Source of the DNA: Frankiales bacterium
GTDB taxonomy: Bacteria; Actinomycetota; Actinomycetes; S36-B12; CAIYMF01
Length of the DNA stretch: 64,000 nucleotides
Reading direction: 5' to 3'
Assembly (NCBI GenBank): GCA_016125335.1
Contig: WGLY01000026.1
Location: 1 to 64,000 of the forward strand
The notes beneath the pieces were generated by a model. That model ran no database searches. It worked only from the letters and a program-made list of their open reading frames with translations, and was not told where the DNA came from. The position numbers and the translations under genes are program-made. Shown here one piece after another: positions 1 through 64,000 of the stretch; the first letter of the stretch is position 1, and each line of letters opens with the position of its first letter.

Positions 1-240
1 GAGCCGGGTCGCGACGGACAGGTAGTCGATCAGCTCGGCCGGCTCGGTGATCGCCTCGACGTCGACCTGCTCGAGCAGGATCAGGTCGGTCGCGTCCACC
101 GGCTGCTCGAGCAGCGGCAGCAGTGCACGGGGGTCTCCGGTCAGCCACGCGATCGGGTCGTGCACGTCCCAGTCCGGGTGGAACCCGAGACCCACCGGGC
201 CGAACGAAGGGGTGGTGTCGCGGTCGTCGACGGCGGTCAT
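1..240 (-). CDS. N-terminus of probable DUF222/HNH-type protein (partial)
   Basis: This is the first 80 codons of a minus-strand gene whose 3' part lies outside the window. The ATG at 238-240 has a good ribosome binding site, GGGAGGTG, 4 nt upstream. The visible residues are acidic and hydrophobic, ending in a stretch of the form EPAELIDYLSVATRL. That resembles the helical N-terminus of the DUF222 proteins, which often carry a C-terminal HNH nuclease domain and are abundant in actinobacteria. No catalytic residue is visible, so the family call is an inference from style and could be wrong. Confidence 0.45.
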   Translation of the reverse strand, partial: MTAVDDRDTTPSFGPVGLGFHPDWDVHDPIAWLTGDPRALLPLLEQPVDATDLILLEQVDVEAITEPAELIDYLSVATRL

Positions 241-284
241 CGGGCACCTCCCAGATGTTCGGCTGGTTTCGGATGAATGTGGGA

Positions 285-313
285 ATGCTATCGGAGACCG
301 CTGACAGGCACAA
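285..313 (-). promoter_or_regulatory. Candidate sigma-A promoter for the gene at 1-240
   Basis: On the minus strand a TTGTGC hexamer (308-313) is separated by 17 nt from TAGCAT (285-290). It lies about 45 nt upstream of the ATG at 240. Spacing and position fit a housekeeping promoter, but both hexamers are only partial matches. Confidence 0.4.
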
Positions 314-773
314 CCCCCAATCCCCAGCAATCCCAAGGGATTTCACCGATCGTCCGTCCACAGGGTGTGGACGGCCACGTCAGTCCCCGGGTGGCGTCGG
401 CCTGCTGTGCGGTCCCCACGGGCGCGTCCTACGTGCTGCACTCTCACGCCAGCGTCGCCGCGGTTCGATGCGGAGTCCGCGACTACTCGGGCAGGTGCAA
501 GGGGGCCCCCGCGGGACAGCCTGCGCAATCAGAGTTCCGGACGATCCGGGGGCGTGCCGGTCGACGACTTCGTAGGCGACAGCCAGGTCCATCGGCCACC
601 ACCGGACGCCGGCGAAGGCGCAGGGCGGTCCCCACCCAGCGCATCAGCCGCGTCGCCCGATCACGACGCACCAGAGGCTGACGCCGACGTGCGGGATCGC
701 CTCAGCGGCCGGCGTCACGGGAGTCGAGCGCAGGCTCCTCGGCCGCGCGTGTGGTGGGCCGGCGTCGTGCGGG
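314..773. other. Intergenic stretch, no supported gene
   Basis: This lies between the end of the short-chain dehydrogenase gene and the promoter of the gene at 1-240. Open frames on both strands are arginine/proline-rich and look like noise. A minus-strand frame around 380-620 has a short protein-like stretch (GVRWWPMDLAVAYEVVDRH) but no convincing start or continuation, so it may be a gene remnant. Nothing else was seen. Confidence 0.5.
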
Positions 774-1508
774 TCAGCTGCCCTGCCCCATGCTCCACAG
801 CGTCCAGATCGCCGTGCGCATCGAGCGCGGCTGCTGCAGCGTCGTCACGATCGCGTGCGCGACATCGTCGGCGGTGAGCCAGTCGGCGAACCGGGGGTCG
901 TCCTCGGTGCGGCCCGCGCCCACGGCGAACTCAGTCGCGGTGCCCGCGGGGCAGATGAGCGTGACGCGCACACCCTGCTCGCGCAGCTCGCGGTCGAGCG
1001 AGCCGGCGAGCCCCACCTGCGCGTGCTTGGTGCCGGCGTACACCGCCTCGTCGGCACCGCCGCGGAACCCGGCGACGCTGGACACGATGACGATGTCGCC
1101 GCCGCCCGCCTCGAGCAGCGCCGGGAGCGCCGCGCGCACGGTCCACACCGTGCCGGCGTAGTTGGTGTCCATCATCTCGGCGAGCTGCTCGTCGGTCTGG
1201 TCGAGGATCCCGCCGTACATCCCGATGCCGGCGTTGGGCACCACGGAGTCCAGCCGGCCCCACCGCTGCACCGCGGCGTCCACGAGCCGCGCGTTGTCCT
1301 CGGGACGGCGCACGTCCATCGGGACGGCCACGGCGGCGTCCGCGCCGAGCTCGGCGACCAGCGCGTCGAGGCGCTCCACCCGGCGTCCGCCGAGCGCCAC
1401 CCGGGCGCCCTCGGCCACGAGCTGGCGGGCGGTGGCGGCCCCGATCCCGGCGGTCGCCCCGGTGATGGCGACGACGGTCCCGGCGAGGTCACGGACTGCT
1501 GCGGGCAC
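774..1508 (-). CDS. Short-chain dehydrogenase/reductase (SDR)
   Basis: This is an NAD(P)-dependent classical SDR of 244 residues, the usual family length. Seen in the sequence are the cofactor motif TGATAGIG near the N-terminus, the NAG motif, and the catalytic Ser with YAGTK (YxxxK) in the middle. The substrate cannot be predicted. I chose the GTG at 1506-1508 because AGGAGAG lies 4-5 nt upstream. A longer reading from ATG 1562 adds 18 residues that are not part of the Rossmann fold. It lies downstream of the GH25-like gene on the same strand and may be cotranscribed. Confidence 0.85.
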   Translation of the reverse strand: MPAAVRDLAGTVVAITGATAGIGAATARQLVAEGARVALGGRRVERLDALVAELGADAAVAVPMDVRRPEDNARLVDAAVQRWGRLDSVVPNAGIGMYGGILDQTDEQLAEMMDTNYAGTVWTVRAALPALLEAGGGDIVIVSSVAGFRGGADEAVYAGTKHAQVGLAGSLDRELREQGVRVTLICPAGTATEFAVGAGRTEDDPRFADWLTADDVAHAIVTTLQQPRSMRTAIWTLWSMGQGS

Positions 1509-1604
1509 GGTGCTCTCCTGCGCTCGGCCCGGCCGCGCGAGCCGGGCGACGGATTCGTTCAATGCCCGAACTTATGCCGCGCGTCCCGCGCTGTCGACCG
1601 GGGG

Positions 1605-2468
1605 TCAGCCGGCGTGCCCGAGGTCGAGCAGGTCGCCGGCCCGGTCGCGCCACGCCGGGCACACGACGTCGTGGTCGAGCAGGGCGGATCCCCGCTTCTG
1701 CACCCACTGCACGATGGCGGTGCGCGACCCGGCGAACGACTCCGAGCAGGACGCGAGCGCCGCCTTGCGCGTCCCCGGCCCGGTCGCGTTCCACACCGGC
1801 AGCCCCGGCTCCCAGGCTCCGGCGATCTCCTGGAACTGAGGCGGCGAGGAGTAGATGCCGACCCGGACGCCCGCCTCCTGGAGCCGCGCGGCCATCGCCG
1901 CCAGCACCGTCGCGTTCTCCTGCTGGGTGCCGCGCCAGGTGTTGCCGAGCTCGACGTCGAGCCACCACACGGCGGTGCCGCTGACCCCGGCGGCGTGCTC
2001 GCGCGCGATCGCGTCCTCCACGAGTCGCCGGCCGTACGCGACCGGGTCCCCCTTGCCGGAGTACGACGTGTTCACGTAGACCGCGTAGCCCACCTTGCTC
2101 GTGCGCGCCCACGCCACCTGCTCGGCGAAGCAGCGGTTCGAGGTGAGGGGCGCTCCGCCGTTCACCCCGACGATGGCGAAGGCGGGCTTGGGCGGCAGCG
2201 TGCTGCGGCACTGCGGGTAGGAGACGTCGTGGCCGATGCCGGTCACGCGCGCGGGCGGCGCCGGAGCCGGCACGACCACCAGGGGCGCGCCGGGCAGCAG
2301 CGGGTCGTAGGGCGGCTCCACCACCTGCGGGGTGCCGCCCTGGCCGAGCCCGACGAGCACCACGACGACGCCCAGCACGAGCGAGGCCACCAGCACGCCG
2401 GCGACCGCCCAGGTGAGCCGGCGACGCCGCGCGGCACGAGGGCCCGTGGCGCGCGCGGAGCCGCTCAC
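1605..2468 (-). CDS. Membrane-anchored GH25-like (lysozyme-fold) protein
   Basis: A protein of 287 residues with a short basic N-terminus, one transmembrane segment at about residues 19-41 and a Pro/Val-rich linker. The extracellular domain starts near GHDVSYPQC. It carries a TIM-barrel signature seen in glycoside hydrolase 25-like domains: a conserved N-terminal Asp, FAIVGVNGG, and WWLDVE with paired acidic residues. Family members cleave, or are thought to bind, peptidoglycan. Several Cys in the exported domain could form disulfides. Activity is not certain. The gene is divergent from the acetyltransferase gene at 2564. Confidence 0.7.
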   Translation of the reverse strand: MSGSARATGPRAARRRRLTWAVAGVLVASLVLGVVVVLVGLGQGGTPQVVEPPYDPLLPGAPLVVVPAPAPPARVTGIGHDVSYPQCRSTLPPKPAFAIVGVNGGAPLTSNRCFAEQVAWARTSKVGYAVYVNTSYSGKGDPVAYGRRLVEDAIAREHAAGVSGTAVWWLDVELGNTWRGTQQENATVLAAMAARLQEAGVRVGIYSSPPQFQEIAGAWEPGLPVWNATGPGTRKAALASCSESFAGSRTAIVQWVQKRGSALLDHDVVCPAWRDRAGDLLDLGHAG

Positions 2469-2563
2469 GGGCCCACCGGTGCGCGCAGCATCCGTGGAAC
2501 CTAGCCGACGCCCGGTCGCCGGCCGGCTCCCGGCACCGCGCGAGTCGGCCGTACGCTCCCCGC

Positions 2564-3103
2564 GTGCAGCCCGCCGAGGTGCGCCCAGCCGGGGCCGACG
2601 ACGCCGCGGCCATCGCCCGCGTGTACGGCCACCACGTGCTCGCCTCGTTCGCCTCCTTCGAGGAGGTGCCGCCCGGCGCCGACGCGATGGAGGCTCGGCG
2701 ATCGTCCGAGCCGCGGCTGCCGTGGCTCGTGGCCACGATCGAGGACGACGTGGTCGGCTTCGCGTACGCCGGACGGCACCGCGAGCGGGCCGCCTACCGC
2801 TGGGCCGTCGACGTCTCGGTGTACCTCGACCCCTCCGCGACGCGTCGCGGCATCGGGTCCGCGCTCTACGCCCGGCTCCTGCCCGAGGTACGGCGGCTCG
2901 GCTACCTGCGCGCCTACGCCGGCATCGCCCTGCCGAACGAGGCCAGCGTCCGGCTGCACGAGTCGTTCGGCTTCACGCCGGTCGGGGTCTACCACCGCGT
3001 CGGGTGGAAGCTCGGGGGCTGGCGCGACGTCGGGTGGTGGGAGCTCGCGCTGGAGGACGACGACCTCGCGCGGCCGCCGGAGGAACCTCGCCGCTGGGGC
3101 TAG
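2564..3103 (+). CDS. GNAT acetyltransferase, phosphinothricin acetyltransferase-like
   Basis: A single-domain GNAT of 179 residues. The acetyl-CoA motif A is visible as LDPSATRRGIGSALYARLL, followed by NEASVRLHESFGF and a C-terminal HRVGWKLGGWRDV. This pattern is typical of the Pat/Bar/YncA-like group, which acetylates small amines such as amino acid analogues or methionine derivatives. The real substrate is unknown. The start is GTG. Its stop codon overlaps that of the convergent ABC permease gene by 4 nt. Confidence 0.85.
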   Translation: MQPAEVRPAGADDAAAIARVYGHHVLASFASFEEVPPGADAMEARRSSEPRLPWLVATIEDDVVGFAYAGRHRERAAYRWAVDVSVYLDPSATRRGIGSALYARLLPEVRRLGYLRAYAGIALPNEASVRLHESFGFTPVGVYHRVGWKLGGWRDVGWWELALEDDDLARPPEEPRRWG

Positions 3104-3888
3104 GCGAGCTCGAGGGTCGCCTGCCGCCGGCTCTCCACCTCGAAGTAGAAGAGCAGGCCGATGCCCAGGGCGGCCCAGGCCAGGCCGATGGCCGCCTCGG
3201 CCACGACGAGCCCGGACACCTGCCCCCACGACGAGCCGGCCGCGAGGTCGCGGGCCGCCTCGATCCCGTGCGTCAGCGGCAGCGCGTTCGAGATCGGCTG
3301 CATCCACGCCGGCAGCGCCGACACCGCGACGTTGACGCCGCAGAACACGATGAGCAGGCCCGCGATGATGTTGGACAGCACCGCGGTCTCGCGCACCCTC
3401 AGCGCGAGGGCGGCGGCGGCGAGCCCGAGGCCGGTGCAGGAGAACGACGTCACCACGAGCACGCCGACGATCTCGGGCCACGCCGCCGCAGCCATGCTCA
3501 CCCGGAGCAGCAGCGCCCCGGTCACCAGCACCACGAGCGAGACCAGGAAGCCGTTGACGATGACCGGCAGCGACCGGCCGAGGAACAGCGGGAGCCGGCG
3601 CGCGGGGCTGGCGAGAAGCAGCCCGAGGGTCTGGAAGTAGCGCTCGTTGCCGATCGTGTTGCCCATCGCGAACAGGCACGGGATCGACGCGAGCTGCACG
3701 GCGTTGCCGATGAGGTAGAAGGTGTCGTCGGCGTAGCCGGCGTCGCGGCCCACGAAGACGAAGAACACCAGCTGGAACAGCGGCGAGAGCACGAACGTGG
3801 GGATGAGGATCCACGGCGTGAGCCAGTGGAACAGGGCCCGGTAGCTCGTCATCCCGCCGATGAAGAAGATGCGCAGCGACGTCCTCAT
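3100..3888 (-). CDS. ABC-2 type transporter permease
   Basis: An integral membrane protein of 262 residues with six predicted membrane helices, from the ABC-2 exporter permease family. I set the start at MRTSLRIFF because the upstream part of the open frame is arginine-rich noise and a GAGGGGGCC ribosome binding site precedes this ATG. It is the last gene of a three-gene unit (ATPase, permease, permease) with a 10-nt gap to the preceding permease. The two permeases presumably form a heterodimer that exports a drug, lipid or polymer precursor; the cargo is not indicated. Confidence 0.85.
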   Translation of the reverse strand: MRTSLRIFFIGGMTSYRALFHWLTPWILIPTFVLSPLFQLVFFVFVGRDAGYADDTFYLIGNAVQLASIPCLFAMGNTIGNERYFQTLGLLLASPARRLPLFLGRSLPVIVNGFLVSLVVLVTGALLLRVSMAAAAWPEIVGVLVVTSFSCTGLGLAAAALALRVRETAVLSNIIAGLLIVFCGVNVAVSALPAWMQPISNALPLTHGIEAARDLAAGSSWGQVSGLVVAEAAIGLAWAALGIGLLFYFEVESRRQATLELA

Positions 3889-3898
3889 GACGGCCCCC

Positions 3899-4669
3899 TC
3901 ACGTGAGCGCCAGCGTGGCGTTGCCGCGCGCGGAGTCCACCAGGCGCCGCGCGATGAGGACGCCGACGAGCGCGTAGACGGCACCGGTGAGCAGGCACAG
4001 CGCGATGTCGCGCCACGGCGACCCGCCGAACGCCGCGGCCCGCACGGCCGAGACCCCCCAGGTGGGTGGCAGGGCGTAGGCGATGGGCGCCACCCACGAC
4101 GGGAGGGAGCTGAGCGGCACGAGGAAGCCGCACACCAGCCACACCGGGAACTCGAAGAGCGAGCCGAGCGCCCACGCGGCGCGGTAGCGCACGGAGGTGA
4201 CCGCCTGGAGGAAGCCCACGAGCCCCAGCGAGAACGCGAGCACGAGCGCCGCGATCACGAACACCACGGGCTGGTCGAAGGAGATGGGGATGCCGAAGGC
4301 GAACCGGCCGAACAGCAGCGTGACGACGAAGCTCCAGAGGCCGATCGTGGCCATGCTCACCGTCGCCGGGAGGATCACCAGGCTGAACGGCGTGGGCGCC
4401 GCCACGAGCAGCTCGAGCGTGCCCTGACGGCGCTCGCCCTGGAGGGTGGTGGACGCCGTGGTGCTCACCGCCGACCAGATGCCCATGAGGCTCGCCCCGA
4501 CCGCGGCGCTGACGAGCACCGAGGGGTCGCCGTTCTGCTGGTAGACGAGGAAGATCGTGGCCGCGAAGAACAGCGGGTAGAGGATCGAGAGCAGGCCGTC
4601 GAAGGCCGAGCGGCTGCGGTTCTTCAGCTGCATCCACCATCCGACGCCCACCAGGCGCAGCGTCCTCAT
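3899..4669 (-). CDS. ABC-2 type transporter permease
   Basis: A 256-residue permease starting [19 protein letters not shown], with about six hydrophobic helices. Its ATG overlaps the stop codon of the ATPase gene (ATGA), which indicates translational coupling. It is paired with the similar permease immediately downstream; both have the cytosolic amphipathic N-terminus and the helix-rich C-terminal half of ABC-2 exporters. The substrate is unknown. Confidence 0.87.
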   Translation of the reverse strand: MRTLRLVGVGWWMQLKNRSRSAFDGLLSILYPLFFAATIFLVYQQNGDPSVLVSAAVGASLMGIWSAVSTTASTTLQGERRQGTLELLVAAPTPFSLVILPATVSMATIGLWSFVVTLLFGRFAFGIPISFDQPVVFVIAALVLAFSLGLVGFLQAVTSVRYRAAWALGSLFEFPVWLVCGFLVPLSSLPSWVAPIAYALPPTWGVSAVRAAAFGGSPWRDIALCLLTGAVYALVGVLIARRLVDSARGNATLALT

Positions 4670-5637
4670 GCCTGGCGCACCAGCTCGACGTACGCGTCCT
4701 CCAGCGTGGGCTCCCGGGTGGCGACGCGGCCCAGCGAGCGCCCCGTCAGCGACGCCAGCACCGCGGGCGTCACCTGCGCCGCGGCCGCGGTGCGCACGAC
4801 GAGCAGCTGCGAGTGCGCCCCCTCCTCGACGGCGACTGCGGTGACGCCGGGCAGCGCGCGCACGGCGTCGGCCTGCGCCGCCTCGATGCCGTCGTACACC
4901 TCGATCTCGACCACGTGCCCGTCGGCGACGTTGGACTTCAGCGCGGCGGGCGTGCCCTCGGCGATGATGCGGCCACCCGCGATCACGGCGATGCGGTCGC
5001 ACAGCTCGTCGGCCTCGAACATGTAGTGCGTCGTGAGCAGCACGGTGGTGCCGGTGGACACCAGCGCCGCCACGGTCTCGCGCAGCTCGCGCGCACCGAC
5101 CGGGTCGATGCCGATGCTCGGCTCGTCGAGGAACAGCACCTCCGGGCGGTGCAGCAGCCCGCGGGCGATGTGCAGGCGCTGCCGCATGCCGCGCGAGTAG
5201 CCCTCCACCCGCTCGTTCTCCCGGCCCGCCAGGCCCACGAGCTCGAGCAGCTCGCCGATCCGCGGCCGCACCTCGCGCGGGGGGACGCCGTACAGCTCCG
5301 CGAAGTACCGCAGGTTGTCCAGGCCGGACAGGCGCTCGTAGAGGCCCTTGTCGCCGCCGAAGACGTAGCCGATGCGACGGCGAACCTCGCGCGGCTCGGC
5401 GACCACGTCGCGGCCGAGCACCCGTGCGGTGCCGGAGGTGGGCAGCAGGAGGGTGATGAGCATCTTGATGGTGGTCGTCTTGCCCGCGCCGTTGGGACCC
5501 AGCAGCCCGAACAGCTCGCCGCGCTCGACCTCGAAGGAGACACCGCGCACCGCCTCCACCACCCGCCGCGGTGCCCGGCCCAGCCGGCGGCCGCTGGCGT
5601 AGCTGCGGGTGAGGTCCTCCACCTCGATGACCGGCAC
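4666..5637 (-). CDS. ABC transporter ATP-binding protein (ABC-2/DrrA type)
   Basis: The ATPase of 323 residues powers the two downstream permeases. Visible motifs are Walker [11 protein letters not shown], the signature YSRGMRQR (a variant of LSGGQ), Walker [13 protein letters not shown] and the switch His in LLTTHYM. A C-terminal domain of about 90 residues resembles the DrrA/NodI extension. The GTG at 5635-5637 is chosen because AGGGGGAG precedes it directly and the protein then begins with the expected [13 protein letters not shown] strand. Upstream codons in the same frame are not protein-like. Confidence 0.88.
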
Positions 5638-5687
5638 GCTCCCCCTCCGTCCTGGCCGCACCGCCACCGGCGCGGCCCTCGATGCTG

Positions 5688-6260
5688 TCAGTCCTGCGCG
5701 GCGGTGCGGGGCAGCGCCACGCGGAACAGCAGGCCCTCGCCGCCGTGCGAGGTGCTCGGCTTGGTGAAGCGGCGCACCAGGGTCCCGCCGTTGGCGAGCA
5801 CGACCCGCTGCGACGCCGTGTTGTCGAGGTCGGTGACGATGTCGACGTGGGGCAGGCCCATGCCCTCGGCGAGCTCGAGGATCCCGGCCAGGGCCTGCGT
5901 GGCGTAGCCGCGACGGCGCTTCCACGGCACGACGCCGTAGCCGATGTGCCCGAGGCAGTGCTCCGGCAGCGCAGAGGTGCCCGGCTGCCAGCGCAGGTCG
6001 ATGCTGCCGCAGAACTCGCCGTCCCAGATCCAGCGGCGATGGCTCGGCAGCCGCGGCACCACGGTGCCGTCGGGCAGCGTCACGGTGCGGCCCTCGGGGT
6101 CGACCGAGCGCAGCTCGTGCAGGAAGCCCTCGGGGTCGGACTCGACGCGGGCGATCTGCTCCACCCCGAGCTCGGGCCGCTGCTCGTCCGGCGACCAGGG
6201 CGTGCGCAGCGCGGCGAGGTAGCTCTCGAGGTGCTCCTCCGCAGGCACGACCAGCTCCAC
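5688..6260 (-). CDS. GNAT family N-acetyltransferase
   Basis: A GNAT of 190 residues. It has the HIGYGVVPWKRRRGYATQAL acetyl-CoA motif, a following LPHVDIVTDLDNTASQRVV segment, and GGTLVRRF near the end. This is the RimJ/RimL-like subgroup that acetylates protein N-termini or small molecules; the substrate is unknown. It starts 50 nt upstream of the ABC-2 ATPase start and may head that operon. Confidence 0.85.
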   Translation of the reverse strand: MELVVPAEEHLESYLAALRTPWSPDEQRPELGVEQIARVESDPEGFLHELRSVDPEGRTVTLPDGTVVPRLPSHRRWIWDGEFCGSIDLRWQPGTSALPEHCLGHIGYGVVPWKRRRGYATQALAGILELAEGMGLPHVDIVTDLDNTASQRVVLANGGTLVRRFTKPSTSHGGEGLLFRVALPRTAAQD

Positions 6261-6355
6261 GCGGTGATCGTGTCAGGCGCGCCGCCCGGGGCGACACGGG
6301 GTTTCGCCACGCGTCCGCGGGGACGCACCGCGGCGACGGCTGAGCCGAGCGGGTG

Positions 6356-6373
6356 ACGCGTCGTACGACGCGT
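6356..6373. promoter_or_regulatory. 18-bp perfect palindrome, possible operator
   Basis: ACGCGTCGT is followed immediately by its reverse complement ACGACGCGT. It sits in the 264-nt gap between the divergent acetyltransferase (start 6260) and secreted alanine-rich protein (start 6525). A dimeric regulator site is possible. In such GC-rich DNA a palindrome of this length is unusual but not proof of function. Confidence 0.3.
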
Positions 6374-6524
6374 GCCAAGGGACGTCCAAGGGGCGGCGCA
6401 GGCCTGTCGCGAAGTGTGCCGCACGGGCTACGCGTGCTTGTCGACCCGCGCATCCCTGCCGAAGGTGGAGGCGGACCACGCGACCGCGCACAGGACGGTC
6501 GCGGACATCTCTGGAGGACCCCCC

Positions 6525-7424
6525 ATGCGTTCCAGCACACGTCGCGCGCTCGTGGGCACCGCTGCCGGTGTCTCGCTCGTGCTCGCCTCGCCGTTCGCCA
6601 CCGCCGCGAACGCGCACGACCGCTCGAACGGCGGCCCCGAGACGGGTCGCGACGGATGGCACTCGGCGCAGAACCCCGCCGAGGCCGCCGCCCGCAAGGC
6701 CCTCCGCGAGGCCGTCTCGCAGGCGACCTCGACGCTGCGCAGCGCCCTGTGGGCCGCGGAGCACGCCTTCCGCACCGACCCGGTCGTGGTGCAGGCGGCC
6801 GCCGACCGTCGCGCGATCGTGAGCACCTCCACGGACCCGGGGACGATCCTCGCCGCCCGAGCGGCCTACGACGCCGCCGTGGCCGGCCCGGCCGCCACGC
6901 GCGACGCCGCGGTCAGCGCTGCCTTCGCGGCGTACACGACCGCCATCGACGCCGCCTACACGGCCTACGACACGGCCACCACCACGCCGGCCGAGGCGGC
7001 GGCCCGGGCGGACTTCCGCACCGCGGTGCGCACCGCCACGGTCAGCTACCGGGCCGCCGTGAAGGCGGCGTGCGCCGACTTCAAGACCGCCACGGCCACG
7101 GCCCGGGCCACGCTGCGGGCCGCCGTCAACGCCGCGATCGCGACCTTCGAGGCCAGCGCCAAGGCCCCGGCCGACCGGGCCGCCTTCGTGCAGGCGATCG
7201 CGGACGCGCGCACGGCCTTCGCCAACGACCCGGCCGTCGTCGCCGCACGTCACGCCAAGACCGACGCGATGACCGCGGCGCGCACGGCGTACAAGACGGC
7301 GCTCAAGGACGCGCGCGACGCGTTCTTCGCGGCCACCGGCCACAACCCGAAGCGCGTGCGCGTGGTGATCCCGCACCTCGACTTCGGCCACCACCACCAT
7401 CACTGGGGCGCGCGCCACCACTGA
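6525..7424 (+). CDS. Secreted alanine-rich helical protein with His-rich tail
   Basis: A protein of 299 residues with a Sec signal peptide (MRSSTRRALVGTAAGVSLVL, cleavage after a run ending ATAANA). The mature part is almost wholly Ala/Thr/Asp/Arg/Lys-rich and should be a long amphipathic helix bundle. Loosely repeated units of the form AYxxAxxxAxxxFRTAVxxA run from about residue 60 to 270. The C-terminus is GHHHHHWGARHH, which could bind metal ions. The start is supported by GGAGG 7 nt upstream. The family is not recognised. A strong hairpin follows the gene. Confidence 0.75.
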   Translation: MRSSTRRALVGTAAGVSLVLASPFATAANAHDRSNGGPETGRDGWHSAQNPAEAAARKALREAVSQATSTLRSALWAAEHAFRTDPVVVQAAADRRAIVSTSTDPGTILAARAAYDAAVAGPAATRDAAVSAAFAAYTTAIDAAYTAYDTATTTPAEAAARADFRTAVRTATVSYRAAVKAACADFKTATATARATLRAAVNAAIATFEASAKAPADRAAFVQAIADARTAFANDPAVVAARHAKTDAMTAARTAYKTALKDARDAFFAATGHNPKRVRVVIPHLDFGHHHHHWGARHH

Positions 7425-7454
7425 CGGCGCACCGCTCCACCGGGGCGGGACGCG

Positions 7455-7488
7455 GACGGGCCCGGCACCTCGCGGTGCCGGGCCCGTC
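7455..7488. terminator. Bidirectional hairpin terminator
   Basis: A perfect 15-bp stem (GACGGGCCCGGCACC and its complement) closes on the tetraloop TCGC. It lies between the convergent ends of the secreted alanine-rich gene (7424) and groEL (7506). There is no U-tract, as is common for actinobacterial terminators. Confidence 0.75.
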
Positions 7489-7505
7489 GTGCTGTGCAGG
7501 GGCGA

Positions 7506-9305
<1,800 letters not shown>

Positions 9306-9310
9306 CGCCC

Positions 9311-9340
9311 ATTGTTGGCACTCTCGGGGTCCGAGTGCAA
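9311..9340 (-). promoter_or_regulatory. Candidate groEL promoter embedded in CIRCE sites
   Basis: On the minus strand TTGCAC (9335-9340) and AACAAT (9311-9316) are 18 nt apart, a plausible -35/-10 pair. The -35 lies inside the distal CIRCE half-site and the -10 beside the next one, so HrcA binding would occlude RNA polymerase. The hexamer match is moderate. Confidence 0.5.
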
Positions 9341-9341
9341 G
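9315..9341 (-). promoter_or_regulatory. CIRCE operator 2 (HrcA site) upstream of groEL
   Basis: TTGGCACTC, 9 nt, GAGTGCAAG, with three mismatches to the consensus in total. It is 9 nt from CIRCE 1, so the four half-sites form one ladder with constant 9-nt gaps. Overlaps the predicted -35 element. Confidence 0.85.
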
Positions 9342-9435
9342 CCGTCGGGCCGCGCCGGTCCCGCCCCCGGAGCGCGGTGGCCCGCCCGGGGAGGGGCGTC
9401 GCGCCATGGCGGGCCCCGCGGACCACAATGGCCCC

Positions 9436-9771
9436 ATGAGCACCCTCGATCGCGACGACGACGGCACCGGCACCCCTCCCTACGGCACGCCGGCGTACCA
9501 CGGACGGGGGCAGGCGGGCGACGAGGTCGTCGACGTCATGACGGCCGACCTGGTCGAGGAGTACGGCTCCGACGACGTCGCGGCCACCTTCGAGCCGCAC
9601 CGCACGGGCCCGCGCGAGGTCGTCGTCGGCCGGCTCGTGGAGGACGACGAGGCGCTCGACAGCGAGCACGACGACGTCACCGCGCACGACGTCGGCGAGG
9701 ACGACGACCTGTCCGCCGAGGAGGCGGCCCTGCACTACGTCGACCCGGAGAACGACCCGATCCCCGACTGA
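9436..9771 (+). CDS. DUF5709-like acidic protein
   Basis: A strongly acidic protein of 111 residues with no signal peptide or membrane helix. The stretches GRLVEDDEALDSEHDDV and DLSAEEAALHYV match what I recall of the DUF5709 family, a small actinobacterial family of unknown function. It is divergent from groEL across the CIRCE region. I use the ATG at 9436, where the acidic sequence begins; the upstream codons in frame are not protein-like. Confidence 0.7.
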   Translation: MSTLDRDDDGTGTPPYGTPAYHGRGQAGDEVVDVMTADLVEEYGSDDVAATFEPHRTGPREVVVGRLVEDDEALDSEHDDVTAHDVGEDDDLSAEEAALHYVDPENDPIPD

Positions 9772-9834
9772 ACCCGCGACGGATCGGGGACGGACGCCGG
9801 GTTTGCCCGGCGGCCACCGCGGTAGGTGGCCGCC

Positions 9835-10203
9835 ATGACAGGACTGGGTCTCGAACCGCTGCTGGAGCTCGAGCACGACGGCTGGCGCTCGCTGTGCCGC
9901 CGCACCGGCGCCGAGTTCTACGAGGACCTCATGCTCGACGACGGGCTGATGCTGCTGGCCGGCGGCCTGTGCCTCGGCCGCGACGACGTGGTCGAGACGC
10001 TGCGCGACGCCGAGCCGTGGGCGGGCTACCAGCTCTCCGAGCCGCACGCCGTGCCGCTCGGCCCCGGCGCGACCACGCTCGTGTACACCGCCGAGGCGCG
10101 CCGCGCCGAGGGCCCGGAGCTGCGCGCCCACATGGCCTCGACCTACGTCTGGGCGGGCGGGCGCGTGCGCCTGGCCCTGCACCAGCAGACGCCGCTCCTC
10201 TGA
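9835..10203 (+). CDS. DUF4440/SnoaL-like (NTF2-fold) protein
   Basis: A protein of 122 residues of the size and pattern of the NTF2-like superfamily. An N-terminal helix (LLELEHDGWRSLCRRTGAEFYEDLM) is followed by GRDDVVETL and alternating beta strands ending in WAGGRVRLALHQQTPL. Members bind small molecules in a cone-shaped pocket; the ligand is unknown. The ATG at 9835 has AGGTGG 5 nt upstream. A GTG start three codons earlier is possible. Confidence 0.7.
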   Translation: MTGLGLEPLLELEHDGWRSLCRRTGAEFYEDLMLDDGLMLLAGGLCLGRDDVVETLRDAEPWAGYQLSEPHAVPLGPGATTLVYTAEARRAEGPELRAHMASTYVWAGGRVRLALHQQTPLL

Positions 10204-10222
10204 CGCGGCGCCCGCGGCGGGA

Positions 10223-10504
10223 TCAGCCGCCCGCGACCGCCGGGATGATGCTCACCTGGGCGCCCGCGGCCACCGGGGTCGCGAGGCCGTCGGTGAACCG
10301 CACGTCCTCGTCCGCGACGTAGACGTTGACGAACCGGCGCAGCGCGCCGCTGTCGTCGAGCACCCGCGCCCGGATGCCCGGCGCGAGGGCCTCGAGCGCG
10401 TCGAGGACGCCGGACAGCGTGGCGTCGGCCGGCTCGACGCTGACCTCGGCCGCGCCCTCGGTGTAGGTGCGCAGGATCGTGGGGATCCGGACGGACACGC
10501 TCAT
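10223..10504 (-). CDS. ThiS/MoaD-family sulfur carrier protein
   Basis: A small ubiquitin-like protein of 93 residues ending in the GlyGly tail (IIPAVAGG). An E1-like enzyme can adenylate this tail and convert it to a thiocarboxylate. The sequence has MoaD-type features (VRIPTILRTYT near the start, RRFVNVYVADEDVRF in the middle). It is close in type to CysO, which supplies sulfur to the cysteine synthase CysM in mycobacteria. Here it follows threonine synthase by 48 nt in one operon behind a SAM riboswitch, suggesting a role in sulfur amino acid synthesis. No E1 or Mec-type protease gene is in the window. Confidence 0.88.
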   Translation of the reverse strand: MSVSVRIPTILRTYTEGAAEVSVEPADATLSGVLDALEALAPGIRARVLDDSGALRRFVNVYVADEDVRFTDGLATPVAAGAQVSIIPAVAGG

Positions 10505-10552
10505 CGTGCTGCTCGTTCCTCTCGTGGTGCGGTCGCCGCCGGCGCCGGCCGG

Positions 10553-11875
10553 TCAGGCGCCCGTGCGGGCGTGGTGGGCGGCGATCGCCGCGGTGACCTC
10601 GTCGACGTCGTGCGCGATCGTCGCGGTGGGGCCGACGTGCGAGGAGATGGCGTCGAGCGTCTTGAGCCCGTCGCCGGTGTTGAGGATCACCGTCTCGGCG
10701 GCCGGGTCGAGCGCCCCGGTGGCGAGCAGCTTGCGCAGCGTCGCCACGACGACGCCGCCCGCGGTCTCCGCGAACACGCCCTCGGTCTCGGCGAGCAGCC
10801 GGATGCCCTCGACCACCTCGGCGTCGCTGACGTCCTCGATCACCCCGCCCGTGCGCCGCACGACGTCGAGCGCGTAGGGGCCGTCCGCGGGGTTCCCGAT
10901 CGCGAGCGACTTGGCGATGGTGTCGGGCCGCACCGGGCGCACGACGTCGTGGCCCGCGCGGAACGCCTGCGCCACCGGCGAGCACCCGGTGGCCTGCGCG
11001 CCGAAGACCCGGTACGGCGAGCCCTCGACGAGCCCCAGGGCGCTCAGCTCGCGCCAGGCCTTGTCCACCTTGGTGAGCAGCGAGCCGGACGCGATCGGCG
11101 CGACGACCTGCTGCGGCAGGCGCCACCCGAGCTGCTCGGCGATCTCGTAGCCGACGGTCTTCGAGCCCTCCGCGTAGTAGGGGCGCAGGTTGACGTTGAC
11201 GAAGCCCCAGTCCGCCGTGAGGGGGTCGCCGATGAGCTCGGAGCACAGCCGGTTGACGTCGTCGTAGGTGCCGTCGACGGCGAGCAGGATGCCGCCGTAG
11301 GCCGCCGTGGTGAGGACCTTGCCGTCCTCGAGGTTGCTCGGGATCACCACGACGCTGTCCTGCCCGGCGCGGGCGGCAGCGGCTGCAACCGCGTTGGCCA
11401 GGTTGCCCGTGGAGGCGCACGCGATCGTGCCGAGGCCGAGCCGCCGCGCGGCGCTCTGGGCCACGGCCACCACCCGGTCCTTGAACGAGTGGGTGGGGTT
11501 GCCGCTGTCGTCCTTCACCCACAGCGGGCCCGTCATGCCGAGGGCGCGGGCCAGGTTGTCGGCGCGCACCAGCCGGGTGAGGCCAGGGTTGAGGTTGCGC
11601 TCGTCGCCGGCGTACGCCGCCACCGGAAGCAGGCACGAGTAGCGCCACATGTTCGCGGGACCGGACTCGATCAGCTCGCGCGTGACGGCGGAGTGGTCGT
11701 AGCCGACCTCGAGCGGGCCGAAGCACTCGGCGCAGGCGTAGGCGGCGCCGAGACCGTAGGTCTGGCCGCACTCGCGGCAGGTGAGGTGCGTCGCCGGCCC
11801 GAAGTCCGGCACGGGCGGCGCGGCGTCGGGAGCGACGGAGGGGGTGCTGCTGGGGGCGACGGGAGTCGTCGTCAT
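10553..11875 (-). CDS. thrC: Threonine synthase
   Basis: A PLP enzyme of fold type II (440 residues) that converts O-phosphohomoserine to threonine. The PLP lysine is visible in NPTHSFKDRV, and ASTGNLANAV binds the cofactor phosphate. An N-terminal zinc-ribbon-like CRECGQ...CAECFG precedes the catalytic domain, as in the longer actinobacterial form. The ATG at 11875 follows GAGGAGAAAGG. The leader contains a SAM-I riboswitch, unexpected for a purely threonine-forming enzyme, and the next gene encodes a sulfur carrier. An alternative is a sulfur-transfer reaction on phosphohomoserine; this is inference only. Confidence 0.9.
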   Translation of the reverse strand: MTTTPVAPSSTPSVAPDAAPPVPDFGPATHLTCRECGQTYGLGAAYACAECFGPLEVGYDHSAVTRELIESGPANMWRYSCLLPVAAYAGDERNLNPGLTRLVRADNLARALGMTGPLWVKDDSGNPTHSFKDRVVAVAQSAARRLGLGTIACASTGNLANAVAAAAARAGQDSVVVIPSNLEDGKVLTTAAYGGILLAVDGTYDDVNRLCSELIGDPLTADWGFVNVNLRPYYAEGSKTVGYEIAEQLGWRLPQQVVAPIASGSLLTKVDKAWRELSALGLVEGSPYRVFGAQATGCSPVAQAFRAGHDVVRPVRPDTIAKSLAIGNPADGPYALDVVRRTGGVIEDVSDAEVVEGIRLLAETEGVFAETAGGVVVATLRKLLATGALDPAAETVILNTGDGLKTLDAISSHVGPTATIAHDVDEVTAAIAAHHARTGA

Positions 11876-11890
11876 GGCGAGGCCTTTCTC

Positions 11891-12047
11891 CTCATCTTTC
11901 CGGACGACCTGGTGGTCGCCGGACGGAGTTGGCACCTTCTCGCCGTCGGCCTCGCGCGACCCCGGCCCGTGGGCCGAGCGCATCGAGAGGTTCGGCGATG
12001 GTTGCCGGGGCTTCGCAGGGCCGTGTCCCTCTGCCCCTCTGGATGAG
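11891..12047 (-). promoter_or_regulatory. SAM-I (S-box) riboswitch upstream of thrC
   Basis: The minus-strand leader shows the full S-box architecture. The P1 arm CTCATC (12042-12047) pairs with GATGAG (11891-11896). P2 has a kink-turn region with AGAGGGAC, then the conserved GCCCCGGCAACC, then a P3 region. GGTGCCAACTCC follows, then a P4 hairpin (TCCGGCGACC with GGTCGTCCGGA) and GAAAGATGAG. The 3' arm of P1 abuts the thrC ribosome binding site (GATGAGGAGAAAGG), so ligand-stabilised P1 could control translation. No separate terminator hairpin is evident. It is not the SAM-IV type common in this phylum. Confidence 0.92.
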
Positions 12048-12222
12048 CGTGCTGTTCTGTTGTGCGCAGGAGGACCTGTCGCGCGGCCGTCGGGGAGCGG
12101 GCTCCGCACCCTCCGGACGTGGTGGAGACTGTACGGGAGTCCCGATCCTCGGGACGACGCCGGTCCGGATCCTGAGACCGGCCGCCCACTCGCGTCGGTG
12201 GGCGCGGGCGGAGGGAGTCGCG
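12048..12222. other. Divergent promoter region of thrC and gpgS
   Basis: Holds a candidate thrC -10 (TACAGT, minus strand, 12128-12133) without a clear -35. It also has a 7-3-7 inverted repeat GTCCCGA-TCC-TCGGGAC (12139-12155), which could be an operator. The gpgS ribosome binding site is GGAGGG at 12210-12215. Confidence 0.35.
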
Positions 12223-13230
12223 GTGCGGGCCGACGTGGCGGCGTGGTTCTCCCGGCGCACGAGCTCGGCCGAGGACTGGCCCGTCGAGCGGCTGGCCGCC
12301 GCGCGCGGCGCCACGACCGTGAGCGTCGTGCTGCCCGCCCTCGACGAGGAGTCGACGGTCGGGCGCATCGTCGAGTCGCTGCGCGAGAGCCTCGGCGAGG
12401 GGGCGCCCGCGCACCGGCGGCTGGTCGACGAGCTCGTGGTGATGGACTCCGGCTCGCGCGACCGCACCGCCGAGGTCGCGCGGCGGGCCGGGGCGCGCGT
12501 GGTCGCCCGTGAGGACGTGCTGCCGGACGTGCCGGTGGTTCCTGGCAAGGGCGAGGCGATGTGGCGCTCGCTGGCCGCCACCACCGGCGACGTCGTCGTC
12601 TTCGTCGACGCCGACCTCCAGTCGTTCACCCCGGCCTACGTCAGCGGGTTGCTCGGCCCGCTGCTCGCCGACTACTCGGTCGCCCTGGTGAAGGCCGTCT
12701 ACGAGCGCCCCCTGGTGGAGGGCTCCACCGTGGTGCCGGCCGGCGGCGGCCGGGTGACCGAGCTGGTCGCCCGACCGCTGCTCAACCTGCTGTGGCCCGA
12801 GCTGGCCGGCGTCGTGCAGCCGCTCGCCGGCGAGTACGCCGCCCGCCGCTCGCTGCTGGAGCGGCTCGCGTTCCCGTGCGGGTACGGCGTCGAGCTCGCC
12901 CTGCTCGTCGACACCGTGGCGCTGCTGGGGCTCGACGCCGTGGCCCAGGTGGACCTCGGGGTGCGCGTGCACCGCCACCACGACGAGCGGCGCCTGGGGC
13001 GCATGGCCGCCGAGATCCTGCGCACGGCCCTCGACCGCGCTGCAGGCCACGGCTCCGCGGCGTCGCGGTCCGGCGACGACGGGATCGGGGTCGCGCTCGG
13101 CGACACCCTCGTGCAGTTCGACCGCGGGGTGTCGGGGTTCACCACGGTGACCCACGACGTCGCGGCCCTCGAGCGCCCTCCGCTGGTGTCGGTGGCGGAG
13201 TACGCCGCACGCCGCGCGGACCGGGCCTGA
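12223..13230 (+). CDS. gpgS: Glucosyl-3-phosphoglycerate synthase
   Basis: A GT81-family glycosyltransferase of 335 residues. It transfers glucose from a nucleotide sugar to 3-phosphoglycerate, the first step to glucosylglycerate and methylglucose lipopolysaccharides. Seen are LPALDEESTVG, LVDELVVMDSGSRDRT, PGKGEAMWRSLAATTGD, the metal-binding DAD in FVDADL, GGGRVTELVARPLL, and QPLAGEYAARR. These match mycobacterial GpgS closely. The GTG at 12223 has GGAGGG 7 nt upstream; the longer open frame upstream runs over the riboswitch region and is not coding. No phosphatase gene (gpgP) is adjacent. Confidence 0.93.
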   Translation: MRADVAAWFSRRTSSAEDWPVERLAAARGATTVSVVLPALDEESTVGRIVESLRESLGEGAPAHRRLVDELVVMDSGSRDRTAEVARRAGARVVAREDVLPDVPVVPGKGEAMWRSLAATTGDVVVFVDADLQSFTPAYVSGLLGPLLADYSVALVKAVYERPLVEGSTVVPAGGGRVTELVARPLLNLLWPELAGVVQPLAGEYAARRSLLERLAFPCGYGVELALLVDTVALLGLDAVAQVDLGVRVHRHHDERRLGRMAAEILRTALDRAAGHGSAASRSGDDGIGVALGDTLVQFDRGVSGFTTVTHDVAALERPPLVSVAEYAARRADRA

Positions 13231-13237
13231 GCCGGCC

Positions 13238-13699
13238 GTGCGCGCGGCGCACCGGGCCCGCCTGGCGGCCAACGCCCTCAACGGGTCGACGCTGCTCGGC
13301 CTCGCGCTCGCCCGGGCCGGGGGCGGCCGGATCGAGCCCGGCCCCGACGGTCTGCTGCTCGCCCGCGGGGTCCGCGACGGCTTCCCCCGTGCGGCCGCGG
13401 TGACGGTGGGCAACGTCGTGCTGCTGCGGGTGGAGGAGCCCTCGCCCCGCCTGCTGCGCCACGAGGCCGTGCACGCCACGCAGTGGGCGTGCTGCACGCT
13501 GGCGTTCCTGCCGCTCTACCTCGGCGCGGTCGGCTGGTCCTACCTGCGCACCGGCGACCACTGGAGCCGCAACGCCTTCGAGCGCGGCGCGGGGCTGGCC
13601 GACGGCGGCTACACCGAGCGCCCGACCCGACCCCTCACCCGGCGGGGACGCCGGGCCGTCGCGCTCAGGCCGGGTAGTCGGCCCCGACCACCAGCGTGA
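13238..13699 (+). CDS. Small protein with HExxH zinc-protease-like motif
   Basis: A protein of 153 residues starting with GTG only 7 nt after gpgS, so probably cotranscribed. Residues near the middle read LRHEAVHATQW, the HExxH zinc site of minimal metalloproteases and DUF4157-like proteins. A hydrophobic segment (LAFLPLYLGAVGWSYL) follows, and the Arg/Pro-rich tail overlaps the convergent LytR_C gene by 35 nt. Whether it is a peptidase is unknown. Confidence 0.65.
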   Translation: MRAAHRARLAANALNGSTLLGLALARAGGGRIEPGPDGLLLARGVRDGFPRAAAVTVGNVVLLRVEEPSPRLLRHEAVHATQWACCTLAFLPLYLGAVGWSYLRTGDHWSRNAFERGAGLADGGYTERPTRPLTRRGRRAVALRPGSRPRPPA

Positions 13700-14588
13700 G
13701 GTGCTTGTCGGCCATCCCCGGCAGCAGGCCGTCGACGAGCGTCACCGTGCCGAGGTCGCGCTTGAGCGTCGAGGCGGCCGCGAGGTGGCCGATCATGAAC
13801 GAGGTCGTCCGGGCGACGTCGCCGCCGCGGTAGTTGCCGATCTGCACGACCTTCCAGCCGTCGGCGCGCAGCCGGGCCGCCACGCGCGCGGCCAGGCCGG
13901 CGCGGTTGGTCGCGTTGAGCACGATCACCGGCGGCTGCCGGTCCGTGGCGGTGTAGGTCGGGTCGATCGTGCGCAGCCCGCTCGGCGCGCCGGCCCCGCC
14001 CGAGGCCGACGGGCTGCCGCTGGGCCTCGCCGAGGGCGTGGTGCTCGGCCGGGCCGAGGGCGACGAGCTCGCCTTCGGGCTCGACGACGGCGAGGAGCTC
14101 GGCGCCGGGCTGGCGGTGCCGAGCGTGGGGACGGGCGGCGAGGCCAGCGCCGTCGGGCCGGCGGCGCCCACGGGGACGGCCGGGGCGCCGGAGGCCTGGA
14201 GGTGGTTCCACGCCGCGAACAGCGCCACCGCGGACACCAGGGCCAGGGCGATGGGGACGACGAGGCGGCCGAGCGGCGAGGGCGTCGCGGGCCGCAGCGA
14301 GGCCTGCGGGGCGGACGCGGGGTAGGTGCCGGGGGGCAGGCCGGCGGTGCGGGCGGCCTCCGCCGCGGCGAGCGCCTCCGCGGCCTCGCGCCGCGCCTTG
14401 CGCCCGCCCACGGGGTGCTCGGGCAGGACGTCGTCGTAGTGGTAGTCGTCCGGGCCGGAGGGCAGGTGCGGGTCGACCGCCGCGGTGAACGCCACGGGGA
14501 TCGGCTGGGTCTCGCTGAGGGGCGGCTCGGGCTCGGCGTGGTCGACCGATCCGCGCGCGGGTGCGTCGTCGTCGTCGAACGACGTCAT
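13665..14588 (-). CDS. LytR C-terminal domain protein, membrane anchored
   Basis: A protein of 307 residues. It has an acidic cytosolic N-terminus of about 105 residues, one membrane helix (about 107-127), and a long Pro/Ser/Ala linker. The C-terminal LytR_C domain runs from about residue 215 (VIVLNATNRAGLAARVAARL, WKVVQIGNYRG). LytR_C domains occur at the end of LCP cell-wall ligases and as stand-alone proteins in actinobacteria. The catalytic LCP domain is absent, so a wall-binding or regulatory role is more likely than ligase activity. Confidence 0.85.
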   Translation of the reverse strand: MTSFDDDDAPARGSVDHAEPEPPLSETQPIPVAFTAAVDPHLPSGPDDYHYDDVLPEHPVGGRKARREAAEALAAAEAARTAGLPPGTYPASAPQASLRPATPSPLGRLVVPIALALVSAVALFAAWNHLQASGAPAVPVGAAGPTALASPPVPTLGTASPAPSSSPSSSPKASSSPSARPSTTPSARPSGSPSASGGAGAPSGLRTIDPTYTATDRQPPVIVLNATNRAGLAARVAARLRADGWKVVQIGNYRGGDVARTTSFMIGHLAAASTLKRDLGTVTLVDGLLPGMADKHLTLVVGADYPA

Positions 14589-14682
14589 CTCGTCCCCCCC
14601 AGCGCCTCGCGCAGCGGTGCGGGCACGGTGCCCGCCTCACCCGGGACCGTACCCACGGCCCTCCTCGGTGCGAGGCAGTGTG

Positions 14683-14973
14683 TCAGAGCTCGATCCCGAG
14701 CCGGCGTGCCGACCGCGCGCGCTGCCGGGTGGCACGCATGCGGCGCAGGCGCTTGACGAGCATGGGGTCGGCCTCGAGTGCGGCCGGGTTGTCGAGCAGC
14801 GCGTTGAGCACCTGGTAGTAGCGGGTGGCGCTCATGTCGAACAGGTCGCGGATCGCCTGCTCCTTGGCACCGGCGTACTTCCACCACTGCCGCTCGAACT
14901 CGAGGATCCGGCGGTCCCGGTCGGACAGCGGCTCACCGCCGGGCATCGGCTCGGCTGCGCGTGCGGCGTCCAT
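14683..14973 (-). CDS. DUF3263 protein, HTH-like
   Basis: A 96-residue protein whose core (FERQWWKYAGAKEQAIRDLF, MSATRYYQVLNALLD, DPMLVKRLRRMRATR) matches the actinobacterial DUF3263 family almost throughout. The fold is predicted to be a small helix-turn-helix with a basic C-terminal tail, suggesting DNA binding. Its gene lies just upstream of the LytR_C gene on the same strand, a conserved neighbourhood in actinobacteria as far as I recall. Confidence 0.93.
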   Translation of the reverse strand: MDAARAAEPMPGGEPLSDRDRRILEFERQWWKYAGAKEQAIRDLFDMSATRYYQVLNALLDNPAALEADPMLVKRLRRMRATRQRARSARRLGIEL

Positions 14974-15056
14974 GGGAACGGTCCCCTCTCCGAACTGGCA
15001 CGACCCCAGGATGGCAGGCCGCGCGGCCAGGCTCGCACGAGCCCGCCGGACCCACT

Positions 15057-15452
15057 CTAGGGGCGAATCCCACCGCTGTCATTCACCTCGGCGGCCGCGG
15101 GCGGGCGGGCCACGTACACCTTGCGCAGGGTCTCGTGGACCGTCCAGGTGGTGCGGGCCCCGGCGGGCAGGAGCCCGACGTCGCCCGGCCCGACCTCGAG
15201 GGTGGGGCCGTCCTCGACCTCGATGGTGGCCCGGCCGGAGAGCACGACGAACACCTCGTCGGCCTCGACGTCGGTGCTGACCCCGGCCGAGTGCTGCCAG
15301 AGGCCGACTCCGAGCGCCGCCGAGTCGTGCAGCTCGAGCAGGCGCACCTCGGGGGCGCCGGCGACCACCTGCGACTGCTCGAGCGGCGACGGGTCGAGGG
15401 CCTCGTCGGGCAGCGCGGAGGCGCGGACGACCCGCGCGACGTCGGTGAACAC
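15057..15452 (-). CDS. Cupin domain protein (cupin_3/DUF861 type)
   Basis: A single small beta-barrel of 131 residues. The two cupin motifs are recognisable: ADEVFVVLSGRATIE and GDVGLLPAGARTTWTV. The usual metal-binding histidines are mostly replaced, which is typical of the DUF861 group related to ureidoglycolate hydrolase. The substrate is unknown. It is a single gene, divergent from the DUF202 pair. Confidence 0.8.
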   Translation of the reverse strand: MFTDVARVVRASALPDEALDPSPLEQSQVVAGAPEVRLLELHDSAALGVGLWQHSAGVSTDVEADEVFVVLSGRATIEVEDGPTLEVGPGDVGLLPAGARTTWTVHETLRKVYVARPPAAAEVNDSGGIRP

Positions 15453-15519
15453 GGACCGAGCCTAGGCGGGCCGCCCGCGAGCGCCCCGATCGGCGGGGCC
15501 GGGCTGCGAGACTGGGCCG

Positions 15520-15978
15520 GTGGACCAGACGCGCGACGGGGCACCGGGGCCGGGCCCCGAGCCGACGCCGGGCGCCGGGCCCGCGCCGGCGTCGGGCGCC
15601 GACGCCGGGGCGCCGTGGTGGCAGCAGGGCCGCGACCCGGACTACCGCTTCTCGCTGGCCAACGAGCGCACCTTCCTGGCCTGGATCCGCACCTCGCTGG
15701 CGTTCATCGCCGGGGCCGTGGCCCTCGAGCAGCTCGTGCCGTCGTTCTCCATCGCCGGCGTGCGCACGGCGGTGTCGGTGGTGCTGGCGCTCTTCGGGCT
15801 GCTCACCGGCGTGGGCGCCTACCGGCACTGGCGCCGCAGCGAGGCGGCCATGCGGCGGGGCGAGCCGCTGCCGGGCACCCCGCTCATGCTCTGGCTCAGC
15901 GTCGGGCTTGCCCTGGTGGCCGTCGTCATCGCCGTCACGCTGCTGGTGCAGGCGCTCTCGCCCGGCGCGACGTCGTGA
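15520..15978 (+). CDS. DUF202 membrane protein (YidH family)
   Basis: A protein of 152 residues with a Pro/Gly/Ala-rich cytosolic N-terminus of about 40 residues and three membrane helices. The diagnostic motif LANERTFLAWIRTSLAFIAG sits before the first helix. The function of the family is unknown. It starts with GTG. Its stop overlaps the start of a second, shorter DUF202 gene, so the two products are probably made together and may form a complex. Confidence 0.88.
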   Translation: MDQTRDGAPGPGPEPTPGAGPAPASGADAGAPWWQQGRDPDYRFSLANERTFLAWIRTSLAFIAGAVALEQLVPSFSIAGVRTAVSVVLALFGLLTGVGAYRHWRRSEAAMRRGEPLPGTPLMLWLSVGLALVAVVIAVTLLVQALSPGATS

Positions 15979-16310
15979 CCCCGGGGCCGGCACCGGCGCG
16001 CGACGCCGGCCTCCAGGGCGAGCGCACCAGCCTGGCGTGGCGGCGCACGGCGCTCTCGGCGTCGGTCGCCGCGCTCGTGCTCACCCGCTACGGCATCGTG
16101 CGCGCGGACGTCGTGCTGACCGGGGCCGGCGTCGCGCTCCTGGCCGCGGCCGCGGCGACCGGCTACGGCGCGCACCTGCGGCACGCGCAGATCGACCGCG
16201 CGGTGACCCTCGGGGCCTCGCCGGTGAACCGCGCCGCCGTGCGTACCGTCGCGGTCGGGGTGGCCCTCGTGGGGCTGCTCGCCGTGGCCGCCATCCTGCT
16301 GGCCCGCTGA
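15975..16310 (+). CDS. Second DUF202 membrane protein
   Basis: A protein of 111 residues with the divergent DUF202 signature GERTSLAWRRTALS and three membrane helices. The GTG at 15975 overlaps the preceding stop (GTGA). Tandem large and small DUF202 genes occur in other bacteria too, for example yidH/yidG. Confidence 0.85.
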   Translation: MTPGPAPARDAGLQGERTSLAWRRTALSASVAALVLTRYGIVRADVVLTGAGVALLAAAAATGYGAHLRHAQIDRAVTLGASPVNRAAVRTVAVGVALVGLLAVAAILLAR

Positions 16311-16357
16311 GCCGACATCGCCGACCGGACGCGAGGGCTCCCTGGCGCCGTCGACCC

Positions 16358-17134
16358 TCAGGTGGGGCCCGGACCCGGAGGGACCTGGGGCGCAGGACCG
16401 CCGGATGAAGGCCGAGCGGTGGGGACGGCGTCCGGCGCCTGGGCCCTGGCCAGCGCGGCGAGCGCGTCCTCGATCCGGGCGAGCCGGTCGTCGAGGTCGT
16501 CGAGGGTCAGCGGCCGCTCCCCCTCGTCCGGTGCGGCCACGAACCGCGAGGAGATCGACGCCGTGATCACCGAGAGGACGATGACGCCGTTCACCAGCAT
16601 GAGCGTGGCCAGGGATCGGCCGAGGGCGCTGACCGGCACGTAGTCGCCGTAGCCGACCGTCGTGACGGTGACGGCGGCCCACCACACGGCCTCGCCGTAG
16701 GTGTGGATGTTCGAGCCGGGGTAGGGCCGCTCGGCCTCGAGCACCAGGGCGGCGCCGAAGGTCACCACGAGCAGGGTCAGGTAGAAGGCGTACCACTGGA
16801 CGCGGTCGCGCAGCTTGCGCCGGCCCCGGGCGAGACGCACGAAGATGTAGAAGACGAACAGCGCACGGAACGCCGGCAGCAGCACCGCGAGGATGGCGAA
16901 CGCGTGGCGCCGCACGTAGGACCTCGGCTCCGGGTCGAGCACCCAGCGCACCACCAGGTCGACGACGAACCCGAACCAGGCCACCGCCATGAGCCACAGC
17001 CCGGTGCGCGTGTCGCCCTGGGCGCTGGCCGTCTCGATGAGGCCCACCAGGAACAGCATCCCGAGGAGGAACACCAGCGGCTCGGCCCAGCGCTCGTACG
17101 CCGCGAGCCGGCGTGCCCGGGTGTCCGCGTCCAC
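16358..17134 (-). CDS. Voltage-gated-type potassium channel
   Basis: A protein of 258 residues with several N-terminal helices resembling a voltage-sensor-like module. A two-helix pore follows with the selectivity filter TTVGYGDYVPV at about residues 160-170. The C-terminus is a short acidic helix and a Pro-rich tail, with no RCK/TrkA regulatory domain. Probably a tetrameric K+ channel of the Ion_trans_2 type. The S4-like helix carries arginines (RALFVFYIFVRLARGRRKLR). Confidence 0.88.
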   Translation of the reverse strand: MDADTRARRLAAYERWAEPLVFLLGMLFLVGLIETASAQGDTRTGLWLMAVAWFGFVVDLVVRWVLDPEPRSYVRRHAFAILAVLLPAFRALFVFYIFVRLARGRRKLRDRVQWYAFYLTLLVVTFGAALVLEAERPYPGSNIHTYGEAVWWAAVTVTTVGYGDYVPVSALGRSLATLMLVNGVIVLSVITASISSRFVAAPDEGERPLTLDDLDDRLARIEDALAALARAQAPDAVPTARPSSGGPAPQVPPGPGPT

Positions 17135-17303
17135 GGCCCCATCGTCGTGCCGTCCCCGGCGGGGGCGTCGTCACGACACGGCCCCATTCGGCCGGCGTCT
17201 CGTGCGTCACACCGGTGTACGCCGGACGGCCCAGCGCGCTCGGGACCGGTGCCGGCCGGCGTCGATGCCGTCGATGTCCGCACGCTCGGAAGGAGCAGGC
17301 GCC

Positions 17304-17453
17304 ATGACCAGGGCAGAGCGCGACATCCTCCGCACCTTCCTCCCGCCGCTGCTCGCCCTCGCGGTCGTGGCCGCGGTGGCCCGCCCGGTCCCGATGGAGC
17401 CGCCGGCACCGGCGGCGCCCGTCGTGCTGATCGGCGTCCCGTCGGCCCCCTGA
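17304..17453 (+). CDS. Small hypothetical membrane protein
   Basis: A 49-residue reading frame beginning MTRAERDILRTFLPPLLALA with one hydrophobic segment and a Pro/Ala/Val tail. The ATG has AAGGAG 8 nt upstream, the main support. It is not recognised as a family, and chance occurrence cannot be excluded. Confidence 0.4.
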   Translation: MTRAERDILRTFLPPLLALAVVAAVARPVPMEPPAPAAPVVLIGVPSAP

Positions 17454-17569
17454 CCCGCCGGACCGGGTGGCACCCCGCCGCACGTTCCCGGCGCGCCCGG
17501 CTCCTGCCGGCCGCGATCCCTGCCGACACCTGTACTGACGACGCCGACACCCGCACCCCCAGGAGCGAC

Positions 17570-17974
17570 GTGAGACCACACCGCCGCGCCCTGCGCATTG
17601 CGCTGCCGACCGCCCTCGCGGTCGGCCTGGTCGCCGTGCTGGTCGGCCCGGCCGTCGCCGCTGCGGACGACCACGACGGATCGCCGGGAGCACCTGCGGG
17701 CCACGGCCCGGCCGCGCCCCGCGCCACCGCCACGGTCGAGGTGCCCGCGGTCGCCCTCACCGAGCACGTGGTGGCCTCGGCAGGACGCATCCGGACGCCG
17801 CTGCTGCTCACCGAGCCCGGGGCGCGCGCCGTCGCGCGGGTCGAGCCGGGCGGCCGCTGCGCGGTGCGGCTCGAGCCCGGGGAGGTCGCGTGGCTGTCCT
17901 GCGCGGCGTCACCCGGCGACCGTGTCGTCGTGCGGCTCTCGGACGGACGGCGGGCGGCTCAGCGGGTCGAGTGA
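17570..17974 (+). CDS. Secreted hypothetical protein
   Basis: A protein of 134 residues with a signal peptide (basic RPHRRALRIALP, hydrophobic core, cleavage near VAAADD) and a small beta-rich mature domain. The mature domain has two cysteines (GGRCAVRL and AWLSCAAS) that could form a disulfide. GTG start with AGGAG 4 nt upstream. The gene converges with, and overlaps by 16 nt, the LPXTG gene. No family recognised. Confidence 0.6.
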   Translation: MRPHRRALRIALPTALAVGLVAVLVGPAVAAADDHDGSPGAPAGHGPAAPRATATVEVPAVALTEHVVASAGRIRTPLLLTEPGARAVARVEPGGRCAVRLEPGEVAWLSCAASPGDRVVVRLSDGRRAAQRVE

Positions 17975-18960
17975 GGCGGCCGGTCCCCGGCCACGCGGCA
18001 CGGGTCCGGTGCACCCGGCTGCCCCGCGAGGACGCGCAGCGCGCATCCCGCCACCACGAGCGCCACGGCGACGAGGGCCAGCGGCCCGACGTCGGCACCC
18101 GTGCGCGGCAGCTCCTGCGGCGAGCCGGCGTCCTCGCCCCCGCCGGTGCCCCGGCCACCGGTGCCGGGCAGCGGCACGCCCCGGCTGCCGCCACCGGGCG
18201 GGAGCGGGTCGGGGGGTCGTCCGCCGTGGCTGCCCTCCCCGGGGTCCGGGCGGGTGTCCGGGTTGCACACGTAGACCACCTGGGACACCCGGTCGACCGG
18301 GGTGCGGGCGACGAGCTCGTAGAAGCCCGAGCGGGTCAGGCGCGGGATCGAGATCCGGCCCGTGCCCGTACCGTCCGCCGACGTCGTCACCTCACCGACC
18401 TCGACGTCCGGGCCAGTCCCGTGGAGGAGCAGTGCGACCTCGTCGCGGGCCCGGAACCCGGTGAGGTCGACGTAGGTCGGCTCGTGCCGCAGCACCTGCT
18501 CCCCGACGCCGACCACGCGGCCGTCGACGGCCACCACCCGCATGGCCGGCACGCGGTCGACCGTGACGGCCAGCGGGGCCGACACCACGGTGACCGACGC
18601 GGCGGCGTCATCCGGGAGGAAGCCCGCGGACACCACGTGCGCGCCCGGCGACAGGTAGCCGCGCACCCACGCGGTGCCCCCGCGGACCGGGGCCTGCCCC
18701 ACGACGCCGTCCGGCGTCGACACACGCACGCTGCCGTGGGCCTGCGCCGGGCTCACGTCGACCCGGAACGTCGTGACCGCCGGTCCCCCCTGCCGAGGCT
18801 GCTGGACGCCGGACACCACCAGCGACTGCGCGGACGGCGGTGCGGCGGCCTCCGCCACGAGCGGCGCGACGCCCGCGGTAGCGGGCACCAGCAGCGCGAG
18901 AGCCGCCAGCCGGAGCACGAGGGCGCGGCGCAGCGCACGCGGGTGCACCCCGGTCCCCAT
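17959..18960 (-). CDS. LPXTG-type surface protein
   Basis: A secreted protein of 333 residues. It has a signal peptide (about 1-40), beta-rich repeats resembling Ig/fibronectin folds (about 45-230), a Gly/Pro-rich linker, and a sorting signal. That signal is LPRTG followed by a hydrophobic helix (VGPLALVAVALVVAGCAL) and a polar, weakly basic tail. A sortase should anchor it to peptidoglycan. GAGGGAGC precedes the ATG. Upstream lies a PHO-box-like element. It is the fifth unit of the minus-strand surface cluster and would correspond to the LPXTG partner in WxL loci. Confidence 0.8.
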   Translation of the reverse strand: MGTGVHPRALRRALVLRLAALALLVPATAGVAPLVAEAAAPPSAQSLVVSGVQQPRQGGPAVTTFRVDVSPAQAHGSVRVSTPDGVVGQAPVRGGTAWVRGYLSPGAHVVSAGFLPDDAAASVTVVSAPLAVTVDRVPAMRVVAVDGRVVGVGEQVLRHEPTYVDLTGFRARDEVALLLHGTGPDVEVGEVTTSADGTGTGRISIPRLTRSGFYELVARTPVDRVSQVVYVCNPDTRPDPGEGSHGGRPPDPLPPGGGSRGVPLPGTGGRGTGGGEDAGSPQELPRTGADVGPLALVAVALVVAGCALRVLAGQPGAPDPCRVAGDRPPHSTR

Positions 18961-19032
18961 CCGTCGCTCCCTCGTCGCCCGCCAGGCCAGCAGTCGATCA
19001 CCGTGGCGGCGGCAGGTGTACGCGGGCGGCGG

Positions 19033-19065
19033 TGATCATGACGCGCAGGCGTGGGACGGGTGAAC
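19033..19065 (-). promoter_or_regulatory. PHO-box-like element upstream of the LPXTG gene
   Basis: On the minus strand three consecutive 11-nt units are seen: GTTCACCCGTC (19055-19065), a spacer unit, and CGTCATGATCA (19033-19043). The first matches the PhoP half-site type; the third is a weak match. It is 73-105 nt upstream of the ATG at 18960. Confidence 0.5.
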
Positions 19066-19155
19066 AGGCCGTGCCCGGGCGATGACGTTCGGCCCACGGT
19101 GACGCCGCGGCTTCGCAGGGTGAGGGGACGGCGCGGACGCACGGCCGCGGGCACG

Positions 19156-19195
19156 CCGACGGGCCGCGCCCCCCGGAGGGGACGCGGCCCGTCGG
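19156..19195. terminator. Hairpin terminator after the Ig-repeat gene
   Basis: A 13-bp stem (CCGACGGGCCGCG with its complement) closes a C/G-rich loop that can itself pair (CCCC/GGGG). It begins 6 nt beyond the stop codon of the gene at 19201. Confidence 0.7.
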
Positions 19196-19200
19196 TGGTG

Positions 19201-20985
19201 TCAGCGCACCCGGGCGCCGCGGCTCGACGCCGCGCCGGTCGCGTAGCCCGGCTTCACCGTGGTGACCACCAGCACGAGGGTCTTGCCACGCCACGCGGTG
19301 CCGATCCGCAGCGAGGAGCGGTGCGACACGACGTGGCCGTTGACCTTCCACGTGTAGGCGTAGCGGCTCGGCCGCGGCGACCACGAGCCGACCCGCGCCT
19401 TGACCGTGCGACCCACCAGCGCGTAGCCGCGGTAGAGCCCCAGGATCGAGGGCCGCACCGTGGCACGGGGCGCGGCGCCGAGGGCGACCTTGACCGCCGC
19501 GGACGACGCGCTCGCCGAGCCGGCCGGGTTGGTGGCGGTCACCGTGCAGGTGACCCGGTGCCCGGCGTAGCCGGCGGGCAGGGCCGCGGTGCGGGCCGTG
19601 GTGGCGAACGGCGTCGTCGCCGAGTCGAGGTACCACGCGTAGGAGTACGTGCCCGCGTAGGTCCACACGCCGGCCGTGCACGTGCTCGCCGCGCCCACGC
19701 GGGCACCGCCGACCGTCGGCGCCGACACGTCCGCCGGGGCGGCGAGCGTGATCGAGTACGCCGTGCCGGAGGCGGTCGAGCTGGCGTTGAAGCTCGCGTT
19801 GCCGGCGTAGTCGGCGGTCAGGGTGTGGTCGCCGATCGTGAGGGTGGACGCCGGGATGGTGACCACGGCCTCTCCGCTGCCGTCCAGGGTGCCGGTGCCC
19901 ACCTCGGTGCCGTCGGCCTTCACCGACACCGCGCCGGTGGGCGTGGTCGCGGGAGTGGTCGAGTCGGCCACGGTCACCGTGACGTGGATCGGCGTGCTGG
20001 TGTCCGCCGTCGCCGCCGGGTCGACCATGTCGATGCTGGTGGTCGTGTCGTCCGCGGGGACGGCGTCGACGCTGAACGAGGTAGCGGTGGAGGTGGACCC
20101 GCTGTAGGTCGTGGTGTCGGTCGGGGTGAACACCGCGGTGAACGAGTGCGAGCCCGAGGCCGGGGTGAACGACGCCGACGTCGCGCTGCCGGAGCCGTCG
20201 ACGGCCACGGCCGCGCCGAGGTCGGTCCCGCCGTCCTTGAACTGGATCGTCCCCGCCGGGTGGTCGGCGCCCGCGGAGGCGACCGAGGTCAGCGTGATCG
20301 CGGTGCCGGCCGCTGCGGGGCTCGTGACCGAGGGCACGGGCGCGGTCACCGAGGTGGCGGTCGCCGTGACGCTCGGCGTCGGGTAGATCTGCGTCCACTC
20401 ACCGGCGACCTGGTCGACGGCGATGGTGGCCGAGGAGTACCGCGTGGTGTCGATCGACTGGCCCGGGCCGGACGTGTACATGCGCAGCTGGTAGAGCCCC
20501 TGCCACGCCGCGTTCGCGTCGTTGTTGGGGTAGTAGAACGGGTGCCCGGCGCTCGGGTCGAACCAGAGGAAGGTGGTCGACACCGCGGCGTGTGTGTTCC
20601 CGGACAGTGCCCCGGGCAGCGTGGCCGGGTAGTCGTCGGAGGCCGAGATCTGCTCGCTGGCCCAGTTGTAGGAAGGGGCGGTGCTCGACGGCGTCACCGC
20701 GAACAGCGAGGCCTTGGTGTCGCCGCTGCGACCGGCGTCGGTGTCGGCCACGGCGAAGGCCGGCGGCGTCGCGAGCGGGCCGTGGGTCAGCACGTTCCCG
20801 CTCGCGTCGTAGAAGCTGATCGTGCCCTGCGTCGCCCCGTTGAGGGTGGTCGAGGCGGGCGGGTCGAAGGGCGAGGTCGCGGCCGCGCTCGCGGGCGTGG
20901 CGCCCGAGATCGCGACGGTGACGGCGACCGCGGCCGCCGTGGCGGCGGACGCGACCGTGGTTGCCCAGCGGCGACCATGTCTCAC
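19201..20985 (-). CDS. Secreted Ig-like repeat surface protein
   Basis: A protein of 594 residues. After the signal peptide come an N-terminal domain of about 170 residues (from NGATQGTISFYDASGNVLTH to VDQVAGEWTQIYP), then two or three Ig-like (Big_3-type) domains (PAGTIQFKDGGTDLG, then TPTGAVSVKADGTEVG). A C-terminal region is rich in Trp/Tyr/Arg (YAYTWKVNGHVV). No membrane anchor or LPXTG is present. The first 300 residues are strikingly similar to those of the protein at 23452. The start is a GTG at 20985 with AAGGAG upstream. A two-unit PHO-box-like repeat lies in front of the gene. Confidence 0.85.
   Translation of the reverse strand: MRHGRRWATTVASAATAAAVAVTVAISGATPASAAATSPFDPPASTTLNGATQGTISFYDASGNVLTHGPLATPPAFAVADTDAGRSGDTKASLFAVTPSSTAPSYNWASEQISASDDYPATLPGALSGNTHAAVSTTFLWFDPSAGHPFYYPNNDANAAWQGLYQLRMYTSGPGQSIDTTRYSSATIAVDQVAGEWTQIYPTPSVTATATSVTAPVPSVTSPAAAGTAITLTSVASAGADHPAGTIQFKDGGTDLGAAVAVDGSGSATSASFTPASGSHSFTAVFTPTDTTTYSGSTSTATSFSVDAVPADDTTTSIDMVDPAATADTSTPIHVTVTVADSTTPATTPTGAVSVKADGTEVGTGTLDGSGEAVVTIPASTLTIGDHTLTADYAGNASFNASSTASGTAYSITLAAPADVSAPTVGGARVGAASTCTAGVWTYAGTYSYAWYLDSATTPFATTARTAALPAGYAGHRVTCTVTATNPAGSASASSAAVKVALGAAPRATVRPSILGLYRGYALVGRTVKARVGSWSPRPSRYAYTWKVNGHVVSHRSSLRIGTAWRGKTLVLVVTTVKPGYATGAASSRGARVR
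20383..20888 (-). repeat. Duplicated coding segment, copy 1
   Basis: Encodes the N-terminal domain shared with the gene at 23452. DNA similarity to 24616-25108 is obvious by eye (for example the shared GTCGTTGTT-GGGTAGTAGAACGGGTG stretch). It extends more weakly into the first Ig domain. Confidence 0.75.
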
Positions 20986-21093
20986 GGGGACTCCTTGTCG
21001 AAGGACCGAGCGGCGCCGACGGCTCGGCACCAGCGCGCACCCTGCCGACCCGAGTCATCTGTCGCCGGAGTGCTGGGCGACGCTGTCGCGCAC

Positions 21094-21115
21094 AGTGCGT
21101 GAACGTCGGCTGAAC
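21094..21115 (-). promoter_or_regulatory. PHO box upstream of the Ig-repeat gene
   Basis: Two contiguous 11-nt direct repeats on the minus strand: GTTCAGCCGAC (21105-21115) then GTTCACGCACT (21094-21104). They match the PhoP direct-repeat type and are oriented with the gene starting at 20985. The element lies in the 144-nt gap between two genes, indicating a separate promoter. Confidence 0.7.
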
Positions 21116-21129
21116 GACCCCTGCCCGAG

Positions 21130-22083
21130 TCAGCCCCGAGGCGCCGAGTGACGCGGCGCGGCAGCGACGCGGCCCGCCGCGACGCGCTGGTAGCCGACGA
21201 GAGCGAGCGCGGCCAGGGCGCCGAGAGCCGCGAGGGCGATGCCGACCACCAGGGGCGTGCTCGATCCGGCGGACCCCGAGCCTCCCGTGCCGGAGACGGC
21301 GGCCACCGGCGAGGCGGGGTCGCCGGCCGCGGCGGCCGGGTCGGTCCCGCTCCCCGGCGCGGGCGAGTCGGACGAATCGGCGGCCGAGGACGCGTCGGCG
21401 CCTCCGGCCGAACCTGCGGACCCGTTGCGCGCGGCCGCCTGCTGGCTCTTCACCGCAGCGACCGACGCCGAGTAGCTCGGCAGCAGCGTCTCGGGCGAGG
21501 TCGCCTTGCCGACAGCGCACGGTGCCGTCCCCTGCGGGCCGGCCACCGTCCAGCGGTTGCCGTCCACGTGCAGGTTGACCGCGGCGTACACCTGTGAGGG
21601 GCCGATGCCGGGCGCGGAGTAGTAGAGACGGATCTGCACGTAGCCGTCCCACGAGGCCGGGAACTCCTTGAGGTACACGCTCAGCGGCAGGTCGATGGGG
21701 GTGGCCTGCGCCACCGCGTGGTCCGGGGACTCGTACGACGACGTGGCGGTGAGCGCGTCGCCGTTCCAGGACTCCGGGGCGACACCCTTGCGCGGCTGGG
21801 CGTACAGCAGGAAGGCGAGCCGGTCGCTGCCGTTCCAGGGCGCCGGCGGCGGGTTGGAGCTGACCGCCCGCCACACGAACGGCTGCGCGGTGACCGACCC
21901 GCTGGTGATCGGCTGCAGCTTGTCGTTGCACAGGGTCACGAGGCCGGCCGCGCCGGGATCGGTGTAGGGCACCGCACCGGAGGCGCCGGCGGCCCCCGCC
22001 GCGGGCCCGGTGACCAGCAGGCCGGCGAGGACGGCGGAGGCGAGGAGGGCGAGGCGGGAGCGGACGCTCGTCAGGGAGGGCAC
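21130..22083 (-). CDS. Secreted, C-terminally membrane-anchored protein with the shared N-domain
   Basis: A protein of 317 residues. It has a signal peptide (about 1-33), a single extracellular domain (about 40-205), an Ala/Ser/Gly linker, and a C-terminal membrane helix (STPLVVGIALAALGALAAL) with a basic tail. The extracellular domain is a distant relative of the N-terminal domain of the two Ig-repeat proteins: compare WDGYVQIRLYYSAPGIG here with WQGLYQLRMYTSGPGQS there, each followed by a YAA/YSSATIAVD-type strand. GTG start, AGGAG upstream. It follows the DUF916 gene by 9 nt and is surely cotranscribed with it. Confidence 0.78.
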   Translation of the reverse strand: MPSLTSVRSRLALLASAVLAGLLVTGPAAGAAGASGAVPYTDPGAAGLVTLCNDKLQPITSGSVTAQPFVWRAVSSNPPPAPWNGSDRLAFLLYAQPRKGVAPESWNGDALTATSSYESPDHAVAQATPIDLPLSVYLKEFPASWDGYVQIRLYYSAPGIGPSQVYAAVNLHVDGNRWTVAGPQGTAPCAVGKATSPETLLPSYSASVAAVKSQQAAARNGSAGSAGGADASSAADSSDSPAPGSGTDPAAAAGDPASPVAAVSGTGGSGSAGSSTPLVVGIALAALGALAALALVGYQRVAAGRVAAAPRHSAPRG

Positions 22084-22092
22084 GGGAGCTCC

Positions 22093-23289
22093 TCAGCTGG
22101 TGCGGGTGCGGGTACGGAGGTTGGCGGGCGCCTCGCGCCGGCCCCGGGGAGCAGCGGCCTCGCGGCGGCCGCGGGGGGCCTCGGTGCGGGCCCGGCGGCC
22201 GGTGGGCGGGCCCCCGCCGCCGCGGCGGCGCACCAGCCACACGGCCAGTCCGACGATCCCGGCCAGCACGAGCAGCAGGAGCAGCAGCAGGCTCCAGGGC
22301 ACGGCGAGCACGCTCGTCTCTCCCGACGCGTCGGACAGGCCCGGGGCCGAGTCGGTGGAGGTGAGCCTCGGGTGGGCGACAACCTTGACGCTCTCGCGGA
22401 ACTGCGGCCACACGCCGGGCACCACCACGGTCTGACGCACCTCGTTGCCCGGCAGGAGGATCCCGACGGAGCCCTCCGGGCCCTTCGCCGTCGCGCCGAG
22501 CAGGCCGGCCACGGTGGTGTCGACGACCGCGCCGAGCTTGACGTTGCCGGTGTTGCGCACGGTGTAGGTCACCGACATCGTCCCGGCGGCCAGCGGGTTG
22601 AGGCCGCCGTGGTACTCCGCGATGACGTCACTGACGGTCAGCTGCGGTGTGATCACCCCGCTCACCCGCAGGAACATCCGCGTGCCGACCCTCTGGTCGA
22701 GCTGGATGTTGGCTCCGCTCGCGTCCTTCCCGTTGGCCGAGAGCACGGCGAGCAGGAGCGCCGTGTGGTCGCCCGGCGAGGCGTCCGCGGGGACCGACAC
22801 GGTGAACGGCACGATCGTCTGGCCGGGGCCCTTCGCGGTGCGGGGCGGCACGGTCACCTTCGCCGCCGAGCGGGGCAGCGCCACCCACTTGCCGAGGTCG
22901 GTGTTCTGCTTGGTCAGGTCGAGGCCGGACAGGCCGCCCGCGTCGGTGTTGACCGCGTCGACGGCGATGAGCCGCACGGTGATGGGCTTGGCGCCGTAGT
23001 TGAGCACGGCGGCGTGGTCGCTGAGGCGCGCGCCGGCGGTGGCGCCGTAGGCGAACGACGGCTTGCCATCGGCGCCCTTCGCGCTGGCGGGAGCGACTCC
23101 GAAGGTCGCAACGTCGGGGTTCGGCGCGGCCGAGGACGCGGACGTTCCGCCCGACGTGCTCGGCGCCGGCGAGGGGGTGGAGGTGTCGGCCCGTGCCGCG
23201 GTGCCCGGGGCGAGCAGGGCGAGGGCCAGGCCGCCCAGCACGGCCGCGGCGAGGGCGCGGAACGGGGGGCGGGCGTCGGTGCGGGACAT
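22093..23289 (-). CDS. DUF916 (WxL-interacting type) membrane-anchored protein
   Basis: A protein of 398 residues with a signal peptide, an extracellular beta-sandwich region and a single C-terminal membrane helix (WSLLLLLLLVLAGIVGLAVWL). A very basic Arg-rich cytosolic tail follows. The pattern AAVLNYGAKPITVRLIAVDA, VPPRTAKGPGQTIVPFTV, VPADASPGDHTALLLAV and VTYTVRNTGNVKLG resembles DUF916. In Firmicutes this defines the WxL-interacting proteins that bind WxL proteins and peptidoglycan. The neighbouring WxL-like gene supports this. A GTTCACC unit lies about 40 nt upstream of the ATG. Confidence 0.75.
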   Translation of the reverse strand: MSRTDARPPFRALAAAVLGGLALALLAPGTAARADTSTPSPAPSTSGGTSASSAAPNPDVATFGVAPASAKGADGKPSFAYGATAGARLSDHAAVLNYGAKPITVRLIAVDAVNTDAGGLSGLDLTKQNTDLGKWVALPRSAAKVTVPPRTAKGPGQTIVPFTVSVPADASPGDHTALLLAVLSANGKDASGANIQLDQRVGTRMFLRVSGVITPQLTVSDVIAEYHGGLNPLAAGTMSVTYTVRNTGNVKLGAVVDTTVAGLLGATAKGPEGSVGILLPGNEVRQTVVVPGVWPQFRESVKVVAHPRLTSTDSAPGLSDASGETSVLAVPWSLLLLLLLVLAGIVGLAVWLVRRRGGGGPPTGRRARTEAPRGRREAAAPRGRREAPANLRTRTRTS

Positions 23290-23328
23290 GGGAGCACACC
23301 ACCGAGTGAAGACGACGGACAGGTTCCT

Positions 23329-23339
23329 GACGGGTGAAC
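23329..23339 (-). promoter_or_regulatory. Single PHO-box unit upstream of the DUF916 gene
   Basis: GTTCACCCGTC on the minus strand, identical to the 11-mers at 19055-19065 and 26667-26677. The adjacent units (AGGAACCTGTC, CGTCGTCTTCA) are poor matches, so this is a half-site candidate only. Confidence 0.4.
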
Positions 23340-23374
23340 GCCGGGCGACGCGGTGCGGACATTCCCCGGACGCG

Positions 23375-23409
23375 CGGAGGGGCGGGACGTCGCGCGTCCC
23401 GCCCCTCCG
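23375..23409. terminator. Hairpin terminator after the WxL-like gene
   Basis: A perfect 15-bp stem (CGGAGGGGCGGGACG with its complement) closes the loop TCGCG. It is 43 nt past the stop codon of the gene at 23452 and upstream of the DUF916 promoter, so it separates the two units. Confidence 0.8.
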
Positions 23410-23451
23410 CCGGGTCGCCGGCGAGGACGACCCGAGGTGCACTACGTGCGG

Positions 23452-25194
23452 TCAGGCGATGGTGAAGGTGACCGTGGCCTGGTACGTGCCGGCGACGGTC
23501 GACGTGGGCGCGACGAGGTTCATCGTGCCCCCGACCCCGACGGTGCCAGTGCCGTGCACGGCGCTGGCGAACTGGTGCGGGCCGCCGTTGAGGCCGTCAC
23601 CGAGCGACGCCGTGTCGCCCACCGCGTAGCCGTCCACGGTGTGGGTCGGCACGTCGTTGACGACGATCGGCTTGGTGGCGGCGTTGAGCGCGTTGCCGCT
23701 GTAGTAGTTCGCGACCACGGCGTCGAACGACAGGTTCGCCGAGTTAATGGCGTTCGTGCCGTCGCTGAAGTCGTTCGCCGTCACCGACGCCGTCCACGGC
23801 TGGTCACCGGCGCGGGTGTCGGTGATGGTGACGCCGTCGGCGGCGCTCGCGACGCGGCCGAAGTCGCCCGAGGCGGTGAGGCGCTTGCCGTCCGCCGAGA
23901 GCTGCATGGTGCCCAGGTCGAACGGGTTGCTCGGGCCCCACGGCGTGCTGATCGTGAGCGTTCCGGCAGCCACCGTCACCTGGATCGTCTGCGGGTCGGT
24001 GCAGGTGGTGCAGGACGGCGCGTCGTAGGTCGCGGACACCGCGGCGCTGGTCACCGCGGAGGTGCCGGAGCCGAAGACGGCCGTGAAGGAGTGCGCACCG
24101 GCGGCGAAGGTCGACAGCGTGATGCTGTACGGCGCCGCGCTCTTCGAGCCGATGGTCACGCCGTTGTCCTTGAACGTCACCGTGCCGGAGACCACGGACC
24201 CGGGCGGGGTGGTGGTGAGGGTGGCGGTGAGGGTCACCGGCTGGTAGGCCGGGCCGCTCACGACGTCGACGCCGAGGTCGACACCGCTGACGGTGGCCGC
24301 GGGGGTCACGTCGAAGGACAGCGCCGCCGACTCGGCCGAGGCCGTGTAGGAGGTGCTGGTCGGCGTGAACACCGCGGTGTAGAGGTGGTTGCCGTCGGTG
24401 GGCACGAAGCTGGCGCTCGTGGCCGCGCCGGAGGAGTCCACGGCCACCGGCGCGCCGAGGGCGGCGCCGTTGTCCTTGAACTGGATCGTGCCCGCGGGGT
24501 GGGTCGAATCAGCGGCCGTCGCCGTGGCCGACAGCGTGATCGAGGTGCCGTGGGCCGCGGGGCTGGCCACCGACGCGACCGGCGTGGTCACCGAGGTGCC
24601 GTAGACGGGTGCGGGGTACACCTGGGTCCACTCGCCCGCGACCTGGTCGACCGCGATCGTCGCCGAGGCGTACTGCGTGACGTCGATCGACTGGCCCGGG
24701 CCCGAGGTGAACATGCGCAGCTGGTAGAGGCCCTGCCACGCCGTGTTGGCGTCGTTGTTCGGGTAGTAGAACGGGTGGCCGGTGGCGGGGTCGAACCAGA
24801 GGAACGTGCTCGACACCGCGGCGTGGGTGTTGCCGGCCAGCGCGCCCGGCAGCGTCGCCGGGTAGGCGTCCGAGGCCGAGATCTGCTCGCTGGGCCACGA
24901 GGACGGCGGGGCCGTGCTCTGCGGCGTCACGGCGAAGAGCGACGCCAACGTGTCGCCGGGGCGGCCGGAGTAGGTGTCGGCGACCGCGTAGGCCGGCGGC
25001 GTGGCGAGCGGGCCGTGGGTGATCGGCGCGCCCGTGGAGTCGTAGAACGTGATGGTGCCCTGGGTGGCACCGTTGCCCGAGGGGTCGAACGGCGACGTCG
25101 CCGCCGCGCTCGCCGGGGAGGCCCCGACGAGGGCGAGCGCCCCGGCCGTCGCCAGGGCGAGCGCCCCGGCGACGGCCTTGCTGCGGATCTTCAT
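23452..25194 (-). CDS. Secreted Ig-like protein with WxL-like C-terminal domain
   Basis: A protein of 580 residues with a clear signal peptide (MKIRSKAVAGALALATAGAL). The shared N-domain spans about 35-190, and Ig-like domains follow (PAGTIQFKDNGAALG; GTVTFKDNGVTIG). From about residue 410 there is a C-terminal domain with LGTMQLSADGKRLTASGDFG, then VTITDTRAGDQPWTASVTAN and DFSDGT. That layout resembles the wall-binding WxL domain, but the motif reads WTA rather than WxL. No membrane anchor. It follows the PstS-like gene by 81 nt with no terminator between, so they are probably one unit. Confidence 0.78.
   Translation of the reverse strand: MKIRSKAVAGALALATAGALALVGASPASAAATSPFDPSGNGATQGTITFYDSTGAPITHGPLATPPAYAVADTYSGRPGDTLASLFAVTPQSTAPPSSWPSEQISASDAYPATLPGALAGNTHAAVSSTFLWFDPATGHPFYYPNNDANTAWQGLYQLRMFTSGPGQSIDVTQYASATIAVDQVAGEWTQVYPAPVYGTSVTTPVASVASPAAHGTSITLSATATAADSTHPAGTIQFKDNGAALGAPVAVDSSGAATSASFVPTDGNHLYTAVFTPTSTSYTASAESAALSFDVTPAATVSGVDLGVDVVSGPAYQPVTLTATLTTTPPGSVVSGTVTFKDNGVTIGSKSAAPYSITLSTFAAGAHSFTAVFGSGTSAVTSAAVSATYDAPSCTTCTDPQTIQVTVAAGTLTISTPWGPSNPFDLGTMQLSADGKRLTASGDFGRVASAADGVTITDTRAGDQPWTASVTANDFSDGTNAINSANLSFDAVVANYYSGNALNAATKPIVVNDVPTHTVDGYAVGDTASLGDGLNGGPHQFASAVHGTGTVGVGGTMNLVAPTSTVAGTYQATVTFTIA
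24616..25108 (-). repeat. Duplicated coding segment, copy 2
   Basis: Encodes the N-terminal domain of the WxL-like protein, homologous to 20383-20888. The duplication probably arose within this locus and was followed by divergence of the downstream domains. Confidence 0.75.
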
Positions 25195-25275
25195 GTGATC
25201 AGTCCTTGTCCCGTCAGACGAACGAACGTGGAAGCGTTGCGTGGGTCGAGCTGTGCCGTGCGGTGTGGCTGCGTG

Positions 25276-26406
25276 CTACTTGGAGCCGTCGCAGGACGTG
25301 CCGGCCACGTTGGCCCGGCCGAGGTCCTGGAAGGCCGGCGTCTGCCCGGCGGCCGCGATGTTCGCGGCGTAGGCGGGGCTGCGCACCGCCGAGTTCGGGT
25401 TGGTGATGATGGCCTGGACGAAGTTGGAGGGCGACCCGGGCAGGTACGGGGTGGTGCTGGTGATGTCGTTCTGGCGCACCACGAGGTACAGGTTGCGCAC
25501 GTGCACGTAGCTGCCCGTGCCGGTGACCGCGACGACCTTGTTCTTCGCCGCAGCGCCGAAGAAGCCGCTGTTGTTCAGCCCGATGCGGCCGTTGGAGAAC
25601 GGCGCGATCGCGTTGGGGAGGCCGTCGAGGGCGGCGTAGTCGTTCTCCTGCACCTGGCGCACGGCCGGCCCATAGGTGCCGCCCCAGCCGGCCGCCGTGA
25701 GGTCGGCCTCGAAGGTGCTGCGCGTTCCCGAGCCGGGCTGCGGGATGAGCGGGTCGATCGTGGCGGTGGAGCCGCCGGAGTTGCCCGGGATCTGGTTCCA
25801 CGTGGTGTACGTGCCGTCGTAGATCTTCACCAGGTCGGCGATCGAGATCGTCGACGGGGCGTTGGTGACGGTCGCGGTCGCGGCCGTGAGGTTCTCGGTC
25901 GCGAACTTGTAGGTGTGCAGACCACCGAAGCCGGCCGCCGCGGCCCCGCCGTCCTCGAGCGTGCAGTAGGGCAGGCCCGACATGCGCGCGATGTTCTCCA
26001 TCGGCACGCCGGCGGTCGTGCCGCCGGAGAAGTACTGGGCGTTGAACAGAGCGCCGGCGCCACCGTGCGAGCCGTTGGGCCGGGGCACCGGACCGTTGCC
26101 GGCGCGCATCACGATGGTGGTCGCGAGCGGCGTGCCGTCCGCGTTGTACGTCGCGCGGCCGTTGGCGTCGCCGGTCGCGTCGAACGACATCATGCGGTTC
26201 GACTTGCTGACGTTGAACCCCGCTCCGCCGGACGGCGTGCCGTCGGCCACGAAGTCCAGCGTGTACTGGATCGTGTCGGAGCCGCCGAGCACGGCGTCAC
26301 CGGAGGTCGGGTACGGATCGGCCGTGGCCGGCCCGACCAGGCCGAGGGAGAGGGCCGTCGCGGCGAGCGTCGCGAGACCCAGGCTGACCTTGCTGACCTT
26401 GCGCAT
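25276..26406 (-). CDS. Secreted PstS-like periplasmic-binding-fold protein
   Basis: A protein of 376 residues with a Sec signal peptide (MRKVSKVSLGLATLAATALS, cleavage near ATADPY). The PBP-like fold shows GGSDTIQYTLDFVADG at the start, IADLVKIYDGTYTTWNQIPG in the middle (as in PstS, where it leads the second lobe) and IPQPGSGTRSTFEADL, a ligand-binding loop. There is no lipobox Cys and no C-terminal helix, so it is freely secreted or held by partners. The ligand may be phosphate or something else. A perfect two-unit PHO box precedes it. Confidence 0.82.
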   Translation of the reverse strand: MRKVSKVSLGLATLAATALSLGLVGPATADPYPTSGDAVLGGSDTIQYTLDFVADGTPSGGAGFNVSKSNRMMSFDATGDANGRATYNADGTPLATTIVMRAGNGPVPRPNGSHGGAGALFNAQYFSGGTTAGVPMENIARMSGLPYCTLEDGGAAAAGFGGLHTYKFATENLTAATATVTNAPSTISIADLVKIYDGTYTTWNQIPGNSGGSTATIDPLIPQPGSGTRSTFEADLTAAGWGGTYGPAVRQVQENDYAALDGLPNAIAPFSNGRIGLNNSGFFGAAAKNKVVAVTGTGSYVHVRNLYLVVRQNDITSTTPYLPGSPSNFVQAIITNPNSAVRSPAYAANIAAAGQTPAFQDLGRANVAGTSCDGSK

Positions 26407-26481
26407 GTGCTGTCCCCTTCCGGACAGGTGGGGTGGACGAACGGCGCGAGTCAATCGGCGTCAGGGGTACGGCCAGGGCGG

Positions 26482-26503
26482 CGCGGGTGAACTGTTCATG
26501 AAC
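26482..26503 (-). promoter_or_regulatory. PHO box upstream of the PstS-like gene
   Basis: Two contiguous 11-nt direct repeats on the minus strand: GTTCATGAACA (26493-26503) and GTTCACCCGCG (26482-26492). This is the best PhoP-type site in the window, 76-97 nt upstream of the ATG at 26406 and oriented with it. Confidence 0.78.
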
Positions 26504-26719
26504 CCATCCGGCCTAATCGGTGGCGCGACCGCCCCGCTGGGAATCCCTGTGCGTCAACGGGTTTCGGCCGAGGTCAGTGGCCGGTTCGCGCCGGACGTCG
26601 ACACTGCGTGAGCGGCCGCGGACACCGCGCTGACGACCTCGCCGCGGCGGTGCAGGGCAGGCGTACGACGGGTGAACGACAGGTTCACATGACGACGACG
26701 GGCAGGTTCCTCGGGAGAG
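26504..26719. other. Rest of the intergenic region, with extra GTTCAC units
   Basis: It lies between the end of the pst operon (26720) and the PHO box of the PstS-like gene. It holds GGTGAAC-GACAG-GTTCAC (26671-26688), a small inverted repeat whose minus-strand arm is GTTCACCCGTC (26667-26677). It may be a second PhoP contact or a weak hairpin. No gene and no strong terminator were seen. Confidence 0.45.
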
Positions 26720-27685
26720 TCAGGCCAGGTTCGGCACCAGCACCATGGCCGTGTTGGTGGTGCCCCACAGCACGGCGACCAGGATGGGCGTGGCGACCAG
26801 CCAGGTCTGCCGGCCGCCCCAGCGCACGGCGGCCCACGTGGTCGCCACGACGACGAGCGCGAGCGCCTGCACCCACAGCAGCAGCGGCACGAGCGCGGCG
26901 GGGTCGGTGCCCATCGCCTGGTCCGCGGCGGACACCTGCGCCGGACGCCCGCCCCCGCCGGCGGCGGGGTCGCCCTTGAGCGCGGCGTCGACGTAGACGA
27001 GCTGGTCGGGCAGCAGCGACTGCAGGCCCGGCCCGCTCTCCACGGACACCAGCGTGAGTCGTCCCGTGCCGGGCTCCAGCGGCGGCGGCAGCGGGTCGTT
27101 CGCCCGGCGCACGTCGCTCACGGTGAAGTGGAACTCGCCGAACCCGGTGACCACGTCGATGTCGTCGCCGGGGCGGAACCCCGAGATCCGGCCGAAGGGG
27201 GCGCCGTAGGTGACGCCCTTGCCGTAGAGAACGGCCACCCCGGCCTGTCCGGGCAGCACGGTGTCGGCGCGGTGCCCGGGCCCGTCGCGAAGGATCCCGG
27301 ACGACGTGCCCTCGACCACCACGAGGTTCTGCCAGCCCGCCGCCGGGGCGGTGAGCAGGGCAACCGGCGCGCCGGGGTCGATCGGCGCGCCCACGGGGAC
27401 CGTGGCCAGGGACAGCTCCTCGCGCATGGTGTCGTAGAGGCCGCGCTGCGCGCCGGCTGCCTGCAGCCCGGAGAGCACCGTCGCGAACAGCACGAGCCAC
27501 AGGCACAGCAGCCCGACGGCGGTGAGCACCCACGCCAGCAGGGCGCGCCCGGGTCCCAGAGGCCGGCGTGGGCCGCGCTCGCGCGGAGGGGCCGCCCGAC
27601 GGCGCGCGGCCCGGCCCGCAGGAGGCGCCGGCTGCGGGACCGGCAGCGCCGGGTCGTCCGGCCGCACGTCGACGAGTGTCATCAC
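26720..27685 (-). CDS. Sortase-fold membrane protein lacking catalytic residues
   Basis: A protein of 321 residues. It has a Pro/Arg-rich cytosolic N-terminus, a membrane helix (about 49-72), an extracellular domain (about 80-250) and two C-terminal membrane helices (about 265-312). The domain follows the class E/D sortase plan: LPGQAGVAVLYGK, YGAPFGRISGFRPGDDIDVVTGFGEFHFTV, then GRLTLVSVES. In active sortases these positions read GNxxxAGHR and LTLxTC. Here the catalytic His is replaced (YGK) and the Cys is missing (SVES). It is therefore predicted to be inactive, perhaps a binding module. It overlaps the preceding gene by 4 nt (ATGA). Confidence 0.75.
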   Translation of the reverse strand: MMTLVDVRPDDPALPVPQPAPPAGRAARRRAAPPRERGPRRPLGPGRALLAWVLTAVGLLCLWLVLFATVLSGLQAAGAQRGLYDTMREELSLATVPVGAPIDPGAPVALLTAPAAGWQNLVVVEGTSSGILRDGPGHRADTVLPGQAGVAVLYGKGVTYGAPFGRISGFRPGDDIDVVTGFGEFHFTVSDVRRANDPLPPPLEPGTGRLTLVSVESGPGLQSLLPDQLVYVDAALKGDPAAGGGGRPAQVSAADQAMGTDPAALVPLLLWVQALALVVVATTWAAVRWGGRQTWLVATPILVAVLWGTTNTAMVLVPNLA

Positions 27686-30465
27686 AGCCTCCCGCGCGGG
27701 CGCCAGGCGAGTGCGGGGCCCAGGAGCACGCAGGCGAGCCCGAGACCCAGCAGCACCGGCAGCAGCACCCCCACCGGCCCGATCGGCGACTCGGGCGTGG
27801 TGCCGAGCGACACCGGGGTCACGCTCGGGCTCGACGTGCTCGGCGACGGGGTGGGCGTCGGGCTCGGAGCCGCGCTCGCGGACGCGCTCGACCCGGTGTC
27901 CGGGGTGGTGGTCGGGTAGGTGACTCCTGACCCGGTGCCGCCGCTCTGTCCTGAGCTCGCCGTGGTCCGCGTGGGGGTCGGCCGGGGTGTGGGGGTCGGG
28001 GTCGGGGTCGGGTCGTGGCCGGTGACGCTGGGGACGGTGCCGTTCTGCGCGGCGACCGCGACGGCTGCCCGCGCGGTGTAGGCCGACAGCGCGCTCAACC
28101 CGTTGGCCGGGCTCAGCGGGAGGTAGCCGGCCGGCAGCTGTCCGGGGTCGGTCCCCGGGGTCTGGCCGGTGGTGGCGGCGAAGGTCATGAAGGCCGCGTA
28201 GGCGGCGGCGTCCGTGGCGGGCAGACCCGTGGTGGGCACCGACATCGACACGAGCATGGCGCCCGGGTAGGCGCCGGCACCGGCGGGGTCCGACGACATC
28301 CTCGTGCGCTGGAGGACCCAGGTGTGCGTGGTGTCGTCCGGGGCGAGGAACCCGGCAGCCGCCTTCAGCGCGGCGTCCGTGGGAGCCGCGAAGCTGCGTC
28401 CGGTCGCGTCGGTGAACCTCGTCGAGGAGGGCGTCACCCCGGAGGTCTGCAGCGATGCCGTGGCGAGGCGGTAGCGCTCGGCGTCGGCGAGGCTCGTGAT
28501 CCCGAGCACGAACCTCAGTCCGGGTGTCTGGCGCCCCTGTGCCACCAGCTTCACGGCCGAGAGGTTGGTCGAGTCGTTGGCGTTAGGGTTGGTGCACTTG
28601 AGCTGCGAGTTCGCGATGGAGAACTGCATGTTGAGGGTCACGTAGGCGAAGCGCAGCATCGGGGCGGCCACCTGCGGCAGGTACGGCACCGGTGCGTAGT
28701 AGAAGCAGGCGTTCTGGCCCCGGGTGAACGGGTAGACGTAGTCGTCGAGCAGCGGCCAGGTGCTCACCGGCAGCGCCATCCCCTTGTACGCCGGGTTCAC
28801 CGTCATCCCCCACGGGTCGGGCTCTCCGGCCATGAACGCGTGCGCCTCCGGGTCGGCGTCGATGTAGCTCGTCACCGCCGTCATGACGTCCGTCGAGCTG
28901 CTCACGGTGAGGATCGTCGAGGCCGCGGCGATGTTGAGGTCGGTGGGCACGTCGGGGTTGAGCGCCTGGAACTCCGGGTCGAAGGTGAGGTTGAGCGGGT
29001 TGTTCTTCAAGCCCTCGTCCGGCGGGATCCCGGCCGCCGGGTTGCCGTTCTTGACCCCCAGGTAGGACGGGTAGGACTCGGTGAGCAGCTTCGCGAGCAG
29101 CCGAGCGTTGAGGCGCAGGGACGTCAGCAGGCGTCCCTGCGCGTCGTCGATCGAGAAGGTGACGGCATAGCCGGTGAGCGCCACGGGGGCGTTCACCACC
29201 GGCCTGCTGTATCCCCCGGAGGGAAGGTTGCTGGCGAACGCCGCCTCGATGTTGCCCACCTTCAGCAGGTTCGCGGCCTGGGGCTCACCGGTCTGCACGT
29301 GCTGGAACGGCGTCTTCTTCGAGTCGAGGCAGAACGGAGGGGCCCACTGCAGGGTCGCCTGCGTCATGAGCTCCGAGCCGTAGATGGCGATGGGCGCCTT
29401 CCCGCCCACCACCGAGCACACGCTCGCCGACGGCGCGAAGTGCAGCGGCACGCTCACCCGGTTGCGCCAGTTCGACGCCGACCACCACAGCGAGCCGTTG
29501 ACCGCGGACGACGAGAGGTCGCCCTGGACGAACTGCGACCCGGGAGCGAAGTTGCCGTTGCTGGTGCAGGCTGCGTCGATGTCGGGCAGGTCGAGGGCGA
29601 GGGGACGGTCGGCCACGGGCAGGCCCGCGCCGGCCTCGTCGCAGGAGATGCCCACCACCGGCACGATCACGACGCTGCAGGCCACCGTGTCCGAGCAGCC
29701 GAGCGAGGCGTTGCTGTCGGCACTGCGGACGTTGAACAGGATCGAGCCCGTGCCGTCGGCCCCGGTGACCGCGAAGGTCTCGTTGCTCGGCAGGTTGGTG
29801 GCGGTCAGGTTCGACGTGGCCTCCGGGGGCATGCCGGCGCAGGCCGAGGACCCGCCGTAGTAGCGAGTGCCGCTCTCGGACACGAACGGCACCCAGCGCT
29901 CGGAGATCCCGATGTCCGTGCAGGCCGCCGGCCGCGGCGACGGCGCGCCGGCGAACTGCGTCCGCTCCTCGGCCGTGGCATAGCGGTCCATCCGCCACTC
30001 CGGGTAGGCGGTGGAGTAGTCGGCCTTGAAGCGCTCGGCCCACGACTGCGTCCAGCAGGTCTCCGGGCTCAGCTGCTGGGCGGCGGGCACGGTGCTGGAG
30101 TCGACGCCGCGGCACTCGAGGACCACCACGGGGTGCTCGATCACCACCGCGGCCGCGGAGTTCTGGTCCGCGACGATGCCCCCGCTCTGCGGCGCTCCGG
30201 TCCACGAGACCGGGACCGCCTGCCGGTCGCGCAGGCCGTGGGTGTCGCCGACGGTGACCGAGATGCTGTACGCCGTCGTGGCCACGTCGTTTCCGGCGGC
30301 GTCGAGGTGCGTGCGGGTGGCCGTGACGGTCTTCGTCGTCGACTGGCCGCCCGACGTCGCGGCCTCGGCCGGTGCCGTCTGCTCCCCGGGGATGCCGGCG
30401 GCCGCGCCCGAGGCGACGAGGGCGAGGGCCGCGGCGAGCGCGAGGAGCCGGGCGGGGGTCCTCAC
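27682..30465 (-). CDS. Large membrane-anchored surface protein in the pst operon
   Basis: A protein of 927 residues with a signal peptide (about 1-36) and a Cys-containing N-terminal region (about 40-430; several CxxD/Cys positions probably disulfide bonded). The central part (about 430-800) is followed by a Thr/Pro/Ser stalk and one C-terminal helix (VGVLLPVLLGLGLACVLLG) with a short basic end. The central segment has SLRLNARLLAKLLTESYPS and NPLNLTFDPEFQALNPD, a pattern I associate with large actinobacterial PstS-like binding proteins. That is a weak call. It is translationally coupled to pstS upstream and to the sortase-fold gene downstream (4-nt overlaps). Confidence 0.75.
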   Translation of the reverse strand: MRTPARLLALAAALALVASGAAAGIPGEQTAPAEAATSGGQSTTKTVTATRTHLDAAGNDVATTAYSISVTVGDTHGLRDRQAVPVSWTGAPQSGGIVADQNSAAAVVIEHPVVVLECRGVDSSTVPAAQQLSPETCWTQSWAERFKADYSTAYPEWRMDRYATAEERTQFAGAPSPRPAACTDIGISERWVPFVSESGTRYYGGSSACAGMPPEATSNLTATNLPSNETFAVTGADGTGSILFNVRSADSNASLGCSDTVACSVVIVPVVGISCDEAGAGLPVADRPLALDLPDIDAACTSNGNFAPGSQFVQGDLSSSAVNGSLWWSASNWRNRVSVPLHFAPSASVCSVVGGKAPIAIYGSELMTQATLQWAPPFCLDSKKTPFQHVQTGEPQAANLLKVGNIEAAFASNLPSGGYSRPVVNAPVALTGYAVTFSIDDAQGRLLTSLRLNARLLAKLLTESYPSYLGVKNGNPAAGIPPDEGLKNNPLNLTFDPEFQALNPDVPTDLNIAAASTILTVSSSTDVMTAVTSYIDADPEAHAFMAGEPDPWGMTVNPAYKGMALPVSTWPLLDDYVYPFTRGQNACFYYAPVPYLPQVAAPMLRFAYVTLNMQFSIANSQLKCTNPNANDSTNLSAVKLVAQGRQTPGLRFVLGITSLADAERYRLATASLQTSGVTPSSTRFTDATGRSFAAPTDAALKAAAGFLAPDDTTHTWVLQRTRMSSDPAGAGAYPGAMLVSMSVPTTGLPATDAAAYAAFMTFAATTGQTPGTDPGQLPAGYLPLSPANGLSALSAYTARAAVAVAAQNGTVPSVTGHDPTPTPTPTPRPTPTRTTASSGQSGGTGSGVTYPTTTPDTGSSASASAAPSPTPTPSPSTSSPSVTPVSLGTTPESPIGPVGVLLPVLLGLGLACVLLGPALAWRPRGRL

Positions 30466-32174
30466 GGCGCACCCCGTCGGGCGGTGAGCCGGCGGTGGAT
30501 CACCGGTGGCAGCACGATCACCGCGATCAGGCCCAGCGCCGTGAGCAGCGCGAACACGGGCACCGCGGAGGCGGTCTGGGTGGAGGAGCTCAAGGTGACC
30601 GCGACCGGCTCGGCCGCGCCCGCGCCACCGCCGCTCCCGCTACCGCCCGTCGCCGGGTCGACGACCTGCCCGGTGGCCGGGTCGATGCTGGGGGCCGCAC
30701 CCGGGTCCGTGCCGCCCGACGCCGGGGTGGTGGCGCCACCACCGCCCCCACCGCCACCGCCGCCGGCCGTGGCCCCCGTGCCGCCGCTCCCGCCGGACGA
30801 GCCGCCCGAGCTCGAGCCCCCGGACGACGAGCCGCTCCCCGAGCCGCTGCCGCCGGTGGACCCGCCCGGCTTGCCGTTGCTGCCCGGGTTCGCGGTGTTG
30901 GGGATCGAGTCCGTGCAGGGACCGGCCCCGACCTTGTCGCAGGCCTGCGGCATCGGCGCGATCTCGGCGAGGTAGTTGCGGTTGGGCTGGCCGGCGATGA
31001 ATGTCGGGTTGTTGCACGAGCTCACGTTGCGCTTGGTCAGGTCGACCCCGGGGTCGGCTGCCTTCAGCTTGGCCACCTGGTCGAACGAGGCCTGCACGAG
31101 GTTGATCGGCAGCGGCGAGTAGCCGAGCGGGCCGATCTCGCGCTGCCCCTGGCACAGCGAGTAGTACAGGTAGTCGGCAAGGGTCTGCCGCTTCGCCGTC
31201 GTCATGGTCTGGTCGTTCGACGCCGTCGGGATGATGCCGTAGGAGTAGGACGAGAGGGGGTAGGTCCGCTTGTCGGTGAACGTGTAGACCTGCTGGAGGT
31301 TCTGGAGCAGGTAGTTGGGCGAGGTCTTGTCCTGGTTGATGACGGCCTTGGTGAGCGCGACCGCGACGTTGTACTGGTCGGGCAGGGTGAAGTAGCCGGC
31401 CTTGTTGAGCACCTTGGCCACGGGGTAGTCCTGCGCGAGCGCGTAGGAGTACTCGTCGTAGCCGATCGCGCCGTTGCCGGCGGCCGAGGCGATGTAGTTG
31501 ATGACGCCGTCGGAGCCGTTCTGCGCGATGGCCTTCCCCTTGCGCGGGAAGTATTCGGTGAGCCCGCTGGTGCCGAGGAACGGTCGCCAGATGCTCGGGA
31601 ACTGCGAGTCGAGATAGGCGGTGAACTGCGCCGAGGAGCCCGAGCCCTCGGAGTGCACCACCGGGATGATCGGCAGCGACGGGAGCGCCTTTCCGTTGTT
31701 GTCCGCGGTGATGGCCGGGTCGTTCCAGTTCGTGATCTGGTTGGTGAAGATCTTTGCGAGGGTCTGGCCGGAGAGCCGCAGGTTGCGGACGAGCTTGCCG
31801 GCCACCCGGACCTGGTAAGGGAACGACGTGCCGCCCGCCACGATCGGGAGGTAGACGAAGTCGCGTCCCTGCGAGGTGTCCGTGTCGCCGGTGACCGGGT
31901 CGACCCCCTGGAATCCGATGTCGCTCACCGCGAAGTCGTTCTGCTTGTACCCGAAGTCCTTGCGGCCCTGCGCCGACCCGCTCGCGGTGAAGACCACCTG
32001 CAGGCCGTTGGGCTGGACGTCCGCGACCCACTGGTTGACCGCGTTGGCCGACCAGCTGGAGCCGGAGCCCTGGATGAGGGCGTGGCTGGCCGCCACTGCC
32101 GGCTGGGTTCCGATGGCCGTGACGACGAGAGCCGCCGCCACCAGGGCCAGTGCCTGGGCTCGAGTGCTGCGCAT
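30462..32174 (-). CDS. pstS: Phosphate-binding protein PstS with C-terminal membrane anchor
   Basis: A protein of 570 residues; typical PstS has 320-380. The binding domain (about 30-420) carries IQGSGSSWSANAVNQW, FAVSDIGFQG, LAKIFTNQITNWNDPAI and the phosphate loop HSEGSGSSAQFTAYL. The N-terminus is a Sec signal without lipobox Cys. A Gly/Ser-rich linker of about 90 residues (with a run of 10 Gly) and a C-terminal helix (VPVFALLTALGLIAVIVLP) with a basic tail follow. The protein is thus tethered at the opposite end from the usual lipoprotein. It is 63 nt after pstA, with AAGGA upstream of the ATG. Confidence 0.9.
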   Translation of the reverse strand: MRSTRAQALALVAAALVVTAIGTQPAVAASHALIQGSGSSWSANAVNQWVADVQPNGLQVVFTASGSAQGRKDFGYKQNDFAVSDIGFQGVDPVTGDTDTSQGRDFVYLPIVAGGTSFPYQVRVAGKLVRNLRLSGQTLAKIFTNQITNWNDPAITADNNGKALPSLPIIPVVHSEGSGSSAQFTAYLDSQFPSIWRPFLGTSGLTEYFPRKGKAIAQNGSDGVINYIASAAGNGAIGYDEYSYALAQDYPVAKVLNKAGYFTLPDQYNVAVALTKAVINQDKTSPNYLLQNLQQVYTFTDKRTYPLSSYSYGIIPTASNDQTMTTAKRQTLADYLYYSLCQGQREIGPLGYSPLPINLVQASFDQVAKLKAADPGVDLTKRNVSSCNNPTFIAGQPNRNYLAEIAPMPQACDKVGAGPCTDSIPNTANPGSNGKPGGSTGGSGSGSGSSSGGSSSGGSSGGSGGTGATAGGGGGGGGGGATTPASGGTDPGAAPSIDPATGQVVDPATGGSGSGGGAGAAEPVAVTLSSSTQTASAVPVFALLTALGLIAVIVLPPVIHRRLTARRGAP

Positions 32175-32237
32175 GGTCGTGGGGTCCTTCGTGTCGCGCG
32201 GGGGTGGGCGGGTGCGTCGGGCCGGGCCGTCGCCCGG

Positions 32238-33413
32238 CTAGCGGCCCTGCTTGTCGCGGGCGAGCCAGCGGGTGAGGACGAACAGGAACGTCACGAGGAT
32301 CAGGAGCACCGTGGCGGCGCCGAAGCCGCGCTGGATGTAGAGGTCCTGGCCGCTGCGCACCGCGAAGAGGCTGAACAACGGCAACGAGTTCATCGGGTCC
32401 TGGAACGGGTTCACGTTGAGGAATGTCGAGGCGCCGGAGGTGATGAGCACCGGCGCGGTCTCGCCGATCGCCCGGGCGATGCCCAGGATCACGGCCGTCG
32501 CCAGTCCGGCCTTCGCCGTCGGCAGCACCACGCCGCGCACGGTGCGCCACTGGCTCGCGCCGAGCGCCAGGCTTGCCTCCCGCAGGCCGCCGGGAACCAC
32601 GCGCAGCTGCACCTCGGCGGATCGGGCGATGATCGGGGTCATCATCACGGTGAGGGCCATGGCCGCGGCGAACCCCGACCTGGGGACGCCCAGCGCCAGG
32701 ATGAGCGTGACGTAGATGAACAGGCCGGCGAGGATGTCCGGCAGCGCCGTCATCGCCTCCACCACCGTGCGGACGATCCGCGCGCCGGTGCTGCCGACCT
32801 CGGTCATGTAGACGGCGGTGCCGATGCCCAGCGGCAGCGCGATCACCACCGCGATCCCTACCTGGATCAGCGTGCCGACGACCGCGTGGAGGATCCCGCC
32901 GGCGGACAGCGGGTCGGTCGGCCGCACGCCTGCCATGTCCTCGGTGTAGAAGTTGGCGTTCAGCAGGGCCGGGATCCCCTTGATCACCGTGTAGACGAGC
33001 GTGGTGACGAGCGCGCCGAACACCACGAGCGCCCCGGCCGACACCACCGCCTCCATCAGCCGGTCCACGACGAGGGTCCTCGGCTGCGACAGCGCCGTCA
33101 CCCCGGCGTACATCGCCAGGAACGCGACGTACCAGACGATGCAGAAGCCGAGCACTCCCTGCAGCCCGAGCACGAGCGAGTAGAGCACCCAGGTGAGGCA
33201 GAGGGAGGCGACGCCGGACCCGAGGAAGCTGAGGATCTCGTCCGAGGTGCGCTTGCCGATGATGCGCGGCACGTCGGCCGCCCGCCGCCCGGGGCGCGGG
33301 GGGTCCGACGGCGGCGCCGGCGGCCCGGTCGGGCCGACGACGACGGGGACCTCGGCCGTGTCACCGATCGCCGGCGGCACCTGCACCTCGGCCTCGGGTC
33401 GCACTGCGGTCAT
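32238..33413 (-). CDS. pstA: Phosphate ABC transporter permease PstA
   Basis: A protein of 391 residues with an unusually long cytosolic N-terminus (about 80 residues, Pro-rich) before the six-helix permease core. The PstA signature includes the EAA loop (LREASLALGASQWRTVRGVVLPTAKAG) and ARAIGETAPVLITSG. It forms the membrane channel with PstC. The ATG is 9 nt after the pstC stop. The SLCLTWVLYSLVLG segment adds at least one extra N-terminal helix. Confidence 0.95.
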   Translation of the reverse strand: MTAVRPEAEVQVPPAIGDTAEVPVVVGPTGPPAPPSDPPRPGRRAADVPRIIGKRTSDEILSFLGSGVASLCLTWVLYSLVLGLQGVLGFCIVWYVAFLAMYAGVTALSQPRTLVVDRLMEAVVSAGALVVFGALVTTLVYTVIKGIPALLNANFYTEDMAGVRPTDPLSAGGILHAVVGTLIQVGIAVVIALPLGIGTAVYMTEVGSTGARIVRTVVEAMTALPDILAGLFIYVTLILALGVPRSGFAAAMALTVMMTPIIARSAEVQLRVVPGGLREASLALGASQWRTVRGVVLPTAKAGLATAVILGIARAIGETAPVLITSGASTFLNVNPFQDPMNSLPLFSLFAVRSGQDLYIQRGFGAATVLLILVTFLFVLTRWLARDKQGR

Positions 33414-33422
33414 CGTGGGCCC

Positions 33423-34448
33423 CTAGATGTCCGTGCCGGCGCCGCTGCGGCTCCGGTTGACGAAGACGGCGGCGATCGTGTTGACGACCAGGGTGATGAG
33501 GAACAGCACGAAGCCGGCGGTGAGCAGGGCCGAGAGCTGGTTCGAGGTCGCCTCGCCGAACAGTCCCGCGATGAGCGACGAGGTGGTGATCGTGCCGACC
33601 TCGAGAGGGCGGAACTTCAGGTCGAAGGCCGGGGAGATGATCAGCAGCACCGCGATGGTCTCGCCCAGCGCACGGCCCAGCGCGAGCATCGTGCCGCCGA
33701 TGATGCCTCCGCGCCCGAAGGGCAGCACCACGGAGCGCACAACGCCCCAGCGGGTCCCCCCGAGCGCCAGGACCGCCTCGCGCTCCCCCGGCGGGGCCTG
33801 CACGAACACGCCGCGCATCACCGCCGTCGCCAGCGGGATCACCATCATCGAGACGCACAGGCCGGCGATGAAGGCGGAGGAGGTGAAGCTCGACTGCCAG
33901 TTCGCCGCGAGGTCCGGGTCGACGTCGACTCGGAAGATGGGGATCCACCCGAGGTACTGGTTGATCCACCGGGCGACGTAGATGGCATACGGCTGCAGCA
34001 GGAAGAAGCCCCAGAGCCCGTAGATGATGCTCGGCACAGCGGCCATCAGGTCGATGGCCGAGACCAGGAACGACCTGATCCGCAGCGGTGCGTACTCGCT
34101 GATGTAGAGCGCGGTGAGCAGCGCGAGGGGAAACGACACCACGATCGCGACGAGGGCGACCTCGATGGTGCCGAGGATCACCGCGGAGATGCCGATCTGG
34201 TCGATCCGCGGCTGCCACTCGTTCTCGGTGAGGAACGACAGGCCGTAGCGCTGGAAGGTGGGGATCGACTGGTAGCCGAGGAAGACGCCGATGGCGCCGA
34301 AGATCACCAGGACGGTGATGCCGATGCTGCGCGCCGTCCAGTGGAAGGCGCGGTCCGGGCCGGACGGCCTGCGGTCGATCGGGCGAGGGGCGTCGCCCGA
34401 CGGGTCCGCGGCCGGCTCGACGGGCTCGAGGACGGCCTGGTGGCTCAT
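33423..34448 (-). CDS. pstC: Phosphate ABC transporter permease PstC
   Basis: A permease of 341 residues. Typical PstC features are the extracellular [15 protein letters not shown] loop, [22 protein letters not shown], and the EAA loop [23 protein letters not shown] followed by [13 protein letters not shown]. It pairs with PstA and the ATPase PstB to import phosphate. Its ATG overlaps the pstB stop (ATGA). Confidence 0.96.
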
Positions 34449-35272
34449 CCGAACCGTCCGTGGACGTAGTCGCTGGTCCGCGGGTCCTGCGGGTTCCCGA
34501 AGATGTCGTCCGTCCGCCCCGCCTCGACGATGACGCCCGGGGTCCCCTGCTCCGCCAGGAAGAACGCGCACTGCTGCGACACCCGCGCGGCCTGCTGCAT
34601 GTTGTGCGTGACGATGACGATGGTGACCTCGTCCTTGAGCTCGAGGATGGTCTCCTCGATGCGCCGGGTGGACGTGGGGTCCAGCGCGCTGCACGGCTCG
34701 TCCATCAGCAGCACCTCGGAGTCCACGGCCAGCGAGCGGGCGATGCACAGCCGCTGCTGCTGCCCGCCGGAGAGCGCGCTGCCCGGCTGCTTCAGCCGGT
34801 CCTTGACCTCGGCCCAGAGCCCGGCGCGCACCAGGCACCGCTCGATGAGGTCGTCGCGGTCGGCGCGCCCCACCTTGGTGCCGGTGAGCTTGAGACCCGC
34901 GGTCACGTTGTCCGCGATCGACATCGCAGGGAACGGGTTGGGCTTCTGGAACACCATCCCGATCCGCTTGCGGGTGTCGGTGATCCGGTTGCCGGCGTCG
35001 TAGATGTCGACACCGTCGAGGAGCACCTGACCGGACATCTGCGCGGAGGGCACGAGCTCGTGCATCCGGTTGAGGATGCGCAGGAAGGTGGACTTGCCGC
35101 AGCCGGAGGGACCGATCAGGGCCGTCACCGTCTGCGCCGGCATGGGCAGCGAGACCTGGTCGAGCACCTTGCGCTCGCCGAACCAGGCGGACACGCGGCG
35201 TGCGTCGAGGCTCGACCCGGCCACCACGCGCGGCGCCGGCCCCGGTCCGGACTCGATGGTGATGGTGCTCAC
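34445..35272 (-). CDS. pstB: Phosphate ABC transporter ATP-binding protein PstB
   Basis: An ATPase of 275 residues with Walker [22 protein letters not shown]-loop [12 protein letters not shown], signature [15 protein letters not shown], Walker [14 protein letters not shown] and the switch His in [12 protein letters not shown]. All are diagnostic for PstB. GTG start at 35272, overlapping the stop of the upstream DUF1508 gene (GTGA). The gene order B-C-A-S is the reverse of the usual pstSCAB. Confidence 0.96.
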
Positions 35273-35754
35273 GAGGCGCCTCCGTAGTGGACGACGGGCA
35301 GCGCCGACTCGTCGAGGGCGACGTCGGCGCCGGGGCGGAGCGTGGTGACGGCCTCCCAGCCATGGCTCGCCCGCCACCGGCCGAGGGCGTCGGGCACGGT
35401 GGCCAGGAACTGGTGCAGGGCGTGGCGCGCGTCGCGCTCGTGCGCCAGGACGCGGACCGATGCGGCGAGCACCTCGCCCTCGGAGACGATCTGCCACCGC
35501 CAGCCGAAGCCGTCGGCCACGGGCACGACGCCCGCGACGCTCCCCTCGAGGGCAGCGGCGAGCCGGAGCAGCGCCTGCTCGCACGAGGCCGCGTCCGGGT
35601 AGGTCTCCGGGCTCCGGCCGAGCTCGCGGTTGTTGGCGCCGAGCAGCCGCCACAGGACCGGTCCGGTCGCCTCGGAGGCGCGTACCCATTCGGTGACGCC
35701 CGAGTCCGGGTCCGGGACCCGGGCCGGGACGAGCTGGAACCGAGGGGTCGCCAC
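35269..35754 (-). CDS. DUF1508/YegP-like protein, first gene of the pst operon
   Basis: A protein of 161 residues with two repeats of the YegP/DUF1508 fold. The first contains [29 protein letters not shown], the second [17 protein letters not shown] with a following helix. No signal peptide, so probably cytosolic; the function of the family is unknown. The GTG at 35754 is preceded by GGAAGGAC. It heads the operon, coupled to pstB by overlap, an unusual place for this family. Confidence 0.7.
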
Positions 35755-36301
35755 CGCTGTCCTTCCGTCACGCCGGTGCCTCGCGACCTGCCTGAGCCGG
35801 TCGCGCCGTGGGAGCGGATCGGCGTGCGCCAGCCGGATGCCGGAATGCTCCATGCGCCGGGCGGTGGCGGGAGAAGCAGCGCATGAACAGCAGACGAGTG
35901 CTGGGTGAACGAATGACGCTGTCGGCGCGGTGGCCCGCGGCGCCCGACGCCGTCCGTCCGGTGGATGCTCAGGTGCCGGGCGGTCCCACCGATAATGACG
36001 TCGATCAGTCCGAGATCCTGGACCGTCGTGGAAGCCGGCCCGAGGACCCCGAGGAGCGCTCCGCCGACCGCCGGCGGGGCGCTTCTCGCGTCCCGGCATC
36101 CGCGCCGTCGCCACCCACACGGCGCAGAGCGGCAGCGGGCGCAGCCGCAGGTGGGGCCGCCCCGGCTGCGCCGTTCGGCTGACTTTCGTAACGCGCGCAA
36201 CGGGAATCCCCGTTCGGCGCAGCAACCGCGCCGAGGGCGACGACGAAGACCCCCGCACGACAGGGCCGGGCGCACGTCCGGCAGCACACGCTGGGGGTGC
36301 C
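35755..36301. other. Divergent regulatory region, pst operon / DUF1800 gene
   Basis: 547 nt without a convincing gene. It holds the PHO-box-like element 35878-35910 serving the pst side. A GGGGGTG ribosome binding site lies just before the DUF1800 ATG. The remainder shows no clear promoter hexamers or repeats. Confidence 0.5.
35878..35910 (-). promoter_or_regulatory. PHO-box-like element upstream of the pst operon
   Basis: On the minus strand: GTTCACCCAGC (35900-35910), one 11-nt unit ACTCGTCTGCT, then GTTCATGCGCT (35878-35888). The outer units are in exact 22-nt register. This fits PhoP binding to 11-nt direct repeats. It is about 125-155 nt upstream of the first gene. Confidence 0.68.
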
Positions 36302-38155
36302 ATGGGACTCGACCCGACGACGGTCTCGCGCCGTCAGGTCCTGGGGGCGGGCGCGGTGGTCGCCGCCGCCGCGACCGGTGTGGCCGCCGCTCCGGCGGCG
36401 CAGGCCACGACGGCGACCGCGACCACCCCGGTGATCAAGAAGGTGACGATCTACCGCGTCGTCTCCTACCGGTACAACTCCGCGACCCACGTCACGACGG
36501 TCACGAAGGCGACGAAGGCCACCGTCGTAGCGCGCTTCGTGGGCACGGCGGTCTACCTCAAGAACTCCCACGGCACGTGGTTCCGCGTGCCCTACGTGTG
36601 GTCGCGGACCAAGCGGGCGCTGGTGTTCTCGCGCTACCTGCAGCTCAAGTTGCAGGCCGCGGCCAAGCCCAAGCCCAACCCGACGGCCGGCGTCACGGTG
36701 GTCTCGCCCGGGCCGTTCTCCGCGGTCTCGGCGTACCACACCACGGACTGGGCACGGCACCTGCTCAACCGGGCCGGCTACGGGCCGACCGACGCCGACC
36801 TCGCAGCGGTCCGGTCGACGGGCTACGTCGGATGGCTCGAGGCCCAGATGTCGCCGAGCCACGTCAGCGACACGGCCTGCGCCCAGGTGCTGTCCCGCCT
36901 GCCCGCGCAGGGGGCCGCGATCTGGCGGGTCAAGCACGGCATCGAGACCGGCACCATCAACGGCTGGGACCAGTACAACTCGGTGCTCCAGGACTTCACC
37001 GTCCGCGCGCTGCTGAGCAAGCGGCAGCTCCTCACGGTGATGGAGGACTTCTGGGGCAACCACTTCAACGTCACCATCTACGCCGACGGCACGGCGGAGT
37101 CGCGGGCGCACTACGCGTACACGATCCGCGCCCGCGCGTTCGGCCGGTTCGCGGACCTGCTGGCAGCCGTCACCAAGCACCCGGCGATGCTCACCTACCT
37201 CAACAACCGTGACTCGACCGCCGAGCACCCGAACGAGAACCAGGGTCGCGAGCTGCTCGAGCTGCACACGGTGGGCGTCGACGCGGGCTACGGCGAGGTG
37301 GGCGTCATCAACTCGGCCCGCCTGCTCACCGGGCTCGGCGTCGACTCCGACTCCGGCGAGTACGCCTACCAGCCCTGGAACCACTGGACCGGCGCGGTGA
37401 AGGTGCTCGGCTTCAGCCACGCGAACGCGACCGACACCGGTGGCGAGGCCGCGGTGAACGCCTACCTGAGCTACCTCGCCCACCACCCCGCGACCGCGCA
37501 GCGGCTGGCGCGCAAGCTGGCGGTGCGCTTCGTGTCCGACACCCCGTCGGCCGGGCTGGTGTCGCTGCTGGCGAAGACGTACCTCGCCCACGACACCGCG
37601 ATCGTGCCGGTCCTGCGGGTGCTGTTCTCCTCGCACGAGTTCGCGCAGTCGATCGGGGCCAAGGTCGCCCGCCCGTTCGAGCACCTGGTCTCGACGGCAC
37701 GGCGCATGGGAGTCACCCCGGCGCTCGACAACCTCGACGCCCTGCTCCAGCTCGTCTACATGGCCGACGACGCCGGCCACAACCCGTTCGGGCAGCCGTT
37801 CCCGACGGGGCAGCCGGACACCGCCGACGCGTGGGAGTCGACGGCCGCGACCCTGACACGCTGGAACAACACGATGTCGATGGTCGCGGGCTGGTACCCG
37901 TCCGACGTCGTGCGGCCGACGCTGCTCGCTGCTGCCGTGGGGCCCACGCTCCCGGCGACGCACGGCGAGCTGCTCGACGTCGTGGCCCGTCGGATGTTCG
38001 GCCGCGTCCTGGCACCCGCGCACAAGACCGCGATGCTCGCCTTCCTCGGCGTCACCGCCGACAAGGCCGTGTCGTCGAGCTCCTCCGCCGTGTCCGGCGG
38101 CCTGCCGTCCCTCGTGGCAGCGCTGCTGGACTCGCCCTACGCGACCCTCCGGTGA
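36302..38155 (+). CDS. DUF1800 protein, Tat-exported
   Basis: A protein of 617 residues with a twin-arginine signal (VSRRQVLGAGAVVAAAATGV). An extra Thr/Lys/Val-rich region of about 90 residues precedes the DUF1800 core, which begins TTDWARHLLNRAGYGPTDADLA. Core motifs include EDFWGNHFNV, ENQGRELLELHTVGVDAGY and GFSHANATDTG. DUF1800 proteins are exported, of unknown function, and almost always paired with DUF1501 proteins. The gene is divergent from the pst operon. Confidence 0.9.
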   Translation: MGLDPTTVSRRQVLGAGAVVAAAATGVAAAPAAQATTATATTPVIKKVTIYRVVSYRYNSATHVTTVTKATKATVVARFVGTAVYLKNSHGTWFRVPYVWSRTKRALVFSRYLQLKLQAAAKPKPNPTAGVTVVSPGPFSAVSAYHTTDWARHLLNRAGYGPTDADLAAVRSTGYVGWLEAQMSPSHVSDTACAQVLSRLPAQGAAIWRVKHGIETGTINGWDQYNSVLQDFTVRALLSKRQLLTVMEDFWGNHFNVTIYADGTAESRAHYAYTIRARAFGRFADLLAAVTKHPAMLTYLNNRDSTAEHPNENQGRELLELHTVGVDAGYGEVGVINSARLLTGLGVDSDSGEYAYQPWNHWTGAVKVLGFSHANATDTGGEAAVNAYLSYLAHHPATAQRLARKLAVRFVSDTPSAGLVSLLAKTYLAHDTAIVPVLRVLFSSHEFAQSIGAKVARPFEHLVSTARRMGVTPALDNLDALLQLVYMADDAGHNPFGQPFPTGQPDTADAWESTAATLTRWNNTMSMVAGWYPSDVVRPTLLAAAVGPTLPATHGELLDVVARRMFGRVLAPAHKTAMLAFLGVTADKAVSSSSSAVSGGLPSLVAALLDSPYATLR

Positions 38156-38163
38156 GGCCCGTC

Positions 38164-39456
38164 ATGACCGAGACCACCGCCCGTCCCGTCGACCAGGGCT
38201 GCTGCGAGGAGGGGGCGCGGGCCGGACGCCTGACCCGCCGCTCGCTGCTCAAGGCGCTCGGCGTTGGCTCCGTCGCCATCGCCGCCGGGCCGGCCGTGGG
38301 CATGCGTGCCGCGTTCGCGGCCGACCCCGGCTGGTCCGGCGACACCGTCGTCGTGCTCTCCCTGCGCGGCGGCTTCGACGGGCTGTCGGCCGTCGCGCCG
38401 ATCGGCGACCCGAACTACGCCGCGAACCGGCCCACGATCGCTGTGCCGGCGTCGGCGGCCTTCCAGCTCGACCCGATGTTCGGGCTGCACCCGGGCCTCG
38501 CCGACCTCCAGGCGCTGTGGACCTCCGGCAAGCTCGCGTTCGTCCACGCCGCGGGCATGAGCGCGCCGAACCGCTCGCACTTCTCGGCGATGGACGAGAT
38601 GGAGCGGGCCGCGCCGGGATCCAGCGCACGGTCCGGCTGGCTCGACCGCACGCTGGCGCTGCACTCCGTCGGCGGTCCCTTCAGCGCCGTGCAGATGGGC
38701 TCGTCGTCGATCCCCGAGTCGCTGGCCGGTCCCTATCCCGTGCTCGGCATGGACTCGGTGAGCGGCTTCCGGCTCAGCGGAGCGGGCAGCGCGGCGAGCC
38801 GCGCCAAGTGGTCGGCGGCCCTCAACGCGCTGCACGACCAGGCTCCCCCCGGCCTGCACGACTCGGCGGCCGGCACCCTCGGCGCGCTGGACACCGCGGC
38901 GTCGCTGGCGTCGTACACGCCGGCGAACGGCGCGTCGTACCCGAGCGGCGGCCTGGGCAACGCGCTCAAGAACGCGGCGCAGCTCATCAAGGCCGACGTC
39001 GGCCTGCGCGCCCTCACCATCGACCTCGGCGACTGGGACATGCACGCCGGCCTCGGCACGGTCGACAACGGCTGGATGCGCGGCAACCTGCTCGAGCTCG
39101 GCCGGGGCCTCAAGGCGTTCGCGACCGACCTCGGCACGTGGCTCGACAGCACCACCCTCGTGACCATCAGCGAGTTCGGACGCCGCGTGCAGGAGAACGA
39201 GTCCGGCGGGGTCGACCACGGCTGGGGCAACGTGATGATGGTGCTCGGCGGGCACGTGGTGCAGGGCGTGCACGGCACCTGGCCCACTCTGGCCGCCGAC
39301 AAGCTGACCCAGGGCGACCTCACGGCCACCACGGACTACCGCGCCGTGCTCGCCGACGTCCTCGTCAACCGCACCGGCGCGAGCGTGGCCCAGGTGGGCG
39401 AGGTGTTCCCCGGCTACACCGGGGCGAGCAGCCTGCCCGGCGTCACCACCCCCTGA
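38164..39456 (+). CDS. DUF1501 protein, Tat-exported
   Basis: A protein of 430 residues from the DUF1501 family, distantly related to the alkaline phosphatase/sulfatase superfamily. It has a Tat signal (LTRRSLLKALGVGSVAIAAG). Then follow LSLRGGFDGLSAV, HAAGMSAPNRSHFSAMD, IDLGDWDMHAGLGT and ISEFGRRVQENESGGVDHGWGN, whose Asp/His residues may bind metals. It starts 8 nt after the DUF1800 stop and is cotranscribed. The function is unknown; a metal-dependent hydrolase acting outside the cell is plausible. Confidence 0.92.
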   Translation: MTETTARPVDQGCCEEGARAGRLTRRSLLKALGVGSVAIAAGPAVGMRAAFAADPGWSGDTVVVLSLRGGFDGLSAVAPIGDPNYAANRPTIAVPASAAFQLDPMFGLHPGLADLQALWTSGKLAFVHAAGMSAPNRSHFSAMDEMERAAPGSSARSGWLDRTLALHSVGGPFSAVQMGSSSIPESLAGPYPVLGMDSVSGFRLSGAGSAASRAKWSAALNALHDQAPPGLHDSAAGTLGALDTAASLASYTPANGASYPSGGLGNALKNAAQLIKADVGLRALTIDLGDWDMHAGLGTVDNGWMRGNLLELGRGLKAFATDLGTWLDSTTLVTISEFGRRVQENESGGVDHGWGNVMMVLGGHVVQGVHGTWPTLAADKLTQGDLTATTDYRAVLADVLVNRTGASVAQVGEVFPGYTGASSLPGVTTP

Positions 39457-39471
39457 CCTCCCGGTCCGGGA

Positions 39472-39538
39472 CCCGTCGTTACTGCCGCAATGACCGGAGA
39501 ACGGCCGCAGATCCGGTCATCCGGGCAGTAACGACGGG
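39472..39538. terminator. Long interrupted palindrome between convergent genes
   Basis: CCCGTCGTTACTGCC (39472-39486) pairs with its complement at 39524-39538. Inside, ATGACCGGA (39490-39498) pairs with TCCGGTCAT (39512-39520). Three-base bulges separate the two stems and a 13-nt loop closes them. It sits between the DUF1501 stop (39456) and the zinc-finger gene stop (39540), so it can act as a bidirectional terminator. The unusual base composition also suggests an interspersed palindromic element. Confidence 0.6.
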
Positions 39539-39539
39539 G

Positions 39540-39869
39540 TCAGGCCTCGGCGCAGGCGACGCAGCGCGTGGCCCAGGGGTGCACCTCGAGGCGGCCCTCG
39601 GGGACGGGGCCGCCGCAGACGTCGCAGGTGCCGTAGGTGCCGGCGTCGAGCTTGGCCAGCGCGCGGTCGACGTCGGCGAGCTGCTCGAGCAGCTGGTCGT
39701 GCGCGGCCACCTGCGCCAGCCGCTCCACGGCGATGCTCGTGCCATCGCCCACGCGCTTGCCGAAGGAGATGCCGCCGCTGTCCGTGGGGGCCGCGCTGAT
39801 CCCGGCGATGCGCTCGAGCAGGTCGGACCGCTTGTGCTCCAGCACCGCGCGGACCTCGGCGTCGCTCAT
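39540..39869 (-). CDS. DksA/TraR-type C4 zinc-finger protein
   Basis: A protein of 109 residues with a helical N-terminal half (VLEHKRSDLLERIAGI, then VERLAQVAAHDQLLEQLADV) and the C-terminal zinc finger CDVCGGPVPEGRL...CVAC. The pattern is that of the DksA/TraR family, some of which bind RNA polymerase. Small actinobacterial members also include proteins linked to transcription control. It starts at an ATG overlapping the ABC ATPase stop by 4 nt, with GGAGGG upstream. Confidence 0.88.
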   Translation of the reverse strand: MSDAEVRAVLEHKRSDLLERIAGISAAPTDSGGISFGKRVGDGTSIAVERLAQVAAHDQLLEQLADVDRALAKLDAGTYGTCDVCGGPVPEGRLEVHPWATRCVACAEA

Positions 39870-40513
39870 CGCTCGGCCCTCCCGTCCACGAGGTGCAGCG
39901 TGTCGTCGCACAGCGCGGCGACCTCGGGGTCGTGCGTCGCTAGGACGACGGCGGCCCCGGCACCAGCCTCCTCCCGCAGCGCGGCGAGCACCACCGCGGC
40001 GGTGTCGGCGTCGAGCTCCGCGGTCGGCTCGTCCGCCACGAGGAGCCCGGGCGCGACGACGAGGGCGCGCGCCACGGCCACCCGCTGGCGCTGGCCGCCG
40101 GAGAGCTCCTCCGCCAGGCGGTCCGGGACGTCGGCGAGCCCGGCCCGCGCCAGCGCGGCCTGCGCCCGGTCGCGCACGACCGTGCGGTCGAGGCCGCGCA
40201 GCTGCAGCGGCAGCTCGACGTTCTCCGCCGCGGTGAGCACCGGCAGCAGCCCGTAGCCCTGGAAGACGACGCCGGTGCGCGCGGCGCGGTCGGCCGGGTC
40301 GACGGTGCCGCCGTCGGCCGGGACGAGCCCGGCGAGCACGGTGAGCAGCGTCGACTTGCCTGAGCCCGACGGCCCGGTCACCGCGAGCACGCGGCCCGGC
40401 ACGACGTCGACGTCGACCTCGTCGACCACGCGGCGTCCGCCGCGCACGACGACGACCCCGCGCGCGGTGACGGTCACGCCGTCGCGGGGCTCAGCGGGAT
40501 GCGCGCTCGTCAT
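39866..40513 (-). CDS. ABC transporter ATP-binding protein (MacB/LolD type)
   Basis: An ATPase of 215 residues with Walker A GPSGSGKSTLLTVLAGL, signature ELSGGQRQRVAVARAL, Walker B LLVADEPTAELD and His in LATHDPEVAALC. The short length and LolD-like layout fit MacB-type exporters with FtsX-like permeases. It is encoded directly after a second ATPase and the giant permease, with ATGA overlaps on both sides. Confidence 0.88.
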   Translation of the reverse strand: MTSAHPAEPRDGVTVTARGVVVVRGGRRVVDEVDVDVVPGRVLAVTGPSGSGKSTLLTVLAGLVPADGGTVDPADRAARTGVVFQGYGLLPVLTAAENVELPLQLRGLDRTVVRDRAQAALARAGLADVPDRLAEELSGGQRQRVAVARALVVAPGLLVADEPTAELDADTAAVVLAALREEAGAGAAVVLATHDPEVAALCDDTLHLVDGRAER

Positions 40514-41361
40514 GTCTCGCTCCTGCGCAGTCGCACCTCGGCACCGTCGCGCTCGACGATCACGCGCGTGCCGGGCGGCCAGTCGGCCACCACCTCGTCG
40601 GGCAGGTGCACGCTGCCGTCCTTGCCGACGACGGCGAACTGCTCGCCGTGGTGGCCCTCCTGCCCCACACGGCCGTAGCGCATCGTCACCGTGCGCCCGA
40701 GCCGCTGGCCCACTTCGGGGTCGTGCGTCACGACCACGACCGTGGTGCCGAACCGCTCGTTCACCTCGTCGAGGAGATCGAGCACGGCGTCGCGCGCGGG
40801 ATGGTCGAGTTGCGAGGTGGGCTCGTCGGCCAGCAGCAGGCCCGGGCCGTTCGCCACCGCGACGGCCAGCGCCACCCGCTGCTGCTCGCCACCGGAGAGC
40901 AGTGGCACCGGACGGTCCGCCACCGCACCGAGCCCGAGCGCCCCCAGCAGCTCCTGCGGCTGCATCGCCGATCGACGGCGCGCCCGGGGCAGCGACCGGT
41001 TGGCGAAGCGCACGTTGTCCGCCGGCGTCGCGTAGGCCAGCAGGTTGCGCGCCGCGCCCTGGAGGACCAGCCCGACGCGCTGCGAGCGCATGCGCAGCAG
41101 CGCACGCTCGGGCAGGCCGCCGATCTCCTCGTCGCCCACCCACACGCGTCCCGCGCTCGGCGGGATGAGCCCGCCCATCATGCCCAGCAGCGTCGACTTG
41201 CCGGATCCGGACGGACCGAGCAGCGCCACGCGCTCCCCCGGCGCGACGTCGAGGTCCACGCCGCGCACAGCGACGACGTCGAGGTCGCCGGTGCGGTAGA
41301 TGTGCACCAGCTCCTCGCAGCGCACCGCCAGCCCGGCCGGTCGCGTCGTGGTGACGGTCAT
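40510..41361 (-). CDS. ABC ATPase with AbrB-like C-terminal extension
   Basis: A protein of 283 residues. The ATPase domain (about 12-230) has GPSGSGKSTLLGMMGGL, LLSGGEQQRVALAVAVA and LLADEPTSQLDH. After it an extension of about 50 residues reads EQFAVVGKDGSVHLPDEVV, then PPGTRVIVERDGAEVRL. This is the pattern of a SpoVT/AbrB-like swapped-hairpin barrel. Such a tail is unusual for a LolD-type ATPase and could mediate dimerisation or DNA contact. It overlaps both the permease and the second ATPase genes. Confidence 0.85.
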   Translation of the reverse strand: MTVTTTRPAGLAVRCEELVHIYRTGDLDVVAVRGVDLDVAPGERVALLGPSGSGKSTLLGMMGGLIPPSAGRVWVGDEEIGGLPERALLRMRSQRVGLVLQGAARNLLAYATPADNVRFANRSLPRARRRSAMQPQELLGALGLGAVADRPVPLLSGGEQQRVALAVAVANGPGLLLADEPTSQLDHPARDAVLDLLDEVNERFGTTVVVVTHDPEVGQRLGRTVTMRYGRVGQEGHHGEQFAVVGKDGSVHLPDEVVADWPPGTRVIVERDGAEVRLRRSET

Positions 41362-44300
41362 TCCTGCACCTGCCTCAACAGGTCCGGCATGGCCCGCCGC
41401 ACGGTGCGCCGGGCCCCGACGTCCGCGACGACGGCGAGCACCGCCAGGATCACGGCGACCACGGCGAGCACCGGCAGCCACGCCGGGCCGTACCAGAGCG
41501 GCGGGCCGTCCGCGCCGGCGCTGTCGACCAGCGGCGGCAGGGCGATCCCAGCCGCGACGAGGCCGGCACCGGCACCGAGCACGACGCCGGTGAGCGCGAG
41601 CGCCACCTGCTCGCGACGGGCCGCGCGGACGAGAACGGACCGCGGCGCGCCGATGGCCCGCAGGGCCGCGAGCTCGTACGCGCGCCGGCGGATCACGACG
41701 TAGGCGTTGGCCAGCAGCGTGCCCGCGCCGAGCACGAGCGCCACCAGCGCGGCGAGCAGGAAGAGCCGCAGCGCGAGAGCCGTGCCGCCGCGGTCGAGCT
41801 CGGCCTGGGTCGAGTCGAGCGACTCCTCGCGCACCACCGACAGGCCCGAGGCCTGGAGGTCGGTCACGATCGACGCCGGCGCGTCGGGCGAGAGCCACAC
41901 CTGGTAGTCGAGCGGGTCGGTCACGGTGCCGGTCGCGGCGAGGGCGAACGGGAGATCGGCCATGGTGCCCGAGCGCAGCAGCCTCGGCAGCACGCCGGTC
42001 TGGAGGATCTGCACGTCGGTGAAGCGTCCGTCGAGACCCGCGATGACGTCGTAGCCCTCGGGCGCGCCGCTCGCCTTCACGGCGTTGCTGCCCTGGAGCA
42101 CCGGGAGCGAGAGCGGGTGGTCGGCGACCTCGATCGCGCCGTCGGCGATCGGCTCGACGCGGATCTTCACGTGCAGGGCACCGCCGTCGAGCGACGTGAC
42201 GACGGCCCCCGAGTCGATCCGGTTGACCAGCCCCGAGGCCCCGCTGCGCCAGCCCGTCTGCCCCGGCGCCGTGAGGTCGACCGGCCCCTGCGCGTCGCGC
42301 GCGTCGCCCAGCACGACCGTGCCCACGGTGTTGGTGGCCGGGAGCTCGATGGGGTGGGTGAACGTGAACGCCGAGAGCGAGCACGCCGCGGCCACGCACG
42401 TGGGTAGCGGCACGGTGTAGCTGTGGCTCCCCCGCCGCAGCACGCCCATGGTCACCGACGACGGCAGGCCGGTGGCGCTGCGGACCACCACGCTGAGCAG
42501 CACGGGCTCGCCCTGGCCCTGGTAGGTGGCGGTGAGCGTCAGGCTGCCCTGCACGGGGAGGGGATCGGTCTGCTGCGGCGGGTGCAGCGCGGCCGCGAGG
42601 TCGGCCGGCGCCATGTGCACCCAGCCGGGGTCCCACGACGTCACGGCCGCGAGCCGGGAGGCGTCCACGGTGAGCAGGCCGCCCGACCCGTTGTCGCTCT
42701 GGGTCGCCGCCATCGCGTGCGTGCCGGACGGGTCGGCCTGCTCGACCGCGGCGAGCAGCTGCCCGGCCGAGCCGGCGTGCACGTGCAGCACGCGCGCGGC
42801 ACCCACCTGCGCCCGCGCGAGGTCGGCGCGGTTGTCCGCCGAGACGACCCAGCCGTCGACGGCGAACACCGCGAGTCCCACGGCGAGCGAGAGCAGCACC
42901 ACGATCCGCAGGCCCGAGGGCCGGCGCGCGATGTTGCGCGAGGAGAGGTACGACGCCAGCCTCGGCGAGCGGCGGGTGCGCGCCACCTCGATGCGCGCGA
43001 GCCAGGGCAGCGCGCGCACCGCGAGCAGCCCGACCGCCAGCGCGATGAGGCCCGGGGCGAGCAGCGCCAAGGAGTCGGACCCGCCGCGGTTGAGCTCGTA
43101 GATGCCGGCGGCGGCCAGGGCGACCGCGGCGGCGTCCACGGCCGAGGAGCGCACCAGCCGGGCCCGCCGCCCGGACGTGCGGCGCAGCTGCTCGAGCACC
43201 GGCGCCGTGAGGATGCCGCGCACCGCCAGGCCCGCGGCGACCGCGCCGCCGAGCAGGCACACGAGCAGGGCGAGGCCCACGAGCGGCGTCAGGGTGACGT
43301 CGGTGCCGGGCACGAGGTAGCGACGCGTGAGCCAGACGTCGGCCGCGTAGGCGAGGGCGGCTCCGACGGGCAGGGCCACCACCAGGAGGATGACGGGCTC
43401 GGCCAGGCCGAACGCCACGGTGGAGCGCGGCGTCATGCCGCGCAGCTTGGCCAGGGCGATCTCGCCGGAGCGCTCCTCGCTGGTGGCCGCGATCACGAGG
43501 AAGAGCACGAACCAGGCGAGCAGCACCAGCTGCGCGGTGACGGCGAACGAGGTCGCGGCCACGTTGTCGAGCACGGGCTGGAGCGAGTCGAGGAAGTCCG
43601 GCAGCCCGCTGATCGACAGCGTCGCCGGCGGTCCGCCGGAGATCTGCGGCGCGCCCACGATCGGCGGCGGGGCGATGGTGATGTCGGTGACGGTGGCGAC
43701 GGTCGCGCGCAGCGCCGGGACGTCCCCGAGGTGGACCGACTCCGCGTTCAGCGCGCGGAAGGCGACAGCTGCGACGTCGCCGTTGCTGCGCTCCATGGTG
43801 GCCTGGTCGACCAGCACCTCGTCGAGGATGTCCGGCGCGTCCGGGTTGCTCGGCGTCGAGTACTGGTCCGGGTGGGCCAGGCCCCACACCGCCGGGTCCG
43901 CCGTGGTGGGGTCGTAGGTGCCGACCAGGGTCACGGTGTCGGCGCGCGGGTCCGAGGTGATGCCGAGGCGCATCGTCGTGCCGAGCCGGGCGTGGGAGTC
44001 CTTGAGCAGCCGCGCCGACACCATCGCCTGGCCGGGCCCGTCCGGGCACCGGCCGGACACGATCGTGACACCGCCGCACTGCCCGCGGTACCAGCTCACC
44101 TCGGCCACGCCGAGCGCGCGACCCTCGATGCTGGGGCTGCCCTGGAGCACCGTCAGCGACAGCGTCGGCGGCCCGTACCACGGGTCGAGCCGGGGGTCGG
44201 CCGCCCGCGCCTGCACCGCCTGCGCGAGCTGGTTCGGCGTGAACTGCGTCTGCCCGGCGATGTTGCCGCGCGAGAGCACCCCGGTGGTGACGGGGGGCGC

Positions 44301-44459
44301 GCTCGCGAGCGCGTCGCGCACCAGGGACTCCGAGGCGCTGGACGCGTAGAGCGGGCCCAGGGCGGCGCCGGCCATGGCGACCACCGAGACCACGAGCACC
44401 GCCGCCGACGACCCGGCCCGCCAGCGCAGTCCGCGCAGTGCGAGCCGCAGCGCCTCCAC
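41358..44459 (-). CDS. FtsX-like ABC transporter permease (large)
   Basis: A protein of 1033 residues with the MacB/FtsX plan in duplicate. An N-terminal helix (SSAAVLVVSVVAMAGAALGP) precedes a periplasmic-core-like extracellular domain (about 60-320). Next come a first FtsX set of membrane helices (about 320-460), a further helix block, a second large extracellular domain, and a final FtsX set near the C-terminus (ALRLFLLAALVALVLGAGTLL onward). GTG start at 44459 with GGAGGGGGAG upstream. With two ATPases it should form a mechanotransmission exporter or cell-envelope machine; the cargo is unknown. Confidence 0.85.
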   Translation of the reverse strand: MEALRLALRGLRWRAGSSAAVLVVSVVAMAGAALGPLYASSASESLVRDALASAPPVTTGVLSRGNIAGQTQFTPNQLAQAVQARAADPRLDPWYGPPTLSLTVLQGSPSIEGRALGVAEVSWYRGQCGGVTIVSGRCPDGPGQAMVSARLLKDSHARLGTTMRLGITSDPRADTVTLVGTYDPTTADPAVWGLAHPDQYSTPSNPDAPDILDEVLVDQATMERSNGDVAAVAFRALNAESVHLGDVPALRATVATVTDITIAPPPIVGAPQISGGPPATLSISGLPDFLDSLQPVLDNVAATSFAVTAQLVLLAWFVLFLVIAATSEERSGEIALAKLRGMTPRSTVAFGLAEPVILLVVALPVGAALAYAADVWLTRRYLVPGTDVTLTPLVGLALLVCLLGGAVAAGLAVRGILTAPVLEQLRRTSGRRARLVRSSAVDAAAVALAAAGIYELNRGGSDSLALLAPGLIALAVGLLAVRALPWLARIEVARTRRSPRLASYLSSRNIARRPSGLRIVVLLSLAVGLAVFAVDGWVVSADNRADLARAQVGAARVLHVHAGSAGQLLAAVEQADPSGTHAMAATQSDNGSGGLLTVDASRLAAVTSWDPGWVHMAPADLAAALHPPQQTDPLPVQGSLTLTATYQGQGEPVLLSVVVRSATGLPSSVTMGVLRRGSHSYTVPLPTCVAAACSLSAFTFTHPIELPATNTVGTVVLGDARDAQGPVDLTAPGQTGWRSGASGLVNRIDSGAVVTSLDGGALHVKIRVEPIADGAIEVADHPLSLPVLQGSNAVKASGAPEGYDVIAGLDGRFTDVQILQTGVLPRLLRSGTMADLPFALAATGTVTDPLDYQVWLSPDAPASIVTDLQASGLSVVREESLDSTQAELDRGGTALALRLFLLAALVALVLGAGTLLANAYVVIRRRAYELAALRAIGAPRSVLVRAARREQVALALTGVVLGAGAGLVAAGIALPPLVDSAGADGPPLWYGPAWLPVLAVVAVILAVLAVVADVGARRTVRRAMPDLLRQVQE

Positions 44460-44645
44460 GAGCCGACTCCCCCTCCACGCCGGACCTCCCGGCGCGGCCG
44501 GAGCTGCTGCCGGGAGGTGCTTGCACTGTCGCCGTGACGGGCGCCCGGGACACCCTGCCATGCCGGGCCGACGTCGTGACCGCCAGTGGCCCGAACGTGA
44601 CCTCGTGCCGGACGCGGGACACGGGCGCCGGACGCCGCAGGCGCG

Positions 44646-44867
44646 TCAGCGCAGGCTGTCGAGCGCCGCCCGGGCGAGCGGGCCGAGCCCCTCCCCGCCC
44701 TCGTCGACGTAGGCCGTGAGCCGCTCGCGCATGGACGGCGCCCAGAACGAGCGCAGGTGCGCGGCCACCATGGCCACCGCCTCGTCGTGCGGCAGGTACG
44801 CCGCGTTGTCCGCGATCTGGTTCGCCATGCGCACCAGGGTGGCGTCGGTGTCCGCGGCGGAGCTCAC
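44646..44867 (-). CDS. fdsD: Formate dehydrogenase delta subunit
   Basis: A small protein of 73 residues with LVRMANQIADNAAYLPHDEAVAMVAAHLRSFW and a C-terminal GEGLGPLARAALD, as in FdsD of NAD-dependent formate dehydrogenases. FdsD is needed for assembly or stability of the complex. The GTG start overlaps the fdsA stop (GTGA). Confidence 0.9.
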   Translation of the reverse strand: MSSAADTDATLVRMANQIADNAAYLPHDEAVAMVAAHLRSFWAPSMRERLTAYVDEGGEGLGPLARAALDSLR

Positions 44868-47686
44868 GCGCGGCCCCCGACAGGAGCCTGGCCGGCCGCC
44901 ATCTGCGCGTCGGTGAGCGGCTGCCGCGTGCTGGGCGCGATCTCGACGGCGGTCACCTTGTACTCCGGGCAGTTGGTGGCCCAGTCCGAGTAGTCGGTGG
45001 TCACCACGTTCGCCCCGCTGCCCGGGAAGTGGAAGGTGGTGTAGACGACGCCCTGCGGCACGCGGTCGGTCACCTTCGCCCGCAGCACGGTCTCGCCGAC
45101 CCTGCTGGTGACCGTCACGGGCGTGCCCGTCGCGATCCCGCGCGTCTCGGCGTCGTGCGGGTGCACCTCGAGCACGTCCTCGCTGTGCCACAGCACGTTC
45201 GGCGTGCGGCGGGTCTGGGCTCCGACGTTGTACTGGGTGAGGATGCGGCCGGTCGTGAGGATGAGCGGGAAGCGGCGCGTGGTGCGCTCGTCGGTGGGCA
45301 CGAACGGCGTCTCGACGAAGTGCCCCTTCCCGCGCACGAACCCGTCGACGTGCATCACGCGCGTGCCGTCGGGCGCGGCGTCGTTGCAGGGCCACTGCAG
45401 GCTGCCCACGGCGTCGAGCCGGTCGAACGAGACGCCGGCGAAGGTGGGCGTCGTCGCGGCGATCTCGTCCATGATCTCGGCGGCCGAGCCGTACGACATG
45501 GGGTAGCCCATGGCGGTGGCCAGCTCGCAGGCCACCTCCCACTCCTGCTTACCCGTGGCCGACGGCATGACCGGCCGCACCCGGTTGATCCGCCGCTCGG
45601 CGTTGGTGAAGGTGCCGTCCTTCTCCAGGAAGGAGGTGCCGGGCAGGAAGACGTGGGCGAACTTGGCGGTCTCGTTGAGGAAGAGGTCCTGCACGACGAG
45701 CAGCTCGAGCGAGCCGAGCGCCGCCTTCACGTGCTCGACGTTCGGGTCCGACTGCGCGAGGTCCTCGCCCTGCACGAACATCCCGCGGAAGCCGCCGGCG
45801 AGTGCGGCGTCGAACATGTTCGGGATCCGCAGTCCCGGCTCGGGGTCGATCGTCGTCCCCCACACGGCCTCGAAGATCCCGCGCACCGCGGCGTCGCCGA
45901 CGTGCCGGTAGCCGGGGAGCTCGTGCGGGAACGAGCCCATGTCGCACGAGCCCTGCACGTTGTTCTGCCCGCGCAGCGGGTTGACGCCGACCCCCTCGCG
46001 GCCGACGTTGCCCGTCGCCATCGCCAGGTTCGCCATGCCCATCACCATGGTGGAGCCCTGCGAGTGCTCGGTGACGCCGAGGCCGTAGTAGATGGCGGAG
46101 GCGGCCGACGTCGCGTAGAGCCGCGCGGCGCGGCGCACGGCGTCGGCGGGCACCCCGGTGATCGGCTCCACGGACTCCGGGCTGTTCTCCGGCCTCGCGA
46201 TGAACGCCTCCCACGCGGCGAAGCTGTCGGCCTCGCAGCGCTCGGCCACGAACGCGCGGTCGACCAGCCCCTCGGTGACCACCACGTGCGCGAGCGCGTT
46301 CACGATCGCGACGTTGGTGCCGGGGCGCAGCTGCAGGTGCTCCTCGGCGGCGACGTGCGGCGAGCGCACCAGGTCGATGCGGCGCGGGTCGACGACGACC
46401 AGCTTCGCGCCCTCGCGCAGCCGTCGCTTGAGCCGGGCGGCGAACACGGGGTGGCCGTCGGTGGGGTTGGCGCCGATCAGCAGCACGACGTCGGCGTGCT
46501 CCACCGACGGGAAGTCCTGGGTGCCCGCGGAGGTGCCGAAGGTCTGCTTGAGCCCGTAGCCCGTGGGCGAGTGGCACACCCGCGCGCAGGTGTCGACGTT
46601 GTTGTTGCCGAACGACGCCCGGATCATCTTCTGGACGACGTAGACCTCCTCGTTGGTGCACCGCGAGGAGGTGATGCCGCCGATCGCACCGACGCCGTGC
46701 TCCTCCTGGATCTCCCGCAGCCGGCGCGCGGTGTGGGCGATCGCCTCGTCCCAGTCGACGGTGCGCCAGGGGTCCGACGTCGTCTCGCGCACCATCGGCC
46801 GCAGCTGCCGGTCGCGGTGCGTGGCGTAGCCCCACGCGAACCGGCCCTTCACGCAGCTGTGGCCCTCGTTGGCCCCGCCGTCCTTGTCCGGCACCATCCG
46901 CACGACCTGGTCGCCGCGCAGCTCGGCGACGAACGAGCAGCCGACGCCGCAGTAGGCGCACGTGGTGCGCACCGAGCGGGTGGGCACTCCGAGATCGATG
47001 ACCGTCTTCTCCTGCAACGTCGACGTGGGGCAGGCCTGCACGCACGCGCCGCAGGAGACGCACTCGGACTGCATGAACGACTCGCCCGCACCCGCGACCA
47101 CGCGGGAGTCGAAGCCGCGGCCGGCGATGGTGAGGGCGAAGGTGCCCTGGATGTCGCTGCACGCCCGCACGCACCGGGAGCAGGCGATGCACTTGCTGTC
47201 GTCGAAGGAGAAGTAGGGGTTGCTGTCGTCGGTGGGGCCGTCGAGGTGGTTGACGCCCTCGGCGTAGCGCACCTCGCGCAGGCCGACGACGCCGGCCATG
47301 TCCTGCAGCTCGCAGTCGCCGTTCGCGGGGCAGGTCAGGCAGTCGAGCGGGTGGTCGGAGACGTAGAGCTCCATCACGCCGCGCCGTAGCCGCTCGAGCC
47401 TCGGCGTCTGCGTGGACACCGTCATGCCCGGCGTGCACGGCGTGGTGCAGGACGCCGGCGTGCCCGGCCGGCCCTCCACCTCGACGAGGCAGAGCCGGCA
47501 CGAGCCGAACGCGTCGAGCGAGTCCGTGGCGCACAGCTTCGGCACGTCGATGCCGGCCAGCGCCGCGGCGCGCATCACCGACGTCCCCGGCGGCACCACC
47601 ACGGGGATGCCGTCGACCACCACCTGCACCGTCGCCTTGCCAGGCACCGCCGGGGTGCCGAGGTCGACCGTCCCGGTCCGTCCCAT
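44864..47686 (-). CDS. fdsA: NAD-dependent formate dehydrogenase alpha subunit (Mo-bisMGD)
   Basis: The catalytic subunit, 940 residues. N-terminal 2Fe-2S ferredoxin domain (FGSCRLCLVEVEG), NuoG-type Cys3His cluster site (HPLDCLTCPANGDCEL), and two 4Fe-4S clusters (CIACSRCVRAC and CVSCGACVQAC). A further 4Fe-4S site (CAYCGVGC) opens the molybdopterin domain. The Mo ligand is cysteine in CARVCHSPTGYG, not selenocysteine. The C-terminal molydopterin-dinucleotide domain contains TTGRILTQYNVGAQTRRTP. It oxidises formate to CO2 and passes electrons to NAD+ through FdsB and FdsG. No fdhD/fdsC chaperone gene is in the window. Confidence 0.96.
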   Translation of the reverse strand: MGRTGTVDLGTPAVPGKATVQVVVDGIPVVVPPGTSVMRAAALAGIDVPKLCATDSLDAFGSCRLCLVEVEGRPGTPASCTTPCTPGMTVSTQTPRLERLRRGVMELYVSDHPLDCLTCPANGDCELQDMAGVVGLREVRYAEGVNHLDGPTDDSNPYFSFDDSKCIACSRCVRACSDIQGTFALTIAGRGFDSRVVAGAGESFMQSECVSCGACVQACPTSTLQEKTVIDLGVPTRSVRTTCAYCGVGCSFVAELRGDQVVRMVPDKDGGANEGHSCVKGRFAWGYATHRDRQLRPMVRETTSDPWRTVDWDEAIAHTARRLREIQEEHGVGAIGGITSSRCTNEEVYVVQKMIRASFGNNNVDTCARVCHSPTGYGLKQTFGTSAGTQDFPSVEHADVVLLIGANPTDGHPVFAARLKRRLREGAKLVVVDPRRIDLVRSPHVAAEEHLQLRPGTNVAIVNALAHVVVTEGLVDRAFVAERCEADSFAAWEAFIARPENSPESVEPITGVPADAVRRAARLYATSAASAIYYGLGVTEHSQGSTMVMGMANLAMATGNVGREGVGVNPLRGQNNVQGSCDMGSFPHELPGYRHVGDAAVRGIFEAVWGTTIDPEPGLRIPNMFDAALAGGFRGMFVQGEDLAQSDPNVEHVKAALGSLELLVVQDLFLNETAKFAHVFLPGTSFLEKDGTFTNAERRINRVRPVMPSATGKQEWEVACELATAMGYPMSYGSAAEIMDEIAATTPTFAGVSFDRLDAVGSLQWPCNDAAPDGTRVMHVDGFVRGKGHFVETPFVPTDERTTRRFPLILTTGRILTQYNVGAQTRRTPNVLWHSEDVLEVHPHDAETRGIATGTPVTVTSRVGETVLRAKVTDRVPQGVVYTTFHFPGSGANVVTTDYSDWATNCPEYKVTAVEIAPSTRQPLTDAQMAAGQAPVGGRA

Positions 47687-47750
47687 CAGCGCACCTCCTC
47701 CGTCGGCACCGTGCTGCGTCCCGCGCCGCCCCGTCGCGGCCCCGGCGTGC

Positions 47751-49313
47751 TCATGTGCCGTCCCTGCTCGCCACGGGGGTGAGCCCGAGGTCCTCGCCGA
47801 AGTGGCGCAGCACCGAGCGCACGGGCTGCGGCGTGAGGCCGCCCATGGCGCACAACGAGCCGTCGGCCATCAGCTCGCACAGGTCCTCGAGCAGCGCCGC
47901 CTGCCCGGCCCTCTCCTCGGACGGGCCGTGCAGGATCGCGTCGATCACCTCGACGCCGCGCACGGCGCCCACCCGGCACGGCGTGCACTTGCCGCACGAC
48001 TCCACGGCGCAGAACTCCATCGCGAAGCGCGCCTGCGCACCCATGTCCGCGGTGTCGTCGAACACCACCACGCCGCCGTGGCCGAGCATGCCGCCCACCG
48101 ACGCGAGCTCCTCGTAGTCGAGCCGGACGTCGAGGCCGTCGGCCGGGTGGTAGGCGCCGAGCGGGCCGCCCACCTGCACCGCGCGCACCGGGCGGCCCGA
48201 CGCCGTGCCGCCGCCGTAGCCCTCGACGAGCTCGCGCAGGGTGAGCCCGAACTCGGTCTCGACGATCCCGCCGCGCGCGACGTTGCCCGCGAGCTGGAAC
48301 ACCTGCGTGCCGCGGGACCGGCCGGTGCCCAGGGCGGCGTACGACGCCGGCCCGCCGGTCAGCACGGCGGGCACCGAGGCGAACGAGAGCACGTTGTTGA
48401 CGACGGTGGGCCGGCCGAACAGCCCGGACAGGGCGGGGATCGGCGGCTTGGGGCGCACCGTGCCGCGGCGCCCCTCGATGCTCTCGAGCATCGAGGTCTC
48501 CTCGCCGCAGATGTACGCCCCTGCGCCCACGCGCACCTCGATGTCGAACGTGAGCCCGGAGCAGAGGACGTCCTCGCCGAGCCACCCGGCCGCGCGGGCC
48601 AGCTCGACGGCCGAGCGCAGGGTGGCGACGGCGTCGGGATACTCCGATCGCACGTACACGTAGCCCTCGGTCGCGCCCACCGCGTGCGCCGCGACGGCCA
48701 TGCCCTCCAGCAGCGCGAAGGGATCCCCCTCCAGCAGCATGCGGTCGGCGAAGGTGCCGCTGTCGCCCTCGTCGGCGTTGCAGCACACGAACTTCAGCGG
48801 GCCGTCGGCCTCCGCGACCGTGCGCCACTTGATCCCTGTGGGGAACCCGGCGCCGCCGCGCCCACGCAGCCCGGACCCCACCACGGCCTCGACGACGTCG
48901 GCCGGCGGCATCGCCAGCGCGGCCCGGAGCCCGGCGAGGCCGCCGTGCGCGAGGAAGTCGTCGGTCGAGAGCGGGTCGACCACGCCCACCCGTGCGAACG
49001 CGAGCCGGTTCTGTCGGGCCAGCCACTCGTGCGACTCCGTGGGGCCCAGCGCCAGCGCGTGCGCGCCGCCCTCGAGGAGGCCGGCGTCGAACAGCGACGC
49101 GACGTCGTCGGCGCGCACGGGCCCGTAGGCGACCCGGCCCTGCGGTGTGGCCACCTCGACGAGCGGCTCGAGCCACAGCATGCCGCGCGACCCGTTCCGC
49201 ACGAGCGTGACGTCGGCCCCGCGCAGCTCGGCCTCGGCCAGCACGGCGAGTGCCACCTCGTCGGCGCCGACCGAGCGGGCCGCGGAGTCGCGCGGGACGT
49301 AGACCGTGGTCAC
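47751..49313 (-). CDS. fdsB: Formate dehydrogenase beta subunit (NuoF-like)
   Basis: The diaphorase subunit, 520 residues. A thioredoxin-like N-terminal domain (about 1-110) is followed by the NuoF core. FMN and NADH sites appear in GLRGRGGAGFPTGIKW, CNADEGDSGTFADR and GAGAYICGEETSM. The C-terminal 4Fe-4S site is ESCGKCTPCRVG with SLCAMGG. It takes electrons from FdsA clusters and reduces NAD+. GTG start at 49313 overlaps the fdsG stop. Confidence 0.95.
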   Translation of the reverse strand: MTTVYVPRDSAARSVGADEVALAVLAEAELRGADVTLVRNGSRGMLWLEPLVEVATPQGRVAYGPVRADDVASLFDAGLLEGGAHALALGPTESHEWLARQNRLAFARVGVVDPLSTDDFLAHGGLAGLRAALAMPPADVVEAVVGSGLRGRGGAGFPTGIKWRTVAEADGPLKFVCCNADEGDSGTFADRMLLEGDPFALLEGMAVAAHAVGATEGYVYVRSEYPDAVATLRSAVELARAAGWLGEDVLCSGLTFDIEVRVGAGAYICGEETSMLESIEGRRGTVRPKPPIPALSGLFGRPTVVNNVLSFASVPAVLTGGPASYAALGTGRSRGTQVFQLAGNVARGGIVETEFGLTLRELVEGYGGGTASGRPVRAVQVGGPLGAYHPADGLDVRLDYEELASVGGMLGHGGVVVFDDTADMGAQARFAMEFCAVESCGKCTPCRVGAVRGVEVIDAILHGPSEERAGQAALLEDLCELMADGSLCAMGGLTPQPVRSVLRHFGEDLGLTPVASRDGT

Positions 49314-49777
49314 CGGGCCTCCGCGAGCAGCCGGTCGAACGTCGCCGCGTCGACCCGTCCGTGCAGCCGGCCGTCGACCGTGACCGACGGCGGCAGCGCG
49401 CAGTTGCCGAGGCAGAACACCTGGTCGAGCGTGACCTCGCCGTCCTGCGTCGTGCCGCCGAAGGGCACGCCGAGCGCGTCCTGCGCGTGCGCCTCGAGGT
49501 CGCGGCCCCCGCGCGACTGGCACGCCTCGCCGCGGCACACCCCCACCACGGTGCGGCCGGGCGGCTCGGTGCGGAAGTCGGCGTAGAAGGTGACGACGCC
49601 GTGCACGTCCGCGCGCGAGAGGTTGAGCTCGTGCGCGATCACAGGGACGGCGTCGGGCGGGATCCAGCCGATGCGCTCCTGCACCGCGTGGAGCACCGGC
49701 AGGAGCGGGCCGCGCAGGTGGGCGTGCTCGCGCACGATGCCGGCGACGGTCTCGGCCGACCACTCCTGACCCGACAT
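49310..49777 (-). CDS. fdsG: Formate dehydrogenase gamma subunit (NuoE-like)
   Basis: A 2Fe-2S thioredoxin-like subunit of 155 residues. The four cluster cysteines lie in VCRGEACQSRGG and FCLGNCALPP, and DVHGVVTFYADFRTEPPG is the typical NuoE core. First gene of the fdsGBAD operon. I take the ATG at 49777 (MSGQEWS); earlier in-frame starts at 49822 and 49849 add residues not seen in the family. Confidence 0.93.
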   Translation of the reverse strand: MSGQEWSAETVAGIVREHAHLRGPLLPVLHAVQERIGWIPPDAVPVIAHELNLSRADVHGVVTFYADFRTEPPGRTVVGVCRGEACQSRGGRDLEAHAQDALGVPFGGTTQDGEVTLDQVFCLGNCALPPSVTVDGRLHGRVDAATFDRLLAEAR

Positions 49778-49874
49778 CCCAGCGCCTTCGCTCGACGACC
49801 GTGCCACCACCTGCCTCGCCATGATCTGCCGCTGACGCGGCTCGGGCAAGCACTCGGCGGTGGTCGGGCTCGCG

Positions 49875-50792
49875 TCAGGCGTGCACCGGGTGCTCGTGCT
49901 CGCCGTGGCCGGGCGGCTCGAACTGGAACGTGGAGTGCTCGACGTCGAAGTGGTCGGCGAGGCAGCTCTGCATCTCGTCGAGCAGCAGCGGCAGGTGCCC
50001 GTCGTGGAAGCACTCGTCCTCCACCACGACGTGCGCGGTGAGCACGGGCAGGTCGGTCGCCACCTGCGTGGCGTGCAGGTCGTGCACCTCGAGCACGTGC
50101 GCGACCCCCAGCAGGTGGTTGCGCACGTCGCCGAGGTCGACCCCCTTCGGCGTGGCCTCGAGCAGCACGTCGACGGACTCGCGCAGCAGGCGCAGGGTGC
50201 GCGGCACGATGAGCAGCGCGATCGCGATGGAGGTGACGGCGTCCGCCCGCAGCCAGCCCAGCCGGTCGATGAGCACGGCGGCCACCACGACCGCGAACGC
50301 GCCGAGCGCGTCGGCGAGCACCTCGAGCGTCGCGGCCCGGGTGTTGAGGTTGCCCTGGCGGATCCGGGTGAGCACGAGCACGGACACGGCGTTGCCGCCC
50401 AGCGCCAGCAGGGCGAACCAGAACATCAGCCCGGAGTCGACCTCGGGCGGGTCGAGCAGACGCCGCACCCCCTCGACCAGGACGCCGATGCCCACCGCGA
50501 GGAGCAGCGCGGCCTGAGCAGCGGCGGCGACCACCTCGGCGCGGCGGTAGCCCCAAGTGCGCTCCGGCGTGGCCGGTCGCAGCGAGAGCGTCGCGGCCAC
50601 GAGGGCCAGGGTGAGACCGGCGACGTCGGCGAGCATGTGGCCGGCGTCGGCCAGCAGCGCGAGGCTGCCGGACACCAGGCCGCCGACGACCTCGGCCACC
50701 AGGATGGTCGAGGAGATGCCCAGCACCACGGCGAGCGGGCCACGGTGGGCGAGCGCGGTGTCGCGCATCCCGTGGTCGTGGTCGTGGCTCAC
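49875..50792 (-). CDS. Cation diffusion facilitator (zinc/divalent metal efflux)
   Basis: A CDF transporter of 305 residues. The N-terminus is His-rich (MSHDHDHG), six membrane helices carry LLADAGHMLADVAG (HxxxD site) and EVLADALGAF (DxxxD-like site), and the cytosolic C-terminal domain ends HGEHEHPVHA. It should export Zn2+ or Co2+ in exchange for protons. Single gene; the 117 nt upstream show no evident metal-regulator operator. Confidence 0.93.
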   Translation of the reverse strand: MSHDHDHGMRDTALAHRGPLAVVLGISSTILVAEVVGGLVSGSLALLADAGHMLADVAGLTLALVAATLSLRPATPERTWGYRRAEVVAAAAQAALLLAVGIGVLVEGVRRLLDPPEVDSGLMFWFALLALGGNAVSVLVLTRIRQGNLNTRAATLEVLADALGAFAVVVAAVLIDRLGWLRADAVTSIAIALLIVPRTLRLLRESVDVLLEATPKGVDLGDVRNHLLGVAHVLEVHDLHATQVATDLPVLTAHVVVEDECFHDGHLPLLLDEMQSCLADHFDVEHSTFQFEPPGHGEHEHPVHA

Positions 50793-50909
50793 CGCTCTCC
50801 TTCGTCCGTGAGGGCAGCGGCCCGGCCGGGCACGTCGCCCCGGAGCGGGCCGGGAGGCCCTCCCCCGAGGCTACCGGCGGGGCTGCTGGGCGGCCGGTAC
50901 GTAGCGGAC

Positions 50910-52229
50910 TCAGCCGGCGTCGCCGGTGCTGACCTCACCCGGTGCGCGCAGCGCGGGGAGCGCGACGGCCCCGAGGGCGAGCACGGGGACCGCGGCCACC
51001 GCGCACAGCACGGAGTAGGACGACGTGGCCACCACGACGCCGGCCACCACGCCGCCGCCCGCGGCCGCGAGGTTCATGACCAGGTCCGAGAGGCCCTGCA
51101 CCGCGGGGCGCTCGTTCTCGGCGATGTCGTCGGTGACCATCGTGGAGCCGGCGATCAGCGTGCACGACCAGCCGAGGCCCAGCAGGAAGAGCCCGACGCC
51201 GAGCACCGGTACGGAGTCGGCCGGCGCCAGGCCGCTCACCAGGCACGCGCCGAGCAGCACGCCGACGCCGACGAGCACCATGGGCACGCGCCCGATCCGG
51301 TCGACGCACCAGCCCACCACCGGGGCGAACGCGTACATGCCCACCACGTGGACGCTGACCACGAGGCCGATCAGCTGGAGCGAGACGTCCACGTGGCGCA
51401 TGTGCACCGGCGTCATCACCATGACCATCACCATGACGACGTGGCCGAGGGCCACGGACGTGACGCCGATCATCGCCCGCCGGTGGCGGCGCAGGTGCGC
51501 GATGCCGTCGCGCAGGCCCGGGCGGCGCGGTGGCGCCCCCGATGACGGGTCCGCGGCGAGGTCGCGCGCCAGCAGGTAGGGGTCCGGCCGCAGGAAGAGC
51601 TGGAGCGCCAGCACGGCCAGGCCGAGCGTCACCCCGGCCGTGATGTAGGGGCCGGTCAGTTGCGGCAGCCCCAGCGAGAGCGCGAGGTCGCCGGAGAGGT
51701 TGAGCAGGTTCGGCCCCACGACGGCGCCGATCGTGCCGAACCAGACGACCACCGACAGGTGCCGCGCGCGGTGCGCGGGCTCGGCGAGGTCGGTGCCGGC
51801 GTAGCGCGCCTGGTAGCTCGACGCCGACGCGACGCCCACGAGCAGGCAGCCGAGCAGCACCAGCGGCAGCGACCGCGTGACGCCGGCCGCCACCACCACG
51901 ACCGCCCCGGCCATGCCGACGCCGTAGCCCGTGGACAGCGCGGCCCGGCGCCCGCGGGTGAGCGCGATGTGCGCCAGCGGCAGCGCGAACAGCGCCGACC
52001 CGAGCACGCCGAAGGTCTGCGCCATCCCGGCGAACCCGTCGCCGGCCAGCGACGCCGCGATGAGGCTCCCCGCCGCGACTGATCCGGCCACGGCCACGCC
52101 GCCGAGCACCTGCGCGGCCGAGAGCGTGGCGAGGGTGCGCCGCTGCACGCGGTGCACATCGAGCCGCGCGCCCGTCGTCGCCTCGGCCTCGGTGGTCACG
52201 CGGCGAACGGTACTGCGTGGTCCCGGCAC
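50910..52229 (-). CDS. MFS transporter
   Basis: A major facilitator of up to 439 residues with 12 predicted helices and the DRIGRVPMVLVG (motif A-like) loop between helices 8 and 9. A Met/His/Val-rich stretch (HVVMVMVMVMTPVHMRHVD) in helix 8 is notable. The substrate is unknown; the group is usually annotated as drug or solute efflux. The GTG at 52229 has a close AAGGAC; a GTG at 52196 is an alternative 11 codons later. Confidence 0.88.
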   Translation of the reverse strand: MPGPRSTVRRVTTEAEATTGARLDVHRVQRRTLATLSAAQVLGGVAVAGSVAAGSLIAASLAGDGFAGMAQTFGVLGSALFALPLAHIALTRGRRAALSTGYGVGMAGAVVVVAAGVTRSLPLVLLGCLLVGVASASSYQARYAGTDLAEPAHRARHLSVVVWFGTIGAVVGPNLLNLSGDLALSLGLPQLTGPYITAGVTLGLAVLALQLFLRPDPYLLARDLAADPSSGAPPRRPGLRDGIAHLRRHRRAMIGVTSVALGHVVMVMVMVMTPVHMRHVDVSLQLIGLVVSVHVVGMYAFAPVVGWCVDRIGRVPMVLVGVGVLLGACLVSGLAPADSVPVLGVGLFLLGLGWSCTLIAGSTMVTDDIAENERPAVQGLSDLVMNLAAAGGGVVAGVVVATSSYSVLCAVAAVPVLALGAVALPALRAPGEVSTGDAG

Positions 52230-52300
52230 CGTCCTTCCGGCCCGATGGCCGCCCGCGCTCGGTCGTTGCCGGGATCCTCGTGGACGGCGACACTGGCGGG

Positions 52301-52492
52301 GTGGAGCAGGCGAACCCCTTCCGGCGGCCGCTGGCCGAGCTCGAGGACGAGGCCAGGGTGGCGGCCGAGGACCTCGTGGAGACCCAGTCCGTCTCCGACA
52401 TCCCGCGCTACGTCGACCCGGCCGAGCTCGACCGGGCGCGGCTGCTCAGCCCGACGGGCGACGGGCGCTGGACGCCGGGCGCCGGAGCCTGA
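52301..52492 (+). CDS. Small acidic hypothetical protein
   Basis: A 63-residue frame from GTG (VEQANPFRRPLAELEDEARV) with high Glu/Asp content and a coding-like composition. No clear ribosome binding site; a GTG at 52217 would give 91 residues. Not recognised. It is divergent from the MFS gene. Confidence 0.45.
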   Translation: MEQANPFRRPLAELEDEARVAAEDLVETQSVSDIPRYVDPAELDRARLLSPTGDGRWTPGAGA

Positions 52493-52504
52493 GGACGGGT
52501 CCGC

Positions 52505-52708
52505 TCAGGACGAGCGCCGCAGCGCGCGGCCCAGCGACACGCCCATCGCCGCGGCGGCCGCCAGCGGCAGGGCCCACCAGGCGTTGACCCCGGCCCGCAC
52601 GAGCAGCACGGTGCCCAGCAGCCCGGCCAGCACGCCGAGCGCCACGCGCCAGTCGTCCCCGACGACGAAGTCGTAGACGAACGCCACGAAGGCGCGCACC
52701 CACCTCAC
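52505..52708 (-). CDS. Small membrane protein
   Basis: A 67-residue protein with two hydrophobic helices (WRVALGVLAGLLGTVLLVRAG and WWALPLAAAAAMGVSLG) joined by a short loop, and a basic C-terminus. It begins 10 nt after the stop of the next gene on the same strand (52719), so it is probably cotranscribed with the ExxE membrane protein. Family not recognised. Confidence 0.65.
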   Translation of the reverse strand: MRWVRAFVAFVYDFVVGDDWRVALGVLAGLLGTVLLVRAGVNAWWALPLAAAAAMGVSLGRALRRSS

Positions 52709-52718
52709 GACGCGGCCC

Positions 52719-53471
52719 TCACGACCCGGCCCTCGCGGCGTCGGGGATCGTGGCGCGCAGCCCGGCGACGCAGGCGACCGCGAAGGCAGCCACGCACAGG
52801 ACGACGAGCGGGAGCGCGAGGTCGCCCCCCGGCCACACGACGCCGGCGCCCTCGGCCCCCCAGAAGATGCCGAACGAGGTGAGCATCACGCCCACGACGC
52901 CCTTGAGCACGTTCTCCGGGACCGCAGCGAGCGGGCCACGCACGACGAAGCCGACCGCGACCACGACCGCCACCGCCGCCAGCGCGCTCACGGCGGCCAG
53001 CGGCACGTTCGCCGCAGTGGCGCCGAACGTCAGGACGATGAAGACCACCTCGAGCCCCTCGAGGAACACGCCCTTGAACGCGACGGTGAAGGCGTAGGCG
53101 TCGAAGCCGTGCGGGTCGGCAGGGGCGTGCTCGCGCGCCTCCGCCGCCTCGCGGGCGAAGATCGCCACCTCGTCGTGCACCGCCTTGAGGCCGGACGCGC
53201 GCAGGATCGCCTTGCGCAGCCACTGGAGCCCGAACACCAGCAGCAGCGCGCCGACGACGAGGCGCAGGGCGTCCAGGGGCACCGCGACCAGGCCCGGCCC
53301 CACCACCGCGACCAGCAGGGCCAGCGCCCCGAACGCGGCTGCGACGGCGAGGGTCACCGACCGCCATCCCCGGGTGACGCCGACCGCGAGCACGATCGTC
53401 AGGGCCTCGACGGACTCCACGGCCGAGGCGAGGAACGTCGACCCCGCCAGTGCCACCCCGCCGCTGCCCAC
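52719..53471 (-). CDS. Membrane protein with repeated ExxE motifs (COG4280-like)
   Basis: A protein of 250 residues with about seven helices. Two helices carry matching acidic motifs: ASAVESVEALTIVLAVG near the N-terminus and GVFLEGLEVVFIVLTFG in the middle, each ExxE. That is the arrangement of inverted-repeat metal transporters such as FTR1 (REGLE) and GDT1. I believe it belongs to the uncharacterised COG4280 membrane proteins. A divalent or ferric metal permease function is inferred from the motifs only. Confidence 0.6.
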   Translation of the reverse strand: MGSGGVALAGSTFLASAVESVEALTIVLAVGVTRGWRSVTLAVAAAFGALALLVAVVGPGLVAVPLDALRLVVGALLLVFGLQWLRKAILRASGLKAVHDEVAIFAREAAEAREHAPADPHGFDAYAFTVAFKGVFLEGLEVVFIVLTFGATAANVPLAAVSALAAVAVVVAVGFVVRGPLAAVPENVLKGVVGVMLTSFGIFWGAEGAGVVWPGGDLALPLVVLCVAAFAVACVAGLRATIPDAARAGS

Positions 53472-53575
53472 CCCGCCAGCATGTCACCGCCCGCAGGGAC
53501 CGCCGGCTCCGGCCTCGCACCCGGGCGGCCGGAGTCCCGGGACATCGTGGGGAGCTTCGCCGCAGCTCACGAGAG

Positions 53576-53648
53576 AGCCGACGGGGGGACTCGAACCCCC
53601 AACCACCTGTTTACAAGACAGGTGCGCTGCCAGTTGCGCCACGTCGGC
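53576..53648 (-). tRNA. tRNA-Thr (anticodon UGU)
   Basis: The minus strand folds into a cloverleaf. The acceptor is GCCGACG/CGTCGGC, and the anticodon stem CCTGT/ACAGG closes the loop CTTGTAA with anticodon TGT. The T arm is GGGGGTTCGAGTCCCCC. Discriminator base is U; CCA is not encoded. Reads ACA (and ACG by wobble). Confidence 0.95.
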
Positions 53649-53927
53649 CGCGCACCTCGCGGCGCGTCGTCGCGATCCTACGGTCCGGGCGGGCACCCCC
53701 TCGCGTGAGCCGGGACGCACCGTGACCGCGAGGTGACCACGCGCGAGCGGCACCCCCCAATTTCCGGCGATGACACGGACTTCCGGCCCTCCCATGCTGG
53801 TCGCGGAGCCCCGCACGATCGGCGTGGCCGCCGGCCGGCGTCGGAGTCACCGGATGGTCACCCGCTCGTCGCCCGGCGTCCGTCCGTCGTACGCCGTCCG
53901 TACCCGCACGCACGGAGGGATGGGCCC

Positions 53928-55535
53928 GTGCCCCCCCGCGCCCGCCGCCCGGTGCTCGCCGCCGCCCTGTGCGCGCTGGTGCTCTCGGTCGTGGCGGGCC
54001 CGGCGTACGCCGACGCCACGCCCACCCCGACGGACTCCGCCACGCCGTCCGGCTCGGGCACGAGCACCCCGGACCCGACCGGCTCGGCCGGCGCCGGCCC
54101 CACCGACCCCGCGGTCCCCTCGCCCAGCGACACCCCGACCGGATCGCCCGCCCCCACCGACTCCGCCGCGCCCACCGACCTGCCGACGGCCGACCCCTCG
54201 GCGCCGACGGACACGGCCACCCCCTGGGGCCCCGACGCCGGGACCCCGGTGTGGGGCACGCCGGACCCGACCGCCACGGGACCGCAGCCCCAGGCCGCGC
54301 CCTCGCCCACGCTGGCGCCGCAGCCGCCCAACGACGGGATCGGCCCGGACCTCGGCCAGTACGACGAGTACTTCACCCTCACCGAGCTGCGCGACACCGC
54401 CGCGCGTCAGCTCCCGGCCCAGGTCGCGGCCGCCGAGAAGGCCGCCGCGGGCGTGTCCGGCCTGCTCGCCCAGCGCGCGGCCGCCGACGCCGCGGTGTGG
54501 CTCGACACGGCGCAGGCGGCGCAGGCGCAGAGCAGCGCGGACGACGTCGTGCGCGACCTCTACCAGCAGGGCGACGGCGGCCTCGGCGCGATCGGCACCG
54601 TGGTCACCGGCGGCCCCGAGGCGTTCCTGGCGCGCCTGGACACCGTCCGCACCCTGCGCGACACCGCCTCCGGCATCGTGAGCGCGTCGCTCACCGCGCG
54701 CACGAACCTCGCGCTGGCGGTGGCGCGGCGCGACGCCCTCGACCTCCAGCTCGCCGAGGCGAGGACGGCCTCCGCCGACGCCGACGCCGCGCTGGCCGTC
54801 ACCCGCGCGAGCGTCGCCGCGCTGGACGCCCAGCTGAAGGCGCTCGCCGTCGCCCCGCCGCAGGTCGCCGTCGGGCCGGACGGCTGCCCCACGACGGAGG
54901 TGCCGGGCACCCTGCGCGACGGGTCCGAGGCGATCGGCGTCCACGAGCTGTGCGCCAAGGCCGTGCGCCAGGCCGCCACACCGCAGGCCGCGCTCGCCAT
55001 CACGTGGGCCTTCCAGCACCTCGGCGCGGCCTACGCCTGCGGCGGCACCGGTCGACTGCTGCCCTTCCGCGCCGACTGCTCGTCGTTCGTCTCCCGCGCC
55101 TTCCACGAGGGGGCGGGGCTCGGCACCGCCGGCCCCGGCTGGGCGCCCTCGACGCGGAACATGGTCCCGTGGGACGGCGTCGCGCTCGACCCGCACTACG
55201 CCGAGGTGGCGCCCGACGCCCTGCGCCCGGGCGACCTGGTGCTCTACGACACCTGCCCCGACGGCTCGTGCCCCTACAAGCACGTCGTGATGTACCTCGG
55301 CTCGCCGGACCACGGCGCCACGCAGTGGATGGTGCACACCAACGCCTGCGGCGACGTCGCGAAGGTGGAGGTGTTCTGGGGCTTCCCCGCCGACGGCGGC
55401 CACCCGTTCCTGGTCGCGCGCCGCGTGGTGCCCGTGCCCGGAGAGCAGGTCGTGGTCCCCACCGCCGAGCAGGCCCGCGCCACCCTGGCCGCCGCCGGCG
55501 CGCCGACCCCGGTCGCATCGCCCGCGGGGGGCTGA
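53928..55535 (+). CDS. Secreted NlpC/P60 peptidoglycan hydrolase
   Basis: A protein of 535 residues. Signal peptide (RRPVLAAALCALVLSVVAGP, cleavage near AYADA), a long Thr/Pro/Ser-rich segment (about 27-140), a helical coiled-coil region (about 150-315), then the catalytic NlpC/P60 domain. The nucleophile Cys is in RADCSSFVSRAF and the His in KHVVMYLG. It should cut peptide stems in the cell wall, like RipA and related RPFs partners. The long coiled coil often keeps such enzymes inactive until a partner binds. GTG start with GGAGGG 8 nt upstream. Confidence 0.88.
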   Translation: MPPRARRPVLAAALCALVLSVVAGPAYADATPTPTDSATPSGSGTSTPDPTGSAGAGPTDPAVPSPSDTPTGSPAPTDSAAPTDLPTADPSAPTDTATPWGPDAGTPVWGTPDPTATGPQPQAAPSPTLAPQPPNDGIGPDLGQYDEYFTLTELRDTAARQLPAQVAAAEKAAAGVSGLLAQRAAADAAVWLDTAQAAQAQSSADDVVRDLYQQGDGGLGAIGTVVTGGPEAFLARLDTVRTLRDTASGIVSASLTARTNLALAVARRDALDLQLAEARTASADADAALAVTRASVAALDAQLKALAVAPPQVAVGPDGCPTTEVPGTLRDGSEAIGVHELCAKAVRQAATPQAALAITWAFQHLGAAYACGGTGRLLPFRADCSSFVSRAFHEGAGLGTAGPGWAPSTRNMVPWDGVALDPHYAEVAPDALRPGDLVLYDTCPDGSCPYKHVVMYLGSPDHGATQWMVHTNACGDVAKVEVFWGFPADGGHPFLVARRVVPVPGEQVVVPTAEQARATLAAAGAPTPVASPAGG

Positions 55536-55579
55536 CCGACCCGGCGGCGCGGTCCGCCCTCCCCTGGCAGGGTGGACGC

Positions 55580-56848
55580 ATGGACCTCGATCGTTCCTAC
55601 GCCGAGTCCCTCGACGCCGCCGACCCGCTGGCCGCGTTCCGCAGCCGCTTCGAGATCCCCGACGAGGCGCTGGTCTACCTCGACGGCAACTCGCTGGGCC
55701 GGGCTCCCGCGGCCACCGCGGCCCGGCTGGAGCAGGTGGTGCACGAGCAGTGGGCCGACCGCCTCATCCGCTCGTGGGGCGAGGGCTGGATGGACCTGCC
55801 CCTTCAGGTGGGCGACCGCCTCGGCACCGCGCTGCTCGGGGCCGCGCCCGGCGAGACCGTCGTGTGCGACACGGTCACAGTCAACCTCTACAAGCTCCTG
55901 CACGCCGCCTTCGACCTGCGCCCCGGCCGCACGACCGTCGTCGTGCACCGCGGCGAGTTCCCCACCGATCGCTACGTCGCCACCGAGGTGGCCCGCCAGC
56001 GCGGCGGGTCGGTGCGCTGGTTCGGGCCGATGGAGCCCGGCTCGCCCGGGCAGGTCGAGCCGGTCCTGGCGCCCGAGGTGGCCTCGGTGCTGCACGACGA
56101 CGTCGCCGTGGTGCTGCTCTCCGCCATCGACTACCGGTCCGGCGCCATCGCCGACCTGCCCGGCATCACCCGCGCCGTGCAGGACGCCGGCGCGCTCATG
56201 CTCTGGGACTGCTCGCACGCCGCGGGATCGGTGGCCCTCGACCTGCCCGGCATCGGCGCGGACCTCGCCGTCGGCTGCTCGTACAAGTACCTCAACGGCG
56301 GGCCCGGCGCCCCGGCGTGGATCTGGGCCCGCACCGTGCACCACGCGGCGCTGGCCAACCCGGTGCCCGGGTGGATGGGCCACGACGACGTCTTCGCCAT
56401 GGGCCCCGAGTACGTCCCTGCAGGCGGGGTGCGCCGGTTCCTCACCGGCACCCCGTCGCCGCTGGCGCTGGCCGGCGTGGACGTCGGCGTCGGCCTGCTC
56501 GCCGAGGCCGGGATGGACGCCGTGCGCACCAAGTCCGTGGCGCTCACGACCTACGCCGTCGACCTCGCCGACGCCTGGCTCGCCGGGCTCGGGGTCACCC
56601 TCGCCTCGCCGCGCGACCCGGCCTGGCGCGGCTCGCACGTGACCCTGCGCCACCCGGAGGCGGCGGCCCTCACCCAGGCGCTCACGGACCGCGGCGTCGT
56701 GCCCGACTTCCGTTATCCGGACGGCATCCGCATCGGGCTGGCCCCGCTGACCACGAGGTTCACCGACGTCCACGACGGGCTGGCGGCCCTCCGCGCCCTG
56801 ATCACGGCGCTGCCGCCAGCGGACGCGGGAGCGCTCCCGGGGGTGTGA
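55580..56848 (+). CDS. kynU: Kynureninase
   Basis: A fold-type I PLP enzyme of 422 residues. It cleaves kynurenine to anthranilate and alanine in tryptophan breakdown. Motifs: FEIPDEALVYLDGNSLGRAP at the start, DTVTVNLYKLLHAAF, WDCSHAAGSVALDLPGIGADL, and the PLP lysine in CSYKYLNGGPGAPAW. No other kynurenine-pathway gene is in the window. It starts 44 nt after the NlpC/P60 gene with a weak GGGTGG ribosome binding site. Confidence 0.94.
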   Translation: MDLDRSYAESLDAADPLAAFRSRFEIPDEALVYLDGNSLGRAPAATAARLEQVVHEQWADRLIRSWGEGWMDLPLQVGDRLGTALLGAAPGETVVCDTVTVNLYKLLHAAFDLRPGRTTVVVHRGEFPTDRYVATEVARQRGGSVRWFGPMEPGSPGQVEPVLAPEVASVLHDDVAVVLLSAIDYRSGAIADLPGITRAVQDAGALMLWDCSHAAGSVALDLPGIGADLAVGCSYKYLNGGPGAPAWIWARTVHHAALANPVPGWMGHDDVFAMGPEYVPAGGVRRFLTGTPSPLALAGVDVGVGLLAEAGMDAVRTKSVALTTYAVDLADAWLAGLGVTLASPRDPAWRGSHVTLRHPEAAALTQALTDRGVVPDFRYPDGIRIGLAPLTTRFTDVHDGLAALRALITALPPADAGALPGV

Positions 56849-56920
56849 CGAACCGCACGTCCGAGCGGGCCGGCCGGACGCGAGGTTTCATCCGTAACAA
56901 TTCGCTCGTACGGTCGTGGC

Positions 56921-58371
<1,451 letters not shown>

Positions 58372-58375
<4 letters not shown>

Positions 58376-59148
58376 CGGTCGTCGACGACGCCCTCGGCAC
58401 CGCGCTCGCCTCGGCGGCCGCGGCCGGCCGGCTCCTCGTCGCCGTGGACTTCGACGGCACCCTCGCGCCGATCGTTGCCGACCCCGAGGCCGCCCGCGCG
58501 CTGCCCGGCGGCCTCGAGGCGCTGGAGGAGCTCGCGACCCTCGACGGCACCACCGTGGTGCTCGTCTCCGGCCGCTCGCGCGACGCCCTGGCCCGGCTGG
58601 CCCCGACGTCGGCCTCGGTGCGCACCATCGGCAGCCACGGCGCCGAGTCCGACGCGTTCGTCCTCTCCCCGCGCGACGAGGACCGCCTGCGCACCGTGCT
58701 CGCGGCCGTCCACGCCGTGGCCGACGGCGTCGCGGGCGTGCTGCTCGAGCGGAAGCCCGCGGGGATCGCGGTGCACGTGCGCAACGCGTCGCGCGACGAC
58801 GCGGCGCGCGTGAGCCGTGCGGTGCTCGACGGCCCGGCGACCCTCGAGGGCGTGCACGTCACCCGGGGCAAGGAGGTCGTCGAGCTCTCGGTGCTCGACG
58901 CCACCAAGGGCGCCGCGGTCGACGCGCTGCGCGCGGCGGTGTCGGCGGACCGCGTGCTGTACCTCGGCGACGACGTCACCGACGAGACCGTGTTCGGCGC
59001 GCTCGGTCCCGACGACGTCGGCGTGAAGGTGGGCGACGGCCCGAGCGCCGCCTCGCACCGCGTCGCAGGGCCCGAGGACGTCGTGCGCCTGCTGCAGCGG
59101 CTGCTCGCCGACCGCCGCGCGACGTCGGAGCGAGGGGGAGCCGCATGA
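58372..59148 (+). CDS. otsB: Trehalose-6-phosphate phosphatase
   Basis: A HAD-type phosphatase of 258 residues with the nucleophile motif [24 protein letters not shown], and [14 protein letters not shown] at the end. Removes phosphate from trehalose-6-phosphate to give trehalose. The GTG start overlaps the otsA stop, so the two are translationally coupled. Confidence 0.96.
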
Positions 59149-59209
59149 CCGCGACGCGCCGGACGAACGGACGACCACGACCGCTACGCGGTGCTGCCAC
59201 ACTCGTGAC

Positions 59210-61396
59210 GTGCCCGAGCCCGACTCGCCCACGACGGTCATGAGCGGCGGTCCTGCCACCTCGCGCCCCTCCCGGGCGTCGAGCCGGCCTGTCACGAGCC
59301 GGGTGCGGCCGCCGGACACCGAGGAGCTCATCGGCCGCGGCGAGCCGGTCGCGGCCAACCCCGACTACGTCGCGTGGCTGGTGTCGGAGTCGATGCTCGG
59401 CGACGCCGTCGAGACCGGCCGGCAGCTCACCGGCCACGGCGCCATGTGGCAGAACGCCTTCGCGCGGCCGGACCCGCAGGCCGCGGTCCGCACCGCGTCG
59501 GTCTGGTACACGTCGTACCCGACCTCGCTCATCAACGCCCCGGCGCAGTCGTTCCTCGGCACGCTCTCCGACCCCGAGCTGTGGCGCGCGTTCGCCTCCA
59601 TCGGCATCCAGGGCGTGCACACCGGCCCGCTCAAGCGGGCCGGCGGCATCACCGGCTGGGAGCACACGCCCACCATCGACGGGCACTTCGACCGGATCAG
59701 CACGCACATCGACCACGCGTTCGGGTCCTCCGACGAGTTCCGGGTGCTGTGCGCCACCGCCGCGGCCCACAGCGGCACCGTGATCGACGACGTCGTGCCC
59801 GGCCACACCGGCAAGGGCGCCGACTTCCGGCTCGCGGAGTTCAACTACGGCGACTACCCGGGCATCTACCACATGGTGCTCGTCGACCCCCAGGACTGGG
59901 ACCTGCTGCCGGAGGTGCCCGAGGGTCGCGACTCGGTCAACCTCGACGTCGTCTCCGAGCGCGCGCTGGCCGACGCCGGCTACATCGTCGGCCCGATGCA
60001 GCGCGTGCTGTTCTGGCAGCCCGGGGTCAAGGACACCAACTGGGCCGCCACCCCGCCCGTTCTCGGCGTCGACGGCGTCGAGCGCCGCTGGGTGTACCTG
60101 CACTACTTCAAGGAGGGCCAGCCCTCCATCAACTGGATCGACCCGTCGTTCGCCGGCCCGCGGCTCGTGCTGGGCGACGCGCTGCACTCGCTGACCGACC
60201 TCGGCTCCGGCGGGCTGCGCCTGGACGCGAACGGCTTCCTGGGCATCGAGCGCCGCCCCGGCTTCACCGCATGGTCCGAGGACCACCCGCTCTCCGGCGC
60301 CGCCAACCACCTCGTCGCGAGCATGGTGCGCAAGGTGGGCGGGTTCACCTTCCAGGAGCTCAACCTGTCGATGGACGCCATCAAGGCGACCGCCGACTCC
60401 GGGCCGGACCTCTCCTACGACTTCGTCGCCCGCCCGGCGTACCACCACGCGCTGCTGCACGGCGACGCCGAGTTCCTCAAGATCGTGATGCGCGAGAGCC
60501 TGCGCATCGGCATCGACAACGGCGCCCTGGTGCACGCCCTCCAGAACCACGACGAGCTCACCTACGAGCTCGTGCACTTCACCGACACGCACTCCGACGA
60601 CCACTTCACCTGGCACGGGCGCAGCATCACCGGCGGCGAGCTCGCCGACATCGTCCGGGCCGAGCTGCGCGCCGCCCTCACCGGCCCGGAGCGCCCGTAC
60701 AACCACCTGTTCACCACCAACGGCATCGCCTGCACGTCGGCGAGCGTGGCCGCGGCAGCCCTCGGCGTCACCGACCTCGACACCATCGACGAGGACATGA
60801 CCGAGCGGATCCGGCGCGCGCACGTCCTCATGGCCATGTTCAACGCCTGGCAGCCCGGAGTGTTCGCGCTCTCCGGGTGGGACCTCGTCGGCATGCTGCC
60901 GCTGCCGCTCGAGGACGTCTCGCACCTCAGCGACGACGGCGACACCCGCTGGATCAACCGCGGCGCGCACGACCTCATGGGCGTCGACCCGTCGGCGAAG
61001 CAGTCCGAGTCCGGCGTGCCCCGCGGCCGCGCCCTCTACGGAACGCTGCCCGAGCAGCTCATCGACCCGGACTCCTTCGTCAACCGGCTGCGCGGCGTGC
61101 TCGCCCTCCGGGCCCGGCTCGGCATCGCCGAGGCGACCCTGCTCGAGGTGCCCGACCTCGAGCACCCGGGGCTGTTCGCCATGGTGATGCGCCTGCCCGA
61201 CGGCGCGATCGCGGCCGCGGTGCTGAACTTCTCCGACGAGCCCGTTGTGGAGACCGAGGTGATGACCGAGTACGCCGTGCCCGGCGCCGAGGTCGTCGAC
61301 CTGGGCAACGACACCGTGCTCGGCGAGGTGGCCGAGGACCGCGCCGTGCAGGTGCTGCTCGGCGCCCACGACGCCCGCGTGCTGCACATCGGCTGA
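59210..61396 (+). CDS. GH13 alpha-amylase-family enzyme, trehalose-synthase-like
   Basis: A (beta/alpha)8 enzyme of 728 residues. Catalytic elements are recognisable: the nucleophile Asp in [14 protein letters not shown], the acid/base Glu in [12 protein letters not shown] and the third acidic residue in [10 protein letters not shown]. The layout fits the divergent GH13 group (perhaps GH13_33) annotated as trehalose synthase / maltose glucosyltransferase. It lacks a fused maltokinase. Its position after otsAB supports a role in trehalose or alpha-glucan metabolism. The GTG at 59210 is used; an ATG at 59240 is possible. A small hairpin follows the gene. Confidence 0.85.
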
Positions 61397-61400
61397 GCCC

Positions 61401-61420
61401 GTCCCGCGCTGATGCGGGAC
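61401..61420. terminator. Hairpin after the GH13 gene
   Basis: GTCCCGC, loop GCTGAT, GCGGGAC, starting 4 nt after the stop codon. Short (7 bp) but all GC-strong, so a plausible terminator. Confidence 0.5.
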
Positions 61421-61551
61421 CAACCTGAGACACCGAATGCCTGTCCCGCGTGCGTGACAGCGGTTACGCTCGGCGAGCCGGGCACCCGTCCGGCGCCCCT
61501 GTCACAACGGATCGTCCGGCACGTTCCTGCCGGTGAAGGGTTGGCTCTGCC

Positions 61552-62661
61552 ATGGCTCCAGTCACGTTCGACAAGGCGTCCCGGATCTACCCGGGCACCA
61601 CCAAGCCCGCGGTCGACGCGCTCGACCTCGCGATCGAGGACGGCGAGTTCCTCGTCCTCGTCGGTCCCTCCGGATGCGGCAAGTCCACCAGCCTGCGCAT
61701 GCTCGCCGGGCTCGAGGACGTCAACATGGGGAAGATCTTCATCGGCGACCGCGACGTCACGATGCTGCCCCCCAAGGACCGCGACATCGCGATGGTGTTC
61801 CAGAACTACGCGCTCTACCCGCACATGTCCGTGGCGGAGAACATGGGCTTCGCGCTGAAGATCGCCGGCGTGAGCAAGGAGGACATCTCCTCCCGCGTCG
61901 CCGAGGCCGCGAAGATCCTCGACCTCACGCAGTACCTCGACCGCAAGCCCAAGGCGCTCTCCGGCGGCCAGCGCCAGCGCGTCGCCATGGGTCGCGCGAT
62001 CGTCCGGAACCCGCAGGTGTTCCTCATGGACGAGCCGCTGTCGAACCTCGACGCGAAGCTGCGCGTGCAGACCCGCACCCAGATCGCCTCGCTCCAGCGG
62101 CGCCTCGGCGTCACCACCGTGTACGTCACGCACGACCAGGTCGAGGCCATGACCATGGGCGACCGGGTCGCGGTGCTCAAGGACGGCGTGCTCCAGCAGT
62201 GCGCCTCGCCGCGCGAGCTCTACGACCGCCCGAGCAACGTCTTTGTCGCCGGCTTCATCGGCTCGCCGGCCATGAACCTGCTCACCATCCCCCTCGCCGA
62301 GGGCGGCGCCACGATCGGCGGCCGGGTCGGCACCCCGCGGCTGATCCCGCTGAGCCCGGAGGTCTCGCGCAAGGCGGCCGAGGGCGGCACGGGGAAGGTC
62401 ACCATCGGGTTCCGGCCGGAGGACCTGCGCATCGGCGAGGAGTCGGCGGGCTGGCCGCTCGAGGTGGACGTCGTCGAGAGCCTCGGCGCCGACGCCTACG
62501 TCTACGGCCACGTCGACGTGGGCGAGGACGCCGGGCGTCAGGTGATCGTGCGCGCCGACGGCCGTGTGCCACCGCGCAAGGGCGAGCACATCTTCGTCGG
62601 GATCGTCCCCGACCACATGCACGCCTTCCACTCCGTGACGGGCGAGCGCATCAGCGGCTGA
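61552..62661 (+). CDS. Sugar ABC transporter ATPase (MsiK/UgpC type)
   Basis: An ATPase of 369 residues with Walker [20 protein letters not shown]-loop VFQNYALYPHMSV, signature LSGGQRQRVAMGRAI, Walker B VFLMDEPLSNLDAKLR and H in VTHDQVEAMTMGDRV. C-terminal TOBE/OB domain (from about 240) with RPEDLRIG. Such stand-alone ATPases, called MsiK in streptomycetes, serve several sugar importers whose binding protein and permeases are encoded elsewhere. None of those is adjacent here. Confidence 0.93.
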   Translation: MAPVTFDKASRIYPGTTKPAVDALDLAIEDGEFLVLVGPSGCGKSTSLRMLAGLEDVNMGKIFIGDRDVTMLPPKDRDIAMVFQNYALYPHMSVAENMGFALKIAGVSKEDISSRVAEAAKILDLTQYLDRKPKALSGGQRQRVAMGRAIVRNPQVFLMDEPLSNLDAKLRVQTRTQIASLQRRLGVTTVYVTHDQVEAMTMGDRVAVLKDGVLQQCASPRELYDRPSNVFVAGFIGSPAMNLLTIPLAEGGATIGGRVGTPRLIPLSPEVSRKAAEGGTGKVTIGFRPEDLRIGEESAGWPLEVDVVESLGADAYVYGHVDVGEDAGRQVIVRADGRVPPRKGEHIFVGIVPDHMHAFHSVTGERISG

Positions 62662-62676
62662 CCCGTCCGACCACCG

Positions 62677-62715
62677 CGAGGAGGTGGCTGCGCTCACGGC
62701 GCGGCCACCTCCTCG
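62677..62715. terminator. Hairpin terminator between the MsiK-type and DUF4032 genes
   Basis: A 12-bp stem (CGAGGAGGTGGC with complement GCCACCTCCTCG) with an inner GCGC/GCGC pairing in its 15-nt loop. It lies 16 nt after the ATPase stop and just upstream of the DUF4032 ribosome binding site. Confidence 0.78.
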
Positions 62716-62746
62716 GGCGTCGAGAGACCCGAGCCAGGAGGCCCCG

Positions 62747-64000
62747 ATGGCCCTGCGCGTGACGGCGGCGGCCGGCCGGCACGACCTGCTCTTCCTGCCG
62801 TGGGACGTGCCCCTGGAGGAGTGGCCGGAGTCGACCATCGTCGCCCTGCCCCGAGGCATCTCGCGCCACGTCGTGCGCTTCGTGCGCCTCGGCGGTGACG
62901 TCTTCGCCGTGAAGGAGACCGTCGAGCCGGTCGCGCAGCACGAGTACGACCTGCTCTTCGAGCTCGGGCGCCGCGACATCCCCTGCGTCGAGCCGGTCGG
63001 CATCGTGGCGGGGCGGACCAACCCGGACGGCGAGGACCTGCCGGCCGCGATCATCACCCGTCACCTCCAGTTCTCGCTGCCCTACCGCGCCCTGTTCTCC
63101 ACCACGCTGCGGCCCGACACCGCCAACCGCCTCATCGACGCCCTGGCGGTGCTCATGGTGCGGCTGCACCTCGTGGGCTTCGCGTGGGGCGACTGCTCGC
63201 TGTCGAACGCGCTGTTCCGGCGCGACGCCGGAGCGTTCGCGGCCTACCTCGTCGACGCCGAGACCGGCGAGATCCACGACAACCTCAGCGCGGGCCAGCG
63301 CCTGTACGACCTCGAGACGGCCGAGCTCAACCTCGGCGGCGAGATGCTCGACGTCGAGGCGTCGGGGCGGCTGCACCCGAGCATCGACCCGATCGCCATG
63401 GCGCGGCAGGTCCGCGAGCGCTACGAGTCGCTCTGGCACGAGATCTCCGCGCCGGAGACGATCGGCTACGGCGAGCGGCACCGCCTCGACGCGCGGGTGC
63501 GGCGACTCAACGACCTCGGCTTCGACGTCGCCGAGCTGTCCGTGGTGTCCGAGGAGGGCGGCACGACCGTGCGCGTGACGCCGAAGGTGGTCGACGTCGG
63601 CCACCACTCGCGCCGCCTGCTGCGCCTCACCGGGCTCGACGTGGAGGAGAACCAGGCCCGGCGGCTGCTCAACGACCTCGACACCTACCGGGTGGAGCTC
63701 GGGCTCGACGCACCCGACGAGGAGGTCGTGGCCCACCGCTGGGTGGCCGAGGTGTTCGAGCCGGTCACCGGCCTCGTGCCCGCGGAGCTGCGCGGCAAGC
63801 TCGAGCCGGCGGAGATGTTCCACGAGGTGCTCGAGCACCGCTGGTTCATGGGCGAGCGGCTGCGTCGCGACGTGTCCCTCGACGAGGCGGCGCGCGACTA
63901 CGTGGCGTCGGTGCTGAGCACCAAGCCGGACGAGCGAGCCGTGCTCGGCCAGCGCCTGGGCACGCCGAGCGACCTCACCGGGCTACGGTTCGACGAGACC
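62747..64000 (+). CDS. DUF4032 protein, kinase-like (partial)
   Basis: The first 418 codons of a gene that runs off the window. The N-terminal half looks like a small-molecule/LPS kinase fold: VRLGGDVFAVKET has the Lys of the ATP site, HLVGFAWGDCSLSNALF resembles the catalytic loop, and VDAETGEI the metal-binding Asp. The C-terminal part (from about 240) carries the conserved GEMLDVEASGRLHPSIDPIA and GLRGKLEPAEMFHEVLEHRW-type segments of DUF4032. The ATG is preceded by AGGAG, 6 nt away. Function unknown. Confidence 0.88.
   Translation, partial: MALRVTAAAGRHDLLFLPWDVPLEEWPESTIVALPRGISRHVVRFVRLGGDVFAVKETVEPVAQHEYDLLFELGRRDIPCVEPVGIVAGRTNPDGEDLPAAIITRHLQFSLPYRALFSTTLRPDTANRLIDALAVLMVRLHLVGFAWGDCSLSNALFRRDAGAFAAYLVDAETGEIHDNLSAGQRLYDLETAELNLGGEMLDVEASGRLHPSIDPIAMARQVRERYESLWHEISAPETIGYGERHRLDARVRRLNDLGFDVAELSVVSEEGGTTVRVTPKVVDVGHHSRRLLRLTGLDVEENQARRLLNDLDTYRVELGLDAPDEEVVAHRWVAEVFEPVTGLVPAELRGKLEPAEMFHEVLEHRWFMGERLRRDVSLDEAARDYVASVLSTKPDERAVLGQRLGTPSDLTGLRFDET

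Follow-up and report, generated by a model that had tools for sequence, protein, structure and literature searches.

Does an actinobacterium carry its own version of the WxL cell-surface locus, and if so, what does such a locus do? The WxL surface system is associated with lactic-acid bacteria. The window, by which we mean the whole stretch of 64,000 nucleotides analysed here, comes from an environmental-type actinobacterium. An earlier note on it had proposed that three genes in the region 17959-25194, coding for a WxL-like, a DUF916-like and an LPXTG protein, form the counterpart of a Firmicutes WxL locus. The three genes were found where the note had placed them, all on the minus strand, and each shows a strong third-position GC bias. 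The extent proposed for the locus holds for a part and not for the whole. The conserved locus spans approximately 17959-35300, so that 17959-25194 is its last part only. The note had overlooked that the trio sits in a pst cassette, alongside genes for a giant PstS-like protein, a catalytically dead sortase and a PBP that is secreted. The genes follow the order pstB-pstC-pstA, membrane-anchored PstS, 927-aa protein, sortase-fold protein, secreted PBP, WxL, DUF916, two shared-domain proteins and LPXTG (Table 1). Overlaps of 4 nt join the PstS gene to the 927-aa gene and the latter to the pseudosortase gene. A promoter and terminator scan revealed nothing above chance.

Table 1. Genes of the conserved locus, with positions in the window and the evidence for each assignment.
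Product	Position	Strand	Evidence
pstB-like ABC ATPase	34445..35287 (start codon approximate)	-	ABC_tran E 2.5e-32; fits cassette PstB model
pstC-like permease	33423..34400	-	BPD_transp_1; ~69% identity with PstC of relatives in same gene order
pstA-like permease	32238..33413	-	BPD_transp_1; identity with relatives 60-66%
PstS-type receptor, signal peptide and C-terminal membrane helix, without lipobox	30462..32174	-	PBP_like_2 E 9.6e-35
Giant receptor-like protein, 927 aa	27682..30465	-	AlphaFold model, PstS-1 fold match, TIGR00975 in homologs
Pseudosortase	26720..27685	-	Sortase PF04203 E 1.1e-9; PDB class E sortases 3e-13
Secreted PBP_like_2 protein, without membrane helix, GSGTR loop retained	25276..26454	-	PF12849 E 1.8e-10
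Large WxL-type protein	23452..25194	-	PF13731 24.3 bits; hhalign to actinobacterial WxL proteins
DUF916/WxLIP-like membrane protein	22093..23289	-	PF06030 in 9/11 family members; EfmWxLIP1 4e-5
Secreted protein, N-terminal domain as in WxL protein, C-terminal membrane helix	21130..22083	-	Homologs at matching place in relatives
Secreted Ig-repeat protein, two Big_3_5, N-terminal domain as in WxL protein	19201..21030	-	PF16640 E 6.5e-21; homologs in relatives
LPXTG (LPRTG) surface protein	17959..18960	-	Sequence; homologs L017, L018, L023

The WxL-type protein consists of a signal peptide, an unnamed N-terminal domain of ~160 aa, two Big_3_5 Ig domains and a C-terminal domain that is probably a diverged WxL domain. 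Against PF13731 (cut-off 25) it scored 20.0 bits as a whole protein, and the domain alone came just short of the cut-off at 24.3 bits with an E-value of 3.6e-5; the alignment covers residues 405-578 and profile positions 39-209 of 214. The same profile matched 10 of 16 homologs (best 2.8e-6), and hhalign aligned the family of the window domain with actinobacterial WxL proteins at 98.4% and an E-value of 5.4e-15. Several of those proteins exceed the PF13731 cut-off. The divergent WxL-like domain with WTA described in the earlier note agrees with these results. Both Trp-x-Leu motifs are absent from the domain, the first being WTA and the second FTI. The first motif (DTRAGDQPWTA) retains two residues that are conserved in WxL domains (PMC9772566), Asp (W-8) and Arg (W-6), and the second position reads YQATVTFTIA. 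A search of the PDB with the WxL-domain profile gave no useful match, and in a fold search with the model of the protein the match list was occupied by the tandem Ig domains (residues 198-393). The product of 21130..22083 shows weak similarity (E 2e-6) to residues 46-192 of the WxL protein.

Sequence and alignment give the DUF916-like protein a signal peptide and two Ig-like parts, and at the C-terminus the membrane helix and basic tail that the earlier note had described. A direct Pfam/NCBIfam scan gave no PF06030 match for the window protein itself, so its DUF916 assignment is carried by the family, whose members are 31-39% identical to it. The profile check that the note had suggested was thus negative for the protein and positive for nine of the eleven family members (best E 2.5e-12, 47 bits vs a cut-off of 27.3). 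When the family profile was compared with the PDB, EfmWxLIP1 (9i25_C, 9i1y_A) was the best of 177,635 sequences, and the only other match among those listed to E 1 stood at 0.62. In published work on EfmWxLIP1, the WxL sandwich is completed by a hairpin of DUF916. The second part of the family members fits DUF7507/CARDB/NEW3-type Ig models; a DUF3324 (PF11797)/HBD domain was absent among the matches of all 11.

It might be argued that these matches reflect convergent similarity between Ig-like surface proteins, with no equivalent complex behind them, and the two window proteins taken alone do fall below the Pfam cut-offs. We find this hardly tenable, since the homologs exceed the DUF916 cut-off and come near the WxL cut-off at almost full domain length, EfmWxLIP1 heads the PDB comparison, the profile-profile E-value is 5e-15, the diagnostic spacing of Asp, Arg and Trp is kept, and the two families are adjacent and co-varying. 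The comparisons at the sequence level support the view that the window proteins are homologs of the WxL and DUF916/WxLIP proteins and form their actinobacterial counterpart.

Like the Firmicutes WxL/Csc clusters (cscABCD; WxL + WxLIP(DUF916-DUF3324) + LPXTG), the window locus encodes a large Ig-bearing WxL-type protein and, adjacent to it, a membrane-anchored protein of the DUF916 type, with an LPXTG protein nearby and the genes on one strand. Unlike them, it has a single WxL protein, no small WxL protein and no DUF3324 match, its motifs are WTA and then FTI, and the pair lies within a pst operon that also codes for PstS-like proteins and for a pseudosortase. A whole-genome search gave one WxL match and no small WxL protein, so the locus does not fit the definition in the literature, by which a WxL cluster has one WxLIP and two WxL. 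What stands of the proposed counterpart is the homology and the joint presence or absence of the pair; the small WxL protein, DUF3324/HBD and the cluster definition do not carry over. The LPXTG protein ends in a real LPRTG signal with a helix and a basic end, and its homologs in some relatives end in PHTG or AHTG. The note had regarded the Ig-repeat partners as new to WxL loci; large WxL proteins with Ig-like domains are already known (PMC9772566).

The search for relatives of the locus yielded 79, all in Actinomycetota; this is the number of loci found and not a prevalence. Their recurrent gene order is pstC-pstA-PstS-927aa-pseudosortase-PBP-(WxL-DUF916-...)-pstB, and because pstB often stands at the far end, the cassette lies inside the operon. 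As in the high-affinity phosphate importer PstSCAB, homologs of PstC, PstA and PstB and a PstS-fold receptor are encoded in one operon. In contrast to PstSCAB, the window PstS has no lipobox and ends in a membrane helix, its anion loop is altered, and the operon additionally encodes two more proteins of the PBP type, a pseudosortase and several wall proteins. The loop reads VVHSEGSGSS vs canonical RSDGSGT, with R-to-H and D-to-E changes; HSEGSGS occurs in the window and related lineages, and the canonical R-S-D-G-S-G-T in a Nocardioides-rich clade. The 927-aa protein has a cysteine-rich N-terminal domain, a PstS fold at 355-810 and a C-terminal membrane helix, and eleven of its cysteines are invariant. 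Its AlphaFold model (pLDDT 84, pTM 0.80) matched PstS-1 (1pc3) with Z 32.1 and 2.7 A over 317 residues, its profile also matches PstS, and TIGR00975 was found in 23 of 38 homologs. The canonical phosphate loop is lost in this protein and altered in the window PstS, which makes phosphate uncertain as the ligand; probably it is phosphate or a phosphorus-containing anion.

The lost loop, together with a separate canonical pst operon with a lipoprotein PstS elsewhere in the genome that covers ordinary uptake, would also suit a sensor. In that case the pseudosortase and the non-canonical PstS-like proteins would detect phosphate outside the cell, or the state of the wall, and would adjust the transporter or signalling of the PhoR type without supplying the transporter with ligand. 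Such a role appears improbable, as the operon retains the full set of permeases and ATPase and no kinase or regulator was found in the cassette.

The pseudosortase combines a class-E-like sortase domain (PF04203, 38.6 bits vs a cut-off of 26.6) with extra membrane helices at the C-terminus. It shares the GxGHxxxTxLPGxxG, GxPF and TLVT segments with class E sortases (SrtE1 of Streptomyces coelicolor, 5cuw; 5go6; 5uus), and differs from them in those helices and in its catalytic residues. In alignments to solved sortases, the catalytic Cys was found in 0 of 78 pseudosortases, being replaced by A/S/G/V/T, and the catalytic His in 3, with R or K in the remaining 75. One genuine sortase is encoded elsewhere in the genome. 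A protein that keeps the sortase fold and a strongly conserved GPGHxxxTxLPGQxG segment without catalytic residues, in a locus with many secreted, C-terminally anchored partners, could be a chaperone or a platform for sorting. It would direct the locus's LPRTG, WxL and membrane-helix proteins to the wall or to the genuine class E sortase, giving a surface fibre with solute capture as a secondary matter. We regard this as unlikely, because cassettes without LPXTG, WxL and DUF916 genes retain the pseudosortase, and there only the PstS-like proteins accompany it throughout.

Among cassettes of sufficient length for a verdict, 14 had both WxL and DUF916 and 46 had neither. Their joint changes on the tree amount to at least four independent events (sign test p 0.125); Fisher's test on the co-occurrence (p 6e-14) ignores kinship and is not counted as strength. 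The pair is missing from most Nocardioides-type cassettes and is therefore not essential to the transporter. Other strains with the cassette are Cellulomonas sp. URHE0023 and a Dactylosporangium that has the pair. WxL-DUF916 pairs also occur elsewhere in Actinomycetota. At locus L019, in a member of the same order, DUF916 is adjoined by a WxL-like protein that bears an HtaA domain, and a Peripla_BP_2 receptor lies nearby, as in actinobacterial HtaA/heme uptake loci, which indicates that the pair also accompanies another nutrient-capture function. The window locus differs from those loci in having no HtaA domain and in its tie to pst genes. The open-licence literature, with subscription journals outside the scope, contained no report that we could find of a WxL domain together with HtaA, no relevant paper linking WxL with PstS and a sortase, and no paper with the term 'pseudosortase'.

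The distribution also bears on adhesion. Firmicute WxL clusters are connected with adhesion and virulence (PMC9772566, PMC10599100), Ig repeats and an LPXTG protein adjoin the pair in the window, and the WxL, DUF916 and Ig-repeat proteins could form a wall-bound adhesin for cells, particles or a host, as proposed for the Enterococcus and Listeria loci, the pst genes and PBPs being neighbours or adhesins themselves. This is unlikely in our view, given that the linkage to pstC, pstA and PstS is conserved over distant families, that 4-nt overlaps tie the PstS, 927-aa and pseudosortase genes together, that many genomes keep the core without WxL and DUF916, and that the organisms with relatives of the locus are mostly environmental by name.

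We prefer the reading that the products of the locus form a complex on the cell wall, which captures solutes for a specialised ABC importer of the Pst type, and we give it an even chance. It is based on the homologies of the individual proteins, the conserved gene order within pst operons, the PstS fold of the giant protein, the loss of catalytic residues from the sortase and the joint presence or absence of WxL and DUF916; from these we infer the ligand and the mechanism. PstC-PstA-PstB would import the ligand, with the tethered PstS and its giant PstS-like companion as receptors on the membrane. The basic tail behind the helix of the DUF916/WxLIP-like protein fits the positive-inside rule and puts this protein in the cell's own membrane, where it would hold the WxL protein; the latter would bind peptidoglycan and display its Ig domains. 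The LPRTG protein and the secreted PBP may extend the assembly into the wall, and the pseudosortase may act as a membrane platform that binds partners rather than cleaving them. A further step, which we consider possible but doubtful, is a so far unknown wall-spanning solute relay, in which WxL- and sortase-anchored proteins collect substrate in the wall for Pst-type import. They would pass it over PstS-like receptors that are tethered to the membrane, are in part non-canonical and owe their arrangement to the dead-sortase family.

WxL/WxLIP loci have so far been interpreted almost wholly as host-attachment systems of gut Firmicutes. A pair found far outside the Firmicutes and tied to a transporter operon gives WxL complexes a testable nutrient-capture function, and suggests that wall complexes of the WxL type can serve nutrient capture and not host attachment alone. 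The locus also exposes an uncharacterised pseudosortase family, conserved without catalytic residues across the phylum; current family models identify neither these proteins nor the giant PstS-fold receptor as such. The window locus shows how monoderm bacteria may position receptors across a thick wall.

The locus formed a run of twelve genes on the minus strand, from ~35300 to 17959, with a 4 nt overlap at both junctions between the PstS, 927-aa and sortase-like genes. The earlier note had taken the LPXTG, DUF916-like and WxL-like genes for an actinobacterial counterpart of a WxL surface locus; this trio is present on the minus strand, but the extent proposed covers only the last part of the run. 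An N-terminal domain of ~160 aa without a Pfam match is common to the WxL-like (residues 36-200), helix-anchored and Ig-repeat proteins. Two genes lying side by side, divergent from the locus, resemble in sequence the common DUF1800/DUF1501 pair.

Coordinates of features in the window and in loci fetched from other genomes
Feature	Sequence	Coordinates	Strand
pstB	window		minus
pstC	window		minus
pstA	window		minus
PstS with membrane helix	window	30462-32174	minus
927-aa giant PstS-like protein	window	27682-30465	minus
Sortase-like protein	window	26720-27685	minus
Secreted PBP	window	25276-26454	minus
WxL-like protein	window	23452-25194	minus
DUF916-like protein	window	22093-23289	minus
Helix-anchored protein	window	21130-22083	minus
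Ig-repeat protein	window	19201-21030	minus
LPXTG (LPRTG) protein	window	17959-18960	minus
DUF1800/DUF1501-like pair	window	36302-39456	plus
HtaA/WxL-like and DUF916 locus	L019 (G020:C5:50001-70000)	6964-17479	
pst cassette with two WxL-DUF916 pairs	L115	14899-21169	
Small tandem WxL and DUF916	L127	3851-6228	
Small tandem WxL and DUF916	L129	1130-3494	
Small tandem WxL and DUF916	L138	7462-11513	

The earlier note's description of the WxL-like domain as divergent, with WTA in place of WxL, was borne out. With 24.3 bits (E 3.6e-5) the domain fell just short of the cut-off of 25, and 10 of 16 cassette homologs matched the WxL family (best 2.8e-6). Profile-profile comparison with WxL proteins of other Actinomycetota, several of which pass the cut-off, gave 98.4% (E 5.4e-15). 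The first motif, DTRAGDQPWTA, has Ala instead of Leu and keeps the Asp at W-8 and Arg at W-6 that are conserved in WxL domains (PMC9772566); the second is VTFTIA. As judged from its sequence, the domain is thus a diverged WxL relative and no textbook WxL. In a fold search of the PDB with the WxL-protein model, the matches listed were taken up by Ig domains. In the case of the DUF916-like protein, the assignment made in the earlier note is carried not by the window protein itself, which did not reach PF06030 when scanned alone, but by its family: 9 of 11 members matched (best E 2.5e-12). Homologs in relatives were 31-39% identical over the alignment. Against 177,635 PDB sequences, the family profile hit EfmWxLIP1 of Enterococcus faecium (9i25_C, 9i1y_A) with E 4e-5; up to E 1 there was one further match, ApcG (0.62).

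Firmicutes hold over 91% of WxL sequences (PMC9772566). Among 198 sampled Actinomycetota, window genome excluded, DUF916 was found in 15 and WxL in 6 (E up to 0.001), often as adjacent genes, so the window is no unique case. The small tandem WxL proteins adjoining DUF916 in loci of other Actinomycetota (L127, L129, L138) are closer to the Firmicute arrangement. In Streptomyces-sized genomes (L134, L136, L141), WxL-like/DUF916 neighbours occur without pst genes, flanked by unrelated genes. The open-licence literature, as far as covered, yielded no description of the pst-linked cassette, the pseudosortase family or the giant PstS.

When 84,980 species genomes were scanned with the 927-aa family, 150 relatives came up, of which the best 79 loci were kept; these are no census, and cassette counts depend on HMM thresholds and contig ends. 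Wherever their group is named, these 79 are Actinomycetota: Nocardioides, Marmoricola, Jatrophihabitans, Dactylosporangium, Cellulomonas, Mumia, Aeromicrobium, Frankiales, Streptosporangiaceae and Acidimicrobiia. The sortase-like gene occurred in 76/79, PstS in 72/79 and the PBP gene in 66/79, several of the loci lacking one being contig ends. The window gene order recurred in L016/L063, L022/L079 (another family of the same order), L023/L078 and L014/L041. In most Nocardioides pstB follows PBP, which places the cassette inside the pst operon. In two Nocardioides (L065, L073), a second pstC-pstA-PstS set directly follows the cassette pstB, and the Cellulomonas sp. URHE0023 cassette (L115) carries two WxL-DUF916 pairs in succession. 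WxL occurred together with DUF916 in 14 sufficiently complete cassettes, and neither gene in 46 that are bounded by pstB; two more loci (L044, L059) run into a contig end after WxL. On the tree of the 927-aa protein at least four changes are needed, the two genes always changing together (p 0.125, not significant with as few as four independent pairs).

The same genome has, at G000:C22, a canonical pst operon whose PstS is a lipoprotein, which marks the operon in the window as a second and specialised one. The window PstS carries a helix at its C-terminus, and its loop reads HSEGSGS, against the canonical RSDGSGT; its ligand or affinity may have changed. Across cassettes (homologs in L041-L119), R-to-H/Q and D-to-E replacements are mostly coupled, in several lineages, and a Nocardioides-rich clade retains RSDGSGT. 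These variants constitute a natural series for ligand-specificity tests. The AlphaFold2 model of the 927-aa protein (38 homologs; pLDDT 84, pTM 0.80) aligned over residues 355-810 to solved PstS proteins, with Z 32.1 and 2.7 A over 317 residues (18% identity) for M. tuberculosis PstS-1 (1pc3). Its profile matched the cassette PstS profile (E 1.1e-7), and 23 of the 38 homologs matched TIGR00975. Eleven cysteines are invariant in the homologs, and a pattern like SSDSDV replaces the phosphate loop GSGT; the N-terminal ~320 residues gave no identification.

The sortase-like protein (pseudosortase) matched class E sortases (PF04203, 38.6 bits; 5go6, 3.4e-13). Alignment to solved sortases placed Arg/Lys at the catalytic His and Ala at the catalytic Cys of TLVTC. 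Two of the three catalytic positions, Cys and His (the third being Arg), were counted in 78 copies: A 41, S 24, G 8, V 2, T 2 and one gap at the Cys, and R 67, K 8 and H 3 at the His. The one other sortase of the genome (L039) keeps both residues (AHRSTHDEPF, TMTTCTP), so the LPRTG protein could be anchored only by that distant enzyme.

Homologies, gene order, folds, residue losses and joint presence were obtained by computation; the assembly of the locus products and the direction of their work we infer. At the C-terminus of the DUF916-like protein, a helix is followed by a basic tail (RRRGGGGPPTGRRAR...); under the positive-inside rule, this arrangement puts the protein in the membrane of the cell itself. 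The host membrane has been proposed as the target of the DUF916/WxLIP C-terminal helix (PMC10599100), which does not suit the window organism well. From the cell's own membrane, the DUF916-like protein would hold the WxL protein, which would bind peptidoglycan, as known WxL cases do (Brinster 2007, as cited in PMC5817068). The pair, the secreted PBP and the tethered PstS-like receptors would jointly form a wall-standing capture device serving the importer. In an order-mate (L019), a protein that has both an HtaA domain and a WxL-like C-terminus adjoins a DUF916 protein (PF06030 E 2.5e-12), with Ig proteins, a Peripla_BP_2 receptor and an apparent heme oxygenase as neighbours. This WxL/DUF916 pair stands in a probable heme-uptake locus, and its HtaA domain, DUF916 partner and Peripla_BP_2 receptor suggest a wider role of such pairs in solute capture.

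Follow-up and report, generated by a model that had tools for sequence, protein, structure and literature searches.

A variant phosphate-transport (pst) locus in the window, the whole 64,000-nucleotide stretch of Frankiales DNA analysed here, encodes a sortase-like protein that possesses none of the three catalytic residues of sortases, and this pseudo-sortase belongs to a phylum-wide family that is very probably dedicated to variant Pst loci of this kind. The genes of the locus lie on the minus strand in the order pstB - pstC - pstA - pstS - 927-residue surface protein - pseudo-sortase (Table 1). The host genome amounts to 3.93 Mb in 41 contigs, and the G+C content of the window is 74%. The pseudo-sortase is composed of an N-terminal membrane helix, a class E-like sortase domain and two C-terminal membrane helices. 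It is the terminal gene of an overlapping run, in agreement with its first-pass placement at the end of the pst operon, but a binding-protein gene on the same strand follows about 0.3 kb further on. Its junction with the gene of the 927-residue protein, described at first as an ATGA overlap, reads TGATG with an ATG start or GTGA with a GTG start.

Table 1. Features of the variant pst locus and its flank in the window
Feature	Position	Strand	Remarks
PstB ATPase	34445..35269 (start approximate)	minus	TIGR00972, 335-337 bits, just below the cut-off of 343.2
PstC permease	33423..34400	minus	TIGR02138, 243.2 bits, above the cut-off of 196.45
PstA permease	32238..33413	minus	TIGR00974, 208.1 bits, above the cut-off of 193.45
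Variant PstS with C-terminal membrane anchor	30462..32174	minus	174.6 bits, below the cut-off of 205
927-residue surface protein	27682..30465	minus	degenerate PstS-like domain (about 361-804) and C-terminal membrane anchor
Pseudo-sortase	26720..27682	minus	320 aa from ATG; no catalytic His, Cys or Arg
PHO-box-like direct repeats	26660..26688	minus	GTGAACCTGTC GTTCACCCGTC GTACGCC; between pseudo-sortase and third binding protein
Second PHO-box-like repeat	26486..26503	minus	
Third PstS-type binding protein (PBP_like_2), secreted	25276..26406	minus	ORF 25276-26454, likely ATG at 26406

Sortases are known as cysteine transpeptidases, and the 320-residue protein is, on the evidence of sequence profiles, a sortase domain. 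The Pfam Sortase model (PF04203) matches it with E=1.1e-9 and 38.6 bits, above the cut-off of 26.6, and 30 of 30 diverse members of the pseudo-sortase family match the same model at E<=0.001. The NCBIfam model class_E_sortase (NF033747) gives E=2.2e-14 and 53.8 bits, below its cut-off of 160 bits; two pseudo-sortase relatives also stay below it, with 76.6 and 60.9 bits. The nearest solved chains are the sortases 5go6 (about 4e-9) and 5go5 (about 5e-9), which are reached at 7.4e-20 or better by a ten-member pseudo-sortase profile, and a pseudo-sortase profile compared with the solved sortases 5go6, 5go5, 5uus and 4d70 gives E<=6.3e-19. Profile-profile comparison of pseudo-sortases with nine active sortases yields 100% and E=4e-45, in an alignment that covers most of the length, C-terminal helices included. 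The class E layout proposed in the first-pass annotation is borne out, with the segments YGAPFGRISGFRPGDDIDV and RLTLVSVES both present, as are the two extra C-terminal helices, which are evident in the hydropathy by which, rather than by a dedicated predictor, membrane helices were called. The fold assignment rests on the profiles because the structure model is of low confidence: prediction for the window protein and the core of L031, an active sortase, gave a pLDDT of 48 and a pTM of 0.29, too low to use. In the low-confidence model of the window protein, helices span residues 261-288 and 291-319.

At the catalytic sites, alignments place K155 at the position of His and V214 at that of Cys, as the initial description of lost His and Cys had it, and the third site is changed as well, to L228 in place of Arg. 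The sole Cys of the protein, C60, lies inside the first membrane helix, and its two His residues are H185 and H137, the latter being the His of the GPGH block, conserved in active sortases too. Relatives were sought in 60 relatives, 166 genomes of the order, 296 of the class and 296 of the phylum, where full-length pseudo-sortases score above ordinary sortases. The 72 rows considered comprise 59 sequences, the window's included, from which near-duplicates and one truncated row were removed, and 13 copies fetched later; L010, which is truncated before the Cys site, is left out of the pseudo-sortase set, and L042, a mere contig-edge fragment of a pseudo-sortase gene, is not counted. The His site is occupied by Arg in 67 rows and Lys in 5, and by His in none of the 72. 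The Cys site is occupied by Ala (38), Ser (26), Gly (5), Thr (2) or Val (1), again with no Cys in 72 rows, and the Arg site contains a single Arg (L106) and a single Lys (L067). The designation as pseudo-sortase thus stands and extends across the phylum, and the conservation of the His and Cys loss among homologues, which the first-pass annotation had left to be checked, holds in 72 of 72 rows.

All three residues are kept in 35 of 35 comparison sortases, which, having been retrieved by searching with a pseudo-sortase sequence or profile, are near relatives; L115, L118, L120 and L127, whose domains are partial, split or badly aligned, were omitted from this set. Among the 35 is the other sortase of the window's own genome (L001), which reads H, C, R. 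One protein (L107) falls within the pseudo-sortase score range but has all three catalytic residues; it falls among the active sortases, with which it was counted. Positions E124, Q146, G182 and A233 are more conserved in pseudo-sortases than in active sortases. These rows show no drift at the His site, where a basic residue is invariably present, which is more telling than the loss itself. Displacement of the catalytic His and Cys to other positions was ruled out, as there is no conserved Cys and the only conserved His is that of GPGH, common to active sortases; the agreement of the family rows likewise excludes an accident of one genome or a sequencing error. No relatives were found in the viral contigs searched, and plasmid records contained only two weak partial matches (Nonomuraea gerenzanensis and Acetoanaerobium noterae), a second search of them giving none. 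A single-protein scan of genome contigs found only L031, the active sortase, from an Ilumatobacter MAG.

Genes of the variant pst cluster occur near the pseudo-sortase in 45 of 46 neighbourhoods, and PstB, PstA/C or PstS itself in 42 of them; the exception (L145) is at a contig edge. Among the further pseudo-sortase copies, 10 of 13 adjoin genes of a Pst-type system, the remaining three having little flank (about 1 kb each in L181 and L188, 3.4 kb in L183), and second copies within the same genomes are also located in pst clusters. Gene order varies: in the group to which the window belongs, the pseudo-sortase comes after the gene of the 927-type protein, and in many lineages (for example L133, L136, L137, L143, L147, L153, L164 and L165) it immediately precedes pstB. 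In the 296 genomes of the class, the pseudo-sortase is found in 39, picked by hand at about 164 bits or more, the 927-type protein in 39, and both in 36 (Fisher p=3e-39, kinship ignored). Genomes with the 927-type protein and no full pseudo-sortase match are G054, G228 and G230, the first of which carries a pseudo-sortase fragment at a contig end; those with a pseudo-sortase and no 927-type protein are G022, G179 and G222. A constant association with PstS and the large surface protein, as raised in the first-pass annotation, is thus largely borne out, with genes of the system in 45 of 46 neighbourhoods and with 36 genomes sharing both proteins against 39 for each.

The 927-residue protein is, by profile comparison, a degenerate membrane-anchored PstS-like binding protein. 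No Pfam model matches it, and its N-terminal third has no match to known families in the searches made. Its C-terminal half is related to PstS in profile-profile comparison (98.9%, E=1.6e-17), and its best solved matches are PstS chains. Where typical PstS has the phosphate loop RSDGSGT, the aligned segment of the 927-residue protein is SSSTDVM. Terminal membrane helices are present in 42 of 44 PstS proteins of pseudo-sortase loci and in 38 of 39 proteins of the 927 type; a tail helix is found in none of 45 third binding proteins. Partners of the LPXTG type, which the first-pass annotation had envisaged, are not borne out, since LPxTG- or LAxTG-like motifs occur in 0 of 44 PstS and 0 of 39 927-type proteins; covalent anchoring of the direct partners through LPxTG was rejected for this lack of a motif. 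LAQTG, a signal of the class E type, is found in 4 of 29 members of one associated family of Ig-type, tail-anchored proteins (L133, L136, L137 and L143, in four other genomes), each encoded in one cluster with a pseudo-sortase.

Like the PstSCAB transporter, the window locus has PstA and PstC above their cut-offs, PstB just under its own, and a binding protein of the PstS family. Unlike PstSCAB, its PstS is tail-anchored and below the curated cut-off, and the locus adds a degenerate binding protein, a third binding protein and the pseudo-sortase. A separate canonical pst set exists in the window's genome (L168 and L171), with a lipoprotein-like PstS of motif RSDSSGT. Positions 19201-25194 of the window encode a series of surface proteins with Ig repeats (Big_3_5), tail-anchored partners and a weak WxL match, and such a run adjoins the pst cluster in many relatives. 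One of its ORFs, 23452-25194, downstream of the pseudo-sortase, may be related to WxL-type surface proteins, as it combines Big_3_5 repeats with the weak match to WxL (E=0.00075, which is under the cut-off).

In the window PstS, the phosphate-site motif RSDGSGT reads HSEGSGS, and in its closest relatives HSEGSG[STA] or HAEGSGS, with QSEGSGA in L154. The Arg of this motif, which we take to be a phosphate-binding residue, is replaced by His in the window and close relatives; most of the other lineages retain it. The window PstS may have acquired a different substrate or affinity. Because Arg is retained in most lineages and has become His here, phosphate is a likely substrate for the family as a whole and a possible one for the window's member.

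Control by phosphate, also proposed initially, is at most suggested. Putative PHO-box-like repeats are present in the locus, but the strongest lie downstream of the pseudo-sortase, and the start of the pst run has no good example. Spaced PHO-like repeats are commoner than expected (18 vs 4.8). The exact 11-mer GTTCACCCGTC, which was picked after the repeats had been seen, occurs three times on the minus strand (19055, 23329 and 26667) against 0.07 expected, and with one mismatch allowed 3 times against 2.0 expected. Scores in a PHO-box weight scan did not exceed those of its own shuffles.

Class E sortases such as SrtE1 of Streptomyces coelicolor (PDB 5cuw) and SrtE of Actinoplanes missouriensis share with the pseudo-sortase the sortase domain, the N-terminal membrane helix and the blocks around GPGH and G-[HR]-x-x-x-[FY]-G-x-P-F. 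Unlike them, the pseudo-sortase is devoid of the catalytic His, Cys and Arg, carries two C-terminal helices and is fixed in pst clusters. The signals on which class E sortases act are of the LAXTG type (PMC5148588). In A. missouriensis, the five sortases tested, one of class E (792 aa) and four of class F (184-273 aa), are encoded at separate loci, and the accessible text of that study does not describe the pseudo-sortase family (PMC13251363). No pseudo-sortase family and no sortase in a pst operon was found in a search of a literature collection with a minority of subscription papers and no bioRxiv preprints; one paper, as far as its available part goes, concerns phosphate-solubilizing Cutibacterium (PMC9723661). 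Searches of two curated family libraries, Pfam and NCBIfam, showed no dedicated model for the family, and an annotation as sortase drawn from a domain match alone can be wrong.

The closest active relatives are class E-like sortases that also possess two C-terminal helices (L031, L107, L111, L123, L116 and others), in the same helix layout ending LLP. They keep His, Cys and Arg, and pst genes are found in none of six of their neighbourhoods. Two (L160 and L161) of the four active-sister neighbourhoods listed contain genes that we presume, from resemblance, to be cytochrome c maturation genes. The C-terminal helix pair is seen by hydropathy in 67 of the 72 pseudo-sortase rows; 10 of the 35 active sortases have C-terminal helices, nine with two and one scored with three. 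In a tree of the domain with the catalytic columns removed and all 35 comparison sortases included, pseudo-sortases and active sortases are split by one change, with weak support (SH-aLRT 70). In a second tree, containing the helix columns, again without the catalytic columns, and limited to the ten active sortases with C-terminal helices (L008 left out), the same split receives SH-aLRT 94. The deepest pseudo-sortase row of the domain tree, L106, retains the Arg and has neither His nor Cys; it is located in a pst cluster (neighbourhood L158) and is a possible evolutionary intermediate. From these trees, an active three-helix sortase of class E type, already equipped with the two C-terminal helices, would have lost its catalytic residues once, probably in an ancient actinobacterium, and the dead sortase would then have been co-opted as a membrane component without enzymatic activity, dedicated to a variant, second and surface-anchored Pst system.

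For the function of that component, the best reading is non-covalent docking of tail-anchored binding proteins, to which we give an even chance; the first-pass proposal that the protein binds or positions surface proteins is plausible in this light. The pseudo-sortase would be a membrane protein whose sortase barrel faces outwards, and would help to dock or assemble those PstS-type proteins whose C-terminus consists of a membrane helix and a basic tail, keeping them close to or at the PstCA permease rather than cutting them or attaching them to the wall. A sortase that does not cut is proposed as receptor because the partner tails resemble a sorting signal without the cleavage motif; as a tail helix is missing from the third binding protein, not all partners could dock in this way. 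A more specific and tentative form of the docking reading, which we regard as somewhat doubtful, describes a surface phosphate-uptake machine of actinobacteria built partly from two dead proteins, the pseudo-sortase, with its former His as an Arg/Lys receptor site, and the 927-type pseudo-PstS; the pseudo-sortase would read the membrane tails of PstS-type proteins in sortase fashion and retain these proteins non-covalently at the permease.

The main rival to docking, rather unlikely in our estimation, is an auxiliary transporter subunit whose three helices pack on PstCA, with the barrel as an outer dock or gate part and no sorting of tails. Since the pseudo-sortase gene stands directly before pstB in many lineages, a permease subunit fits that arrangement equally well, and genomes with two such clusters have a pseudo-sortase of their own in each. 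Yet in the window's group the gene adjoins that of the 927-residue protein and not the permease, and to our knowledge canonical Pst systems, one of which the window's genome encodes, function without any pseudo-sortase. A sensor, in which an anion, phosphate for instance, would bind to the basic residue in the old active site and the helices would relay the signal, would account for the Arg or Lys in 72 of 72 rows within a phosphate-type locus; it is improbable, as a cytoplasmic signalling domain is not seen in the pseudo-sortase and the basic residue could as well bind the acidic end of a peptide.

Highly improbable is an enzyme still at work with a displaced or different nucleophile. The 26 Ser residues at the Cys site would suit it, but Ala, Gly, Thr and Val make up the other 46 rows, no Cys is conserved, and the sole conserved His is shared with active sortases. 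The loss of every catalytic residue might equally be read as the decay of a sortase pseudogene. Neutral decay is rejected, and we give it practically no credence: by hand count, open frames and conserved positions are shared by about 14 families within the class and by at least four that belong to other classes, and the linkage to pst is kept over deep divergence. Should a transporter-linked pseudo-sortase across the phylum be confirmed, it would show that a sortase fold is able to act as a receptor, and would point to an overlooked type of actinobacterial Pst system whose binding proteins include anchored and degenerate ones. If the docking reading, with retention by tails, holds, the protein would represent a novel type of transporter accessory, and the sortase fold would have gained a new function.

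On the other side of the pst cluster, a conserved ORF (35269-36303) lies directly upstream of pstB and is found in the clusters of several relatives. Beyond it, a divergent gene pair at 36302-39456, which presumably belongs to the DUF1800/DUF1501 families, encodes products with Tat-like signals and faces away from the pst cluster.
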